A stretch of 64,000 bases of DNA from Pyropia yezoensis (taxonomy: Eukaryota > Rhodophyta > Bangiophyceae > Bangiales > Bangiaceae), in NCBI GenBank assembly GCA_009829735.1, contig CM020618.1, forward strand, positions 9,453,119-9,517,118, in the 5' to 3' direction. The notes below the pieces were generated by a model that worked only from the letters and a program-made list of their open reading frames with translations, did not search any database and was not told the DNA's origin. This document shows, in pieces, positions 1-64,000 of the stretch (positions within the stretch are counted from its first letter, which is position 1; each line of letters starts with the position of its first letter). Made by a program: the position numbers and the translations under genes.

Positions 1-1137
1 CCTATACGGTTGTTGGCGTATAGGGGGTGCACCGGGCTTCAACTCGATCCGGTGTTGGGTGGCTCTCATGAGTCCCAATTGACCATCCCACAACTTGTGA
101 TATTGGTCCAAGAGGCGTTCAACTTGAACCCTCAACCTGGAGGGAACACCCTCCATGTTCACATGGGGCCGAGGAGAGGTGGCCGACTTGGCTTGATGCT
201 TCTCCTTTCCGGACTTCGGGTCGCTACTTGCGCCCGCGTTGAGGGTGACCGCTACTACCGGTCCCTCGTGTTGGTCGATATAGCCGAACTTGGCTCCCGA
301 CTTCAAGTACTTGGGCGACGAGCTCAGGTTCATCACCTGGATCCTCCACGGGACTCCGGCTTTGCAGTCCATCGTGCCAAGGGCAACATGCACTTGGTGC
401 TTGCGAGCAAGACGGGGGTAAGAGTGCACCAACCCGCTCCCCGTATAATCAGTTACAACATCAACGTGCGCCACCGAGTTGGGGGGCAACGTGACTTTTC
501 GGGCTAAACGCAGGGTAGCAGTAAACCCTTCCCTCACAGAGCAAACAGGCTTCGACTGTGAGACTGTCACAGGAGCCACAGACTTTCCCTTACCAAGGAT
601 GGGGATGGTTTCCCCATTCATCAGCTTGACCCAGTACTCAAGGCCACAAATCAAATGCACTTGTGTTACGACATAAGGGGTACCCAGAAGCAGGGGTACC
701 GATATATTCTCAACTACACCATAGGTCACGTCGACCTCATGGGTCCTTAACCTAGTTGGTAGGGTCACGGCACCAACGATGGGAAGTACCCCACCATTGA
801 TATCGATCAGATGGTCAGCTTTAGACCTCAAGCGTTGGAGCTTCACCTCCTTTGGTAAAAGCGACTTGCAAATCAAGGAGGCTCCTGACCCGGTATCAAG
901 TACGATACGGGCACAACAGGCGCGGCCGGGGGCAAGTTGCACCCGTCCAGCCACCTGGAAGTTCTCACCCGTCAGCACCGCGATGACCCGACGTGGGTTT
1001 ACGTCCTTGGGGAGTCCTACCCGAGGTGGGCGGACCCCCTTAGGTCGCCGCAGCATCCGGCACGGTTGGGTTGTCCTCTTGGCCCACTTGGCCGAGGCTG
1101 CCGTTGTGAGCTTCGGACGGCCAGCTCCAACGGTCAT
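1..1137 (-). CDS. pol: pol polyprotein of element D, N-terminal part (protease, start of RT), partial
   Basis: The frame is open from the ATG at 1137 to the window edge. It holds the retropepsin active site DTGSGAS (about nt 870-900), the post-protease region ([14 protein letters not shown] near nt 600-630) and the stretch leading into RT, including [14 protein letters not shown] at the left edge. The ATG overlaps the gag stop as ATGA, and the slippery GGGAAAC lies just upstream, so synthesis probably needs -1 frameshifting. RT, RNase H and integrase would lie to the left, outside the window. By homology with element G the product cleaves Gag-Pol and later reverse transcribes the element RNA in a cytoplasmic particle. 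I saw no stop in the visible part, but gag of the same copy is broken. Confidence 0.75.
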   Translation of the reverse strand, partial: MTVGAGRPKLTTAASAKWAKRTTQPCRMLRRPKGVRPPRVGLPKDVNPRRVIAVLTGENFQVAGRVQLAPGRACCARIVLDTGSGASLICKSLLPKEVKLQRLRSKADHLIDINGGVLPIVGAVTLPTRLRTHEVDVTYGVVENISVPLLLGTPYVVTQVHLICGLEYWVKLMNGETIPILGKGKSVAPVTVSQSKPVCSVREGFTATLRLARKVTLPPNSVAHVDVVTDYTGSGLVHSYPRLARKHQVHVALGTMDCKAGVPWRIQVMNLSSSPKYLKSGAKFGYIDQHEGPVVAVTLNAGASSDPKSGKEKHQAKSATSPRPHVNMEGVPSRLRVQVERLLDQYHKLWDGQLGLMRATQHRIELKPGAPPIRQQPYR

Positions 1138-3080
1138 TCGTTTCCCGCCGACTTGGCGTCCGAATCTGGTGGCGGGGGGGAAGACGACGAGTCCGAGGAC
1201 GACGTGTCCGCCTCCTCCGCCGAGGGTGTGGCGACCGCGACGACCGGTCGAGACCCACCCTCGCGGCGAGAACGTACTTCGTTCGTAGCCGACTTCTTAC
1301 TCGCGTTCCTAACAAGTTGTTGGATGCGTTTACTCAACTTGGGGCAATCATATGCCCAGTGTCCATCGGAGTTGCAGTTCCAACACCGATTGTCTGTTCC
1401 GGGAAAGGTCTTCCCGACTGGGGAAGACGAAGAGGTACCCTGGGAAGTTCCCACGGCAGCTACCACCCTCTCCTTGCGGATCCGGCGTGCCTCTCTCAAC
1501 TCTCTGGCCTGGCGCGCCTCCTCCCGTTCCTTGGCCAACTCGGCCTGACGCTCCTGGCGTTGTTCCTCTCGCAACTTGCGGTAGGCCTCACCTCTGCGGT
1601 AAGCGAACCTAGCCAACTCGGCCAGGGTCGCCCGGGCAGTGTTATGCTCCCGGGTCTCCATCCGGACTGACCAATGGAGTCCCTCCACAAACCGACTCTT
1701 CACCACAGCTTGTGGATGAAGAAACCCACAAAGATTGTTGAGCTTACGGACTCGCTCCGCAAAGGACAACTCGTCCTCTGCCTATTCCTGATGGGCTTGC
1801 GTAAACTCCTCGACTTGAGAAGCCAACGCCGATTCATCAACCATGGCCCTCAACAACCAGTTGACGAGCTCCAAATAGGACGTCACCTCACCAGCGCCTC
1901 CACTTGAGGAGCTGGGCATGACGGACATAAGTTCTGTCCGCAGGTCTCCCTTCGTAAACTCCTGTAGCATGTAAAAAGCCATGCCTTCACTTATGGCATT
2001 GTCGTCACAGGCTTTTGTGAAACGACGTAGGAACTCAAAGACACGGAGGGGGGGAGTTCCATCCCACTCCGCTTTGTGCCCAAAAGAGTGAAGTGCATTC
2101 TTCTTGGCACGGCCCATGGCTCGGGCCGGGTCAAGACCATACGCCACCGACTTGTTGTGGAGGGCGTAGGTCTCACAGTCAAAGATCCTCTGGTAGACCG
2201 GGTTGGCTACCTGGATCTTGGGCGGCACCTCACGTTGAGGGAACAGCCGCTGTGGCACTGGGGTAAGTTGACTCTCAGTCCCCATAGTCTGGCGCGGCGC
2301 GCTTGGTGTAGCCGCCGGCGTTTCCGGGGGGAACTCCCCCATGAAGGGCGTACGCCCCACCGAGTATGGTGTGGCTCCCTCGTTGGGAGTCACAGGTGTC
2401 GCTCCCTGTTCGGGACGACCAGAGGTAGGCGTGAGGAGGGAATCCCCCGGCGCCTGTGGGCTCGAAAGCCCCAATCCGGTCTGGACATCAAGGCCATCTG
2501 GCAAACTCGCCACAATCTGATTCAGAATAGTATTCGTCATCGTGACCACCAGGTCCGGCAAAGTCTGCCGCAACACATTGGTCGCCTCCCGACGGACAGT
2601 TTCCGCGAGGAGTGGATTGACGACTCCAGTTGAGTCTCGGTCCGCCTCCGGGAGTCCACCTGAGGGGTAACCACGTTCCTCAGGGGTCTCAACCGGGGGC
2701 CTGGGCGCGAGCCCATCACCGACCAACGGAGGTCCGCCGTCCTCCGAAAGTCTAGTTGGCGACGGCTCCATGCCAAAGTTGGCTCCAACCCGAGTGGAAC
2801 CCGCGGGGACAGTCCTCACCCCTTGGGACGTTCCCGTTCAGTATACCACACGGTGGCCAGACTTCGGCCCACCCACATCAGAAGTGTCACCCAAGTGAAC
2901 TCCCGACTGAGTCGGGGTGGCCTGTTGCCCGCCCGCACTTCCAGTCCTGCTGGCTTGAGGGACCTCTAGTCCCTCTGCGACCCCAGGTAAACCCACCTGT
3001 GTCTCACCAATATTCAAAGGCACTGAAGTACGTGCGTCACCCGTGTACTCCGCGGACGACGGGAGGTCCGAACTAGCCAT
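1134..3080 (-). pseudogene. gag: gag of element D, two in-frame stops
   Basis: A 648-codon Gag frame starts at MASSDLPSS (ATG 3080). N-terminal third: low-complexity Ser/Thr/Pro/Gly. Middle: a retrotransposon capsid domain (FLRRFTKACDDNAISEGMAF and following). Then a Glu/Arg-rich coiled-coil-like segment and one CCHC zinc knuckle (C-x2-C-x4-H-x4-C), ending in ...GNE. The frame is interrupted at about 2835 (TCA to TGA in VVYSTGT) and about 1779 (GAG to TAG in HQEEAEDE). Gag assembles the particle and binds element RNA. An upstream in-frame ATG at 3104 (MSYGSSAN) is an alternative start. The last codons carry the GGGAAAC heptamer before TGA, shared with all family-B copies. Codon-by-codon similarity to copies B and C is very high. 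Confidence 0.85.
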
Positions 3081-3179
3081 GTTGGCTGACGAACCGTATG
3101 ACACGGTCCAAGTCCACCGTTCCTCTGAGACAGAGGGCCCCCTACACCCGGGTGCACCCGGAGGTAAAGTTTACCTCTG

Positions 3180-3197
3180 TCCCCTGCTGCTCCACCA
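3180..3197 (-). promoter_or_regulatory. primer-binding site of element D
   Basis: On the minus strand it reads TGGTGGAGCAGCAGGGGA, two bases inside the 5' LTR, which is the expected place for the tRNA primer of minus-strand DNA synthesis. The TGG start pairs with a tRNA CCA end. Which tRNA it matches could not be determined by eye. The same 18 nt occur in families A and B. Confidence 0.7.
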
Positions 3198-3199
3198 AA

Positions 3200-3668
3200 T
3201 GTGGCAAAAACCACTTACACACACGACACCCAAGTTGGGGCGGTGCACAAGGGCTGCCTCCCGTGTCGGGGGAACCGGAAGAAGTGCAAGTCGCACACAC
3301 TCTGTCCCTGTTGTTGGGCAAACCCCCCACTGACAAACAAAAGGATGGTGTGTGGTCCAACAGTTTCTTGGTCGTGACGGGGACGCAGGGCCAAGCCCCG
3401 CTGTCCCTCCCCTTATCCCCCCAGGGTCCCCTCAGAATCTCGCCACTCAGAATCTCCCACCCCAGCACCTGCCCACCGGGCCACACGAAAATTCAAGACG
3501 ATAAATGCAGAAAACCCTCAAATCCCAGTTGGATTTACTACTAAGCCAACTATCCCAAACTTAGGGAATATAGACCCAAATGCAGGGGGAGAAACGGATC
3601 AGGCTAGTGGCCTGCCGCCCCTTGCATGGCACGTGTTGCCCCGCTACCTGGGGGTCAATACTGCCACA
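3200..3668 (-). repeat. 5' LTR of element D (469 bp)
   Basis: Bounded by TGTGGCA and TGCCACA, in minus orientation, same length as the LTRs of B, C and G. It contains a copy-specific variant (ACTGGG, read in LTR orientation, near 3524) otherwise seen only in the LTR at 4950-5418. That supports D having contributed part of that LTR. Confidence 0.9.
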
Positions 3669-3673
3669 ATAAA
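3669..3673. repeat. inverted copy of element D target-site duplication (ATAAA)
   Basis: ATAAA directly abuts the D LTR. The partner TTTAT is at 5419-5423, next to the other LTR and in inverted orientation. In an intact aORF (copy B, near 15427) the undisturbed target reads AAGTTTATCGAG, so both pieces come from one site. Confidence 0.8.
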
Positions 3674-4621
3674 CTTGTGGAGGCGGAGCATCTCCTCAAG
3701 TAGAGTGAGTTGTCCTGATGAGCACCCCTCAGCAACTAGCTGAGGGGTGAGCTGTTCCAAATCTTGGATAAGCCGGAGGGGGAGACGCCAGAGCATCCCC
3801 CGCCGCTGAACACAAGACACCCAGGTCGACATGACCTCGAGGAGCCACTGGGTGGCCAACATGGCCCACACCAGGTGATCAGGGGCAGCCGTCAACATGA
3901 CGGAGCCGAAGTGGTCAAGCAACCGGGGAAACAACGCCGGGAACCCGTAGGGGACCTCAACTTGAGGCCACCACTCGGGCTTCTTCGGATAGTACTGCTC
4001 CTTACTGGCAGCAGACTGCTGAGGGAACTCAAGTTGAGCCGAGGTCACCAAGTAGGGACCTCGCCGGAAGTCCTTCTCCATCCGCACATCAAAGTGATGA
4101 GTGTGCGGATCGGCCTCGTGAAGGTACGGGGGGCGAGTTGCCACCGCGTCCCAAGTAAAGGTCGGCAAGTCGCCGGGACCCGGGATAGTTCCCCCGCGGT
4201 CCACCATGGCCTTGGCCCGCTGTATGTCTTCGACCTCCTCGTCGTCCAGGAAGGCAAACTGGTCCGTCCTGAAGCCGGCAGGGAACCCGACCCTACGGGG
4301 ATACTTCTCCCGTAGGCGGTCCCATACCCGACCCATCGCTGCGCCAAGTCGGCCACAGCGAAGAACAGTCAATCCCTCCTCATATAGAGGCCAAGCGGGG
4401 TAAAACCACCGCCCCAAGGCCTCACGCGGGACAACTTGTCCCGCCTCCGGGGGAGATCCCGCCGTCAACCCAAAGCCGGGTGACGCGGGAGTCCCATCCC
4501 CCGGAGCGATCGCGGAGCCCCCGCCGGAAGTCCCGGCGGGCGCTGCACCGTAGGAGGTGTCCTCCATACGCTCGTCGAGAGAGTCCGTCTCCACTCCCGG
4601 GGTCGCCATGGCTCTCCCCAA
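3674..4621 (-). pseudogene. antisense ORF (aORF) of element C, N-terminal part, inverted fragment
   Basis: Encodes MGRAMATPGVETDS through ...LTLLEEMLRLHKF, matching about the first half of the intact 704-aa aORF of element B. It stops where element D inserted (AAGTTTAT). The rest of this aORF is on the opposite strand at 5419-5605 and 22870-23695, so this fragment has been inverted. Homology continues upstream of the ATG to about 4790 (leader rich in Ser/Pro, RPTLGRPPVYPRSESPSTRGG), but one extra base near 4640 breaks that frame. Function unknown; see the entry at 14321. The stretch 4800-4949 carries the noncoding LTR-proximal hairpins and purine tract. Confidence 0.8.
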
Positions 4622-4935
4622 GTTGGGGATAAGACGCCCTGGCTACGGCGGCACGAGACCCGCCTCGAGTTGAGGGGGACTCGGATCGTGGGTAGACGGG
4701 TGGCCTCCCCAGCGTGGGGCGGCCCCGTGGAAGGTGAAAGGGAGGTGGTGGTGATGGTGAAGTGTGAACCGGGGAGAGCGAGCTGCCGAGTGGGCAAGCT
4801 TGAGACAAGGGGCGGTCAACGTGACCGCCTCCACATCCGCGTTACGTACTCAAGGGGGGGACAGCAAGTCGCGCCCCCAACGCCGAGACGTGCGTTTACG
4901 CACCCCCTCACAGGGCCGACCGGGTCGGTCGGAAC

Positions 4936-4949
4936 TGAGGAGAGGGGAG
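4936..4949 (+). promoter_or_regulatory. polypurine tract next to LTR
   Basis: GAGGAGAGGGGAG lies directly before TGTGGCAG. The same tract precedes the 3' LTRs of B, E and G, and is the likely primer for plus-strand DNA synthesis. Here it belongs to the inverted piece of element C. Confidence 0.6.
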
Positions 4950-5418
4950 TGTGGCAGTATTAACCCCCAGGTAGGGGGGCAACACGTGCCATGCAAGGGG
5001 CGGCAGGCCACTAGCCTGATCCGTTCCTCCCCCTGCATTTGGGTCCATATTCCCTAAGTTTGGGATAGTTAGCTTAGTAGTAAATCCAACTGGGATTTGA
5101 GGGTTTTTTGCATTTATCGTCTTGAATTTTCGTGTGGCCCGGTGGGCTGGTGCTGGGGTGGGAGATTCTGAGTGGCGAGATTCTGAGGGGACCCTGGGGG
5201 GATAAGAGGAGGGACAGCGGGGCTTGGCCCTGCGTCCCCGTCACGACCAAGAAACTGTTGGACCACACACCATCCTCTTGTTTGTCAGTGGAGGGTTTGC
5301 CCTACAACAGGGACAGAGTGTGTGCGACTTGCACTTCTTCCGGTTCCCCCGACACGGGAGGCAGCCCTTGTACACCGCCCCAACTTGGGTGAGGTGTGTG
5401 CAAGTGGTTTTTGCCACA
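4950..5418 (+). repeat. hybrid C/D LTR (469 bp) at the inversion breakpoint
   Basis: A complete plus-orientation LTR (TGTGGCA...TGCCACA). Its left neighbour is the 3'-terminal region of element C; its right neighbour is the TTTAT target duplication of element D. It shares a D-specific variant (ACTGGG near 5088-5095) but has the common TTAGC, where D has TTGGC, a little to the left. A chimaera formed by recombination between a C LTR and a D LTR explains both flanks. Confidence 0.75.
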
Positions 5419-5423
5419 TTTAT
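5419..5423. repeat. element D target-site duplication (TTTAT)
   Basis: Five bases after the LTR end; they match in inverse ATAAA at 3669-3673 and continue the aORF reading (TTTATCGAGTG). Confidence 0.75.
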
Positions 5424-5600
5424 CGAGTGAGAGAGCATTGAGCACAAGTTGCGCCGCCCCACTCGTCGGCCCAAGGACGATGGCGCACTTCGCCAGATCG
5501 TGTGGGTCGCTCTTGAACTTCACGACGGCCGTGTGGTCCTACGAGAGGGGTTGGGCGTCGGGGACTACCCGTATGCCCCGGGAGTGGATCGCCACACTGC

Positions 5601-5605
5601 GCCAC
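5601..5605. repeat. target-site duplication of element A (GCCAC), left copy
   Basis: GCCAC precedes the 5' LTR and recurs at 22870-22874 right after the 3' LTR. With A removed the aORF of element C reads without a gap (ACTGCGCCACCCCCGG), as in copies B and G. Confidence 0.95.
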
Positions 5606-6176
5606 TGTAGCATCCGTGGCCCCGACTTGGCGCCGACCCGGGACTACAACCAGAGGGCACCAGGTGCCAGAACACGCCCGCCGTGTGGTGATGGTTGGCG
5701 GCCGTGGCCCGTTCCCGGCACTGGGATGCGGTGGACTACGCTATCCACACGTGTGAGAGGGATTTCTGATGGGTTTTTGCATACTTGTGAGGGACTTGAT
5801 TTGAGAGAAATTGAGTGTGAGATTAGTGAGTGGGAATAGAATTAGTAGTGATAGTGGCCCCCGACCTGACGAGGTTAGACTCGGGTCGGGGCCACTCGGG
5901 GTTATGGGGGGGCTACCTGGCCAACGTGCCGAGGCTCCCCCAGATGGACGTTAAGAGGGACAGCGAGGCGCCCTTGGCCCGCGCCCTCAGGAAAAAGACA
6001 ACTGCGCGTTTGCTTTCCTCTTCCCCGTGTGCACTACCGTGCGTATCTGTATGCTCTGCGAGCAGGCACGTGAGGCAACAGGCATACCATTCTCGTAGTT
6101 CCCCTTTCTGTGTTACCTGTCCCTTTCCCCCGAGGGATATTAACACGTGTCTGAGAGGATTGAGTTTTATACCACA
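5606..6176 (+). repeat. 5' LTR of element A (571 bp)
   Basis: Starts TGTAGCATCC and ends TATACCACA. Near-identical to 22299-22869. Unrelated in sequence to the 469-bp family-B LTR apart from the TG...CA ends. An AT-rich stretch at about 5755-5850 is the only low-GC part. Confidence 0.95.
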
Positions 6177-6180
6177 TATT

Positions 6181-6198
6181 TGGTGGAGCAGCAGGGGA
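6181..6198 (+). promoter_or_regulatory. primer-binding site of element A
   Basis: TGGTGGAGCAGCAGGGGA, four bases after the LTR. Identical to the site in family B although the LTRs are unrelated. Confidence 0.7.
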
Positions 6199-6388
6199 TT
6201 GTCGGAGTGATTGGGAAGAGACATTTGGGAGCAGCGGTTGGGTTGTTCCTGTTCTGTCTTTTTCTGTGGTTTGGGAATTATTTGCACCCGTTCACGGGAA
6301 TCCCATTCCGGGCTCTCCAACCCCTCTCTTGTGGTCTTGCGATCTTTGGACACGCAGGTAACTGGATTGTGGCTGTCAAGAGACCAAC

Positions 6389-8149
6389 ATGGCTACCCTC
6401 CCTGGCACGACAGTGCCCGAATGGGTAGACCCCGCGTCCCTTGACGCATCCCTGGTCACCGCGGGGGACGGTGCCCAACCCGGCGTTCTTCCTACGGGTG
6501 AAGCAGACCTGGGTGTGACATCCGGTAGCGGACTGGAGTCTACAGGCGGCCAAGCACCCCCTGCTCCCGTTCCTCCGGCTGTTCTTCCTGTGGGAGCCAC
6601 CCCGGGGTCAACGGCGTTTGAGTCCGCTCGCAGCAGACGTCTCTCTCCTGTCGGTTCGACTCCTCAACCTCCAGGGATAGCCCCTGGTGTGTTTACTCCT
6701 GGACCCACACATGGCAGCTGGGTGTATACACCTCTTCATGTGGGCACAAGCAGTGCCGGAGGCACCGCTGTGACTGGTTCTACGGGTCTCCCTGAGACCT
6801 CGACTTCTGGGACCGGCCAAGCTTTTCCTCCCCTTGCATCCTATGGGGCGGGGTGCTCTAAGACCGGTAACCGAAGCAGCCGGAGGCGTCGGCGTCGTCG
6901 CCGTCGCTCTAGCACGAGCGAGACCAGTTCCTCCAGCTCTGAGGAGGGATATGACTGGGATGCATCTCCCGGTCCCACCTGGCGCAGGCTAGTCGAGTTT
7001 GACTGCCCTGCCCACCAAGTGGGAGATGCCACCCTGAACAAGGTCACGTATTGGGGTAACTACCGGCTGGAGAACCAAGACCAAGGTTACACCCGGAAGA
7101 TGGCCAAGAAGATGGCATCCCTGAACCGGGGAATGCAGCCGAGCTTCGGGGGACATCCTAAGTTTTCCGGGAAGAGACCGGCGCTTATCTTTGCCTTTCT
7201 GCGCCGGTTTGTCAAGGCATGCAATGACAACGATGTGTCCGAGGGCAAGGCTCTCTACCTCCTGGTTAACTTCATGACCGGAGAAGCGGAACAGCGGTTT
7301 GCACAGGTTCTACCAGACTCTACCGGACACATTGTCGGGCGTACCGTTGGGAGTTATCCGGAGGCAGTCAACTGGCTCCTGTCCAACTACGCTGACGCGG
7401 ACTCCCTGCGTAAAGCAGTCGGCAGACTGAACCGGGCAACCATGGAGAAACAAGAGACTCCAGAGGCCTTCGCCCGTCGTGTCCGGGAGATGAGCAAGGC
7501 TTGTGGCAACGTTTACCCTGAGGACAGGCTCAAGATGATCTTCTCGGAAGGGCTTCCTGAATATCTTCAAGTGGATGCGGAGAACTACAACCAGGAACAT
7601 CAAGAAAATACCTTCCGGCAGTTGATGGCCTACACCCAGGGCAAGTACCGGCAAGCCAAGGCCCTCCAAGCTCCCATGGTATCAACTCCCAAGCCGTTGT
7701 CGCGAGTTCGTCCCGGACCCGACAAGTATAAGGGAGGTGATAGCCCTGTACCGGTACTCGCAGTTGGCGAGGCCTCACCCGTGGGGTCAGGGGGCAAGTT
7801 GGGCGGCTTCGTTTCTAAGGAGCAACCTTCTCTGGTCGCCCCCAAGCAGGTCAAGAACCAGCGGTTCCGGTCTTGCTGGCTGTGCTAGAAGGAGGACCAC
7901 ATGTCCTACCAGTGCCCGACCATTCCCAAGGATCTCCAGGAGAAACTCAAGCGTCAAGGACTGGTGATTGCAAAGGCGGTCAACTGGGCTGACCGGCGAG
8001 CACCCTCCAAGATGGACAAGGCACAGGTACACGCAATCCGAGTGGCAACCTTACAGAGCATCACGGAGGCTCTGGCAAGGGAAGCTCCTACGGACTTCGA
8101 CCTGGAGACCAAAGCCTCGAAGGACTCCTCGGACCCGGGAAACGAGTAG
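6389..8149 (+). pseudogene. gag: gag of element A, one in-frame TAG in the zinc knuckle
   Basis: 586 codons from MATLPGTTVP. Residues 1-150 are Gly/Thr/Pro-rich and disordered, followed by an Arg-rich run (SRRRRRRRRR, about residue 165) and a Ser-rich acidic patch. Residues about 240-420 form a retrotransposon capsid domain (FLRRFVKACNDNDVSEG...). Near residue 500 comes one CCHC knuckle, interrupted by TAG at 7886-7888 right after its second Cys (CWLC-stop-KEDHMSYQC). The frame continues to ...GNE-stop at 8147-8149. Gag forms the capsid and packages RNA. The TAG is one C-to-T change from CAG; programmed readthrough cannot be excluded but would be an odd place. The ATG context (CAACATGGC) is acceptable. 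Confidence 0.88.
8137..8143 (+). promoter_or_regulatory. -1 ribosomal frameshift heptamer GGGAAAC, element A
   Basis: In the gag frame the site reads G GGA AAC, two codons before the TAG stop, a canonical X-XXY-YYZ-type slippery sequence. After a -1 slip the next codon (CGA, 8143) is in the pol frame, which is then open. The same heptamer occupies the same place in family B. Confidence 0.7.
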
Positions 8150-11100
8150 GGCAGGCGCTCTCCCCAAGTGTCTTCCCGAACCTCCAACGGCAGGGTACTT
8201 CTACCCGGTCTCCTCTTGCGTGCCGGGAGAAAGGACGGCAGTTACCTGCTCAACTGGTAGCCGCCTGGACACCCTGTTTGTTCAAGGGGACCTTGCTTGT
8301 CCTGCGTAAGGAGAACCTCAAGATTAATGCTCGTATGCGTGTGGGGGATAGCCTCCCCCAAGCTGTTACGCCGGTGATTGACACGGGAGCCGGACCAAGC
8401 GTCATCACTGAGAACCTGTTACCTCCGGGCTGGCGTCGACATGCCTGGAGAGCGCCTACCAAAACCCACATTGTCGACGCATCAGGTCAAACCCTATGAC
8501 CGCTGGGCCGCCTTCCCGTCGCCATCTATGTCAACAATGAACCAATGCTTTTTCCCTTTCTAGTAGTCAAGACCCTATCAGTCCCCCGTATCCTAGGCTG
8601 GGACTTCCAGAAGCAGCATGTCAGGAGCATCCTACCCGGAGAAGGGAAGGTGCAGTTCAACCATGGGTTTGTGTCACCGGTATTGGAGCATCTGGACGCC
8701 AAGGTTCGTGTAGCCAAGAACAAGAGGGAACGCATCCCACCCTCTACCTTGACTCTCTTCAAACCGGTGCTCCTACCTCTTCGCTCGGAGACCAAGGTTC
8801 AAGTAACGACCCGGATTGCAGGTCAATGCCTGATCTACGGACGTAAGGAATTTCTGGCGAAACACCGGTTATACTTGGCCCACGGACATCACAAGAAGGT
8901 AGAAAGGCACACCCCGTTCTCGGTGCTGATCGTCAACGTGAGCCGGAAGCCAATAACCCTCGCCAAGGGCACCCGAGTTGGTACAGCAGAGCCTTACCGG
9001 GGGTCCGCCCGTGCTATGAGCAAGGAAGACCTCTTGAACCTGCAACAAGAGCTGGCATCCAACTTGACGGCCTTAGACGTCCCTCCGAGACAAGAGCAGG
9101 CTGGCAGCGCTACTCCGAAGCCCGAACAAGCACCACCCGGGATGCCGAAGGTCAAACAAGAAAATGTCCCTCCCGACTTCAAGGAGGCACTGGAGAAGCT
9201 TCTCCAGGAATATCGGCACCTGTGGTCGGGAGAGCTGTGCAAGATGGACGCCACTCTGCACCGGACTCAACTCAAGCCGGAAGCTACGCCAGTACACCTG
9301 CAACCATACCGGGCTGGACCTCATCGCCGGGATGAGATTGAGAAGCAGGTTAACAAGATGCTCAAGATGGATGTTATCGAGCCGTCTGATGGCGAGTGGG
9401 CCTTCCCGGTGGTAGTCGTCCCGAAACCTGGCGGTCACTTCCGCTTCTGCGTTGACTACAGGCGCCTGAACGAGAAGACCGTCAAGGATGTATACCCGAT
9501 ACCCCGGATGGATGATTGCATCGACTTTCTTGGTGATGCCACCCTCTTCTCGACGCTGGATTGTAATGCCGGTTACTGGCAGATCCCTTTGGCTGACGAG
9601 GACAAGGACAAGACCACCTTCACGTGCCACCTGGGACTATTCCGGTGCAAGCGTCTTCCTTTTGGTCTCACCAATGCTCCGGCCACCTCCCAAAGAGCCA
9701 TCGACATCATCCTCTCGGGGCTAAGGTGGAGAACATGTTTGGTCTACCTGGACGACATTATCGTTTTCTCCAAGACCCCAGCGGAACACCTGGAGCACCT
9801 TTGAGAGGTCCTGGCCCTCCTGTCCAAGGCTGGAGTTACCCTCAAGGCCGAGAAGTGCCACCTGTTTGAGACTAAGGTGGAGTACCTGGGGCACGTGCTG
9901 AGTCCGGGGGAGCTCCGAGTCAATGAGAAGAATATCAAGGCCCTCCGGCATGCACGGCAACCTGAAACCCAGACGGAACTCAAGAGCTTCCTGGGTATGT
10001 GCAACGTCTACCGCCGGTTCGTACGGGACTATGCTCTGATTGCCCGGCCATTGATCAAGCTCACCAGCAAGAAGCTTCCCGCACGACTCCCGGTGTTCGA
10101 CGAGAAGCAGACCGCGGCCTTCGAAGAGCTCAAGAAGCGCCTGACCACCACTCCAGTACTGGCGTTACCCAAGCGGGAGGGCCAGTTTGTTCTGGAGACT
10201 GATGCCTGTGGCGTCCAGGTGGGGTTCTCACTACTCCAGCAGGAACCTGATGGGCACTTCCTCCCGATAGGCTACTACAGTCGCGTCCTGACTCCAGCCG
10301 AGAAGAGTTATTCCACGACGGAGCGCGAGTGCTTGGCGGTCGTGTGGGCTTGCTTCCTGTTACGTCCATATCTTGAACGACAAGAGTTCCTCATCCGGAC
10401 GGACCACGCCAGCCTAAGGTGGCTGCTATGCATGGACAGCAGCCATGGAAGGGTCGCCCGGTGGTGCTTACGCCTTTCGGAGTTCAAGTACAAGGTGTGC
10501 AACAGAGCAGGGAGGGAGCACCACTGCGCCGACACCATGTCCCGGCTGGAGACTCCTGCAGCCGACACCGGTCCTATTCCGGAGGAAATACCTTGCTTCA
10601 TCCTCCCGAATGTTGGACGTGGCTGGCACGCCCCCCTGTATGAGACACCTGAAGCTCATCAACCGGTGACCATTCACCGGATGCTGGAGGCACAACTGAC
10701 GGATCGTCAATGCTTGGAGCTTCGCCACCAAATGGACCTGAACCGGAACAGTCGTTTCTCCGAGTCTACAGATGGACTCCTGGTACGGGTGTCACCCTTC
10801 GATGGGGCAACTCAAGTCTACGTACCCCAAAGTCTGCGAGCTGACATCCTACGCCTGGAGCACTCGTCCCCCCAGGCCGGACATCCTGGCATCAATCGGA
10901 TGTATGCTTCAATGCGACGACATGACTACTGGGAGACCATGGCCAGCGACGTCCATAAGCACCTGGAGGGTTGTGTTTCTTGTGCAAGGAACCGGTTGTC
11001 CCAGAGGAAGAATACTTCTAAGCTACGCCTATTCCCGGCGGCGGAGCCCTTTGCAAGCTTAATCATGGACAGCCTGGGGCCCCTACCTGAAGCATCCAGC

Positions 11101-12237
11101 GGCAACATATACCTGCTCATCATTTGTGACCAGTTCTCCAAGTTCACTCGAGCAATCCCGCTGAGGACCGTTACGGCTCTGGATGTCACGTCAGCCTTCT
11201 GCGAGTACTGGATAGCTGCCTACGGCCCTCCAGACTCCGTCTTAACAGACAATGGCCCCCAGTTCGCATCCCTGTTCTTCCAAGGAGTCTGTGACCTGAT
11301 GGGCATCAAGAACTTGTTGACCACGACGTACCACCCGCAAACGAACGGCCAGGTGGAACGATTCAACCGGACCCTAGTGGATATGCTAAGGCACTACGTG
11401 GAGGAGCACCAAGAAGACTGGGATGAGCTCCTGGCTGTCCTCACTCTAGCCTACAACTCCCGAGTTCACCGGACAACGGGGGTCGCTCCACTCGACTTTG
11501 TCACCCCAAGGCAGCTGACCAACTTCTCCCTGGAAAGAAAACCAGACGGTCTCCAGCCTGCATTGAAGTCAGGTCCCAAGGCCAAGGATGAGTTCCTGGA
11601 ACAACTGAAGCTCCTGCTCCCCAGAGTCAAGGAGTCAATCTCAAAGACCCAGGAGCGATACAAGCGGGACTATGACAAGGGAGTCCAAGAAAAGAACAAG
11701 GAACTGGGTGGTGGCGACTGGGTTTTTGTGGACAACCATAGCAAGACCCGGGGGAAGCTGGACTCTAAGACGGATGGACCTTATCAGATCCTGAATACGG
11801 ATGGCTGGACCTTTCTTCTAGACGTGGATGGCTCCCCGTACCGGGTGAGCAGCGACCATGTCACCCGAGCTCCACCGCCAAGCAAACGGGACTTGACCCG
11901 GCGCAAGCGGGCCGCAGTCCCCTGGCTATCCCAAGAAGAAGGCCGGGAATATGTCTATGTCAAGTTTGTCGACCATGCCTGGACAGACGGGCGCCTGTAC
12001 CTGCGAGTACGCTGGTTCGGTTTTAACCCGGCAGATGATACTTGAGAACCCTCAAACCGGTTACCCATCGCGGACGTCTGCGCCTACACGCGACGGAACA
12101 GGATTGAGGGCACTCCGGTGGCCAGAGCCGGCAAGATCCTGGAGTCGGACTCGGAGGAGGACCAGGAGGACGGGGCCGATCAAGACCCTCAGGATGAGCC
12201 GAGCTCACCCGCATCGGATGCGGAACAAGAGGGTTGA
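8143..12237 (+). pseudogene. pol: pol of element A (protease, RT, RNase H, integrase, chromodomain), three stops
   Basis: One continuous frame, -1 to gag, broken only by TGA at 8497-8499, 9802-9804 and 12043-12045. Protease: IDTGAGPS near 8390 and ILGWDF near 8595. RT: FCVDYRRLN near 9450 and YLDD at 9744-9755. RNase H: ETDACGVQVG near 10200 with TERECLAVVW and DHASLRW. Integrase: HHCC zinc module near 10860-10990, catalytic D (MDSLGPLP, about 11065), D (TDNGPQFAS, about 11250), E (PQTNGQVERF, about 11350). C-terminus: a chromodomain (YVYVKFVDHAW...LRVRWFGFNPADDTWE) cut by TGG-to-TGA, then an acidic tail. The first two stops fit CGA-to-TGA. The enzyme set would copy element RNA and integrate the DNA; this copy cannot. 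Confidence 0.92.
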
Positions 12238-12382
12238 GAAGAAGGGAACGGGTATATCAAGGAAAACACGCAATGCAAGCATGGAACAATCAAGGAAAAC
12301 AAGCACCCGCTCGAGCAACCCTTCTCTCCGCCTCTTCCCCCCTCCCTTCTCCCAAGACTATCACCCTCATTGCCTCCAAGTA
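12238..12382. other. short spacer between pol and antisense ORF of element A
   Basis: 145 bp separating the convergent 3' ends of pol (+) and aORF (-). No recognisable signal seen. Confidence 0.5.
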
Positions 12383-13684
12383 CTACTCCCGGCGCGGACG
12401 CTGTGCCGCGGGAGCGTCCTCCAGCGCTGCCTCCGCGGCACGACGGGAACCGGAAGAAGGCGGGATGGCGTAGTGCGGTGGGCGCGGTGCATCCAGGTAT
12501 GACGCCGTCGGAGTAGTACCGGTAGTTGCCGGGCGCTCCCGCTCATCCAAATATGCCTGTCGGCGCCCCTGGAAGCCAGTGAAGGTCTCTGACCACTGCT
12601 TGGCCAAGCCATGCCGCGTCAAAGTCGCCAGAAGTTCGCCAACCACCGGGCTGTCCGACATCTCGCCGCTGTCCGCGCAAGCAAACACCCGGTCAACCAC
12701 GTTGTTCAAGACGCTGGCGTAAGTACCCAGCACCAGGGAAGACCCGACGCCTTCAACCTGCACCGGAAGACGACCCAGCTGGTCTTCAATCATACCGACG
12801 TCGTACTGGTCGCATGTCGGGCCACCTTGGTTCCGGTACCAGTCAGGCACCCGGAAGCGGGTAAGGCGCAGAGTCGGCGCCGGGATCTCGAGCCGCCCCG
12901 ATGATGCCATTACCGGACGATCCACAACAGCCCCAGAAACCGGAGTCCCCAACTCCAGCGGAGGCACAGGGCCGCCGACGTTTGAAGAACGCGTCCGAGG
13001 CAGAACGGCCGGAGTAGTCGGCGACCGCATGGCCACCCATAGACTCGCTGCAGACAAGCGCGGTGTCGGAGGAGCTTGAAGCACCGGCACAGACGGACCG
13101 GAACGCAACCGCGCCGACGACGGTCCAGGCGAAGCCGCCGGGACGACAGGTGCAACAGGAGCAAGCGGAATCGCCGCAGACGCCCGACCGACCGCCGCGG
13201 CCCATCCCGACTCTCGCACCGGCGGCCCAGTTGGCAAAAGATCGAGGGCGACCGGAGCAAGAAAGCTGCCCAGCTGCGGCCACGCCGGAAGCGGTGTCGC
13301 TAGCTGCACCTTGGCCGGAGAAGACTGGTAGACCACCTGCACCCAACCGAAGCCATCCCAACGCGGGCTGTTCTGGTCGGCGATCGCGTTCAAGAAGCTC
13401 CGGTCATGCACCGGCAGCCGACGCCGGAAGTCAATCATCGCCTGGAGGAGCTCCTTGTACTCCTCGTCCTGGCTGCACAGGAAGTCGACGGTCAACTTGT
13501 CGACGATCCAGACCATCAGGAGGTCTGGGACAAACCAAAGCCGGTTGGACACCAAGACCTCGTGGAGCCAGTGGTTGGCCGCCAAGACCGTCGTCTCGGA
13601 GGTGTACATCATGTACGGGATCGAGTGGAAGAAGCCCTTAATCGACGCCTGGGTCAAATCGTCCAAGACGTACCAGGTAAAGGG
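12383..13684 (-). pseudogene. antisense ORF (aORF) of element A, C-terminal part
   Basis: Open for more than 430 codons on the strand opposite to gag-pol, ending ...AAQRPRRE. When element B and one AAGGG copy are removed, the frame joins 21291 onwards without a break (..APSSIPF-TWYVLDD..). The segment AANHWLHEVLVSNRLWFVPDLL...LLQAMIDF aligns with LATQWLLEVMSTWVSCVQRR...LRLHKF of the family-B aORF, so the two families share this protein. The remainder is Ala/Pro/Val-rich with a region near VPDWYRNQGGPTCDQYDVGM. No known domain recognised. Transcription would have to start near the 3' LTR and run antisense through the element. Confidence 0.75.
13680..13684. repeat. target-site duplication of element B (AAGGG), left copy
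   Basis: AAGGG here and at 21291-21295 flanks the two LTRs of element B; one copy is needed for the aORF of element A to read through. Confidence 0.95.
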
Positions 13685-14153
13685 TGTGGCAAAAACCACG
13701 AGCACACACGGCACCCAAGCTGGGGCGGTGTGCTAGGGCTGCCTCCCGTGTCGGGAGAACCGGAAGAAGTGCAAGTCGCACACACTCTGTCCCTGTTGTG
13801 GGGCAAACCCCCCACGGACAAACAAGAAGATGGTGTGTGGTCAAACAGTTTCTTGGTCGGGACGGGGACGCAGGGCCAAGCCCCGCTGTCCCTCCCCTAA
13901 TCCCCCCAGGGTCCCCTCAGAATCTCGCCACTCAGAATCTCCCACCCCAGCACCTGCCCACCGGGCCACACGAAAATTCAAGACGATAAATGCAGAAAAC
14001 CCTCAAATCCAAGTTGGATTTACTACTAAGCTAACTATCCCAAACTTAGGGAATATGGACCCAAATGCAGGGGGAGGAACGGATCAGGCAAGTGGCCTGC
14101 CGCCCCTTGCATGGCACGTGTTGCCCCCCTACCTGGGGGTCAATACTGCCACA
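13685..14153 (-). repeat. 3' LTR of element B (469 bp)
   Basis: TGTGGCAAAAACC...ACTGCCACA read on the plus strand, i.e. minus orientation. Differs from its partner at 20822-21290 at several positions, for example in the first 80 bases, so the insertion is not brand new. Confidence 0.95.
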
Positions 14154-14320
14154 CTCCCCTCTCCTCAGTTCCGACCGACCCGGTCGGCCCTGTGAGGGGG
14201 TGCGTAAACGCACGTCTCGGCGTTGGGGGCGCGACTTGCTGTTCCCCAGCGTGTACGTAACGCGGATGTGGATGCGGTCACGTTGACCGCCCCTCTCCTC
14301 AAGCTTGCCCACTCGGCAGC
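14154..14320. other. LTR-proximal leader with polypurine tract and two hairpins
   Basis: On the minus strand the polypurine tract GAGGAGAGGGGAG abuts the LTR (14154-14166). Then come an odd palindrome at 14175-14187 (CCGACC-C-GGTCGG) and a hairpin at 14200-14213 (GTGCGT-AA-ACGCAC). Seen from the plus strand this is the leader of the aORF. The same elements recur in copies C and G; copy E keeps only the first. Confidence 0.55.
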
Positions 14321-16435
14321 TTGCTTTCTTCAGTTCACACTTCACCTTCACCACCACCTCCCTTTCACTTTCCACTGGGCCGCCCCACGCTGGGGAGGCC
14401 ACCCGTATACCCACGATCCGAGTCCCCCTCAACTCGAGGCGGGTCTCGTGCTGCGATAGCCAGAGCGTCTCTCCCCAACTTGGGGAGAGCCATGGCGACC
14501 CCGGGAGTGGAGACGGACTCTCTTGACGAGCGCATGGAGGACACCCCCTACGGTGCAGCACCCGCCGGGACTTCCGGCGGGGGCTCCGCGATCGCTCCGG
14601 GGGATGGGACTCCCGCGTCACCCGGCTTTGGGTTGACGGCGGGATCTCCCCCGGAGGCGGGACAAGTTGTCCCGCGTGAGGCCTTGGGGCGGTGGTTTTA
14701 CCCCGCTTGGCCTCTATATGAGGAGGGGTTGACTGTTCTTCGCTGTGGCCGACTTGGCGCAGCGATGGGCCGGGTATGGGACCGCCTACGGGAGAAGTAT
14801 CCCCGTAGGGTCGGGTTCCCCGCCGGCTTCAGGACGGACCAGTTTGCTTTCCTGGACGACGAGGAGGTTGAAGACGTCCAACGTGCCAAGGCCATGGTGG
14901 ACCGCGGGGGAACTATCCCGGGTCCCGGCGACTTGCCGACCTTCACGTGGGACGCTGTGGCAACTCGCCCACCGTACCTCCACAAGGCCGATCCGCACAC
15001 TCATCACTTTGATGTGCGGATGGAGAAAGACTTCCGGCGAGGTCCCTACTTGGTGACCTTGGCTCAACTTGAGTTCCCTCAGCAGTCTGCTGCCAGTAAG
15101 GAGCAGTACTATCCGAAGAAGCCCGAGTGGTGGCCTCAAGTTGAGGTCCCCTACGGGTTCCCGGCGTTGTTTCCCCGGTTGCTTGACCACTTCGGCTCCG
15201 TCATGTTGACGGCTGCCCCTGATCACCTGGTGTGGGCCATGTTGGCCACCCAGTGGCTCCTCGAGGTCATGTCGACCTGGGTGTCCTGTGTTCAGCGGCG
15301 GGGGATGCTCTGGCATCTCCCCCTCCGGCTCATCCAGGGTTTGGAACAGCTCACCCCTCAGCTAGTTGCTGAGGGGCGCTCATCAGGACAACTCACTCTA
15401 CTTGAGGAGATTCTCCGGCTCCATAAGTTTATCGAGTGGGAGAGCATTGAGCACAAGTTGCGCCGCCACACTCGTGGGCCCAAGGACGATGGCGCACTTC
15501 GCCAGTTCGTATGGGTCGCTCGTGAACTTCACGACGGCCGTGTGGTACTACGAGAGGGGTTGGGCATCGGGGACTACCCGTATGCCCCGGGGGTGGATCG
15601 CCACACTGCGCCACCCCCGGACAAGCCCATAGTTATGGCCGTGCCCTCACATGATGAACATATGACTCAACCCACTGCGGGAGCCCCAAGTCGGGGTCGC
15701 AGTTACACCCGGGTACCGCCACCTCGGCGGGCTCCTCCGCTTCCTCCGGTTCCATTCCAACCTCACGGGAACATCCCGATCAGCGTGGCCGTGGAGTCTT
15801 CCACCCCGGTGTCCCCCAACTTGGGGGCCACCCTCCTGACGGTATACCCCAAGTTGGTGTTGCCGCCCACGCCTCTAACCTCGGAGATGATGATCACCAC
15901 GTTGGTGCGCACCATTTCCTGGTTGGCCGCGTCGACCGCAACCCTTCAAAGTTCCGAGACTCCTCAACTTGAGGAGCGCGTTCGTACTGCAGTAGCGACC
16001 GCGAGTTGCGAGTCGGTGGCGGAGTTTATGACAGCCGAGTTGGCTCGTATTGGGGCTAGTATGCCCCAGCCAGCCCCACTTGGGCGTGGCAAACGTCGCG
16101 CGAGCCGAACATACTCGCCTCCTCGCCGTCGTCGCCGACACTCTCGGCGCTCTCGCTCCGTGTCGGAAGACGAGTTGTCTTACTCCGTCTCGGAGGCCTC
16201 TACCCCGTCGGAGACGGAGTCTGTCCAGCGTCTGCGTCGCAAACTTGCGCGCAAGACCAGGCAGAAGAGTGGCCACGGTCGGCGCCACTTGCGCGACCGT
16301 GAGGGGCGCGACGGTTCCGACTTGGAGCCGCCGCCCCCTCCAACGAGTGGAGACCGTTATCGGCGTGGGTCTCGCCGCTCGCCTCCACGGGAGGGCGAGG
16401 GCCGTGGAGTGGGAGAGTCTAGCATGCGTGCCTAG
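14321..16435 (+). CDS. antisense ORF protein (aORF) of family-B retrotransposon, intact 704 aa, unknown function
   Basis: Longest intact copy of a frame lying between pol and the 3' LTR on the opposite strand. Residues 1-60: Ser/Pro-rich leader. About 100-370: an aromatic-rich globular region (ALGRWFYPAWPLYEEGLTVL; PHTHHFDVRMEKDFRRGPYL; YYPKKPEWWPQVEVPYGFPA; a hydrophobic stretch LVWAMLATQWLLEVM). About 380-430: basic WESIEHKLRR and ARELHDGRVVLREG. About 440-600: Pro-rich linkers and a helical segment. C-terminus: Arg/Ser-rich (SPPRRRRRHSRRSRS, then RKLARKTRQ and RGSRRSPPREGEG), likely a nuclear or RNA-binding tail. No known family recognised; not an Env-like protein (no signal peptide, no clear membrane anchor). 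The first ATG is used because the preceding 57 codons are conserved in copies E and G; the ATG at 14492 (GCCATGGCG) is an alternative. Conservation in the divergent family A argues for a real protein. Confidence 0.75.
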   Translation: MLSSVHTSPSPPPPFHFPLGRPTLGRPPVYPRSESPSTRGGSRAAIARASLPNLGRAMATPGVETDSLDERMEDTPYGAAPAGTSGGGSAIAPGDGTPASPGFGLTAGSPPEAGQVVPREALGRWFYPAWPLYEEGLTVLRCGRLGAAMGRVWDRLREKYPRRVGFPAGFRTDQFAFLDDEEVEDVQRAKAMVDRGGTIPGPGDLPTFTWDAVATRPPYLHKADPHTHHFDVRMEKDFRRGPYLVTLAQLEFPQQSAASKEQYYPKKPEWWPQVEVPYGFPALFPRLLDHFGSVMLTAAPDHLVWAMLATQWLLEVMSTWVSCVQRRGMLWHLPLRLIQGLEQLTPQLVAEGRSSGQLTLLEEILRLHKFIEWESIEHKLRRHTRGPKDDGALRQFVWVARELHDGRVVLREGLGIGDYPYAPGVDRHTAPPPDKPIVMAVPSHDEHMTQPTAGAPSRGRSYTRVPPPRRAPPLPPVPFQPHGNIPISVAVESSTPVSPNLGATLLTVYPKLVLPPTPLTSEMMITTLVRTISWLAASTATLQSSETPQLEERVRTAVATASCESVAEFMTAELARIGASMPQPAPLGRGKRRASRTYSPPRRRRRHSRRSRSVSEDELSYSVSEASTPSETESVQRLRRKLARKTRQKSGHGRRHLRDREGRDGSDLEPPPPPTSGDRYRRGSRRSPPREGEGRGVGESSMRA

Positions 16436-16546
16436 TTGGCAGCTGCCTTTGTTGTGAGAGTGTCAGGGTTAGGGCTGTAGTTAAAAGCCACTCTGCGTAC
16501 CACTTCGACTTGAAGCACTCTCGTGGCACTGTTGCTCGGCCTTCCC

Positions 16547-18762
16547 TCACGTTGAGGGAGGGCTGTTAGGGTCTATCTCATTCCGGGCACAGTACGCCCG
16601 GACCTTCTCAGCAGGAAGGTCCTCCACGTACTCCCATGTATCGTCCTTGGCTTTGTAGCCAAACCAACGCACCCTCAACATGAGGCGGTCAGTGTCTTCA
16701 TCCCATCCGTGGTCGATGAACTTATCGAACACGTACTCCTGCGGGCCCTGTTTGGCCGCAGGCAGTGAGGGGAGGCGCCACGACTCCAGCGCACGAGCCC
16801 AAGCTGGGTCGCCTGCAGGCGGTGGTGCAACTTTGACCACGTCCTGTCCGTTCACTGTGCGGACCCCATCGTCACTTTCGATGGTGAAGCGCCGCCCATC
16901 AGTACGAAGGACCTGGTACGGTCCCTTCGTCTGGAATGCCAGCTTACCCCCAGTTGGGGTGTGCGAGTGTACCAGCACCCAGTCACCCTGCTTGGGGACA
17001 TGCTTAGCATTGCGCACCTTTTTGTCAAAGGTACGCTTGTAGCGCTTTTGTGCTTTGTCCATCTCAGCCCTGACTTTAGGGATGAGGTGCTCCAGCCCAG
17101 CAGCGAACTCCTCCTTACTCTCAGTAGGAGTAGGCGTACGGCCACTACCCTCCCCAGTTAGGAGCGACCGCCGCACGGCAATAGACCGCACACGACGGGG
17201 GGTCACAAAAGCGAGGGGTACTTCCCCTGTAGATGAGTGAACCTGCGAATTGTAGGCAGTAGTAAGGATAGAAATGTATTGGTCCCACGTCTTCACGTGC
17301 TCACTCACATAGTGGCGCAGCTGCCTAACAATAGTTTTATTGAGGCGCTCCACCTGCCTATTAGTTTCTGGGTGGTAGGGGGTGGCGCAGTGTGGCGATC
17401 CACCCCCGGGGAGTCCAGACAGTCATCCATCCTAGGTAGGGGATAACTGTCCTTCACCGTGCTCTCGTTGAGCTTACGGTAGTCGATACAAAACCGGGGG
17501 GTCCCGTCAACTTTGGGGACGATAACCACCGGACTCGCCCACTCGGCGTTGCTGGCCTCGATCACATCGAGGGCCTCCATGCGAGCAACTTGCTCCTTAA
17601 CGAGGGCCCTTAAACGGGGTCCTCCCCTATACGGTTGTTGGCGTATAGGGGGTGCACCGGGCTTCAACTCGATCCGGTGTTGGGTAGCTCTCATGAGTCC
17701 CAATTGGCCATCCCACAACTTGTGATATTGGTCCAAGAGGCGTTCAACTCGAACCCTCAACCTGGGGGGAACACCCTCCATGTTCACATGAGGCCGAGGA
17801 GAGGTGGCCGACTTGGCTTGATGCTTCTCCTTTCCGGACTTCGGGTCGCTACTTGCGCCCGCGTTGAGGGTGACCGCTACTACCGGTCCCTCATGTTGGT
17901 CGATATAGCCGAACTTGGCTCCCGACTTGAAGTACTTGGGCGTCGGACTCAGGTTCATCACCTGGATCCTCCACGGGACTCCGGCTTTGGAGTCCATCGT
18001 GCCAAGGGCAACATGCACTTGGTGCTTGCGAGCAAGACGGGGGTTAGGGTGCACCAACCCGTTCCCCGAAAAATCAGTTACAACGTCAACGTGCGCCACC
18101 GAGTTGGGGGGCAACGTGACTTTGCGGGCTAAACGCAGGGTAGCAGTAAACCCTTCCCTCACAGAGCAAACAGGCTTCGACTGTGAGACTGTCACAGGAG
18201 CCACGGACTTTCCCTTACCAAGGATGGGGATAGTCTCCCCATTCATCAACTTGACCCAGTACTCGGGGCCACAGATCAAAGGCACTTGTGTTACGACATA
18301 AGGGGTACCCAGAAGCAGGGGTACCGATATATTCTCAACAACACCATAGGTCACGTCGACCTCATGGGTCCTTAACCTAGTTGGTAGGGTCACGGCACCA
18401 ACGATGGGAAGTACCCCACCTTTGATGTCAATCATATGGTCAGCCTTGGACCTCCAGCGTTGGAGCTTCACCTCCTTTGGTAATAGCGACTTGCGCATCA
18501 AGGAGGCTCCTGACCCGGTATCAAGCACGATACGGGCACAACAGGCGCGGCCGGGGGCAAGTTGCACCCGTCCAGCCACCTGGAAGTTCTCACCCGTCAG
18601 CACCGCGATGACCCGACGTGGGTTTACGTCCTTGGGGAGTCCTACCCGAGGTGGGCGGACTCCCTTAGGTCGCCGCAGTATCCGGCACGGTTGGTTCGTC
18701 CTCCTGGCCCACTTGGCCGAGGCTGCCGTTGTGAGCTTCGGACGGCCAGCTCCAACGGTCAT
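16547..18762 (-). pseudogene. pol: pol of element B, about 1.8 kb deleted with templated filler
   Basis: N-terminal part (18762 to about 17412): protease DTGSGAS, post-protease region and RT start up to [10 protein letters not shown]-terminal part (about 17381 to 16547): integrase from [15 protein letters not shown] to the end, including the chromodomain (EYVFDKFIDHGWDEDTDRLMLRVRWFGYKAKDDTWEY). Compared with element G, the RT core with YLDD, RNase H and the first two integrase acidic residues are missing. The junction (17382-17411) holds about 29 bp copied from the aORF, and the two sides are out of frame. The start ATG overlaps the gag stop (ATGA). Confidence 0.9.
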
Positions 18763-20702
18763 TCGTTTCCCGCCGACTTGGCGTCCGAATCTGAGGGCGG
18801 GGAGGAAGACGACGAGTCCGAGGACGACGTGTCCGCCTCCTCCGCCGAGGGTGTGGCGACCGCGACGACCGGTCGAGACCCACCCTCGCGGCGAGAACGT
18901 ACTTCGTTCGTAGCCGGCTTCTTACTCGCATTTCTAACAAGTTGTTGGATGCGTTCACTCAACTTGGGGCAGTCATATGCCCAGTGTCCATCGGAGTTGC
19001 AGTTCTAACACCGATGGTCAGTTCCCGGAGGGGTCTTCCCAACTGGGGCAGACGAAAAGGTACCCTGGGAAGTTCCCACGGCACCTACCACCCTCTCCTT
19101 GCGGATTCGGCGCGCCTCTCTCAACTCTCTGGCTTGGTGCGCCTCCTCCCGTTCCTTGGCCAACTCGGCCTGACGCTCCTGGCGCTGTTCCTCCCGCAAC
19201 TTGCGGTAGGCCTCGCCTCTGCGATAGGCGAACCTGGCCAACTCGGCCAGGGTCGCCCGGGCAGTGTTATGCTCCCGGGTCTCCATCCGGACTGACCAAT
19301 GGAGCCCCTCCACAAACCGACTCTTCACCACAGCTTGTGGATGAAGAAACCCACAATGATTGTTGAGCTTACGGACTCGCTCCGCAAAGGACAACTCGTC
19401 CTCCGCCTCTTCCTGATGGGCTTGCGTAAACTCCTCGACTTGAGAAGCCAACGCTGCGTCATCAACCATGGCTCTCAACAACCAGTTGACGAGCTCCAAA
19501 TAGGACGTCACCTCCCCAGCGCCTCCACTTGAGGAGCTGGGCATGACGGACATAAGTTCTGTCCGCAGGTCTCCCTTCGTAAACTCCTGTAGCATGTAAA
19601 AAGCCATGCCTTCACTTATGGCATTGTCGTCACAGGCTTTTGTGAAACGACGTAGGAACTCAAAGACACGGAGGGGGGGAGTTCCATCCCACTCCGCTTT
19701 GTGCCCAAAAGAGTGAAGTGCATTCTTCTTGGCACGGCCCATAGCTCGGGCCTGGTCAGGACCATACGCCACCGACTTGTTGTGGAGGGCGTAGGTCTCA
19801 CAGTCAAAGATCCTCTGGTAGACCGGGTTGGCTACCTGAATCTTGGGCGGCACCTCACGTTGAGGGAACAGCCGCTGTGGCACTGGGGTAAGTTCACTCT
19901 CAGTGCCTGTAGTCTGGTACGGCGAGCTTGGTGTAGCCGCCGGCGTTTCCGAGGGGAACTCCCCCGTGAAGGGCGTACGCCCCACCGCGTATGGTGTGGC
20001 TCCCCCGTTGGGAGTCACAGGTGTCGCCCCCAGTTCGGGGCGACCCGAGGTAGGCGTGAGGAGGGATTCCCCCTGCGCCTGTGGGCTCGAAAGCCCCAAT
20101 CCGGTCTGGACATCAAGGCCATCTGGCAAACTCGCCACAATCTGATTCAGAATAGTATTCGTCATCGTGACCACCAGGTCCGGCAAAGTCTGCCGCAACA
20201 CATTGGTCGCCTCCCGACGGACAGTTTCCGCGAGGAGTGGATTGACGACTCCAGTTGAGTCTCGGTCCGCCTCCGGGAGTCCACCTGAGGGGTAACCACG
20301 TTCCTCAGGGGTCTCAACCGGGGGCCTGGGCGCGAGCCCATCACCGACCAACGGAGGTCCGCCGTCCTCCGAAAGTCTAGTTGGCGACGGCTCCATGCCA
20401 AAGTTGGCTCCAACCCGAGTGGAACCCGCGGGGACAGTCCTCACCCCTTGGGACGTTCCCGTTGAGTATACCACACGGTGGCCAGACTTCGGCCCACCCA
20501 CATCAGAAGTGTCACCCAAGTGAACTCCCGACTGAGTCGGGGTGGCCTGTTGCCCGCCCGCACTTCCAGTCCTGCTGGCTTGAGGGACCTGTCCCTCTGC
20601 GACCCCAGGTAAACCCACCTGTGTCTCACCAATATTCAAAGGCAATGAAGTACGTGCGTCACCCGTGTACTCCCCGGACGACGGGGGGTCCGAGCTAGCC
20701 AT
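18759..20702 (-). pseudogene. gag: gag of element B, TAG in zinc knuckle
   Basis: 647-codon frame from MASSDPPSSGEY. Open for 565 codons, then TAG at 19005-19007 replaces the Trp of the CCHC knuckle (C-W-N-C), followed by 67 open codons to ...GNE. Domain order as in copy D: disordered N-terminus, capsid (RRFTKACDDNAISEG), Glu/Arg-rich helix (LREEQRQERQAELAKEREE), knuckle. One G-to-A change explains the stop. A truncated Gag without its RNA-binding knuckle would be made. Confidence 0.9.
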
Positions 20703-20801
20703 GTTGGCTGACGATCCGTATGAGACGGTCCAAGACCACCGTTCCTCCGAGACAGAGGGCCCCCTACACCCGGGTGCACCCGGAGGTAAAGTTTACCTCT
20801 G

Positions 20802-20819
20802 TCCCCTGCTGCTCCACCA
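20802..20819 (-). promoter_or_regulatory. primer-binding site of element B
   Basis: TGGTGGAGCAGCAGGGGA on the minus strand, two bases from the 5' LTR. Confidence 0.7.
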
Positions 20820-20821
20820 AA

Positions 20822-21290
20822 TGTGGCAAAAACCACAAGCACACACGGCACCCAAGTTGGGGCGGTGTACAAGGGCTGCCTCCCGTGTCGGGGGAACCGG
20901 AAGAAGTGCAAGTCGCACACACTCTGTCCCTGTTGTTGGGCAAACCCCCCACTGACAAACAAGAGGATGGTGTGTGGTCCAACAGTTTCTTGGTCGTGAC
21001 GAGGACGCAGGGCCAAGCCCCGCTGTCCCTCCCCTAATCCCCCCAGGGTCCCCTCAGAATCTCGCCACTCAGAATCTCCCACCCCAGCACCTGCCCACCG
21101 GGCCACACGAAAATTCAAGACGATAAATGCAGAAAACCCTCAAATCCAAGTTGGATTTACTACTAAGCTAACTATCCCAAACTTAGGGAATATGGACCCA
21201 AATGCAGGGGGAGGAACGGATCAGGCTAGTGGCCTGCCGCCCCTTGCATTGCACGTGTTGCCCCCCTACCTGGGGGTCAATACTGCCACA
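20822..21290 (-). repeat. 5' LTR of element B (469 bp)
   Basis: TGTGGCAAAAACC...TACTGCCACA on the plus strand; followed by AAGGG, the right target duplication. Confidence 0.95.
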
Positions 21291-22280
21291 AAGGGGATGC
21301 TGGATGGAGCAAACCCGACCGGGATTTCGATTTCCTGCTGCTGCGGGATGACCTTGGGGTAGTACGCCGCCCGGTTAGCCTTGTCCAGCTTCCAGAACTC
21401 CTGATGGTTGCAGCTCACGAGGAAGTCACGCTGACGCCCGCGTCGCTCACCTTGCTCCCGTGCCGGCGACGACTTGGAGTATTTCCGGGTCAGGAAAGGC
21501 GGCTCCAGGGCAACCATGCTCGGACGGGGATCGCACTTCAGGCTCCCCGAACCCTTGAGCGCCTCGTCGCAGACCTTGAGCGCCCGGTGGACGTACCCTT
21601 CCTCCTCTGGTCACCGGAGAATGGACGCGGACACGCGACGCTCGGTCAAGGGTAGATCCAGCACCAGCGCGAGGGGGAGATCCTCCAGGCGAGCAACCCA
21701 AGAGGAACCCGAGAAGCTCTGCGAGCGGTCTTGTGCCAGGCGCATCTGGTCCGCCGTATGAAGACGAGTCTTGTCCATCTCGGTCAAGACCCCGCGCTGG
21801 AGTTCTTTCGCCAGATGTCCAAGAAGTCCTGTTGGCACTGGGCTGCGCTGGCGTTGCCGACCACCGTGGAGTAGCACCGGCCCGCCAGAGGATCCTGCCC
21901 AAGAAGCATCTCCGGGAGACCCACCGGAGGGATCTCGACCGAGTGCAACGCAGAAACCGGGGAAGCCCGATCCGTCCCCGCCGTAGCAACCGGCGCCGAC
22001 GCCGACACCCGAGGAACCGGAGGCAGGAGAAGGGCGCGACTACCCGAGTTCTCCTCCGCAACACTCGCCGCCGGAACCACGGGCCCAGCTTGGATCTCGG
22101 AACTGGACCTGACGTCCAGACTCCGGGGAAACGAGAGGGCCAAGGTGAAGGAGAAAGGGGGGGGGGGGACAGAATCGGAGCAGGTGATCGTGACCGGGGT
22201 GAAGACGCTCGACCTCGGCACCGGTGTGGACGTGCTCGAGGCTGTGCTCGGTGGCACCTGGTTCGGCCTGAGGACGTGCC
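21291..22280 (-). pseudogene. antisense ORF (aORF) of element A, N-terminal part
   Basis: Continuation of 12383-13684 beyond element B. Clear homology to the family-B aORF: RRGRQRDFLVSCNHQEF...AAYYPKVIPQQQEIEIPVGF against RRGPYLVTLAQLEFPQQ...QYYPKKPEWWPQVEVPYGF. Upstream, VGLPEMLLGQDPLAGRCYSTVV...QDFLDIWRK matches ALGRWFYPAWPLYEEG...VWDRLREK more weakly. Breaks: a TGA near 21611 (CGA to TGA) and a frameshift near 21800; the G10 run at about 22157-22167 leaves the N-terminus uncertain. No start codon can be fixed; the only long in-frame extension begins inside the LTR. Confidence 0.65.
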
Positions 22281-22298
22281 GGACTAGGGAGGGAGCTA

Positions 22299-22869
22299 TG
22301 TAGCATCCCTGGCCCCGACTTGGCGCCGACCCGGGACAACAACCAGAGGGCACCAGGTGCCAGAACACGCCCGCCGTGTGGTGATGGTTGGCGGCCGTGG
22401 CCCGTTCCCGGCACTGGGATGCGGTGGACTACGCTATCCACACGTGAGAGAGGGATTTCTGATGGGTTTTTGCATACTTGTGAGGGACTTGATTTGAGAG
22501 AAATTGAGTGTGAGATTAGTGAGTGGGAATAGAATTAGTAGTGATAGTGGCCCCCGACCTGACGAGGTTAGACTCGGGTCGGGGCCACTCGGGGTTATGG
22601 GGGGGCTACCTGGCCAACGTGCCGAGGCTCCCCCAGATGCACGTTAAGAGGGACAGCGAGGCGCCCTTGGCCCGCGCCCTCAGGAAAAAGACAACTGCGC
22701 GTTTGCTTTCCTCTTCCCCGTGTGCACTACCGTGCGTATCTGTTTGCTCTGCGAGCAGGCACGTGAGGCAACAGGCATACCATTCTCGTAGTTCCCATTT
22801 CTGTGTTACCTGTCCCTTTCCCCCGAGGGATATTAACACGTGTCTCAGAGGATCGAGTTTTATACCACA
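22299..22869 (+). repeat. 3' LTR of element A (571 bp)
   Basis: TGTAGCATCC...TATACCACA; a purine-rich run (AGGGAGGGAGC) lies just upstream at about 22286-22296. Followed by GCCAC (22870-22874). Confidence 0.95.
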
Positions 22870-23695
22870 GCCACCCCCGGACAAGGCCATAGTTATGGCC
22901 GTGCCCTCATATGATGACCATATGACTCAACCCACTACGGGGGCCCCAAGTCGGGGTCGCAGTCACACCCGGGTCCCGCCACCTCGGCGTGCCCCTCCGC
23001 TTCCTCCTGTCCCCTTCCAGCCGCACGGAGACATCCCGATTAGCGTGGCCGTTGAGTCGTCCACCCCGGTGTCCCCCAACTTGGGGGCCACCCTCCTGAC
23101 GGTATACCCCAAGTTAGTGTTACCGCCCACGCCTCTAACCTCGGAGATGATGATCACCACGTTGGTGCGCACCATTTCCTGGTTGGCCGCGTCGACCGCA
23201 ACCCTTCAAAGTTCCGAGACTCCTCAACTTGAGGAGCGCGTTCGTACTGCAGTAGCGACCGCGAGTTGCGAGTCGGTGGCGGAGTTTATGACAGCCGAGT
23301 TGGCTCGTATTGGGGCTAGTATGCCCCAGCCAGCCCCACTTGGGCGTGGCAAACGTCGCGCGAGCCGAACATACTCGCCTCCTCGCCGTCGTCGCCGACA
23401 CTCTCGGCGCTCTCCCTCCGTGTCGAAAGACGAGTTGTCTTACTCTGTCTCGGAGTCCTTGACTCCGTCAGAGTCGGAGTCGGTCCGGCGTCTGCGTCGC
23501 CAACTTGCGCGCAAGACTAAGCAGATGGGCAGCCGCGGTCGTCGCCACTTGCGCGACCGTGAGGGGCGCGGCGGTTCCGACTTGGAGCCGCCGGCCCCGC
23601 CGACTGGTGGGGAGCGTTATCGCCGTGGGTCTCGCCGCTCGCCTCTACGTGAGGGCGAGGGCCGTGGGGTTGGAGAGTCTAGCAGGCATGCCTAG
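22870..23695 (+). pseudogene. aORF of element C, C-terminal part
   Basis: Resumes after element A at APPPDKAIVMAVPSYDDHM and runs open to the stop, with the same Pro-rich linker and Arg/Ser-rich tail (SPPRRRRRHSRRSPS; RQLARKTKQMGSRGRRH) as copy B. The open reading here, with over 90% apparent identity to copies B and G, is notable given the damage elsewhere in element C. Confidence 0.8.
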
Positions 23696-26600
23696 TTGGC
23701 AGCTGCCTTTGTTGTGAGAGTGTGAGGGTTAGGGCTGTAGTTAAAAGCTACTCTGCGTACCACTTCGACTTGAAGCACTCTCGTGGCACTGTTGCTCGGC
23801 CTTCCCTCACGTTGAGGGAGGGCTGCTAGGGTCTATCTGATTCCGGGCACAGTATGCCCGGACCTTCTCAGCAGGAAGATCCTCCACGTACTCCCACGTA
23901 TCATCTTTGGCCTTATAGCCGAATCAACGCACCCTCAACATGAGGCCGTTAGTGTCCTCATCCCAGCCGTGGTCGATGAACTTATCGAACACGTACTCCT
24001 GCGGGCCCTGTTTGGCCGCAGGCAGCGAGGGGAGGCGCCACGCTTCCAACGCACGCGCCCAAGCTGGGTCGCCTGCAGGCGGTGGTGCAACTTTGACCAC
24101 GTCCTGTCCGTTCACTTTGCAGACCCCATCGTCACCTTCGATGGTGAAGCGACGCCCATCCGTACGAAGGATGTGGTATGGCCCCTTCGTTTGGAACACC
24201 AACTTACCCCCAGTTGGGGTGTGTGAGTGTACCAGCACCCAGTCACCCTGCTCGGGGACATGCTCAGCATTGCGCACTTTTTTGTCAAAGGTACGCTTGT
24301 GGCGCTTTTGTGCTTTGTCCATCTCAGCCCTGACTTTAAGGATGAGGTTTTCAAGCCTAGCAGCGAACTTCGCCTTACTCTCAGTAGGAGTAGGCGTACT
24401 GCCATCGGCCTCCCTAGTTGGGAGCGGCCGCCGCACGGCAATAGACCGCACGCGACGTGGGGTCACAGAAGCGAGGGGTACTTTCCCGGTAGATAAGTGA
24501 ACCTGCGAATTATAGGCGGCCGTAAGAATAGAAATGTATTGGTCCCACGTTTTCACGTGCTCACTCACATAGTGGCGCAGCTGTCGAACAATAGATTTGT
24601 TGAAGCGCTCCACCTGCCCGTTAGTTTGTGGGTGGTAGGGGGTGGCATATTTTGCCTGAACCCCCAACATATCCAGCACTCCCTGAAACAGTACGGACGC
24701 AAAACGCAGTCCGTTGTCCGACAGTGTACTATCCGGAATGCCATACGCGGCAACCCAGTGATCTAGGAAGGCTGACACGACCGACATGGCCGTGATCTCT
24801 GCCAGTGGGATCGCTCGCGTAAGTTTCGTGAAGCGATCGCAGATGACCAGGAGGTCCTGGTTGCCATCCTCTGTCACTGGCAGGGGCCCAAGGATGTCCA
24901 TTGCCAACGCGGCAAAGGGCTCCTTAGCCGGGAATAGCAGCATAGCCGTGGTAGGCCGACGATCCATCAGACGGATCTGTGCACAACTGGTGCAGGCAGC
25001 CACCCAACTGTAGATGTCCACCACCATAGACGGCCAGTAGTGCCTGGTCCTCAGGGTCTGGTAGAGTTTGCTAGACTCCAGGTGTCCACCTGTGGGAGCG
25101 TTATGCTCCCTCTCAAGGATACTGTCCTTGAGGGATGCGGGGACGACAAGTTGTTCGGTCCCCTGTAATACCCCCCTCCTCATGAGGAGGCCATCGTCTC
25201 CCAGAAAGAACCGTGTCTCCGCCACCGTATCTAGCGTATCCCTCTGCGACTTGCAGAAGGGATCCTCGGCCTGGGCCTTCACCACCTCGTCCAGGGACAG
25301 GGGCAAGTCCTTCTTGTTCCCTGGCGCCTCGGGGTTTAACGCCTGACCCGAGCGCGTGACTACCCCCACGATGGGGATGTCCTCATCGACTGGGTTAGTG
25401 TCCAGCCCCTCGGCAGGTACCCGAGAAAGGCCGTCGGCAAGGGCATGTTGCCTGCCAGGTCGGTACTCAATATCAAAGTTGAAGGGTGCCAGTCGCACCC
25501 TCCACCGGTTGAGACGAGTGTTCGTACAGTCCGTCTTAAAGATGAACTGCAACGCGCGGTGGTCACAGCGGACGAGGAACTTCTCACCCTCTAGGTAGTG
25601 ACGAAGTGACGTCACCGCCCATACCACTGCGAGTGCTTCCAACTTGGTGACTCCATAGATCTTCTCAGCCGAGTTCAGCCCCTTGCTGAAGTATCCTACC
25701 GGCAAGTACTCCTTGTCCGGCTGTTGCTGAAGCAACACACAACCAAGTTGGTCGTAGCTAACATCCACGTCTAAGATGTAGTGGCCTCGCAACCTGGGAA
25801 TAGCCAAGATAGGGGGCTTCAGCAGAAGGTCCCGAAGAGTCTCAAAGGATTCCTGCTCCACCCGATTTGGGGGAGGCAGGTTCTTCGGTAGCGTTGAGCT
25901 CACTAACTCATTCAACGGCTTCGCCACCTTGGCGAAGCCCTTGTTGAAACGTCGGTACACGTGACACATCCCTAGGAAGCTCTTCATCTGGGTCTGGGTC
26001 CGGGGGTACTGAGCCTTACGGATGGCCCTCAAGTTTTTCTCGTTGACACTGAGACGCCCCGGACGGACAACATGTCCCAAGTATTCCACCTCTTGAGTGA
26101 AGAGGTGGCACTTACTCGCCTTCAGTGACACACCGGCGTCAGCAAGTTGCTTGAACACCTAGCCAAGATGGCCAATGTGCTCCTCCGGACCTCGGAAAAA
26201 CACAATGATATCGTCTAGGTACACGAGACAGATCTGCCACCGTACTCCGGCCAGAATCATATCCATAGCGCGCTGGAAAGTTGCTGACGCGTTGCACAGT
26301 CCGAACGGTAGACGCTTGCACTGGTAGGTACCACAGTGACAGATAAAGGCAGTTTTATGCCTGTGCTCCGGGGCAATGGGAATTTGCCAGTACCCCGCGT
26401 TATAGTCTAGGGTAGAGAACACGTTTGCTTCACCCAGTGAGTCCAGACAGTCATCCATCCTAGGTAGGGGATAACTGTCCTTCACCGTGCTCTCGTTGAG
26501 CTTACGGAAGTCGATACAGAACCGGGGGGTCCCGTCAACTTTGGGGACGATAACCACCGGACTCGCCCACTCGGCGTTACTGGCCTCGATCACATCGAGG

Positions 26601-26745
26601 GCCTCCATGCGAGCCACTTGCTCCTTAACGAGGGCCCTTAAACGAGGTCCTCCCCTATACGGTTGTTGGCGTATAGGGGGTGCACCGGGCTTCAACTCGA
26701 TCCGGTGTTGGGTAGCTCTCATGAGTCCCAATTGGCCATCCCACA

Positions 26746-27079
26746 ACTTGTGATATTGGTCCAAGAGGCGTTCAACTCGAACCCTCAACCTGGGTGGGAC
26801 ACCCACCATGTTCACATGGGGCCAAGGAGAGGCGGCCGACTTGGCTTGATGCTTCTCCTTTCCGGGCTTCGGGTCGCTACTTGCGCCCGCGTTGAGGGTG
26901 ACCGCTACTACCGGTCCCTCATGTTGGTCGATATAGCCGAACTTGGCTCCCGACTTGAAGTACTTGGGCGACTTGTGATATTGGTCCAAGAGGCGTTCAA
27001 CTTGAACCCTCGACCTGGATGGAACACCCTCCATGTTCACATGGGGCCGAGGAGAGGCGGCCGACTTGGCTTGATGCTT
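26746..27079. repeat. 225-bp tandem duplication inside pol of element C
   Basis: The sequence from ACTTGTGATATTGG to TACTTGGGCG is present twice with a 225-bp offset. The second copy is split by the DNA transposon and ends after 28942. 225 is divisible by three, so the frame is kept. Absent from copies B and D. Confidence 0.85.
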
Positions 27080-28938
27080 GAGTCACCGTGATAAATTCTG
27101 AAAATCTGTGATAAAATCTGACCTGTCTCCAGCCCAAACAGTCGTATCTCCGAGGTACACTAGTGACTTTCTTCGCTATGGAGGCGCCAAAGACGACCGC
27201 CAAAGCAGTCCCGCTCATCATGGAGCGCGTCCGTGCCGGGGAGCTGCTCAAGGATGCTTTGTTGGCCGTTCACGGGTCCACGGGCTTCACTATGGGGGCG
27301 CTGAGGACGGCCCACTACGCTGCCCGGGGGGGGGGGAGGTGCACCATGGCAACAACATCCTGTCGGCGGCGGAGGACCTGGCGCTGCTGTACGCGGCGCA
27401 GGCCTCCAGCCACACCAACTTCCCCCTCACCCGGCCGCAACTGGCCTCCGTCGTGCGGGACCTGTGGGGCAAGAAGGTCGGCGAGACGTGGGAACGGTCT
27501 TGGGTCAAGCGTCACCGGGAGCACCTCTCCTCCCGCACGGCCAAGGCCCTCGCGGACAAGCGCAACTCGACCTCAGTGTTTCAGGAGGTCGTCGACTGGG
27601 CTGATCAGGTGGAGAAGTTCTTAAAAGACGACCGCATCCTCCCCTCTGCCATCCTCAACTACGATGAGTGCCGCCTCGTCGGGGGGCGCGACCGGCTGGC
27701 CGTGCAACGCATCCCAGCTACCGACAGAGAGCGCCCGAACGCTGCCAGCACGCGAAGGGCCACTGTGGCCTCCATATTGACCTTTGTGGCCGCAAATGGG
27801 GCTCCCTTCCTGTCCGTGTATATCTTCCGCGCGCGCTTTGGGGACAATGATGCGGCAGCCACGCGTTTCACGCCGTCGCGCGTGCAGCAGCGGACGAGGG
27901 GCACCTGGCTGCGGCTGTATGGGTGGACAGAGTCGGGCTTTGTCGACGCGGCCACGTTTGCGGTCGTGAGGGAGGCCTTTTGCGACGTATGGCGCCTGCG
28001 CAATCCTAACCAGGAGTGTATGCTCATTGGGGACCAGTTCGGAGCGCACCGGCAGGTCGAGGTGGTACGCGCGGCTCTCAAGAGCAACGTGTTGTGCTGG
28101 TGGTTGGTCGCCAATGCCTCCCACTGGCTGCAGGTGCTGGATGACAAGTGTTTTGCCCGGATCAAGAAGGTCGTCCCTGTCCTGTCCGACGACAAGATCA
28201 TCCAGGCGCTCATGACGAACCAGCCGACCCGTGACTGTCTCCTGGAGGCGGCGTACGAGGCGGAGCGATTGGCCCTCACCCGGGAGACCATCCAGGCGGC
28301 GTTCAAGTCGGTCGGCCTCTACCCGTGGGACCGCAAGTGCGTCATCGAGCTGACGCGCGTCAACCTTGGGATTGGGCTTTCCTCTGACCGCGTGGCTGAC
28401 CAATCACGCGCGGCTGCGGCTGTGGTCATCCGTCAGGCGTATGACCAACGCGCGGCCGACCAGAAAAAGGTGGTATCGGGCGTGGCAGTGGTCAGAAAGG
28501 CCAAGGTGTATAGCGGCGAGGACCTCATCGCCCAGCACGAGGCGCGGGTGGCCGCGGACGCCAAGGCCGTGGCCGACAAGGCGGCCGCCGCGGCTGAGAA
28601 GGAGGCGGACAAGGCTGCCAAGCTTGCCCTGCGCGCGGAGGAGGCCGAGCAGAAGCTGCTGCTGGTCTGCCGCGCCTGCAACCAACGGGTACATCGAGGT
28701 GGCAAGGATTGGCACGTGTGCGCCTGCGCGGCATTCCGTGTTTGCTCCCAGTGCTTGAAAATCAGTGAGGGCAAGGCGCTGGTGAGTGCGCATAATGTGG
28801 TCTGTTGAGATGTACCTAAGCACACGGAGTAGACGAGATATGATTTTTTTGTTCTTGTATCTGCTCCTTATTCTCTCTCTGTCGCCGACGGTCCGGTCAG
28901 ATTTTATCACAGATTTTCAGAATTTATCACGGTGACTC
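27080..28938 (+). mobile_element. DNA transposon with 44-bp terminal inverted repeats and 3-bp CTT duplication
   Basis: Ends are perfect 44-bp inverted repeats (27080-27123 and 28895-28938) beginning GAGTCACCGTGATAAA; the next base differs. The empty site in elements B and D reads GATGCTTCTCC; here CTT is duplicated (27077-27079 and 28939-28941). The termini are AT-rich in a GC-rich genome, and each repeat holds two tandem TGATAAAwTCTGA motifs, possible transposase sites. Confidence 0.92.
27178..28808 (+). pseudogene. DDE_1 (pogo/Tigger-like) transposase, one frameshift in a G run
   Basis: N-terminus in one frame (MEAPKTTAKAVPLIMERV...GFTMGALRTAHYAARGG), then after the G11 run at 27326-27336 in the next frame to the stop. 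Residues after the shift: ILSAAEDLALLYAAQ...PLTRPQLASVVRDLW and WERSWVKRHREHLSSRTAKAL, a CENP-B/Tc5-type DNA-binding module. The DDE core follows: D in LNYDECRL (about 27660), D in LIGDQFGAHRQ (about 28030), D in HWLQVLDDKCFARIKK (about 28140). The tail has a coiled Ala/Glu/Lys region and a Cys cluster (CRACNQRVH...WHVCAC...VCSQC) resembling a zinc finger. It would cut and paste the element via its terminal repeats. One missing G, real or a sequencing error, restores continuity. Confidence 0.85.
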
Positions 28939-28941
28939 CTT
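28861..28941. repeat. right terminal inverted repeat and CTT duplication of the DNA transposon
   Basis: The inverse complement of 27080-27123 ends at 28938 with GGTGACTC; CTT at 28939-28941 restores the element C sequence (CTCCTTTCC). Confidence 0.9.
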
Positions 28942-29873
28942 CTCCTTTCCGGACTTCGGGTCGCTACTTGCGCCCGCGTTGAGGGTGACCGCTACTACCG
29001 GTCCCTCGTGTTGGTCGATATAGCCGAACTTGGCTCCCGACTTGAAGTACTGGGGCGACGAGCTCAGGTTCATCACCTGGATCCTCCACGGGACTCCGGC
29101 TTTGGAGTCCATCGTGCCAAGGTCAACATGCACTTGGTGCTTGCGAGCAAGACGGGGGTAAGGGTGCACCAACCCGTTCTCCGTATAATCAGTTACAACA
29201 TCAACGTGCGCCACCGAGTTGGGGGGCAACGTGACTTTACGGGCTAAACGCAGGGTAGCAGTAAACCCTTCTCTCACAGAGCAAACACGCTTTGACTGTG
29301 AGACCGTCACAGGAGCCACAGACTTTCCCTTACCAAGGATGGGGATAGTCTCCCCATTCATCAACTTGACCCAGTACTCAGGGCCACAAATCAAATGCAC
29401 TTGTGTTACGACATAAGGGGCACCCAGAAGCAGGGGTACCGATATATTCTCAACTACTCCATAGGTCACGTCGACCTCATGGGTTCCTAACCTAGTTGGT
29501 AGGGTCACGGCACCAACGATGGGCAGTACCCCGCCATTGATGTCGATCAGATGGTCAGCTTTAGACCTCCAGCGTTGGAGCTTCACCTCCTTTGGTAATA
29601 GCGACTTGCGTATCAAGGAGGCTCCTGACCCGGTATCAAGTACGATACGGGCACAACAGGCGCGGCCGGGGGCAAGTTGCACCCGTCCAGCCACCTGGAA
29701 GTTCTCACCCGTCAGCACCGCGATGACCCGACGTGGGTTTACGTCCTTGGGGAGTCCTACCCGAGGTGGGCGGACATCCTTAGGTCGCCGCAGTATCCGG
29801 CACGTTTGATTCGTCCCCCTGACCCACTTGGCCGAGGCTGCCGTTGTGAGCTTCGGACGACCAGCTCCAACGG

Positions 29874-31820
29874 TCATTCGTTTCCCGCCGACTTGGCGTC
29901 CGAATCTGAGGACGAAGGGGAAGACGACGAGTCCGAGGACGACGTGTCCGCCCCCTTCGCCGAGGGTGTGGCGACCGCCACCACCGGTCGAGACCCACCC
30001 TCGCGGCGAGAACGTACTTCGTTCGTAGCCGGCTTCTTACTCGCATTCATAACAAGTTGTTGGATGCGTTCACTCAACTTGGGGCAATCATATGCCCAGT
30101 GTCCATCGGAGTTGCAGTTCCAACACCGATTGTCTGTTCCGGGAGGGGTCTTCCCAACTGGGGAAGACGAATAGATACCCTGGGAAGTTCCCACGGCACC
30201 TACCACCCTCTCCTTGCGGATTCGGCGCGCCTCTCTCAACTCTCTGGCCTGGCGCGCCTCCTCCCGTTCCTTGGCCAACTCGGCCTGACGCTCCTGGCGT
30301 TGTTCCTCCCGCAACTTGCGGTAGGCCTCGCCTCTGCGATAGGCGAACCTAGCCAACTCGGCCAGGGTCGCCCGGGCAGTGTTATGCTCCCGGGTCTCCA
30401 TCCGGACTGACCAATGGAGCCCCTCCACAAACCGACTCTTCACCACAGCTTGTGGATGAAGAAACCCACAATGATTGTTGAGCTTACGGACTCGCTCCGC
30501 AAAGGACAACTCGTCCTCCGCCTCTTCCTGATGGGCTTGCGTAAACTCCTCGACTTGAGAAGCCAACGCCGCTTCATCAACCATGGCCCTCAACAACCAG
30601 TTGACGAGCTCCAAATAGGACGTCACCTCCCCAGCGCCTCCACTTGAGGAGCTGGGCATGACGGACATAAGTTCTGTCCGCAGGTCTCCCTTCGTAAACT
30701 CCTGTAGCATGTAAAAGGCCATGCCTTCACTTATGGCATTGTCGTCACAGGCTTTTGTGAAACGACGTAGGAACTCAAAGACATGGAGGGGGGGAGTTCC
30801 ATCCCACTCCGCTTTGTGCCCAAAAGAGTGAAGTGCATTCTTCTTGGCACGGCCCATGGCTCAGGCCTGGTCAGGACCATACGCCACCGACTTGTTGTGG
30901 AGGGCGTAGGTCTCACAGTCAAAGATCCGCTGGTAGACCGGGTTGGCTACCTGAATCTTGGGCGGCACCTCACGTTGAGGGAACAGCCGCTGTGGCACTG
31001 GGGTAAGTTCACTCTCAGTGCCTGTAGTCCGGCGCGGCGCGCTTGGTGTAGCCGCCGGCGGCGCCGGGGGGAACTCCCCCATGAAGGGCGTACGCCCCAC
31101 CGAGTATGGTGTAGCTCCCTCGTTGGGAGTCACAGGTGTCGCCCCCTGTTCGGGACGACCAGAGGTAGGCGTGAGGAGGGATTCCCCCGGCGCCTGCGGG
31201 CTCGAAAGCCCCGATCCGGTCTGGACATTAAGGCCATCTGGCAAACGCGCCACAATCTGATTCAGAATTGTATTCGTCATCGTGACCACCAGGTCCGGCA
31301 AAGTCTGCCGCAACACATTGGTCGCCTCCCGACGGACAGTTTCCGCGAGGAGTGGATTGACGACTCCAGTTGAGTCTCGGTCCGCCTCCGGGAGTCCACC
31401 TGAGGGGTAACCACGTCCCTCAGGGGTCTCAACCGGGGGCATGGGCGCGAGCCCATCGCCGACCAACGGAGGTCCGCCGTCCTCCAAAAGTCTAGTTGGC
31501 GACGGCTCCATGCCAAAGTTGGCTCCAACCCGAGTGGAACCCGCGGGGACAGTCCTCACCCCTTGGGACGTTCCCGTTGAGTTTACCACACGGTGGCCAG
31601 ACTTCGGCCCACCCACGTCAGAAGTGTCACCCGAGTGAACTCCCGACTGAGTCGGGGTGGCCTGTTGCCCGCCCGCACTTCCAGTCCTGCTGGCTTGAGG
31701 GACCTCTAGTCCCTCTGCGACCCCAGGTAAACCCACCTGTGTCTCACCAATATTCAAAGGCAATGAAGTACGTGCGTCACCCGTGTACTCCCCGGACGAC
31801 GGGAGGTCCGAACTAGCCAT
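29874..31820 (-). pseudogene. gag: gag of element C, single in-frame TGA
   Basis: 648 codons from MASSDLPSSGEY to ...GNE, same length as copy D. One stop at 30858-30860 where the other copies have CGA (PDQ-A-R-AMGRA): a CpG C-to-T change. The CCHC knuckle (CWNCNSDGHWAYDC) and capsid are intact. The last codons carry GGGAAAC, followed by the ATGA overlap with pol. Confidence 0.9.
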
Positions 31821-31919
31821 GTTGGCTGACGATCCGTATGAAACGGTCCAAGTCCACCGTTCCTCCGAGACAAAGGGCCCCCTACACCCGGGTGCACCCG
31901 GAGGTAAAGTTTACCTCTA

Positions 31920-31937
31920 TCCCCTGCTGCTCCACCA
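31920..31937 (-). promoter_or_regulatory. primer-binding site of element C
   Basis: Same position as in the other family-B copies; the base at the far end differs (ATCCCC instead of GTCCCC just outside the 18 nt). Confidence 0.65.
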
Positions 31938-31939
31938 AA

Positions 31940-32408
31940 TGTGGCAAAAACCACTTACACACACGACACCCAAGTTGGGGCGGTTTACAAGGGCTGCCTC
32001 CCGTGTCGGGAGAACCGGAAGAAGTGCAAGTCGCACACACTCTGTCCCTGTTGTTGGGCAAACCCCCCACTGACAAATAAGACGATGGTGTGTGGTCCAA
32101 CAGTTTCTTAGTCGGGACGGGGACGCAGGGCCAAGCCCCGCTGTCCCTCCCCTTATCCCCCCAGGGTCCCCTCAGAATCTCGCCACTCAGAATCTCCCAC
32201 CCCAGCACCTGCCCACCGGGCCACACGAAAATTCAAGACGATAAATGCAGAATACCCTCAAATCCAAGTTGGATTTACTACTAAGCTAACTATCCCAAAC
32301 TTAGGGAATATGGACCCAAATGCAGGGGGAGGAACGGATCAGGCAAGTGGCCTGCCGCCCCTTGCATGGCACGTGTTGCCCCCCTACCTGGGGGTAAATA
32401 CTGCCACA
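31940..32408 (-). repeat. 5' LTR of element C (469 bp)
   Basis: TGTGGCAAAAACC...CTGCCACA on the plus strand; directly followed by CGGGG and the pol sequence of element E. Confidence 0.9.
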
Positions 32409-34663
32409 CGGGGCGGCTCAGTGTCAATGAGAAGAACTTGAGAGGCATCCGTAAGGCTCAGTACCCCCGGACCCAAAACCAGATGAGGAGCTTCCTCGGG
32501 ATGTGTAACGTATACCGACGTTTCAACAAGGGCTTCGTCAAGATGGTGAAGCCGCTGAATGAGCTAGTTAGCTCGACGCTACCGAAGAACCTGCCTCGCC
32601 CAAGTTGGGTGGAGCAGGAATCCTTTGAGACTCATAGGCATCTACTGCTGAAGCCCCCTATCTTGGCTATTCCCAGGTTGCGAGGCCACTACATCTTAGA
32701 CGTGGATGTTAGCTACGACCAACTTGGTTGTGTGTTGCTTCAGCAACAGCCGGACAAGGAGTACTTGCCGGTAGGATACTTCAGCAAGGGGCTGAACTCG
32801 GCTGAGAAGATCTATGGAGTCACCAAGTTGGAAGCACTCGCAGTGGTATGGGCGGTGACGTCACTTCGTCACTACCTAGAGGGTGAGAAGTTCCTCGTCC
32901 GCTGTGACCACCGCGCGTTGCAGTTCATCTTTAAGACGGATTGCATCAACACTCGCCTCAACAGGTGGAGGGCGCGACTGGCACCCTTCAACTTTAATAT
33001 TGAGTATCGCCCCGGCAGGCACCATGCCCTAGCCGACGGTCTCTCTCGGGTACCTGCCGAGGGGCTGGACACTAACCCAGTCGATGAGGACATCCCCATC
33101 GTGGGGGTAGTCACGCGCTCGGGTCAGGCGTTAAACCCCGAGGCGCCAGGGAACAAGAAGGACTTGCCCCTGTCCATGGACGAGGTGATGAAGGACCAAG
33201 CCGAAGACACCTTCTGCAAGTCGCAGAGGGATACGCTAGATACGGTGGCGGAGACACGGTTCTTTCTGGGAGACGATGGCCTCCTCATGAGGAGGGGGGT
33301 ATTACAGGGGACCGAACAACTTGTCGTCCCCGCATCCCTCAAGGACAGTATCCTTGAGAGGGAGCATAACGCTCCCACAGGTGGACACCTGGAGTCTAGC
33401 AAACTCTACCAGACCCTGAAGACCACGCACTACTGGCCGTCTATGGTGGTGGACATCTACAGTTGGGTGGCTGCCTGCACCAGTTGTGCACAGATCCGTC
33501 TGATGGATCGTCGGCCTACCACGGCTATGCTGCTATTCCCGGCTAAGGAGCCGTTTGCCGCGTTGGCAATGGACATCCTTGGGCCCCTGCCAGTGACAGA
33601 GGATGGCAACCAGGACCTCCTGGTCATCTGCGATCGCTTCACGAAACTTACGCGAGCGATCCCACTGGCAGAGATCACGGCCATGTCGGTCGTGTCAGCC
33701 TTCCTTGATCACTAGGTTGCCGCGTATGGCATTCCGGATAGTACACTATCGGACAATGGACCGCAATTTGCGTCTGTACTGTTTCAGGGAGTGCTGGATA
33801 TGTTGGGGGTGCGGGCAAACTATGCTACCCCCTACCACCCACAAACTAACGGGCAGGTGGAGCGCTTCAACAAATCTATTGTTCGGCAGCTGCGCCACTT
33901 TGTGAGTGAGCATGTGAAAACGTGGGACCAATACATTTCTATTCTTACCACTGCCTACAATTCGCAGGTTCACTCGTCTACCGGGGAAGTACCCCTCGCT
34001 TCTGTGACCCCACGTCGCGTGCGGTCTATTGCCGTGCGGCGGCCGCTCCCAACTAGGGAGGCCGATGGCAGTACGCCTACTCCTACTGAGAGTAAGGCGA
34101 AGTTCGCTGCTAGGCTTGAAAACCTCATCCTTAAAGTCAGGGCTGAGATGGACAAAGCACAAAAGCGCCACAAGCGTACCTTTGACAAAAAAGTGCGCAA
34201 TGCTAAGCATGTCCCCGAGCAGGGTGACTGGGTGCTGGTACACTCACACACCCCAACTGGGGGTAAGTTGGTGTTCCAAACGAAGGGGCCATACCACATC
34301 CTTCGTACGGATGGGCGACGGTTTACCATCGAAAGTGACGATAGGGTCCGCACAGTAAACGGACAGGACGTGGTCAAAGTTGCACCACCGCCTGCAGGCG
34401 ACCCAGCTTGGGCGCGTGCGTTGGAAGCGTGGCGCCTCCCCTCGCTGCCTGCGGCCAAACATGGCCCGCAGGAGTACGTGTTCAATAAGTTCATCGACCA
34501 CGGCTGGGATGAGGACACTAACGGCCTCATGTTGAGGGTGCGTTGATTCGGCTATAAGGCCAAAGATGATACGTGGGAGTACGTGGAGGATCTTCCTGCT
34601 GAGAAGGTCCGGACGTACTGCGCCCGGAATGATATCGACCCTAACTGCCCTCCCTCATCGTGA
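32409..34663 (+). pseudogene. pol: pol of element E, C-terminal part, two stops
   Basis: Starts at RLSVNEKNLRGIRKAQYP (end of RT), then RNase H (DVDVSYDQLGCVLLQQ; TKLEALAVVWAV; CDHRALQFIF), integrase (HHCC module, MDILGPLPV, SDNGPQFAS, PQTNGQVERFNK) and chromodomain to ...IDPNCPPSS. One frame with TAG at 33713-33715 (TGG to TAG) and TGA at 34544-34546 (TGG to TGA). The second stop is at the same Trp as in element C, while B and G keep Trp, so C and E share a derived defect. Confidence 0.9.
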
Positions 34664-34774
34664 GGGAAGACCAAGTGACGGTGCCAATAGAGTGCTCCAA
34701 GTCGAAGTGGTACGCAGAGTGGCTTTTAACTACAGCCCTAACCCTCACACTCTCACAACAAAGGCAGCTGCCAA

Positions 34775-36896
34775 CTAGGCATGCCTGCTAGACTCTCCAA
34801 CCCCACGGCCCTCGCCCTCACGAGGAGGCGAGCGGCGAGACCCACGGCGATAACGCTCCCTACCAGTCGGCGGGGCCGGCGGCTCCAAGTCGGAACCGCC
34901 GCGCCCCTCACGGTCGCGCAAGTGGCGACGACCGCGGCTGCCCTTCTGCTTAGTCTTGCGCGCAAGTTGGCGACGCAGACGCCGGACAGACTCCGTCTCC
35001 GACGGGGTAGAGGCCTCCGAGGCGGAATATGAGAACTCGTCTTCCGACACGGAGGGAGACCGCCGCGAGTGACGGCGACGACGGCGAGGAGGCGAGTATG
35101 TCCGGCTTGCTCGACGCGTGCCGCGCCCAAGTGGGGCCGGAAGGGGCACAATCGACCCGATACGAGCCAACTCATTCGTCATGAACCCCGCAACCGACTC
35201 GCAACTCGCGGTCGCCACAGCAGTAAGAACGTGCTCCTCAACTTGAGGAGTCTCGGATACTTGGAGTGTTGCAGCCGACGCGGCCAACCAAGAAATGATG
35301 CGCACCAACGTGGTGATCGTCATCTCGGAAGTCAAGGGCGCGGCCGGCAGTACCAACTTGGGGTAGACCGTGAGTAGGGTGGCCCCCAAGTTGGGGGACA
35401 CCGGAGTGGACGACTCAACGGCAACGCCTATCGGGATGTCCCCGTGCGGCTGGAATGGGACAGGAGGAAGAGGAGGGGCTCGCCGACTAGGCGGAGCCCG
35501 AGAGTAACCGCGACCCTTATTCGGGGCCCCCGCAGTGGGTTGAGCCATGTAGTCGTCGTGGGAGGCCGCGGCCACCACGATTGCCTTGTCCGGGGGAGGC
35601 GCAGTGTGGCGCTTCACCCCCGGGGCATACGGGTAGTCTCCGATGCCCAACCCCTTCTTGAGGGCCAAGCGGCCGTAGTGAAGTTCACGGCCGACCCAGA
35701 CGAATTGTCGAAGTGTGGCATCGTCCTTGGGCCCGCGGGAAGATCGGCGCAACTTGTGCTCGATGCTCTCCCACTCGATGAGCATGTGGAGACGCAGCAT
35801 CTCCTCGAGTAGAGTGAGCTGTCTCGATGGGCACCCCTCAGCAACTAGCAGAGGGGTGAGCTGCTCCAAACCTTGGATATGCCGGGGGGATAGATGCCAG
35901 AACATCCCCCGCCGCTGTACACAAAACACCCAGGGCGACATGACCTCAAGGAGCCACTGGGTTGCCAACATGGCGAACACCAGGTGGTCCGGGCTAGCCA
36001 TCAACATGACGGAGCTGAAGTGGTCGATCAACCGTGGTAGTAGCGCCGGAACCCCTTGGGGACCTCGACTTGAGGCCACCACTCGGGCTTCTTGGGGTAG
36101 TATTGCTCCTTGCTTGCAGGCGACTGCTGCGGAAACTCGAGTTGAGCCGAGGTCGCCAAGTAGGGACCTCGGCGGTAGTCCTTCTCCATCCGCACGTCGA
36201 AGTGATGACTGTGCGGATCGAAGTCACGTAGGTACGGGGGGCGAGTTGCCACCGCGTCCCAAGTGAAGGACGGCACGTCTCCGGGGCCCGCGGTGGTACC
36301 CCGCGAGTCAACAAGTTCTTGCCCCGCTGCACGTCTTCGACCCCGTCCTCATCCAAGAAGGAAAACTGGTACGTCTTGAAGTCGGCAGGAATCCCGATCC
36401 TACGGGGGAACCTCTCCCGTAGGCGGTCCCAGACGTGACTTATCGCTGTGCCAAGTCGGCCACAGCGGATAACCGTCAATCGCTCCGCGTGCAGGGGCCA
36501 AGGGGGGTAGAACCACCTCCCTAGAGCCTCCCGTGGAATAACGGGGCCTACCTCCGGGGAAGATCCCGCCGCCAACCCAAAGCCGGGTGGCGCGGGCCTC
36601 CCATCCCCCGGAGCGACCGTGGAGCCCCCGCCGGAAGTCCCGGCGGGCGCTACATCGCACGGTGTATCCTCCATCCGCTTATCCCGGGAGTCAGTCTCCA
36701 ACCCCGGGGTCACCATGGCTCTCGCCAAGTTAGGGAGAGACGAATCTGACACAGCTGCACGAGGCCCGCCTCGAGTTGAGGGGGCCTCGGATCGTGGGCA
36801 GACCGGTGGCTTCCCCAGCGTGAGGCGGCCCAGGGTAAGGTGAAGGGGATGTTTTTGTGAAGGAGGTGGTGGTGACTTCAGCACCGATAAGAGCAA
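34775..36896 (-). pseudogene. antisense ORF (aORF) of element E, two frameshifts
   Basis: Same protein as at 14321 but more divergent: leader MLLSVLKSPPPPSQ, globular region (ALGRWFYPPWPLHAERLTVIRCG; HHFDVRMEKDYRRGPYLATSAQLEFPQQ; LLPRLIDHFSSVMLMASPDHLVFAML) and Arg/Ser-rich tail ending ESSRHA. It runs through three frames, with shifts near 36290 and 36050. Amino-acid changes relative to B are largely conservative (K/R, D/E, I/V), which would suggest past protein-level selection; a dN/dS test would decide. Confidence 0.8.
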
Positions 36897-37060
36897 GCTG
36901 CGAAGTGGGAAAGCTTGAGGAGAGGGGCGGTCGACGTGTCCGCCTCCACGTCCGCTTCACGTACCGGGGGGACAGCAAGTCGCGCCCCCAACGCCGCGAT
37001 GTGCGCTTTTATACCCCCTCGCAGGGCCGACCGGGTCGGTCGGAACTGAGGAGAGGGGAG

Positions 37061-37526
37061 TGTGGCAGTATTGACCCCAGGTAGGGGGGCAACACGTGCC
37101 ATGCAAGGGGCGGCAGGCCACTTGCCTGATCCGTTCCTCCCCCTGCATTTGGGTCCATATTCCCTCAGTTAGGGATAGTTAGCTTAGTAGGAAATCCAAC
37201 GTGGACTTGAGCGTTTTCTGCATTTTATCGTCTTGAATTCTCGCGTGGCCCGGTGGGCATGTGCTGAGGTGGGAGATTCCAAGAGGCGAGATGAGGGGAC
37301 TCTGGGGGGATGAGGGGAGGGACGGCGGGGCTTGGCCTCGCTTCCCTGTCCCGACCAAGAAACTGTTGGTTCACACACCATCTTCTTGTTTTGTCGTGGC
37401 GGGTTTACCCCACAACAGGGATAGAGTAAGTGCAACTTGCACTTCTTCCGGTTCCCCCGACACGGGAGGCAGCCCTCGCACACCGCCCCGACTTGGGTGC
37501 CGTGTGCGCCAGTGGTTTTTGCCTCA
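37061..37526 (+). repeat. 3' LTR of element E (466 bp)
   Basis: Starts TGTGGCAGTATT after the polypurine tract GAGGAGAGGGGAG. Visibly more diverged than the other family-B LTRs and ending TGCCTCA instead of TGCCACA, consistent with an older insertion. The following CGTCG may be its target duplication. Confidence 0.85.
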
Positions 37527-40500
37527 CGTCGAGGTGCAAGAAGCCGACGGTACGAAGCGAGGACAGACGGCTTAGTCAGGGACCTGACGCTGTAAGGGAG
37601 CCACGTTAGCGTGGCTGAGGTGTACGCGAGCGTAGAACCGAAGACACTTCGGGTAGCTCAGCGAACTCGCTTTGAGCCCTTTTCCGAGACGGTGCTCCCG
37701 GTTAACTGTGACCTCGCGGGCATGTGCAGAGTCCAGTCCAACCTATGCACCTCCAGACGCCATGGATTGACCATGGCCAACGGTATCATAGACCTACCGG
37801 CAGGGGGGTCATCACTGCCGGTGATGGCGAACTATCACCGTAAAGCAGTGTCCCTCCCGACAAGGATCCTCCTAGGAATAGCCGAGCTCTGCTAGGGAGA
37901 CATCCTCACCCCTGACAGAGGCGGCCAAGTAGAACCACTTGAAGTACTGGCGGTCGCCGAGAACCCCGAACGGGAAGACCCCGACAGCGAGAAGCCTCAG
38001 CGAGCACCAATCCCGGCGGATACTCCACCGAAGGACCAAGAGGCTTTGAAGGCTTTGGCCGAGGCTAATCTCGACCGCATTCCCCCTTCGGTAGCAGAAG
38101 GGGTACGAAGAATGCTGAAGAAGCACGACGTCATGTGGGCAGGCGGAGCCCTGGGCACCATTGGGGCTACCCAGCATCGTATGGACCTGGTATGAGGCGC
38201 ACGACCCGCCCGGTCGCAGCCACATCGAACGGGACCTATGCAAAGAGAGATCGTTGACGGAGAAGTGAAGAGGATGAGCGAAGCTAAGGTGATCCGACCT
38301 TCGATGTCGGAGTGGGGTGCCCCAGTCGTCATCGTATCGAAGAAGTATCGAACTCCTCGGTTCTGCATCGACTAGTGACGCCTCAACTTGGTCGCCAAGA
38401 AGGACTCATACAATTTACCAAGGATGTATGAGTGCATCGACTTCCTGGGGGAGGCCACAGTGTTTACAACTATCTATTGCAATGCCGGGTACTGGCAGAT
38501 CTCAGTAGCCGAGGAGGATATCCCGAAGACAGCGTTCGTCTGTCACAGTGGAGTGTACGAGTTCCTAAGGATGCCCTGTGGATTGTCCAACGCGCCCGCT
38601 ACATTCCAGCGGGCCATCGACATTATACTGTCGGGAGTGAAGTGGCGGTACTGCCCATTGTACCTGGAAAATGTCATCGTCTTCTCGCGTAACATGGATG
38701 ACCATGTCCAAAATGTCGATGAGGTACTCACCCTCTTGAGGAACGCCGGGGCAACCCTGCGACTCAAAAAAGTGTGCCTTCTTTCAACAGACTGTCGAGT
38801 ATCTGGGTCGCCAGATCACTCCAGGCAAGCTGGGTGTACTCGAAGCTAATACCCTGGCACTCCGGGATACTCAATACCCGATCACCCAGACACAGCTCAA
38901 GGGCTTTCTGGGGATGTGTAACGTATATCGACGGTTCGTTAAGGGCGTCGCTCGTATAGCCAAACCGTCAGCGGTTCTGACGAGCAGCACCTTGCCTGAG
39001 GTACTCTAACCCCCCTCGCCCAGCGAGAAGGAAGTATTCGAGTCGCTGAAGCAGGCTCTGCTGTCCCCACCCCTGCTGGCGTTGCCGCATAGACGCAGGA
39101 CCTTCGTCACCGATGTCGGAGCATGCGATACCCAGGCGGGATGCACCTTGGTACAGAGAGAGACGCTCATCGGTACCGATTACGCTATTCCGGACCTACA
39201 TCCCGTGGGATACTTCAGCCAGACACTTAACCCGGCTGAGTGTAACAAAAGTGCCACCGAGCGCGAATGCCTCGGAGTGATATAGGCAGTGCAACTGCTC
39301 CGTCCATACCTGAAAGGTTCCAGGTTCATCGCGAAGTCCGACCACGAATCTTTACGATGGCTTCTCAACCTTGGTGACAAGGATTCCGACAGCCATGAAC
39401 GGCTAGCCCGATGGCTGCTGAAGATGACCGAGCAAGACTACCGGATCGTGTATAAGGCCGGGGCCACTCACCATCTGGGAGATGTTCTATCCCGCCTCGA
39501 CACACAGAGCGGGGATACACGCCCGGTGGACGAGGACATCCCGGTAGTACCGGTATGCATGGTGGGTAATGCCACACAAGGAACGGCTGACCATACGATG
39601 GACCACACCGCTTGCGCTCTAACCCACGCGGACTTCCGCGAGCCACAGGCCAATGATCATGACTGTAGGCGCCATCGTGCGAACCTCCCGGCCGGAGTGG
39701 CAGGCATCTTCTACGAGAATGAGGACGGACTCATGTACCGGCGGGCACCCGCCGACGGAAGACATCAAGACGTAGTTCCCGTATCCTTACGGCAAGCCGT
39801 GATGGAACGGGAATACGAGAACATTACAGCCGGACACCCGGGGGGCTCACGTATGTTCGTAGCCATGCGAAGGTTCTTCTACTGGCTAGCAATGGCCGTC
39901 GACGCAGTCGACCACGTACGGGGGTACCACCCATGTGCACGTAACCGTATGGGTCTCCATAGGCGGGCATCCGCTATGAAACTCTTCCCGCCCGATGGGC
40001 CCAACGAGAAAGTCGCTATTGACATACTTGGGCCGCTTCCCGTGAAGGAAGAGGGGAACAGGTGTGCACTGGTCATGTCTGACCGCTTCACAAAGCTGTC
40101 ACGAGGGGCAGCCAATCCGGATGACACGGCATACACTATCATGAACGCAGTGGTTGACCACTGGATCAGTGCATACGGAGTGATGTAGCAACTCCTCTTC
40201 GATAAAGGAGCTAATCTGACATCGGCATTCTGCACCAACGTCATGGGCATGTTTCGAATCGAACCACGTCGGGCTTCCGACTACCACCCGCAGACCAACG
40301 GGCAGGTGGAACAGTTCAACCGCACCATCGTCAAGATGCTCCAGTGCTACGTGGTTGAGCACACGAATTCGTGGGACAGGCTCCTGTCCGTACTCACCCT
40401 GGCATACAATTCCAGGCCACACCGGAGCACAAACATTACCCCTCTGGAGTGGGTCATGCCTCTGGGCGTGGGAAACGTGACCCTGCCACCAGGCAGGTGC

Positions 40501-40755
40501 CCTCGGTATGACACACCGAAGGGGCGACCGGCCGAGTGGATCCACCTAGCTTGGTTGGCCATGCTATCATGGATGATCCCTAAGCTAAAGAATGCCCTTG
40601 ACCGAACTCAACGTCGGTACAAGAAGAACTTCGACGCCCGACTGCGGGTACGCAACGCGATCCTCGTAACAGGTGACTGGGTGTACATACGATACCAGAA
40701 GTTCCGAGGGAAAAAGGCGCCCTCGCCGCGGTCATCGGTGCACCCATCATTATAA
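37527..40755 (+). pseudogene. pol relic of a third Ty3/gypsy element (F), heavily decayed
   Basis: Fragments in order: protease-RT linker (37611-37895, FSETVLPVNCDLAG), RT (38388-38800: KDSYNLPRMYECIDFLGEATVF, CNAGYWQIS, YLENVIVFS), RNase H (39082-39460), integrase zinc module (about 39800-39960) and core (AIDILGPLPV about 40018; LFDKGANLTS about 40197; HPQTNGQVEQFNRT about 40285) and C-terminal region to about 40755. The RT catalytic motif YLDD is YLEN. At least five stops and shifts break the frame (e.g. 38373, 39283-39285, 40186-40188). It is clearly different in sequence from families A and B and is the oldest layer of the tower. Confidence 0.85.
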
Positions 40756-41060
40756 AGTTGGGCCCAGGGAAAGGGCAGCCGGTCTCAGTGAGTTGCCATT
40801 CGCGCGAATAAGACGGGTCCTGATAGTGCCGTCTCCTCTGAACAGGGGATCCCCTCGTGTGAAAAGGCGTGAAAGGAGTCGACGCGGCTGCCATTACTGG
40901 CGTCGAAGGAGCACCAGCGGTAAGGTCAGGGATGAGATGACACGGGGTCAGGATGTCGCTCCTAATCACCCTACATGCGGGTGAGGTGTGATCACGCGCT
41001 ACGAAAACCTCAAAGTTTAGCAAGAGTTCGATGAAATCTAGCTTGCGGAAAGCGATTCTC
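40756..41060. other. unassigned tail of relic F
   Basis: About 300 bp after the last recognisable integrase residues. No open frame, LTR end or other signal seen; probably decayed 3' sequence of element F. Confidence 0.3.
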
Positions 41061-41067
41061 CTGCGAG

Positions 41068-41325
41068 GTGCCGAGAAGCAACGAGGACTGCCGAGAAGTG
41101 GCGAGAAGCTGAGAAGTGCCGAGAAGTGGCGAGAAGCTGAGAAATGCCGAGAAGTGAGTAGCCGAGAGGTGTCGAGAAGTGCCGAGGAGAGTCCAGGAGA
41201 GTCGAGGAGTGTCGAGAATTGCCGAGAAGCGGTGAGGAGTGCTGAGGAGTAATGAGAGGTGCCGAGAAGTGCCGAGAAGTGCCGAGAAGTGCCGAGAAGT
41301 GCCGAGAAGTGCCGAGAAGTACCCG
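41068..41325. repeat. decamer minisatellite, unit GCCGAGAAGT
   Basis: The right part (about 41253-41322) is seven near-perfect copies of GCCGAGAAGT; the left part is degenerate copies mixed with GTCGAGGAGT-type variants. Ten bases times three gives a 30-bp coding period, which is why open frames appear on both strands. It marks the border between the retrotransposon tower and the gene island. Confidence 0.85.
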
Positions 41326-41940
41326 GCCGCAAACAGACATTGTATCCGCCCCTATACAAGTACAATAATGGATCATCACAAATGATTGAATCGACTTGAT
41401 TAGCGTTTGAGGAGGCCGCCAGGCCGGCGAGCGATGGCACGCCTCAACTGTAAGGCAGTGCCGCCGGCCAGCGCGTCCCGCGGCCGCGCGCGGCTCGCCC
41501 GCCCCGCCCACCACGCTCGGCCGCGCGCCCTCGCCCTCCTTGTCGGGTCACCCAGCAGCCACGTCAGCGGTGAGGCCGCCCCCCCTTGCAAACCTCCCCG
41601 GCCCCCCGCGCGCGACGCCGCGGCGTCGCGTCTCCACCACAAGGGGCGCCGCCCAGCGCCGCAGCCGCCGCCCCGCTCGCCCCCGCGCTGCCGCGTCGGT
41701 CGTCGGTTGACGCGCCCGCGGCCGCCTCCGTGTACGCCTTCCGCCGCGGCTGCTGCCGTTGGCGCGTCGTGGTGGGTATCGCCACCCCCCCCGGAACCTC
41801 TTCCGCGTCTGAACACCCCCGCTTCATCGCCGCTGGCGCCCTCGCCCTCCCCCCCGCCCCCGTTCCTGCTGGTAACGGCTGCGGCAGCGGCCACGGCCGC
41901 CGCCCTTACCCCTCCTCTCCCCTCTTTTCCATTGTAGGGC
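41326..41940. other. upstream region of the LIN-9-like gene
   Basis: A short low-GC patch (41330-41400), then Pro/Ala-type GC-rich sequence. A splice-acceptor-like CTCTTTTCCATTGTAG ends at 41937, and possible donors lie upstream, so a 5' exon may exist here. No exon could be established. Confidence 0.35.
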
Positions 41941-42373
41941 GTGGCTGGCCGCCGCCGACGCGGGAATTACGCCCCCTTCCCTCTCCCCTTTTGGTGGCCG
42001 GCCGCCCGCGCCCGTTGCTGCCGGCGGGCCACGCCTTCGCTTGGTCCCGCGCCCCCCGCCGGGGGGGCACCCGCTCTATCCGTGGCGGTCGGTCCCCGCG
42101 GTGGCGCGCGCCCGCCCCTTCGCTGCTCGACCCTCTTGCTTTCTGGCCGCGCCCCCCCTGCCCCAGTTGCCCGCTCACCCCCCCGCCCCTCAATGCCGAC
42201 GATGGTCCTTCCCCGCTCCCCTCGCTCCGCAGTTGTGGCCGCTGGGGATGTGCCGGCGGCAACGTCGTCCCCCCCAGCGGGCAGTCCGGAGCCTCCCCCT
42301 GGGTCTGGGGGTCCCCACCCGGCGCCAGCAGCGGCCGCCATCTCCCCGCCGCCTTCGTTGACGGCGGGGACCC

Positions 42374-42416
<43 letters not shown>

Positions 42417-43304
42417 CGGCGGTGGCGGCGTTGGTGGTGGTGTCAGTGGCAGCGGCGGTGGCGGCGGCGGCAGCAGCAGCGGGGCAGCGGCACCGGCGGC
42501 ACCGGCGGCAATGACGACGGCACCGACGGCACCGGCGGCAGTGGCGACGGCACCGGCGGCGACCGCTCCCGGCGCTGCGCCCCGTTGCCCAGCTGGTAGT
42601 GTATTGGCGCAGCCGTCGGGGGCAGCGGCGGCGCCAGTGGCGGTCGCCGTGCCCCCCCCCGGCCGGCGGCGGCCCGCGTCGGGGAGCCCCGGGGGGGGGG
42701 GCGGTTGGCGGCCGGCCAAGGCGCTGCGAGCGGCGTCGCCGCCCGTGGCGGCGGCAACGCCCGTGGTGGCGCCGCCGCCGCCGCCGCTGCCGCTGGCGGG
42801 AGGGAGGGGAGGGGGGGGCGACCGCGGTGCGGCGGGTCTGCCGACGCGCCCACCGGCCGCCCCGGGGGCAGAGGGCGTGCCTGTGCCGCCGGCACCACCA
42901 CCGGCCGGCGTGTGGGCGGGTCTGCCCCTGGCAGTGAGCGCGGCGGCTCCTACCGCTGGCGGAGGCCGGGCGGGTGCGCCGCCGCTCCCCGGCACTGGCA
43001 GCGGCGGCTTGTGGGGGGGTGCGGCACCCGCCGCCTCCCCTCCCCCCCCACCCACATCCCCGCTTCCCCCCGTGGCGGCGGCTACGTCCCACCCTGCGCG
43101 GACCGCCCTTGAGCGCCGGTGGGCGCGCGCAGAGCTGCTCGTCCCCACCCTCGACGCCACCTACCACGCGCATTCCGACTTTGCGGCGGCGCTGCCGCCG
43201 GGGGTGGCGTCGGCACCGGGCTACCCCTACCTCCCAGCCGCCGCGTGGGCGCGCATGCGCGCCGAAATGTGCGCTGCGTTTCCCGTGGATGAGGAGGAGG
43301 AGGA

Positions 43305-43344
<40 letters not shown>

Positions 43345-44874
43345 GCAGCAGCCGTCACCGCCGCCACGGCCAATGCGGAGAGTACTGGGGGGGCTCGCAA
43401 CGGGGTGGCGGCGCCACCGGACGCGCCCCTCCCCCCCCCACCCCGTGGCGCGTCCCCCCCGCAAGGCAGTGACGCCAGTGGCACGTACGCGTGCCGTCCC
43501 CGCCGGCTGTCGGCCGCGTTTCTCCAGTCAGAGCGGGAGCACCTCGCCCGCTATCGCCGCGACGCGCGGCACCTGCTGGCGGGTCTGCCCCTGCCGCCCG
43601 CGACGGACCCCGCGACGGGCCTCCCCCTCAGCCGCCATTGGTACGGCCGCTACCGCTGTGACCCGCCGGTGGGGCTGCCGCCGGGCTCGCTGGTGGCGGT
43701 GGCGGACGCTCGCGGGGGGGGCCCCCCTCGCCGCGCGCGGGTGGTCCAGTCAGGGATGGTCGTCGGGGGGGTCCCCCCTGAGACGGTCATTATCGTCTAC
43801 GACGCCGCACCGGGGATGCCCGTGGCGGTCGCTGACGTGGACGTTATGGAGATTCGAGTGACTCGCGGCGACGCCGACGGGGCGGGCGGCGGCTCCGCCG
43901 CAGCCGCCACCACGGGCGCCGCTGGGGGGGGGGGCGCCGCGGGTGGTGGGGGTGGAGGGATACCGGCCGCCCCGACGGGCCGCGCAACGGCCCGCGGGGT
44001 GGTGCTGCGGAGCCCGGCCAAGCGGCGGCGACCCGCTGACGTGGCGGCTGTCATGGCCGCTGACCTGTCGGGGGGAGTGGCCGACGGGGCGCTTGCAGGC
44101 GGCTCGCCGCTGCCCCCACGCCCGCCATCACGGCCGGGACGCTGCGGTGGCGGCGGAGGCGGCGGCGGTGGCGGCGGGTCGGCGGGGGGCTGGGCCACCC
44201 GTCCCCGTGCCCCCGTGGCGCGGCAGCTGGCGCCACAGCTGGCGCCCGGACCGGCTGGCGATGGCGACGGCGACGCCGGCGGGATGGCAGCGGCAGCGAC
44301 GGCGTCGGGCGGGGTCGCGGTGCTGCCGGTGCCCGCCTTTTCGGTGGCCGCCCCCGCCGCCCCGCTGCCCCCCGCCCCCCCCGCGGACGCCGACGACGCG
44401 GCTGGCCTCCACGCCGCGCTGGTGCGGCACGTTGTCGCCGCGGCGAGCGCGCAGCTGGAGGCGGCGCAGCAGGAATTCCACCGCCGCCTCGTCGCCATGG
44501 GAAGAGGCGGCGACGTCACCGCGGGTGGCGGCGGCGCTGCGGGTGGCGGCGGTGGCAACGGTGGTGGAGCTGGTGGTGGTGGAGCTGGTGGTGGTGGTGG
44601 TGGCGGCGGCGGCGGCGGAGGTGGTGGTGGTAGTTGCAGCGGCGGCGGTGGCGCGGCCACTGCCGACGCCCCCCCTGCCAGCGCGGCGGCGCTGTCGGCG
44701 CTTTTGAACTCTGAGGAGGTGCGCGACGCGGCGGGGCGGTGGGTGTCGCTGCTGCTGCGCGCGCGGAGTGGCGGCGGCGGCGCCTGGGCCGCCGCCGCCG
44801 CCACCGCGCGTGAGTGGGACAGCCGCGCCGCGGCGGTGCTGGGGGGGGCCAAGGCGCCGCCGCCGCCGCCATAG
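41941..44874 (+). CDS. LIN-9/ALWAYS EARLY-like DIRP-domain protein (MuvB/DREAM core)
   Basis: 977-aa frame, mostly Gly/Ala/Pro low complexity, with one recognisable domain. Residues about 387-450 (LERRWARAELLVPTLDATYHAHSDF...WARMRAEMC) and 518-640 (CRPRRLSAAFLQSEREHLARYRRDAR; then VGLPPGSLVAVAD and PVAVADVDVMEIRV) match the two halves of the LIN-9/ALY DIRP domain: the R(R/P)xSxxFLxxER core and the Tudor-like segment. The halves are separated by an EEEEE-A(n) insert of about 60 residues. A C-terminal helical part (LHAALVRHVVAAASAQLEAAQQEF; LNSEEVRDAAGRWVSLLL) could be the LIN-9 coiled coil. LIN-9 proteins scaffold MuvB and with E2F/Myb control cell-cycle transcription in the nucleus. The start is uncertain: ATG 42193 is an in-frame alternative, and a splice acceptor just upstream of 41941 hints at another exon. 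Confidence 0.72.
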
Positions 44875-45350
44875 GGGGGGGGGGGAGGGGCTGGGGGGAT
44901 ACAGGGGGAGGGGAGGAGACGGGAAGGGGGGGGGGTGTGGCGGCATGAGCGACGGAGGGGGTTGTTGTTGGTTGGGCGGCGGGTGAGGGGGAGGGGGTGG
45001 AGGAGGAGGGGTGGACGGCTGGGTGGGGGCTGCCGCGCCGGTCCTGGTGGCCCCCACCGTACGACGGCGGGGCGGCCGCGTATGGCCCCGTCTCTACCGT
45101 GGCCAGGGTGGCGCCGGCGGGCGGGCTCGGTGGCACGGGCTGGGCCGTATGTACAGCGGTCGGTTCGCCCCCCCTGCACGACATCATTGCCTTTCTCCGC
45201 AGGGGGGCGTGGCGGCCGGCGGGCCCTGCCCCTCGTTTCTCTTGGCGGGTGTCGTGTGCCGCGGCAGCCAGTCCGCTTTCCCTCAACTTTGCCCCCCCCC
45301 CCCCCCTACCCCCCCTGCGGCGCACCCCCTTGACCTCTTCCCCGAGGGTG
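44875..45350. other. intergenic region between convergent genes
   Basis: Begins with a long G run (after the TAG at 44874) and is G-rich, then balanced. An acceptor-like CCTTTCTCCGCAG ends at about 45210 but no matching exon follows. No gene seen. Confidence 0.4.
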
Positions 45351-46170
45351 TCAGACGAGGTAGAAAAAATCCACCCCCGCCACCGCCCCCGTCCGCGCCA
45401 CCGCCGCCGCGACGGCGGCTTCGTAGCCCCGCCCCCGGTCGAGCGCCACCGCACACACCCACGGGGGCGTCAGGGCGTCGAGGCCGACGACCGGCACCCC
45501 CGGGGCGCCGCCGCCGCCGCCGCCGCCGACGAGACGGCCGACCTTGCGCGCGTCGATATCCGCGAACGCCGTGACCCGCCCGCGGGCGGCGGCGGACAGG
45601 GCGCCGTACAGCTGCCGGCCGTCGCGGCCGGCGGACCAGATCATAAACCGGGACCAGTCGCGGGGGGGCGGGGCCAGGCCGCCGGCCGTCGCGTCGGCCT
45701 CGCCCGGCAGGTCGAGGGCGGGGAACGGGGCGCCGCCGCCGCCGCCGCCGCCGCCGCGGGTGCGGAGGATGAGGCGCTCAAACGCGGCGACGCGCACGGC
45801 CAGCAGCAGCCGCCGGGAGAGGCTGTCACTCGCCCCCCCCGGCACGCGGCGGTAGCGCACCAGCGCCCCCCCCCCAGCTTGACAAACCCCCCCCCCCCTG
45901 CCGCGTGGGCGTACTGAAAGTGGAGGTCCTCGGGCACCCCCACCCCCGCGGGGAACCCCCCCGCGGCCGCCCACGTGGCCCGCCCGCACGCGACGGTGGG
46001 CATGGCCAGGGGGGCGTCCCGAAAGGCCACTGCCGCCGCCCACCCCCGCGCGTGGAAGGCGGTGTAGCGCGGGGTGGCGTCGGCGGGGAGGCGGGTGAAG
46101 GTTCCCCCCACGAGCACCCCCCGAAGGGGGGGCGGGGGGTCCCCCCTGCCCCGCCCCCGCGCGCCACCCC

Positions 46171-46205
<35 letters not shown>

Positions 46206-46593
46206 GCCGCGTCGGCGTGGCGCACCGCCGCGACGGAGCGGGCGGCCCGGTCGGGGGCGGCCACGTCGTCGGCGTCCAAAAAAAGGAGCACGCACCCCAC
46301 CGGCGTGGCCGCCACCGCCGCGTTGCGGGCGCCGCCAACGCCGCCGCGCCGGCGGGAGCGGCTGACGCTCACCGTCACGCCGGCGGCGAGCAGGGGCGGC
46401 AGCGCGTCGAGGGCGGCGGCCACCCCGGCGCCGCCGTCGGCCGACGCGTCGTCGTGGAGCGCCACGGTCGTGGCGGTGGCGGGGGGGGGGGCGGGGTGGT
46501 GCTGCCGGTGGACCGCCCCCACCGAGCCGAGCGCCGCGCCAATGTGGGCGGCCCCATTGTGGAGGGGGATGATAAAGGCGGCGGCGGGGGTGG
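45351..46593 (-). CDS. family 2 glycosyltransferase, B3GNTL1/QTGAL-like; one homopolymer frameshift
   Basis: GT-A fold features in order: AFIIPLHNGAAH (first strand, near 46590), DDASADGG (nucleotide-binding Asp, about 46460), GGARNAAVA, LLFLDADDVAAPDR (DXD-like, about 46275), MPTVACGRATWAAAGGF, GVPEDLHFQYAHAAGGG (about 45925), ALVRYRRVPGG, then WSRFMIWSAGRDGRQLYGAL, RVTAFADIDARKVGR, VPVVGLDALTPPWVCAVALDRG and the end VDFFYLV. The order and C-terminal half fit the B3GNTL1 family, reported as the queuosine-tRNA galactosyltransferase in animals; activity here is inferred. The frame changes in a 10-base C run at 45865-45874 (one base short), an assembly error or a real break. The start is unresolved: upstream is polyproline coded by a 36-base G run, and a donor/acceptor pair (about 46899/46836) suggests a small intron. 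Confidence 0.75.
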
Positions 46594-46603
46594 CGGCGGG
46601 GAT

Positions 46604-46639
<36 letters not shown>
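46604..46639 (+). repeat. 36-base uninterrupted G tract
   Basis: Pure G from 46604 to 46639 between the divergently transcribed glycosyltransferase and helicase genes, followed by (GCC)n. On the minus strand it would code polyproline at the N-terminus of the glycosyltransferase. Its true length, hence the reading frame across it, is doubtful. Confidence 0.85.
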
Positions 46640-46642
<3 letters not shown>

Positions 46643-46654
46643 GCGGACGCGGCT

Positions 46655-46694
<40 letters not shown>

Positions 46695-47321
46695 CTGTCG
46701 CCGCCGCGGCGCCGTTGGGTATCGCCGCCGCCGCCGCCACGCTCGTCGCCGGCGCCGCCACGCCTGGTGCCACCGCCGAGCCGGACGACGCTGCTGCGGC
46801 GGCGACGGCCGCCACTGGCGGCGGCGGCATTGGGCCCTGCCAACCGGCGGGGGGGGGGAGAGCACCCAGCCGCCCCCCAGGCGGTAACGGTGCACTCACG
46901 TGCAGAGGGGGGGGGGGATTGGAGGGGAGGGGGCGGGGGGGGGGGGGGGGGGCATGTAGGATGGCTGGTCTGGGAGGGGAGAGGGGGGGGGTGGCGGTGG
47001 ACGGAGTGGGGAGGAGGCCGCCAGTTCTGTAGCGGCCGCCGCCCAGCAACCGAGGGCGCCGGATCCCGGATCCGCCGCCGTTGCCGCGCCGACGCCACCA
47101 CCAACGCCGCCGGTGTGGAAGCGGGGGGGCCACCCGCTAGCTGGCTAGCTGTGTCCGCGGTGCGCGGCGGTCGCGTGCGTCCCCTTTCCCCACGACCGCT
47201 ATTTGCACACCCTCCGCCCTCCCCCGCTCCAGGTCCTCGTCCCCGCCTCTGTCGCCCCCCCCCCCGCCCCCCCCTTCCTCCCACCCCCTCCGCCCGCCGC
47301 CACCTCGGGCGTGCATCCACC
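46640..47321. other. divergent promoter region between glycosyltransferase and helicase
   Basis: Further G runs (e.g. about 46910-46952), an imperfect GC-rich repeat and CT-rich blocks just before the helicase ATG (about 47210-47310). No TATA-like element seen. Confidence 0.35.
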
Positions 47322-50132
47322 ATGGCCACCGCCACCGGCTTCGTCGTTCCGCCGCCCCCCCCCCGCACCTCCACCACCACCTCTCCCACTACCACCACCA
47401 CCACCACCACCACCGCCGCCGCCGCACAACGGCGGTGGAGGCGGCCGGCTCCGCGACCACTACTCGGTAGCGGTGGCGGCGGTGGCGGCGGCGGAGGGGG
47501 GACTTGGTTGCGCTGGGGGGAGGGGGGCGGGGGGCACCTCCCCCCGCCACCGTCCACGCCCACCCGTCCCCGCGCGCCTCGGGGGTGGACGGTGGGGGGG
47601 GGGGGCGGGGGGGGGGGGGTGCCTGCTGCTGCGTCTGCTGCTTCCGTGGGGGGGGGGGAGCCTCGCCCGGCCACCGCCACCACCGTTGTGCCGGCCGCCG
47701 CACCCGACGCCGCGCCGGCGGTCGCGCCCGCCGCCGCCTCTGCGGCGACGTCGACGGCGACGGCGGCGCCTGCGGGCGCGGCTGCGCCCGCCACGGGTGT
47801 CTCGGGGGCGACCGACGGTGGCGGCGGTGGCGGCGGTGGCGGCGGTGGTGGTCGTGGTGGTGGCGACGGGGACCCCCCTCCGGCTGCGGCGGCCGCGGCG
47901 GCTGCGGCGGCGGCAGCCGACGCGGCCGGCCACGCGGACGTGGCCACCGACGACGGGGCCCGCTTTGACGGCGCCGCCTACGCCGGCCGCCTGCCCCCCT
48001 GGCTGGTGACGCGGGTGGGGGAGCTCGGCTGGGTCACCCCCACCGCCGTCCAGCGCCGCGCGCTCGACGTCCTCCTTCCTCCTGCTGCCGCCGCCGCCAC
48101 CACTACTGCCGCCGCCGCCGACGGCGGCGGCGACGGCGCGGCGCCGCCGCCGCGCGCCGCGAGCGACGCCGACGCATCCGGCGGCGGCCACGTCGACGGT
48201 GCGAGCACCAGCCGAGGTGGCCGCCGCACCGACGGGCGCAGCAGCAGACGCGGCGGCCGGCGCGCGCGCGGCCCCGACGGTGGGGCGGCGGGCGGTGGCG
48301 GTACCGCCCGCCTGGGCGCCGACGCGGTCGTCCACGCGGTGACGGGGAGTGGCAAGACGCTGGCGTACCTCCTCCCCGCGCTGGCGGCGGTGGAGCCCCG
48401 CCGCGCGGCGGTACAGGCGCTGGTGGTGGTGCCGACGCAGGAGCTGGGCATGCAGGTGTACAAGGTCGCCCGGCGGCTCGCCTCGGGGTATGGCCGGAAG
48501 GGGCACGCCGCCGTCGACGATGCCGCCGACGACGATGAGGCGTCGCTGCTGCACTACCTCGAGGGGGGGGAGGGGCTGCCAGAGGGGGTGGGCCTGGCGG
48601 GCGGAAGCGCCCCGTCTGCTGGGGCGGCGGCGGCGGCGGCGGCAGGGGGGGTGGCGCCCGAGGCAGCGGAGGGGGCGCCCCCCCCACTGCCGCCCCCCAC
48701 GGTGAGCCGGCTGCCGGTGTTGCCAATGCTGGACCAGGCGGACCTGCGGCGGCAAAAGCTGCAGCTCCGCCAGGCCGCCCCCCGGCTGGTCATTGGCACC
48801 CCCGCCCGGCTGGTGGCGCTCGTTGCGTGTGGGCGGCTGTCCCTGGACCGGCTCAAGGTGCTGGTTGTTGACGAGTTTGACGCCTGCCTCGCCGACCCCG
48901 CCGCGACGGCGCACCTGCAGTCCCTCCTCGCCACGCGCTCCCGGTCGGGGGGCCGCGACCGCGACGGGGGCATCCGGCAGACGGTGCTCGTGTCGGCAAC
49001 GGTGCCGCAGCACCGGCACTTTTTGCGGCAGGCGGTGCGCAGCCGCTGGACGCGGTCGGTGGTGGAGCACGTGTGGGTGGGTGGGCCCACGGGGGACGAC
49101 GCCGTGCCGGTGGAGGGGGGAGGGGCGGGGGGTGCCGACGCCGACGGCGGCGCCGACGCCAACGACGAAGCCGGCGACGCGGGGGGGGGGGAGCTCCCGC
49201 CGTCGCTCCGCCACACGTACGCGGTGTGTGAGCCGCGCAAGCGGCTAGGCGCGCTGCGCCAGCTGCTCGTGCGGGACCTCCTCGTCGAGCCGCCACGGCC
49301 CGCCGGCGGCGGCGGCGGCCCCCACACAGACGACGCGGCCGCCGCCGCTGCGGCGGCCGCGGCGTCGGGCGGGGGCGCGCCACGCAGCGGCGACGGCGGC
49401 GGCGGCGGCGACAGGTGGGGGGGGGGGGACGACAGGTCCCCCCCGCCGGCCCCACCGCTGCCGGGCGTCATGGTCTTTGTCATGCCCTCCCGGCCGGTCG
49501 ACGCGATTGTCGCGGCGCTCAACGCGGCGCTGCCGCCGCCCCCGCCCCCCCCTTCCGCCCCGCCCGTGGCGGCGGCCACCGAGGTTGCCGCGGTGGGTGC
49601 GTCCTCCGGCGGCGGTTCTGCCCACCATGCGGGCGGCGCGTCGCCTCCCCCCCCCCAGCCGCTGGTCGTTGGCTTGTCGGCCACCTCCTCCCTCCCCTCA
49701 CGCCGCCGGGCGCTCGCCGCCTTTCGGTCTGGCGCCGCGCGGGTGCTGGTCGCGACCGACGTGGCCGCCCGCGGGCTGGACGTCCCCCACACCGCGGCGG
49801 TCGTCCACTTTGACCTCCCCGCCGACGCGACCGCCTACGTGCACCGGTCGGGCCGCGCCGGCCGCGCGGGCCGGCCGGGGGTGGTGGTGTCGCTCGTTGC
49901 CCCCGGCGAGGCGTTTGTCATGGACCGGTGGGCCAACGTGCTGGGCTTGACGCTCGACCGGTGGGGGGCCCCCGCCGCTGGCGCCAGCGGCACGCCGCCG
50001 CCGGCGGGTGCGGCGGAGGACGGCGGGGGGGATGGGGGGGGGGGGGGGGGGGGGGGGGTTGAGAGGAAGGGGCGCGGCTTGGTGCGGACGGGCAGGACCC
50101 CCGGGGGGGGGGCGCGCCGCGGCCGACGCTGA
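47322..50132 (+). CDS. DEAD-box RNA helicase, RH58-like, probably plastid-targeted
   Basis: 936 aa from ATG 47322 (CCACCATGG, strong context); the frame is open further upstream, but that part lies antisense to the glycosyltransferase. Residues 1-60 are Ser/Thr/Pro-rich without acids (MATATGFVVPPPPPRTSTTT), like a plastid transit peptide. Helicase core: Q motif region WVTPTAVQ (about 235), motif I AVTGSGKT (about 341), Ia VVPTQELG, Ib GTPARL, II DEFD (517, a DEAD variant), III SAT (558), V ATDVAARGLD (about 811), VI HRSGRAGRAG (about 841). The stretch TVLVSATVPQHRHFLRQAV...RHTYAVCEPRKRLGAL resembles plant RH58; that link is from memory of the family. Long Gly/Ala/Asp inserts split the core between Q and I, Ia and Ib, and III and IV. 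It would unwind RNA or remodel RNPs using ATP. Confidence 0.85.
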   Translation: MATATGFVVPPPPPRTSTTTSPTTTTTTTTTAAAAQRRWRRPAPRPLLGSGGGGGGGGGGTWLRWGEGGGGHLPPPPSTPTRPRAPRGWTVGGGGGGGGVPAAASAASVGGGEPRPATATTVVPAAAPDAAPAVAPAAASAATSTATAAPAGAAAPATGVSGATDGGGGGGGGGGGGRGGGDGDPPPAAAAAAAAAAAADAAGHADVATDDGARFDGAAYAGRLPPWLVTRVGELGWVTPTAVQRRALDVLLPPAAAAATTTAAAADGGGDGAAPPPRAASDADASGGGHVDGASTSRGGRRTDGRSSRRGGRRARGPDGGAAGGGGTARLGADAVVHAVTGSGKTLAYLLPALAAVEPRRAAVQALVVVPTQELGMQVYKVARRLASGYGRKGHAAVDDAADDDEASLLHYLEGGEGLPEGVGLAGGSAPSAGAAAAAAAGGVAPEAAEGAPPPLPPPTVSRLPVLPMLDQADLRRQKLQLRQAAPRLVIGTPARLVALVACGRLSLDRLKVLVVDEFDACLADPAATAHLQSLLATRSRSGGRDRDGGIRQTVLVSATVPQHRHFLRQAVRSRWTRSVVEHVWVGGPTGDDAVPVEGGGAGGADADGGADANDEAGDAGGGELPPSLRHTYAVCEPRKRLGALRQLLVRDLLVEPPRPAGGGGGPHTDDAAAAAAAAAASGGGAPRSGDGGGGGDRWGGGDDRSPPPAPPLPGVMVFVMPSRPVDAIVAALNAALPPPPPPPSAPPVAAATEVAAVGASSGGGSAHHAGGASPPPPQPLVVGLSATSSLPSRRRALAAFRSGAARVLVATDVAARGLDVPHTAAVVHFDLPADATAYVHRSGRAGRAGRPGVVVSLVAPGEAFVMDRWANVLGLTLDRWGAPAAGASGTPPPAGAAEDGGGDGGGGGGGGVERKGRGLVRTGRTPGGGARRGRR

Positions 50133-51230
50133 AGAGGCGGGCGGGGTGAGGCTGGAAGGCGTGGTGGGACATGGGCAAAGAAGGGGGCCGCAGCGGCTGT
50201 GTGGCCAAGCTGGTCATTGGGTGGGACGTGCCGCGGGCAGGGTGAGGGTAAAAAATAGCAGTCAGCTGCGCGTCGGTACCGGCGCGCGCCACCCACAGGG
50301 TTACACCCCAACGAGAAACAAAAACAGGAGCGCCCGCGCGGCCACGGCCCCCTAACTCTTCGCCACTCACGCGGGGGCTCCCCGCCAAGGCTTGCCCGTC
50401 GCGCGTCGCCCCAGGCGCAGTGCGCGCCACCGACGCACCAGCGGCGGTTCGGCCGGTCGGCGGCAGGGCGAGCCATCCCTCCTCCTTCTCCCCACCCCCT
50501 ACGCCTCGGGAACGGTGGGACAAAAGGCGGGGCATGGACCGCACCTCCCCCCCCGTTTCCGTTCTGCACCCCCCTGGATCCTCACACATACTGCCGGCGG
50601 CGTCCACGCCCTGCGCGTCGCCACGGACGACGGACGTCAGCAACACGGCAAGCCGGAACGTATGGGTGAGGTTAGGAGGCGCGGGGTGGCCAGGGTGTGA
50701 GCGCAGTGCCCGCCCGTGGGGAATCTGTGTTGCCCACGGGTGCGGAAAGTGGCTGATGGGGGCGACGAGATGGGACAGCGTGCGGGTGGAGGGGAAAGGA
50801 GGGAGGGTGCCGGGGAGGACGGCGGCGCTGGTTTGGGCGGCGCCAGAGGGGAAGGCACGCGCCCGCCGCGGTGGCGGCGGCGGGGTTGTCGCCCGCCGTC
50901 AGCCGGTGCTACGCGGCGGGCGCCAGCCGCGCTACGGAGCAGCGCGCAACCCGCAGCGGCGCTGGCAAATCGAAAAAGAGAAAAACAGAGAACAGGTGCC
51001 GTGCTTGGATCCACGCACCTTTCCTCCACTTCACTGTCTCAGAAGACTTGTCTCCCTAGCAAACCACACTCACTGTCATCGACGCCCTCACTACGGGCTG
51101 GCTTGCAAACGGGCGCCCGCACGGCGGGCGTCCACACCCCTGTCCTCCCCTGTTCCCCCAGCTGCTCCGGCCGGCCATCCCCTTGCCCCGCACTAGCCGC
51201 ACATCCGCAGCGGCGGCGCCCGCATCCATG
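50133..51230. other. intergenic region between helicase and cysteine-rich gene (convergent)
   Basis: 1.1 kb. Contains GGTAAAAAATAGC at about 50247, a possible 3'-end region of the helicase, and open frames on both strands with arbitrary composition. No homology, RNA gene or repeat recognised. Confidence 0.4.
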
Positions 51231-53345
51231 TCAATACCCCCGTGTGCACGTGCGCGTCCAGCGGCTGCACGTCAGGCCCGGCGCGCACGCCCAGCACGGG
51301 TCGGAGCACTTGTGCCCCGCGCCCATCCGCTTGACGCACGTCGTCGCGCCCCGGCTGTTGCGCGCACACACCGAGCCGGCCGCACAGCGGCCAGCCACGC
51401 CATACCCGCATGGCTTGCAGGCGGGGATGACCGCCGCCTGGCACGTGCCGCTGCGCCCGCACGTCAGCCCCGCCGCGCACGTCCAACACGGGTCGGTGCA
51501 CTTCTTGCCGACCGTCATTGGCTTGACGCACGACAGGGCGCCCCTATTATTCTTGCGGCACTGCGTCCCCGCCTCACACCGTCCGCGGACGCCCGCACCA
51601 CACGGGCGGCACTGGCGGATGATGGGGCGCTCGCACGTGCCCGAAGAGGCGGCGCACGTCAGCCAGCGCGCACACTGGGTGCACCCGTTCGTGCACTTGG
51701 CGCCCCGCCGCCCAGGCTTCACACAGGTGGAGCCGTCCACGCCAGTCTTGCGGCACATCGTCCCCGCCTCGCACCGCCCACGAATGCTCCCACCGCACGG
51801 CTTGCAACGGGGGATGGTCGGCAGCTCGCACGTGCCCGAAGAGGCGGCGCACGTCAGCCAGCGCGCACACTGGGTGCACCCGTTCGTGCACTTGGTGCCC
51901 CGCCGCCCAGGCTTCACACAGGTGGAGCCGTCCACGCCAGTCCTGCGGCACATCGTCCCCGCCTCGCACCGCCCACGAATGCTCCCACCGCACGGCTTGC
52001 AGCGGGGGATGGTCGGCAGCTCGCACGTGCCGCTCTTCCCGCACGTCAGCCCCGCCGCGCACGTCCAGCACGGGTCCGTGCACTTTTTGCCCACCGTCAT
52101 TGGCTTGACGCACGTCAGGTTGCCCGCATTGATCTTGCCACAAGTCGTGCCGGCTTCGCATTTGCCCACGACACCCGTCCCGCACGGCTTGCAGCGGGGG
52201 ATGGTCGGCAGCTCGCACGTGCCGCTCTTCCCGCACGTCAGCCCCGCCGCGCACGTCCAGCACGGGTCCGTGCACTTTTTGCCCACCGTCATTGGCTTGA
52301 CGCACGTCAGGTTGCCCGCATTGCTCTTGCCACAAGTCGTGCCGGCTTCGCATTTGCCCACCACACCCGTCCCGCACGGCTTGCAGCGGGGGATGGTCGG
52401 CAGCTCGCACGTGCCGCTCTTCCCGCACGTCAGCCCCGCCGCGCACGTCCAGCACGGGTCCGTGCACTTTTTGCCCACCGTCATGGGCTTGACGCACGTC
52501 AGGTTGCCCGCATTGCTCTTGCCACAAGTCGTGCCGGCTTCGCATTTGCCCACCACACCCGTCCCGCACGGCTTGCAGCGGGGGATGGTCGGCAGCTCGC
52601 ACGTGCCGCTCTTCCCGCACGTCAGCCCCGCCGCGCACGTCCAACACGGGTCCGTGCACTTTTTGCCCACCGTCATGGGCTTGACGCACGTCAGGTTGCC
52701 CGCATTGCTCTTGCCACAAACCGTGCCGGCTTCGCATTTGCCCACCACACCCGTCCCGCACGGCTTGCAGCGGGGGATGGTCGGCAGCTCGCACGTGCCG
52801 CTCTTCCCGCACGTCAGCCCCGCCGCGCACGTCCAGCACGGGTCCGTGCACTTTTTGCCCACCGTCATTGGCTTGACGCACGTCAGGTTGCCCGCATTGC
52901 TCTTGCCACAAGTCGTGCCGGCTTCGCATTTGCCCACCACACCCGTCCCGCACGGCTTGCAGCGGGGGATGGTCGGCAGCTCGCACGTGCCGCTCTTCCC
53001 GCACGTCAGCCCCGCCGCGCACGTCCAACACGGGTCCGTGCACTTTTTGCCCACCGTCATTGGCTTGACGCACGTCAGGTTGCCCGCATTGCTCTTGCCA
53101 CAAGTCGTGCCGGCCTCGCAGCGGCCGGGGACGGCCGGGCCACACGGGCGGCAGCGACCAATGGTGACCACGGGCGGCCTCGGGCCGTAAGGGTGGACGC
53201 CCCCGGGCACGTCCACCGCAATGACCGCCCGGCTGGGCGCAGCGACACGGGCGGCATCGACGGGCACGGGCGCGCGGGCAGTAAAGGCAACAGCGACCGC
53301 GGCGGCGGCCACCGCCAGCAGCACCCGATGACCAGTGGGCGCCAT
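51231..53345 (-). CDS. secreted cysteine-rich protein of ten 64-residue repeats, unknown function
   Basis: 704 aa from ATG 53345 (MAPTGHRVLLAVAAAAVAVAFTARA), a clear signal peptide; the earlier in-frame ATG at 53474 would bury it. After about 65 residues come ten tandem repeats of about 64 aa, each with ten Cys in a constant pattern: (R/K)CxPCG...GxCEAGxxC...(L/S)(T/S)CVKP...GxKCxxxCxxCxxxLxC...GTC. Repeats 1-6 are nearly identical (KSNAGNLTCVKPMTVGKK), 7-8 form a second type (RKTGVDGSTCVKPGRRG), 9-10 are intermediate. At DNA level the period is 192 bp (copies at 52001, 52193, 52385, 52577, 52769, 52961). About 100 Cys imply a disulphide-bonded extracellular or wall protein. The half-repeat CxPCG...C..G..C is reminiscent of small disulphide folds such as IGFBP-like modules, but no family is assigned. 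Confidence 0.8.
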   Translation of the reverse strand: MAPTGHRVLLAVAAAAVAVAFTARAPVPVDAARVAAPSRAVIAVDVPGGVHPYGPRPPVVTIGRCRPCGPAVPGRCEAGTTCGKSNAGNLTCVKPMTVGKKCTDPCWTCAAGLTCGKSGTCELPTIPRCKPCGTGVVGKCEAGTTCGKSNAGNLTCVKPMTVGKKCTDPCWTCAAGLTCGKSGTCELPTIPRCKPCGTGVVGKCEAGTVCGKSNAGNLTCVKPMTVGKKCTDPCWTCAAGLTCGKSGTCELPTIPRCKPCGTGVVGKCEAGTTCGKSNAGNLTCVKPMTVGKKCTDPCWTCAAGLTCGKSGTCELPTIPRCKPCGTGVVGKCEAGTTCGKSNAGNLTCVKPMTVGKKCTDPCWTCAAGLTCGKSGTCELPTIPRCKPCGTGVVGKCEAGTTCGKINAGNLTCVKPMTVGKKCTDPCWTCAAGLTCGKSGTCELPTIPRCKPCGGSIRGRCEAGTMCRRTGVDGSTCVKPGRRGTKCTNGCTQCARWLTCAASSGTCELPTIPRCKPCGGSIRGRCEAGTMCRKTGVDGSTCVKPGRRGAKCTNGCTQCARWLTCAASSGTCERPIIRQCRPCGAGVRGRCEAGTQCRKNNRGALSCVKPMTVGKKCTDPCWTCAAGLTCGRSGTCQAAVIPACKPCGYGVAGRCAAGSVCARNSRGATTCVKRMGAGHKCSDPCWACAPGLTCSRWTRTCTRGY

Positions 53346-53762
53346 CGTGAGCGGCAAGTCGCCGACAGGGACGGGCGGAGGTCGAAGGGTGGAAAAGAAA
53401 GGTGGAAAAGGGGGGGGGGGCGCGGGGGAGAAGAGCAACGACCGCTGGGTGGTACAAGCGTCGGGGAGCGCCAAGCAGTTGAAGGAGGAGTTGCCACTCG
53501 GCGCTCGGTCGACGGCGGCTGGTGGCTGGGTGGTGGTATGGGAAGGCGCCGACCCCTCATCGGCAGCTGGTAGCGGCCGCTCTTGTACCGGTGCGGCGGG
53601 GGACGCCGCCGCCCCTCCTCCACCACATCCGCCCGGCTCGACCCCCTCAGCCCCTTACTGCAGCCGCCGGGAGCGACCATTGGAAACGCCTTCACCCCCC
53701 TACGGCGAAAGGGGGGCGCCCGCCCGCCGACCACGAACAAATGCACCGCCGCATTACTAGGT
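53346..53762. other. 5' flank of the cysteine-rich gene
   Basis: Purine-rich stretch with GAAAGGTGGAAAAGG (about 53395-53412), then mixed GC-rich sequence; presumed promoter and 5' UTR of the minus-strand gene. No core promoter motif identified. Confidence 0.3.
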
Positions 53763-53815
53763 AGCCGCCGCCGCCGCCGCCGCCAGGGCCACCGCCGCCA
53801 CCCCTGCCGCCACTG

Positions 53816-53847
<32 letters not shown>

Positions 53848-53856
53848 CACTACACC
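53763..53856. repeat. (CCG)n trinucleotide repeat
   Basis: Imperfect GCC/CCG run of about 90 bp, typical of the simple repeats of this gene island. Confidence 0.75.
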
Positions 53857-55637
53857 CCCTCCATCAGCAGGGGGGGGTGTGAAGTGGTAGCCAGTGGGGG
53901 ACCAGGGGCGGCGAAAGTGCCCCCCCGCCCGCCTCCCACCCACACCCCCCACACATGCATCCAATCGACACCCTCTGTCATTGCGCAGCAGCACCCCCCG
54001 CCGACGGCGGCCGACGGCGGAGCAGGGGCTCAAGCCCAACGTGCACGCCCCCCGACCAGGCCGGCAGGGGAGGGGGCGGGCACCACCCCAGGAACACCCC
54101 ACAGGAGGGGCGGGTCGCCACGCCGCCGCGCGGCCGAATGCACCCCGGCTGTGGGGGGGGCGGGGCGCCACCCGCGCGTTCCCCTCTCCTCCCCGCCCCA
54201 CGCACCCCATTGGCCACCGCCGGCCGCAGCGGTGGGCGCCCTCGTCGCGGCGGCAGCGCCTCGCGCGCAGGTGCCGTCCCGCGGGCGGCCGCCGGCGGCG
54301 GTCGCGGTCTGGACTGCACGTGGGAACGCACCTTTACTTGCATTTAGAAACTGCCGGCAGTTACTAGCACTATTGTACAGTACGTGTGATACTGTCTACT
54401 TCGATCCCTACGATCGTTGGACGACTGCCAGTCGGTCGACAGCTGGAGTCCTCTGGCGGATCTGGAGCAGTCGTGACACAGAAGCATATTTATCACCGAA
54501 ATTATACCCAGGTACGGATTTCGCTCGGAAGAGACATGCGCTACAAGGCGCTCTGGGGGGGGTGTAGGGAAAAGAGCAAGCACGCCATGCCGAGAGTGTG
54601 CGCGGGTGAAACAGGCAACTGGCAACGGAAATGAGGCCTCCTTCATGGGGGCATCACAGCCCTGTGCAGCACGCACCCAAACAGAGGCGGGAAGGTAGCA
54701 GAAACTGCAGTTACTAAAGCAGCCCCTTGTCGGCGACGTCACTGTCGGCGGTGGCGCCCGCGTCCGCCCCCCCCCCCCCCCCCCCCCGCGGCGGCGATCA
54801 GCAATCAGAGGCGGAGGCCGCCAGAGTTGGACGGCGGTGACAGCGGCGGCTCGCCGGCACCGGCGGTGGCTGTCCCGTCGCCGCCAGTGCCGCCACCCCC
54901 CCCACCACCCATATCCCCCCTCCGGGTCAGTGCCCGCCGCCGCGGCGTCCCCACCTCCACCGGCCACCGCCACACCCACCCGCGCCGTCCTCACGCCCCT
55001 CTGTCTCCGCCGCGGCTCCTCATCCCGCCGACGCCCATCCGCCGCCGCGGTCGCAGCAGCGGCGGCGAAAACGGGCGACACCCGCGCGGCGGCCTCCGTG
55101 TCTGCGAAGGCGCAGCGGTAGCCCGCCGCGGCGGCCGCCGCCGACCCCGCCGCAACTGCAGCTGTGTGGGCGGCCACGAGCACAGAGGGCTATCCGCGAA
55201 CAGCGAGCTTCGCCGAAGGGGCGGCGGCGGCGGCGGTGGTGACGGCGGCGGTAATCGGCGAGCCGGTCGCGGTGACGACCGCCGCCGCGGCAGCCACCCC
55301 GACGTCATGCCGCACCGGGAGCGCCGCCGCCTCAGGGAAGCGCGTCTGCAGCGCCGCCACGCACGATCGGGTGGCGGCGGTGGCGACACCAGGCGCAGCA
55401 GTACCCGAACCGGCGCGGCGGCTGAGGAGGCCGCTGCGGTGGTAGCGTGGCTGGGCGCCAGCGCCAGGGGAGGGAGAGGGCGGGGGGAGCGACATCGACT
55501 CTGCCCCCGTCACCGCCCCCACCGGCGTCTGCAGCGGCGGTTGCGGCGGCGGCGGCGGCCGCGGCGGCGGCGGCCGCCCCTTCGGCCGGGTGGACGCGCT
55601 CGCGCGGGGCCATCCGTCGTAGGGCGCCCAGCTGGCG
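53857..55637. other. region without assignable gene, with low-GC block and a C21 run
   Basis: 53857-54330 is GC-rich, no gene recognised. 54340-54720 is distinctly AT-richer and starts and ends with related short palindromes (AACTGCCGGCAGTT at about 54349, AACTGCAGTT at about 54702), perhaps a small mobile-element relic. A 21-base C run lies at 54767-54787. 54830-55637 has Ala-rich open frames on the minus strand (VATAATRSCVAALQTRFPEAAALPVRHDVGVAAAAAVV) that change frame; possibly the remains of a gene cut by element G. No homology can be claimed. Confidence 0.35.
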
Positions 55638-56106
55638 TGTGGCAGTATTGACCCCCAGGTAGGGGGGCAACACGTGCCATGCAAGGGGCGGCAGGCCACT
55701 AGCCTGATCCGTTCCTCCCCCTGCATTTGGGTCCATATTCCCTAAGTTTGGGATAGTTAGCTTAGTAGTAAATCCAATTTGGATTTGAGGGTTTTCTGCA
55801 TTTATCGTCTTAAATTTTCGTGTGGCCCGGTGGGCAGGTGCTGGGGTGGGAGATTCTGAGTGGCGAGATTCTGAGGGGACCCTGGGGGGATAAGGGGAGG
55901 GACAGCGGGGCTTGGCCCTGCGTCCCCGTCCCGACCAAGAAACTGTTGGACCACACACCATCCTCTTGTTTGTCCGTGGGGGGTTTGCCCCACAACAGGG
56001 ACAGAGTGTGTGCGACTTGCACTTCTTCCGGTTCCCCCGACACGGGAGGCAGCCCTAGCACACCGCCCCAACTTGGGTGCCGTGTGTGCTAGTGGTTTTT
56101 GCCACA
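55638..56106 (+). repeat. 5' LTR of element G (469 bp)
   Basis: TGTGGCAGTATTGACC...TTTTTGCCACA. Contains a perfect odd palindrome of 17 bp at 55770-55786 (arms AAATCCAA/TTGGATTT around T). Confidence 0.95.
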
Positions 56107-56108
56107 TT

Positions 56109-56126
56109 TGGTGGAGCAGCAGGGGA
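56109..56126 (+). promoter_or_regulatory. primer-binding site of element G
   Basis: TGGTGGAGCAGCAGGGGA, two bases after the LTR end. Confidence 0.75.
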
Positions 56127-56225
56127 TAGAGGTAAACTTTACCTCCGGGTGCACCCGGGTGTAGGGGGCCCTCTGTCTCAGAGGAACGGTGGTCTTGGAC
56201 CGTGTCATACGGATCGTCAGCCAAC

Positions 56226-58101
56226 ATGGCTAGCTCGGACCCCCCGTCGTCCGGGGAGTACACGGGTGACGCACGTACTTCAGTGCCTTTGAATACTGGT
56301 GAGACACAGGTGGGTTTACCTGGGGTCGCAGAGGGACTGGAGGTCCCTCAAGCCAGCAGGACTGGAAGTACGGGCGGGCAACAGGCCACCCCGACTCAGT
56401 CGGGAGTTCACTCGGGTGACACTTCTGATGTGGGTGGGCCGAGGTCTGGCCACCGTGTGGTATACTCAACGGGAACGTCCCAAGGGGTGAGGACTGTCCC
56501 CGCGGGTTCCACTCGGGTTGGAGCCAACTTTGGCTTGGAGTCGTCGCCAACTAGGCTTTCGGAGGACGGTGGACCTCCGTTGGTCGGCGATGGGCTCGCC
56601 CCCATGCCCCCGGTTGAGACCCCTGAGGAACGTGGTTACCCCTCAGGTGGACTCCCGGAGGCGGACCGAGACTCAACTGGAGTCGTCAATCCACTCCTCG
56701 CGGAAACTGTCCGTCGGGAGGCGACCAATGTGTTGCGGCAGACTTTGCCGGACCTGGTGGTCACGATGACGAATACTATTCTGAATCAGATTGTGGCGAG
56801 TTTGCCAGATGGCCTTAATGTCCAAACCGGATTGGGGCTTTCGAGCCCGCAGGCCCAGGGGGAATCCCCCCTTACGCCTATCTCTGGTCGCCCCGAACTG
56901 GGGGCGACACCTGTGACTCCCAACGAGGGAGCCACACCATACTCGGTGGGGCGTACGCCCTTCACGGGGGAGTTCCCCCCGGAAACGCCGGCGGCTACAC
57001 CAAGCGCGCCGCGCCGGACTACAGGCACTGAGAGTGAACTTACCCCAGTGCCACAGCGGCTGTTCCCTCAACGTGAGGTGCCGCCCAAGATCCAGGTAGC
57101 CAACCCGGTCTACCAGAGGATCTTTGACTGTGAGACCTACGCCCTCCACAACAAGTCGGTGGCGTATGGTCCTGACCAGGCCCGAGCCATGGGCCGTGCC
57201 AAGAAGAATGCACTTCATTCTTTTGGGCACAAAGCGGAGTGGGACGGAAGGCATGGCTTTTTACATGCTACAGGAGTTTACGAAGGGCGACCTACGGACA
57301 GAACTTATGTCCGTCATGCCCAGCTCCTCAAGTGGAGGCGCTGGGGAGGTGACGTCCTATTTGGAGCTCGTCAACTGGTTGTTGAGAGCCATGGTTGACG
57401 AGGCAGCGTTGGCTTCTCAAGTCGAGGAGTTTACGCAAGCCCATCAGGAAGAGGCGGAGGACGAGTTGTCCTTTGCGGAGCGAGTCCGTAAGCTCAACAA
57501 TCATTGTGGGTTTCTTCATCCACAAGCTGTGGTGAAGAGTCGGTTTGTGGAGGGACTCCATTGGTCAGTTCGGATGGAGACCCGGGAGCATAACACTGCC
57601 CGGGCGACCCTGGCCGAGTTGGCCAGGTTCGCCTATCGCAGAGGCGAGGCCTACCGCAAGTTGCGGGAGGAACAACGCCAGGAGCGACAGGCCGAGTTGG
57701 CCAAGGAACGGGAGGAGGCGCGCCAGGCCAGAGAGTTGAGAGAGGCACGCCGAATCCGCAAGGAGAGGGTGGTAGCTGCCGTGGGAACTTCCCAGGGTAT
57801 CCCTTCGTCTTCCCCAGTTGGGAAGACCCCTCCCGGAACGGACCATCGGTGTTGGAACTGCAACTCCGATGGTCACTGGGTATATGATTGCCCCAAGTTG
57901 AGTAAACGCATCCAACAACTTGTTAGGAATGCGAGTAAAAAGTCGGCTACGAACGAAGTACGTTCACGCCGCGAGGGTGGGTCTCGACCGGTCGTTGCGG
58001 TCGCCACACCCTCGGCGGAGGAGGCGGACACGTCGTCCTCGGACTCGTCGTCTTCCTCCCCGCCCTCAGATTCGGACGCCAAGCCGGCGGGAAACGAATG
58101 A
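56226..58101 (+). pseudogene. gag: gag of element G, 71-bp deletion
   Basis: Starts MASSDPPSSGEY (an upstream ATG at 56202 is in frame). At about 57246 the sequence jumps from KAEWDG to EGMAFYMLQEF, losing 71 bp that other copies use for TPPLRVFEFLRRFTKACDDNAIS, the start of the capsid domain, and shifting the frame. The span of 1876 bp plus 71 equals the 1947 bp of copies C and D exactly. Downstream the capsid remainder, Glu/Arg-rich helix, CCHC knuckle (CWNCNSDGHWVYDC) and ...GNE end are open. No functional capsid can be made. Confidence 0.9.
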
Positions 58102-58134
58102 CCGTTGGGGCTGGTCGTCCGAAGCTCACAACGG
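58089..58134 (+). promoter_or_regulatory. -1 frameshift signal GGGAAAC with downstream stem, and ATGA overlap
   Basis: In gag frame: G GGA AAC (58089-58095), then GAA TGA. A 6-nt spacer leads to a stem CCGTTG (58102-58107) pairing with CAACGG (58129-58134). The geometry fits programmed -1 frameshifting; after the slip CGA ATG ACC continues in pol. The pol ATG overlaps the gag stop (ATGA). The heptamer and overlap are conserved in B, C and D. Confidence 0.7.
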
Positions 58135-61100
58135 CAGCCTCCGCCAAGTGGGCCAGGAGGACGAACCAACCGTGCCGGATACTGCGGCGACCTAAGGGAG
58201 TCCGCCCACCTCGGGTAGGACTCCCCAAGAACGTAAACCCACGTCGGGTCATCGCGGTGCTGACGGGTGAGAACTTCCAGGTGGCTGGACGGGTGCAACT
58301 TGCCCCCGGCCGTGCCTGCTGTGCCCGTATCGTACTTGATACCGGGTCAGGAGCCTCCTTGATACGCAAGTCGCTATTACCAAAGGAGGTGAAGCTCCAA
58401 CGCTGGAGGTCCAAAGCTGACCATATGATTGACATCAATGGTGGGGTACTTCCCATCGTTGGTGCCGTGACCCTACCGGTAGTAGCGGTCACCCTCAACG
58501 CGGGCGCAAGTAGCGACCCGAAGTCCGGAAAGGAGAAGCATCAAGCCAAGTCGGCCGCCTCTCCTCGACCCCATGTGAACATGGGGGGTGTCCCCCCCAG
58601 GTTGAGGGTTCAAGTTGAACGCCTCTTGGACCAATATCACAAGTTGTGGGATGGTCAATTGGGACTCATGAGAGCCACCCAACACCGGATCGAGTTGAAG
58701 CCCGGTGCACCCCCTATACGCCAACAACCGTATAGGGGAGGACCTCGTTCAAGGGCCCTCGTTCAGGAGCAAGTTGCTCGCATGGAGGCCCTCGATGTGA
58801 TCGAGGCCAGCAACGCCGAGTGGGCGAGTCCGGTGGTTATCGTCCCCAAAGTTGATGGGACCCCCCGGTTTTGTATCGACTACCGTAAGCTCAACGAGAG
58901 CACGGTGAAGGACAGTTATCCCCTACCTAGGATGGATGACTGTCTGGACTCTCTGGGGGAGGCAAACGTGTTCTCTACCCTGGACTGTAACGCGGGGTAC
59001 TGGCAAATTCCCATTGCCCCGGAGGACAGGCATAAAACTACCTTTACCTGTCACTGTGGTACCTACCAGTGCAAGCGTCTACCGTTTGGTCTGTGTAACG
59101 CGCCGGCAACTTTCCAGCGCGCTATGGACATGATTCTGGCCGGAGTACGGTGGCAGATCTGTCTTGTGTACCTAGACGATATCATTGTGTTCTCCCGAAG
59201 TCCGGAGGAACACATTGGCCATCTTGGCCAGGTGTTCAAGCTACTTGCTGACGCCGGTGTGTCACTGAAGGCGAGTAAGTGCCACCTCTTTACTCAAGAG
59301 GTGGAGTACTTGGGACATGTTGTCCGTCCGGGGCGTCTCAGTGTTAACGAGAAGAACTTGAGGGCCATTCGTAAGGCTCAGTACCCCCGGACCCAGACCC
59401 AGATGAGGAGCTTCCTCGGGATGTGTAACGTGTACCGACGTTTCACCAAGGGCTTCGCCAAGGTGGCGAAGCCGTTGAATGAGCTAGTGAGCTCAACGCT
59501 ACCGAAGAACCTGCCTCCCCAAAGTCGGGTGGAGCAGGAATCCTTTGAGACTCTTCGGGACCTTCTGCTGAAGCCCCCCATCTTGGCTATTCCCAGGTTG
59601 GGAGGCCACTACATCCTGGATGTGGACGCTAGCTACGACCAACTTGGTTGTGTGTTGCTTCAGCAGCAGCCGGACAAGGAGTACTTGCCGGTGGGATACT
59701 TCAGTAAGGGGCTGAACTCGGCCGAGAAGAACTACGGAGTCACCGAGTTGGAAGGACTCGCAGTGGTGCGGGCGGTGACGTCACTTCGTCACTACCTGGA
59801 GGGTGAGAAGTTCCTCATCCGCTGTGACCACCGCGCGTTGCAGTTCATCTTTAAGACGGACTGTACGAACACTCGTCTCAACCGGTGGAGGGTGCGACCG
59901 GCACCCTTCAACTTTGACATTGAATACCGACCTGGCAGGCAACATGCCCTTGCCGACGGCCTCTCTCGGGTACCTACCGAGGGGCTGGACACTAACCCAG
60001 TCGATGAGGACATCCCCATCGTGGGGGTAGTCACGCGCTCGGGTCAGGCGTTGAACCCCGAGGCGCCAGGGAACAAGAAGTACTTGCCCCTGTCCCTGGA
60101 CGAGGTGGTGAAGGCCCAGGCCGAGGATCCCTTCTGCAAGTCGCAGAGGGATATACTGGATACAGTGGTAGAGACGCGTTTCTTTCTGGGAGACGATGGC
60201 CTCCTCATGAGGAGGGGGGTATTCCAGGGGACCGAACAACTTGTCGTCCCCGCATCCCTCAAGGACAGTATCCTTGAGAGGGAGCACAACGCTCCCACGG
60301 GTGGACACCTGGGGTCTAGTAAACTGTACCAGACCCTGAGGACCAGGTACTACTGGCCGTCCATGGTGGTGGACATCTACAGTTGGGTGGCTGCCTGCAC
60401 AAGTTGTGCACAGAATCGTCTGATGGAACGGCGGCCTACTACGGCTATGCTATTGTTCCCGGCCAAGGAGCCCTTCGCCGCGTTGGCGATGGACATCCTT
60501 GGGCCACTGCCCGTGACCGAGGAGGGCAACCAGTACCTCCTGGTCATCTGTGACCGCTTCACGAAACTTACGCGAGCGATCCCACTGGCAGAGATCACGG
60601 CCATGTCGGTCGTGTCAGCCTTCCTAGATCACTGGGTTGCCGCGTATGGCATCCCAGATAGTACACTATCGGACAATGGACCGCAATTTGCGTCTGTACT
60701 GTTTCAGGGAGTGCTGGATATGTTGGGGGTTAAGGCAAACTATGCCACCCCCTACCACCCACAAACTAATGGGCAGGTGGAGCGCTTCAACAAAACTATT
60801 GTTAGGCAGCTGCGCCACTATGTGAGTGAGCACGTGAAGACGTGGGACCAATACATTTCTATCCTTACTACTGCCTACAATTCGCAGGTTCACTCATCTA
60901 CAGGGGAAGTACCCCTCGCTTTTGTGACCCCCCGTCGCGTGCGGTCTATTGCCGTGCGGCGGTCGCTCCCAACTAGGAAGGATGGTGGCAGTACGCCTAC
61001 TCCTACTGAGAGTAAGGCGGAGTTCGCCGCTAGGCTTGAAAACCTCATCCCTAAAGTTAGGGCTGAGATGGACAAAGCACAAAAGCGCTACAAGCGTACC

Positions 61101-61583
61101 TTTGACAAAAAGGTGCGCAATGCTAAACATGTCCCCGAGCAGGGTGACTGGGTGCTGGTACACTCGCACACCCCAACTGGGGGTAAGCTGGTATTCCAGA
61201 CGAAGGGACCGTACCAGGTCCTTCGTACTGATGGGCGGCGCTTCACCATCGAAAGTGACGATGGGGTCCGCACAGTGAACGGACAGGACGTGGTCAAAGT
61301 TGCACCACCGCCTGCAGGCGACCCAGCTTGGGCGCGTGCGTTGGAAGCGTGGCGCCTCCCCTCACTGCCTGCGGCCAAACAGGGCCCGCAGGAGTACGTG
61401 TTCGATAAGTTCATCGACCACGGATGGGATGAAGACACTGACCGCCTCATGTTGAGGGTGCGTTGGTTTGGCTACAAAGCCAAGGATGATACGTGGGAGT
61501 ATGTGGAGGACCTTCCCGCTGAGAAGGTCCGGGCGTACTGTGCCCGGAATGAGATAGACCCTAACAGCCCTCCCTCAACGTGA
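58098..61583 (+). CDS. pol: pol polyprotein of element G (truncated protease, RT, RNase H, integrase, chromodomain), 1161 aa
   Basis: Open throughout. Protease: [14 protein letters not shown] (about residue 80), then an in-frame deletion of about 166 residues after GAVTLP (nt 58476) removes the rest of retropepsin, including the LLG motif, and the linker. [11 protein letters not shown] (58870), CNAGYWQIP, YLDDIIVFS (59168). RNase H: DVDASYDQLGC (59620), TELEGLAVVRAV, CDHRALQFIF. Integrase: zinc module H-x4-H...C-x2-C (60280-60420), MDILGPLP (60490), SDNGPQFAS (60670), PQTNGQVERFN (60770). Chromodomain: EYVFDKFIDHGWDEDTDRLMLRVRWFGYKAKDDTWEYVEDL (61393-61515), which would bind modified histones and steer integration. 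The polymerase and integrase may be intact, but polyprotein processing cannot be normal. Confidence 0.92.
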   Translation: MTVGAGRPKLTTAASAKWARRTNQPCRILRRPKGVRPPRVGLPKNVNPRRVIAVLTGENFQVAGRVQLAPGRACCARIVLDTGSGASLIRKSLLPKEVKLQRWRSKADHMIDINGGVLPIVGAVTLPVVAVTLNAGASSDPKSGKEKHQAKSAASPRPHVNMGGVPPRLRVQVERLLDQYHKLWDGQLGLMRATQHRIELKPGAPPIRQQPYRGGPRSRALVQEQVARMEALDVIEASNAEWASPVVIVPKVDGTPRFCIDYRKLNESTVKDSYPLPRMDDCLDSLGEANVFSTLDCNAGYWQIPIAPEDRHKTTFTCHCGTYQCKRLPFGLCNAPATFQRAMDMILAGVRWQICLVYLDDIIVFSRSPEEHIGHLGQVFKLLADAGVSLKASKCHLFTQEVEYLGHVVRPGRLSVNEKNLRAIRKAQYPRTQTQMRSFLGMCNVYRRFTKGFAKVAKPLNELVSSTLPKNLPPQSRVEQESFETLRDLLLKPPILAIPRLGGHYILDVDASYDQLGCVLLQQQPDKEYLPVGYFSKGLNSAEKNYGVTELEGLAVVRAVTSLRHYLEGEKFLIRCDHRALQFIFKTDCTNTRLNRWRVRPAPFNFDIEYRPGRQHALADGLSRVPTEGLDTNPVDEDIPIVGVVTRSGQALNPEAPGNKKYLPLSLDEVVKAQAEDPFCKSQRDILDTVVETRFFLGDDGLLMRRGVFQGTEQLVVPASLKDSILEREHNAPTGGHLGSSKLYQTLRTRYYWPSMVVDIYSWVAACTSCAQNRLMERRPTTAMLLFPAKEPFAALAMDILGPLPVTEEGNQYLLVICDRFTKLTRAIPLAEITAMSVVSAFLDHWVAAYGIPDSTLSDNGPQFASVLFQGVLDMLGVKANYATPYHPQTNGQVERFNKTIVRQLRHYVSEHVKTWDQYISILTTAYNSQVHSSTGEVPLAFVTPRRVRSIAVRRSLPTRKDGGSTPTPTESKAEFAARLENLIPKVRAEMDKAQKRYKRTFDKKVRNAKHVPEQGDWVLVHSHTPTGGKLVFQTKGPYQVLRTDGRRFTIESDDGVRTVNGQDVVKVAPPPAGDPAWARALEAWRLPSLPAAKQGPQEYVFDKFIDHGWDEDTDRLMLRVRWFGYKAKDDTWEYVEDLPAEKVRAYCARNEIDPNSPPST

Positions 61584-61694
61584 GGGAAGGCCGAGCAACA
61601 GTGCCAAGAGAGTGCTTCAAGTCGAAGTGGTACGCAGAGTGGCTTTTAACTACAGCCCTAACCCTCACACTCTCACAACAAAGGCAGCTACCAA
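61584..61694. other. spacer between convergent pol and aORF of element G
   Basis: About 110 bp containing the pol-terminal palindrome (CCCTCAACGTGAGGG at 61572-61586) and CTTCAAGTCGAAG (61616-61628). The same spacer is conserved in copies B, C and E. Confidence 0.5.
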
Positions 61695-63809
61695 CTAGGC
61701 ACGCATGCTAGACTCTCCCACTCCACGGCCCTCGCCCTCACGTGGAGGCGAGCGGCGAGACCCACGCCGATAACGGTCTCCACTCGTTGGAGGGGGCGGC
61801 GGCTCCAAGTCGGAACCGTCGCGCCCCTCACGGTCGCGCAAGTGGCGTCGACCGTGGCCACTCTTCTGCCTGGTCTTGCGCGCAAGTTTGCGACGCAGAC
61901 GCTGGACAGACTCCGTCTCCGACGGGGTAGAGGACTCCGAAACGGAGTAAGACAACTCGTCTTCCGATACGGAAGGAGAGCGCCGCGAGTGTCGGCGACG
62001 ACGGCGAGGAGGCGAGTATGCCCGGCTCGCGCGACGTTTGCCACGCCCAAGTGGGGCTGGCTGGGGCATAATAGCCCCAATGCGAGCCAACTCGGCTGTC
62101 ATAAACTCCGCCACCGACTCGCAACTCGCGGTCGCCACTGCAGTACGAACGCGCTCCTCAAGTTGAGGAGTCTCGGAATTCTGTAGGGTTGCGGTCGACG
62201 CGGCCAACCAGGAAATGGTGCGCACCAACGTGGTGATCATTATCTCTGAGGTTAGAGGCGTGGGCGGCAACACCAACTTGGGGTATACCGTCAGGAGGGT
62301 GGCCCCCAAGTTGGGGGACACCGCGGTGGAAGACTCCACGGCCACGCTGATCGGGATGTTCCCGTGAGGTTGGAAAGGAACAAGAGGAAGCGGAGGGGCC
62401 CGCCGAGGTGGCGGTACCCGGGTGTAACTGCGACCCCGACTTGGGGCCCCCGCAGTGGGTTGAGTCATATGGTCATCATAGGACGGCACGGCCATAACTA
62501 TGGGCTTGTCCGGGGGTGGCGCAGTGTGGCGATCCACCCCCGGGGCATACGGGTAGTCCCCGATGCCCAACCCCTCTCGTAGGACCACACGGCCGTCGTG
62601 AAGTTCACGAGCGACCCACACGAACTGGCGAAGTGCGCCATCGTCCTTGGGCCCACGAGTGGGGCGGCGCAACTTGTGCTCAATGCTCTCCTACTCGATA
62701 AACTTATGGAGCCGGAGCATCTCCTCAAGTAGAGTGAGTTGTCCTGATGAGCACCCCTCAGCAACTAGCTGAGGGGTGAGCTGTTCCAAACCTTGGAGGA
62801 GCCGGAGGGGGAGATGCCAGAGCATCCCCCGCCGCTGAACACAGGACACCCAGGTCGACATGACCTCGAGGAGCCACTGGGTGGCCAACATGGCCCACAC
62901 CAGGTGATCAGGGGCAGCCGTCAACATGACGGAGCCGAAGTGGTCAAGCAACCGTGGCAACAACGCCGGGAACCCGTAGGGGACCTCAACTTGAGGCCAC
63001 CACTCGGGCTTCTTCGGATAGTACTGCTCCTTACTGGCAGCAGACTGTTGAGGAAACTCAAGTTGAGCCGAGGTCACCAAGTAGGGACCTCGCCGGAAGT
63101 CTTTCTCCATCCGCACATCAAAGTGATGAGTGTGCGGATCGGCCTCGTGGAGGTGCGGTGGGCGAGTTGCCACAGCGTCCCACGTGAAGGTCGGCAAGTC
63201 GCCGGGACCCGGGATAGTTCCCCCGCGGTCCACCATGGCCTTGGCACGCTGAACGTCCTCAACCTCCTCATCGTCCAGGAAGGCAAACTGGTCCGTCCTG
63301 AAGCCGGCAGGGAACCCGACCCTACGGGGATACTTCTCCCGTAGGCGGTCCCATACCCGGCCCATCGCTGCGCCAAGTCGGCCGCAGCGAAGAACAGTCA
63401 GCCCCTCCTCATAGAGAGGCCAAGCGGGGTAAAACCACCGCCCCAAGGCCTCACGCGGGACAACTTGTCCCGCCTCCGGGGGAGACCCCGCCGTCAACCC
63501 AAAGCCGGGTGACGCGGGAGTCCCGTCCCCCGGAGCGATCGCGGAGCCCCCGCCGGAAGTCCAGGCGGGCGCTGCACCGTAGGAGGTGTCCTCCATACGC
63601 TCGTCGAGAGAGTCCGTCTCCACTCCCGGGGTCGCCATGGCTCTCCCCAAGTTGGGGAGAGACGCTCTGGCTATCGCAGCACGAGACCCACCTCGAGTTG
63701 AGGGGGACTCGGATCGTGGGTATATTGGTGGCCTCCCCAGCGTGGGGCGGCCCAGTGGAAGGTGAAGGGGAGGTGGTGGTGATGGTGAAGTGTGAACTGA
63801 GGAGAGCAA
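61695..63809 (-). pseudogene. antisense ORF (aORF) of element G, single TAG
   Basis: 705-codon frame identical in layout to the intact copy at 14321, interrupted only at 62691-62693 where TGG became TAG (HKFIE-stop-ESIEHK). Leader MLSSVHTSPSPPPP, globular aromatic-rich region, Pro linker, Arg/Ser-rich tail ending GESSMRA. Its ATG lies 167 bp from the 3' LTR and points away from it, so an antisense promoter in or near the 3' LTR would be needed. Alternative start at 63638 (MATPGVETDS). Confidence 0.75.
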
Positions 63810-63963
63810 GCTGCCGAGTGGGCAAGCTTGAGGAGAGGGGCGGTCAACGTGACCGCCTCCACATCCGTGTTACGTACTCGATGGGGGACAGCAAGTCGCG
63901 CCCCCAACGCCGAGACGTGCGTTTACGCACCCCCTCACAGGGCCGACCGGGTCGGTCGGAACT

Positions 63964-63976
63964 GAGGAGAGGGGAG
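63964..63976 (+). promoter_or_regulatory. polypurine tract of element G
   Basis: GAGGAGAGGGGAG immediately upstream of the 3' LTR (TGTGGCAG at 63977). Confidence 0.75.
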
Positions 63977-64000
63977 TGTGGCAGTATTGACCCCAGGTAG
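63977..64000 (+). repeat. 3' LTR of element G, first 24 bases
   Basis: TGTGGCAGTATTGACC continues to the window end; matches the 5' LTR start with one C fewer in the run after TTGA. Confidence 0.9.

What the first reader, a model, noticed from the sequence alone, without database searches (positions are those of the whole stretch)
14321..16435. Antisense protein conserved between two distinct chromovirus families
Between pol and the 3' LTR, on the opposite strand, lies an open frame of about 700 codons in every family-B copy whose 3' half is visible (intact in B; broken in C, E, G). A divergent homologue in family A aligns over at least 150 residues, e.g. YYPKVIPQQQEIEIPVGF against YYPKKPEWWPQVEVPYGF. 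The LTRs and gag N-termini of the two families do not align by eye, so shared nucleotide ancestry alone is an unlikely reason for the frame to survive. The tail is Arg/Ser-rich (nuclear or RNA-binding), the core aromatic-rich, and no known family is recognised. It could regulate splicing, silencing or nuclear import of the element.
Basis: partly seen in the sequence, partly recalled or inferred. Interest (0 to 1): 0.88.

Follow-up and report, generated by a model that had tools for sequence, protein, structure and literature searches.

The report
Antisense accessory gene in algal retrotransposons
Two related families of jumping genes in what is probably a red seaweed carry, read backwards between their polymerase gene and their far end, a real and conserved protein gene of unknown fold, much like the poorly understood antisense genes known from some land-plant and fungal elements.

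Summary
Window 14321-16435 (+) is a 704-codon frame antisense between pol and the 3' LTR of a minus-strand element (13685-21290); likely start ATG 14492 (647 aa). In-window copies give dN/dS 0.10-0.38 in this frame, 0.63 in one 61-codon piece. A context-matched null is beaten in 4 of 5 comparisons; two pol controls give 0.21 and 0.19. Of 63 scored genome copies, 56 have no stop (highest scorers only). Family A has a colinear homologue, split here by the B element: 73 of 97 scored copies lack a stop in the 432-aa part searched, and median dN/dS is 0.366 over 91 pairs. A and B proteins are homologous over about 170 residues. No Pfam, PHROGs, NCBIfam or PDB match; structure models were useless. 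The Arg/Ser tail is B-only. Antisense ORFs at this position are known in plant Grande/RIRE2/Retand and fungal Boty elements, so this is a new variant of a known kind. Being a selected protein-coding gene is well supported; its function, most likely nuclear regulation of the element's own cycle, is inferred.

The parts
14492..16435 (+). Antisense gene of element B from its likely ATG (647 aa); the frame is open from TTG 14321
13685..21290 (-). Host element B (family-B LTR retrotransposon), inserted in the antisense gene of element A; TSD AAGGG 13680-13684 and 21291-21295; its pol carries an internal deletion
13685..14153 (-). 3' LTR of B; 456 of 469 positions identical to the 5' LTR (20822-21290)
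14154..14168 (-). Purine-rich stretch next to the 3' LTR (putative polypurine tract, by eye)
14154..14491 (+). Leader between 3' LTR and ATG; the antisense promoter is presumed here or in the LTR, not shown
16547..18762 (-). Remaining pol fragments of B, convergent with the antisense gene
61695..63638 (-). Copy G of the antisense gene, one nonsense codon (codon 316)
58098..61583 (+). pol of copy G; 111 nt between its stop and the antisense gene's stop
34775..36716 (-). Copy E, divergent subfamily, two 1-nt deletions
3669..4609 (-). Copy C, residues 1 to ~371, ending at an LTR
5419..5605 (+). Copy D, first piece (residues about 370-431 in the 704 numbering)
22871..23695 (+). Copy D, second piece (residues 431-704), beyond element A
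5606..22869 (+). Element A (LTRs about 5606-6176 and 22299-22869), containing element B
21291..22110 (-). Family-A antisense gene, upstream piece; one in-frame stop at 21611-21613 and one frame change upstream of it
12383..13679 (-). Family-A antisense gene, downstream piece, open

Best explanation
Shown: the frame is a protein-coding gene carried by two related LTR-retrotransposon families, encoded on the strand opposite gag-pol between pol and the 3' LTR, convergent with pol, and kept by purifying selection about as strong as on pol. It was present before the A and B lineages separated. Inferred: it is an antisense accessory gene. An mRNA starts in or just inside the 3' LTR, runs through the gene towards pol and ends near the two facing stop codons. 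The soluble, probably largely helical protein acts in the nucleus on the element's own nucleic acids to regulate its cycle, for example level or export of genomic RNA or a step before integration. In family B a basic Arg/Ser tail adds nucleic-acid binding or nuclear targeting; family A does without it. The coding and selection part is about 0.96 likely; the nuclear-regulator part about 0.4.
For: Coding: in-window dN/dS in the frame is 0.198 (B-G), 0.278 (B-E), 0.286 (G-E), 0.129 (B-C), 0.098 (G-C), 0.322 (B-D2), 0.27 (G-D2), 0.264 (E-D2) and 0.384 (E-C). Observed against expected nonsynonymous changes are 21/42.3, 147/230.1, 8/21.1 and 25/40.4, with 0 of 2000 null draws as low in each. Pol controls give 0.210 and 0.193. 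Shared variants among 21 B copies are 35 synonymous and 3 nonsynonymous. 56 of 63 and 73 of 97 scored copies lack stops. Family-A dN/dS has median 0.366 over 91 pairs. Arrangement: 15 of 38 scored pol copies have a scored antisense match 117-120 nt away, 15 of 15 on the opposite strand. A-B homology. Function: B tail Arg/Ser-rich and no transmembrane segment (max KD19 1.23 in B, 1.54 in P0003). By analogy, Grande's antisense protein is nuclear and has its own promoter (PMC7264820).
Against: No transcript, promoter or protein evidence. The Arg/Ser tail is not shared by A. Structure models are useless (mean pLDDT 31.8 and 29.3), so 'helical' is only a weak hint. The short piece D1 shows no selection signal (dN/dS 0.632, 6 nonsynonymous against 7.0 expected, 643 of 2000 null draws as low). 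Two pol comparisons with B fragments gave 0.399 and 0.894; the latter was set aside as misaligned. The opposite-strand frame that shares the wobble position also has low ratios (0.18-0.52) but holds stops in every comparison. Genome copies were picked by protein score, which favours few amino-acid changes.
Confidence: 0.5

Rival explanations
1. The protein is a structural or particle component (a second Gag-like or chaperone protein), or an Env-like protein, made from an antisense mRNA, acting in the cytoplasm.
For: Purifying selection of the same order as on pol; low-confidence models show helices in the core.
Against: No similarity to gag of either family (best E 0.30); no segment above the usual hydropathy limit of 1.6, which argues against Env; a particle protein would normally share the sense mRNA (inference).
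Confidence: 0.25
2. The antisense transcript itself matters (dsRNA, silencing or interference with sense transcription), and the protein is secondary.
For: Convergent arrangement, 111 nt between facing stops in copy G; such a role is discussed for plant elements (PMC7264820).
Against: Constraint follows codon phase: 12, 6 and 47 variable sites at codon positions 1, 2, 3 of 647 each; 35 shared synonymous against 3 nonsynonymous variants. An RNA-only function does not predict that.
Confidence: 0.1
3. The gene is a captured host gene or the remnant of another transposon carried along.
For: No similarity to gag or to known families.
Against: Protein searches found only three clusters, P0002-P0004, two of them near family-A or family-B copies; same place and strand in both families; low dN/dS. 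A weakly similar host gene could be hidden below the capped, element-filled result lists.
Confidence: 0.1
4. Chance long frame in GC-rich DNA, or shared nucleotide ancestry only.
For: GC is 63% and long overlapping frames occur in the host gene region.
Against: 0 of 1000 shuffles reach the length in B or A; A-B similarity appears in one frame only, the five other frames tested being at shuffle level.
Confidence: 0.02

Closest known systems
[quoted passage not shown]
   Same: Position, orientation, presence in most or many copies, selection-like conservation, unknown function; Grande's protein is nuclear with its own promoter (PMC7264820, parts 1-2 of 3 read).
   Different: No Transposase_28 (PF04195), SMC or other Pfam domain here. 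Retand is a non-chromovirus lineage (PMC11963269, passages and abstract listing); B here has a chromodomain-like pol end.
Boty-like elements of Botrytis with antisense gene brtn
   Same: A non-plant LTR element with an antisense ORF at the same place (named in PMC7264820, and in passages of PMC8365987).
   Different: The original paper (Zhao 2011) was not seen and the brtn protein was not compared; whether Boty is a chromovirus was not checked.
HTLV-1 HBZ and related retroviral antisense genes
   Same: Antisense protein with a promoter in the 3' LTR, nuclear regulator (described in PMC11963269 and PMC7264820 passages).
   Different: Not compared by sequence; only an analogy for mechanism. The gene here lies wholly between LTR and pol and appears unspliced in B.

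Membership tests
Antisense aORF between pol and 3' LTR (as a structural kind) | ORF on the strand opposite gag-pol, between pol and 3' LTR | tested here: met
   15 of 15 neighbouring pol/antisense pairs are on opposite strands
Antisense aORF between pol and 3' LTR (as a structural kind) | Kept in many copies under protein-level constraint | tested here: met
Antisense aORF between pol and 3' LTR (as a structural kind) | Transcribed antisense from its own promoter | not testable with these tools
   no RNA data
Retand/TRP28 proteins | Transposase_28 domain PF04195 | tested here: not met
   Pfam scans of B, A piece, P0002, P0003, P0004: no family
Chromovirus (host element, family B) | Ty3/gypsy-type pol with a C-terminal chromodomain | tested here: met
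   RVT_1, RNase H, integrase domains and Chromo E 8e-4, the last below Pfam's cut-off (19.7 against 25.1 bits); PDB match to heterochromatin protein one, E 2.2e-5
Chromovirus (host element, family A) | C-terminal chromodomain | tested here: inconclusive
   Only E 0.082 to a chromobox protein; the frame read ends inside the region; pol is 46% identical to B's over 737 aa
Retroviral HBZ-like regulators | Nuclear regulator translated from an antisense transcript starting in the 3' LTR | not testable with these tools
   analogy only
Env-like proteins | Transmembrane segment and sense orientation | tested here: not met
   antisense; max KD19 1.23-1.54

The most novel reading that the evidence does not exclude
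These algal elements carry an ancient, independently evolved antisense regulator, a new protein family unrelated to the plant TRP28 or retroviral proteins, that predates the split of two families whose pol proteins are now 46-59% identical and diverges much faster than pol (about 25%), as expected of a protein that tunes its own element against host control or against rival families.
Probability: 0.3. Interest if true: 0.75.

Novelty: new variant of a known kind. Interest (0 to 1): 0.55.

Why it matters
Antisense accessory genes of LTR retrotransposons are reported mainly from land plants, with single reports elsewhere, and their function is open. A strongly selected, sequence-unrelated example in another lineage, with dozens of uninterrupted copies in one genome, suggests that this genome position repeatedly acquires or keeps an antisense protein, and gives a clean comparative system (two families, several subfamilies) for asking what such proteins do.

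Tried and rejected
Rejected: chance frame, since 0 of 1000 dinucleotide shuffles reach the length in B or A; RNA-only constraint, since variable sites follow codon phase; Env-like protein, from hydropathy; gag-derived protein, best E 0.30.

Led nowhere: structure prediction of both families (mean pLDDT 31.8 and 29.3), so no fold search was made; PHROGs and NCBIfam; PDB by sequence (best E 0.66 and 0.42); three scans of viral contigs (no relatives). In one search the B5 pol fragment (dN/dS 0.894, 75% identity) was set aside as misaligned and B3 gave 0.399. In one search the reading frame I chose for copy E was wrong and its stop list was not used; E's state rests. Searches found no significant direct similarity of the A downstream piece or of P0004 to B.

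Full report
What is there. The window lies in a 107.5-Mb genome of 11 contigs, three of them 43.6, 34.3 and 29.4 Mb. That and the GC content resemble what I recall of Neopyropia/Pyropia yezoensis, a red alga; the host was not tested. Element B occupies 13685-21290 on the minus strand, with 469-nt LTRs (456 of 469 identical) and the TSD AAGGG. It sits inside the antisense gene of element A (about 5606-22869, LTRs 563 of 572 identical over the stretch compared), which in turn sits inside another family-B copy, D. The antisense frame of B is 14321-16435 (+), 704 codons from TTG, 647 from ATG 14492.

Is it a gene? Length: 724 open codons against a maximum of 523 in 1000 shuffles; for the family-A downstream piece 433 against 402. 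Selection: dN/dS in the frame is 0.098-0.384 in nine comparisons of in-window copies and 0.632 in a tenth, the 61-codon piece D1. Four of the five other frames give 0.8 or more wherever a ratio could be formed; the fifth, which shares the wobble position on the opposite strand, gives 0.18-0.52 but has stops in every comparison. A null that keeps base and CpG context expects 42.3, 230.1, 21.1 and 40.4 nonsynonymous changes where 21, 147, 8 and 25 are seen (0 of 2000 draws as low each); D1 is not different (6 against 7.0; 643 of 2000). Pol of two other copies against G gives 0.210 and 0.193; two fragments of B's broken pol gave 0.399 and 0.894, the latter misaligned and set aside. So the antisense gene is constrained about as strongly as pol.

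Genome copies. With the B protein, 63 places were scored of 16364 first-look candidates; 56 have no stop inside. Twenty of them were fetched: with the window copy they show 88 synonymous and 69 nonsynonymous variants (pN/pS 0.298); among variants seen in more than one copy, 35 and 3. These copies were ranked by protein score, which biases towards few amino-acid changes, so the in-window comparisons are the cleaner test. In seven genome copies the variable sites at codon positions 1, 2 and 3 are 12, 6 and 47 of 647 each, the leader has 19 of 338, the LTR 17 of 469. For pol, 36 of 38 scored main matches have no stop; 15 of those 38 have one of the 63 scored antisense matches 117-120 nt away, 15 of 15 on the opposite strand. 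The other 23 had no scored antisense match nearby, which the capped list does not allow to be read as absence.

Family A. The A gene in the window is broken three ways: the B insertion, one in-frame stop and a frame change. P0003 (583 aa, 87% identical to the downstream piece) reads continuously across the place of the B insertion and matches both window pieces, so the split is specific to this copy. Ten of the fetched genome loci L068-L078 are 97-98% identical to P0003 and one 87%, and other loci 73-85%. In the genome 73 of 97 scored copies have no stop in the 432-aa part searched. Among 14 chosen copies, five of them with stops, dN/dS over 91 pairs has median 0.366 (0.218-1.014). Several of the highest values are between copies that carry stops (0.74-1.01), as expected after decay, though the pair L039-L042, both without stops, gives 0.889 on few changes. 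These frames include some codons upstream of the likely start. P0004, from an unnamed source, is 57% identical to P0003.

A against B. The upstream A piece scores 85 against B (shuffle maximum 60 of 1000); the five other frames of the same DNA are at shuffle level; the downstream A piece alone is not significant. P0003 against B: E 5e-8, 25% over 138 aa. Profile comparisons align 172 and 171 columns with E 7e-5 and 2.2e-5. A full-length A protein scores 93 against B, with a maximum of 82 in 1000 shuffles. Pol of the two families is 46% identical over 737 aa and 59% over 235 aa; gag 32% over 222 aa. The antisense protein therefore descends from a common ancestor of both families and changes faster than pol.

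What it might do. No family in Pfam, PHROGs, NCBIfam or PDB sequences. B has a tail with 31 Arg and 20 Ser in its last 130 residues; P0003 has 15 and 11, with one RS/SR pair. There is no transmembrane segment. AlphaFold models are not interpretable. The best-supported reading is an antisense accessory protein; that it is a nuclear regulator is an inference from the B tail and from analogy with Grande gene23 and HBZ as described in PMC7264820 (parts 1-2 of 3 read) and PMC11963269 (passages).

Novelty. Antisense ORFs between pol and the 3' LTR are known for Grande, RIRE2, Retand, PvRetro13 and Boty. In ten searches of the open-access library I saw no listing about such genes in red-algal elements; most subscription papers are not held, and I opened only three papers. 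I therefore rate it a new variant of a known kind.

Noticed in passing
window 3200-5423: Two inverted LTRs (3200-3668 and 4950-5418) each end at the same antisense-gene target site, ATAAA (3669-3673) and its complement TTTAT (5419-5423); this looks like an element that integrated into itself with inversion.
   Followed up: partly
window 34775-36716 against pol 32409 onward: Copy E is a mosaic: dS against B is 0.37-0.49 over most of the antisense gene, falling to 0.23 in its last full window, while its pol has dS 0.21 against G; recombination between subfamilies is likely.
   Followed up: partly
window 27108-28808 (+): A 566-aa ORF with a DDE_1 endonuclease match just at the Pfam cut-off (22.1 against 22 bits), a DNA transposon nested in a family-B copy.
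   Followed up: partly
window 51231-53474 (-): A Cys-rich ORF built of 64-residue (192-nt) tandem repeats, no Pfam family.
   Followed up: partly
window 6176-6200 and 20800-20821: Families A and B share the sequence next to the 5' LTR (putative primer-binding site) although inserted separately.
   Followed up: no
window 46074-50132 (+) and 45641-47947 (-): Overlapping long frames on opposite strands, one with DEAD/helicase domains and one with a glycosyl transferase 2 domain.
   Followed up: no
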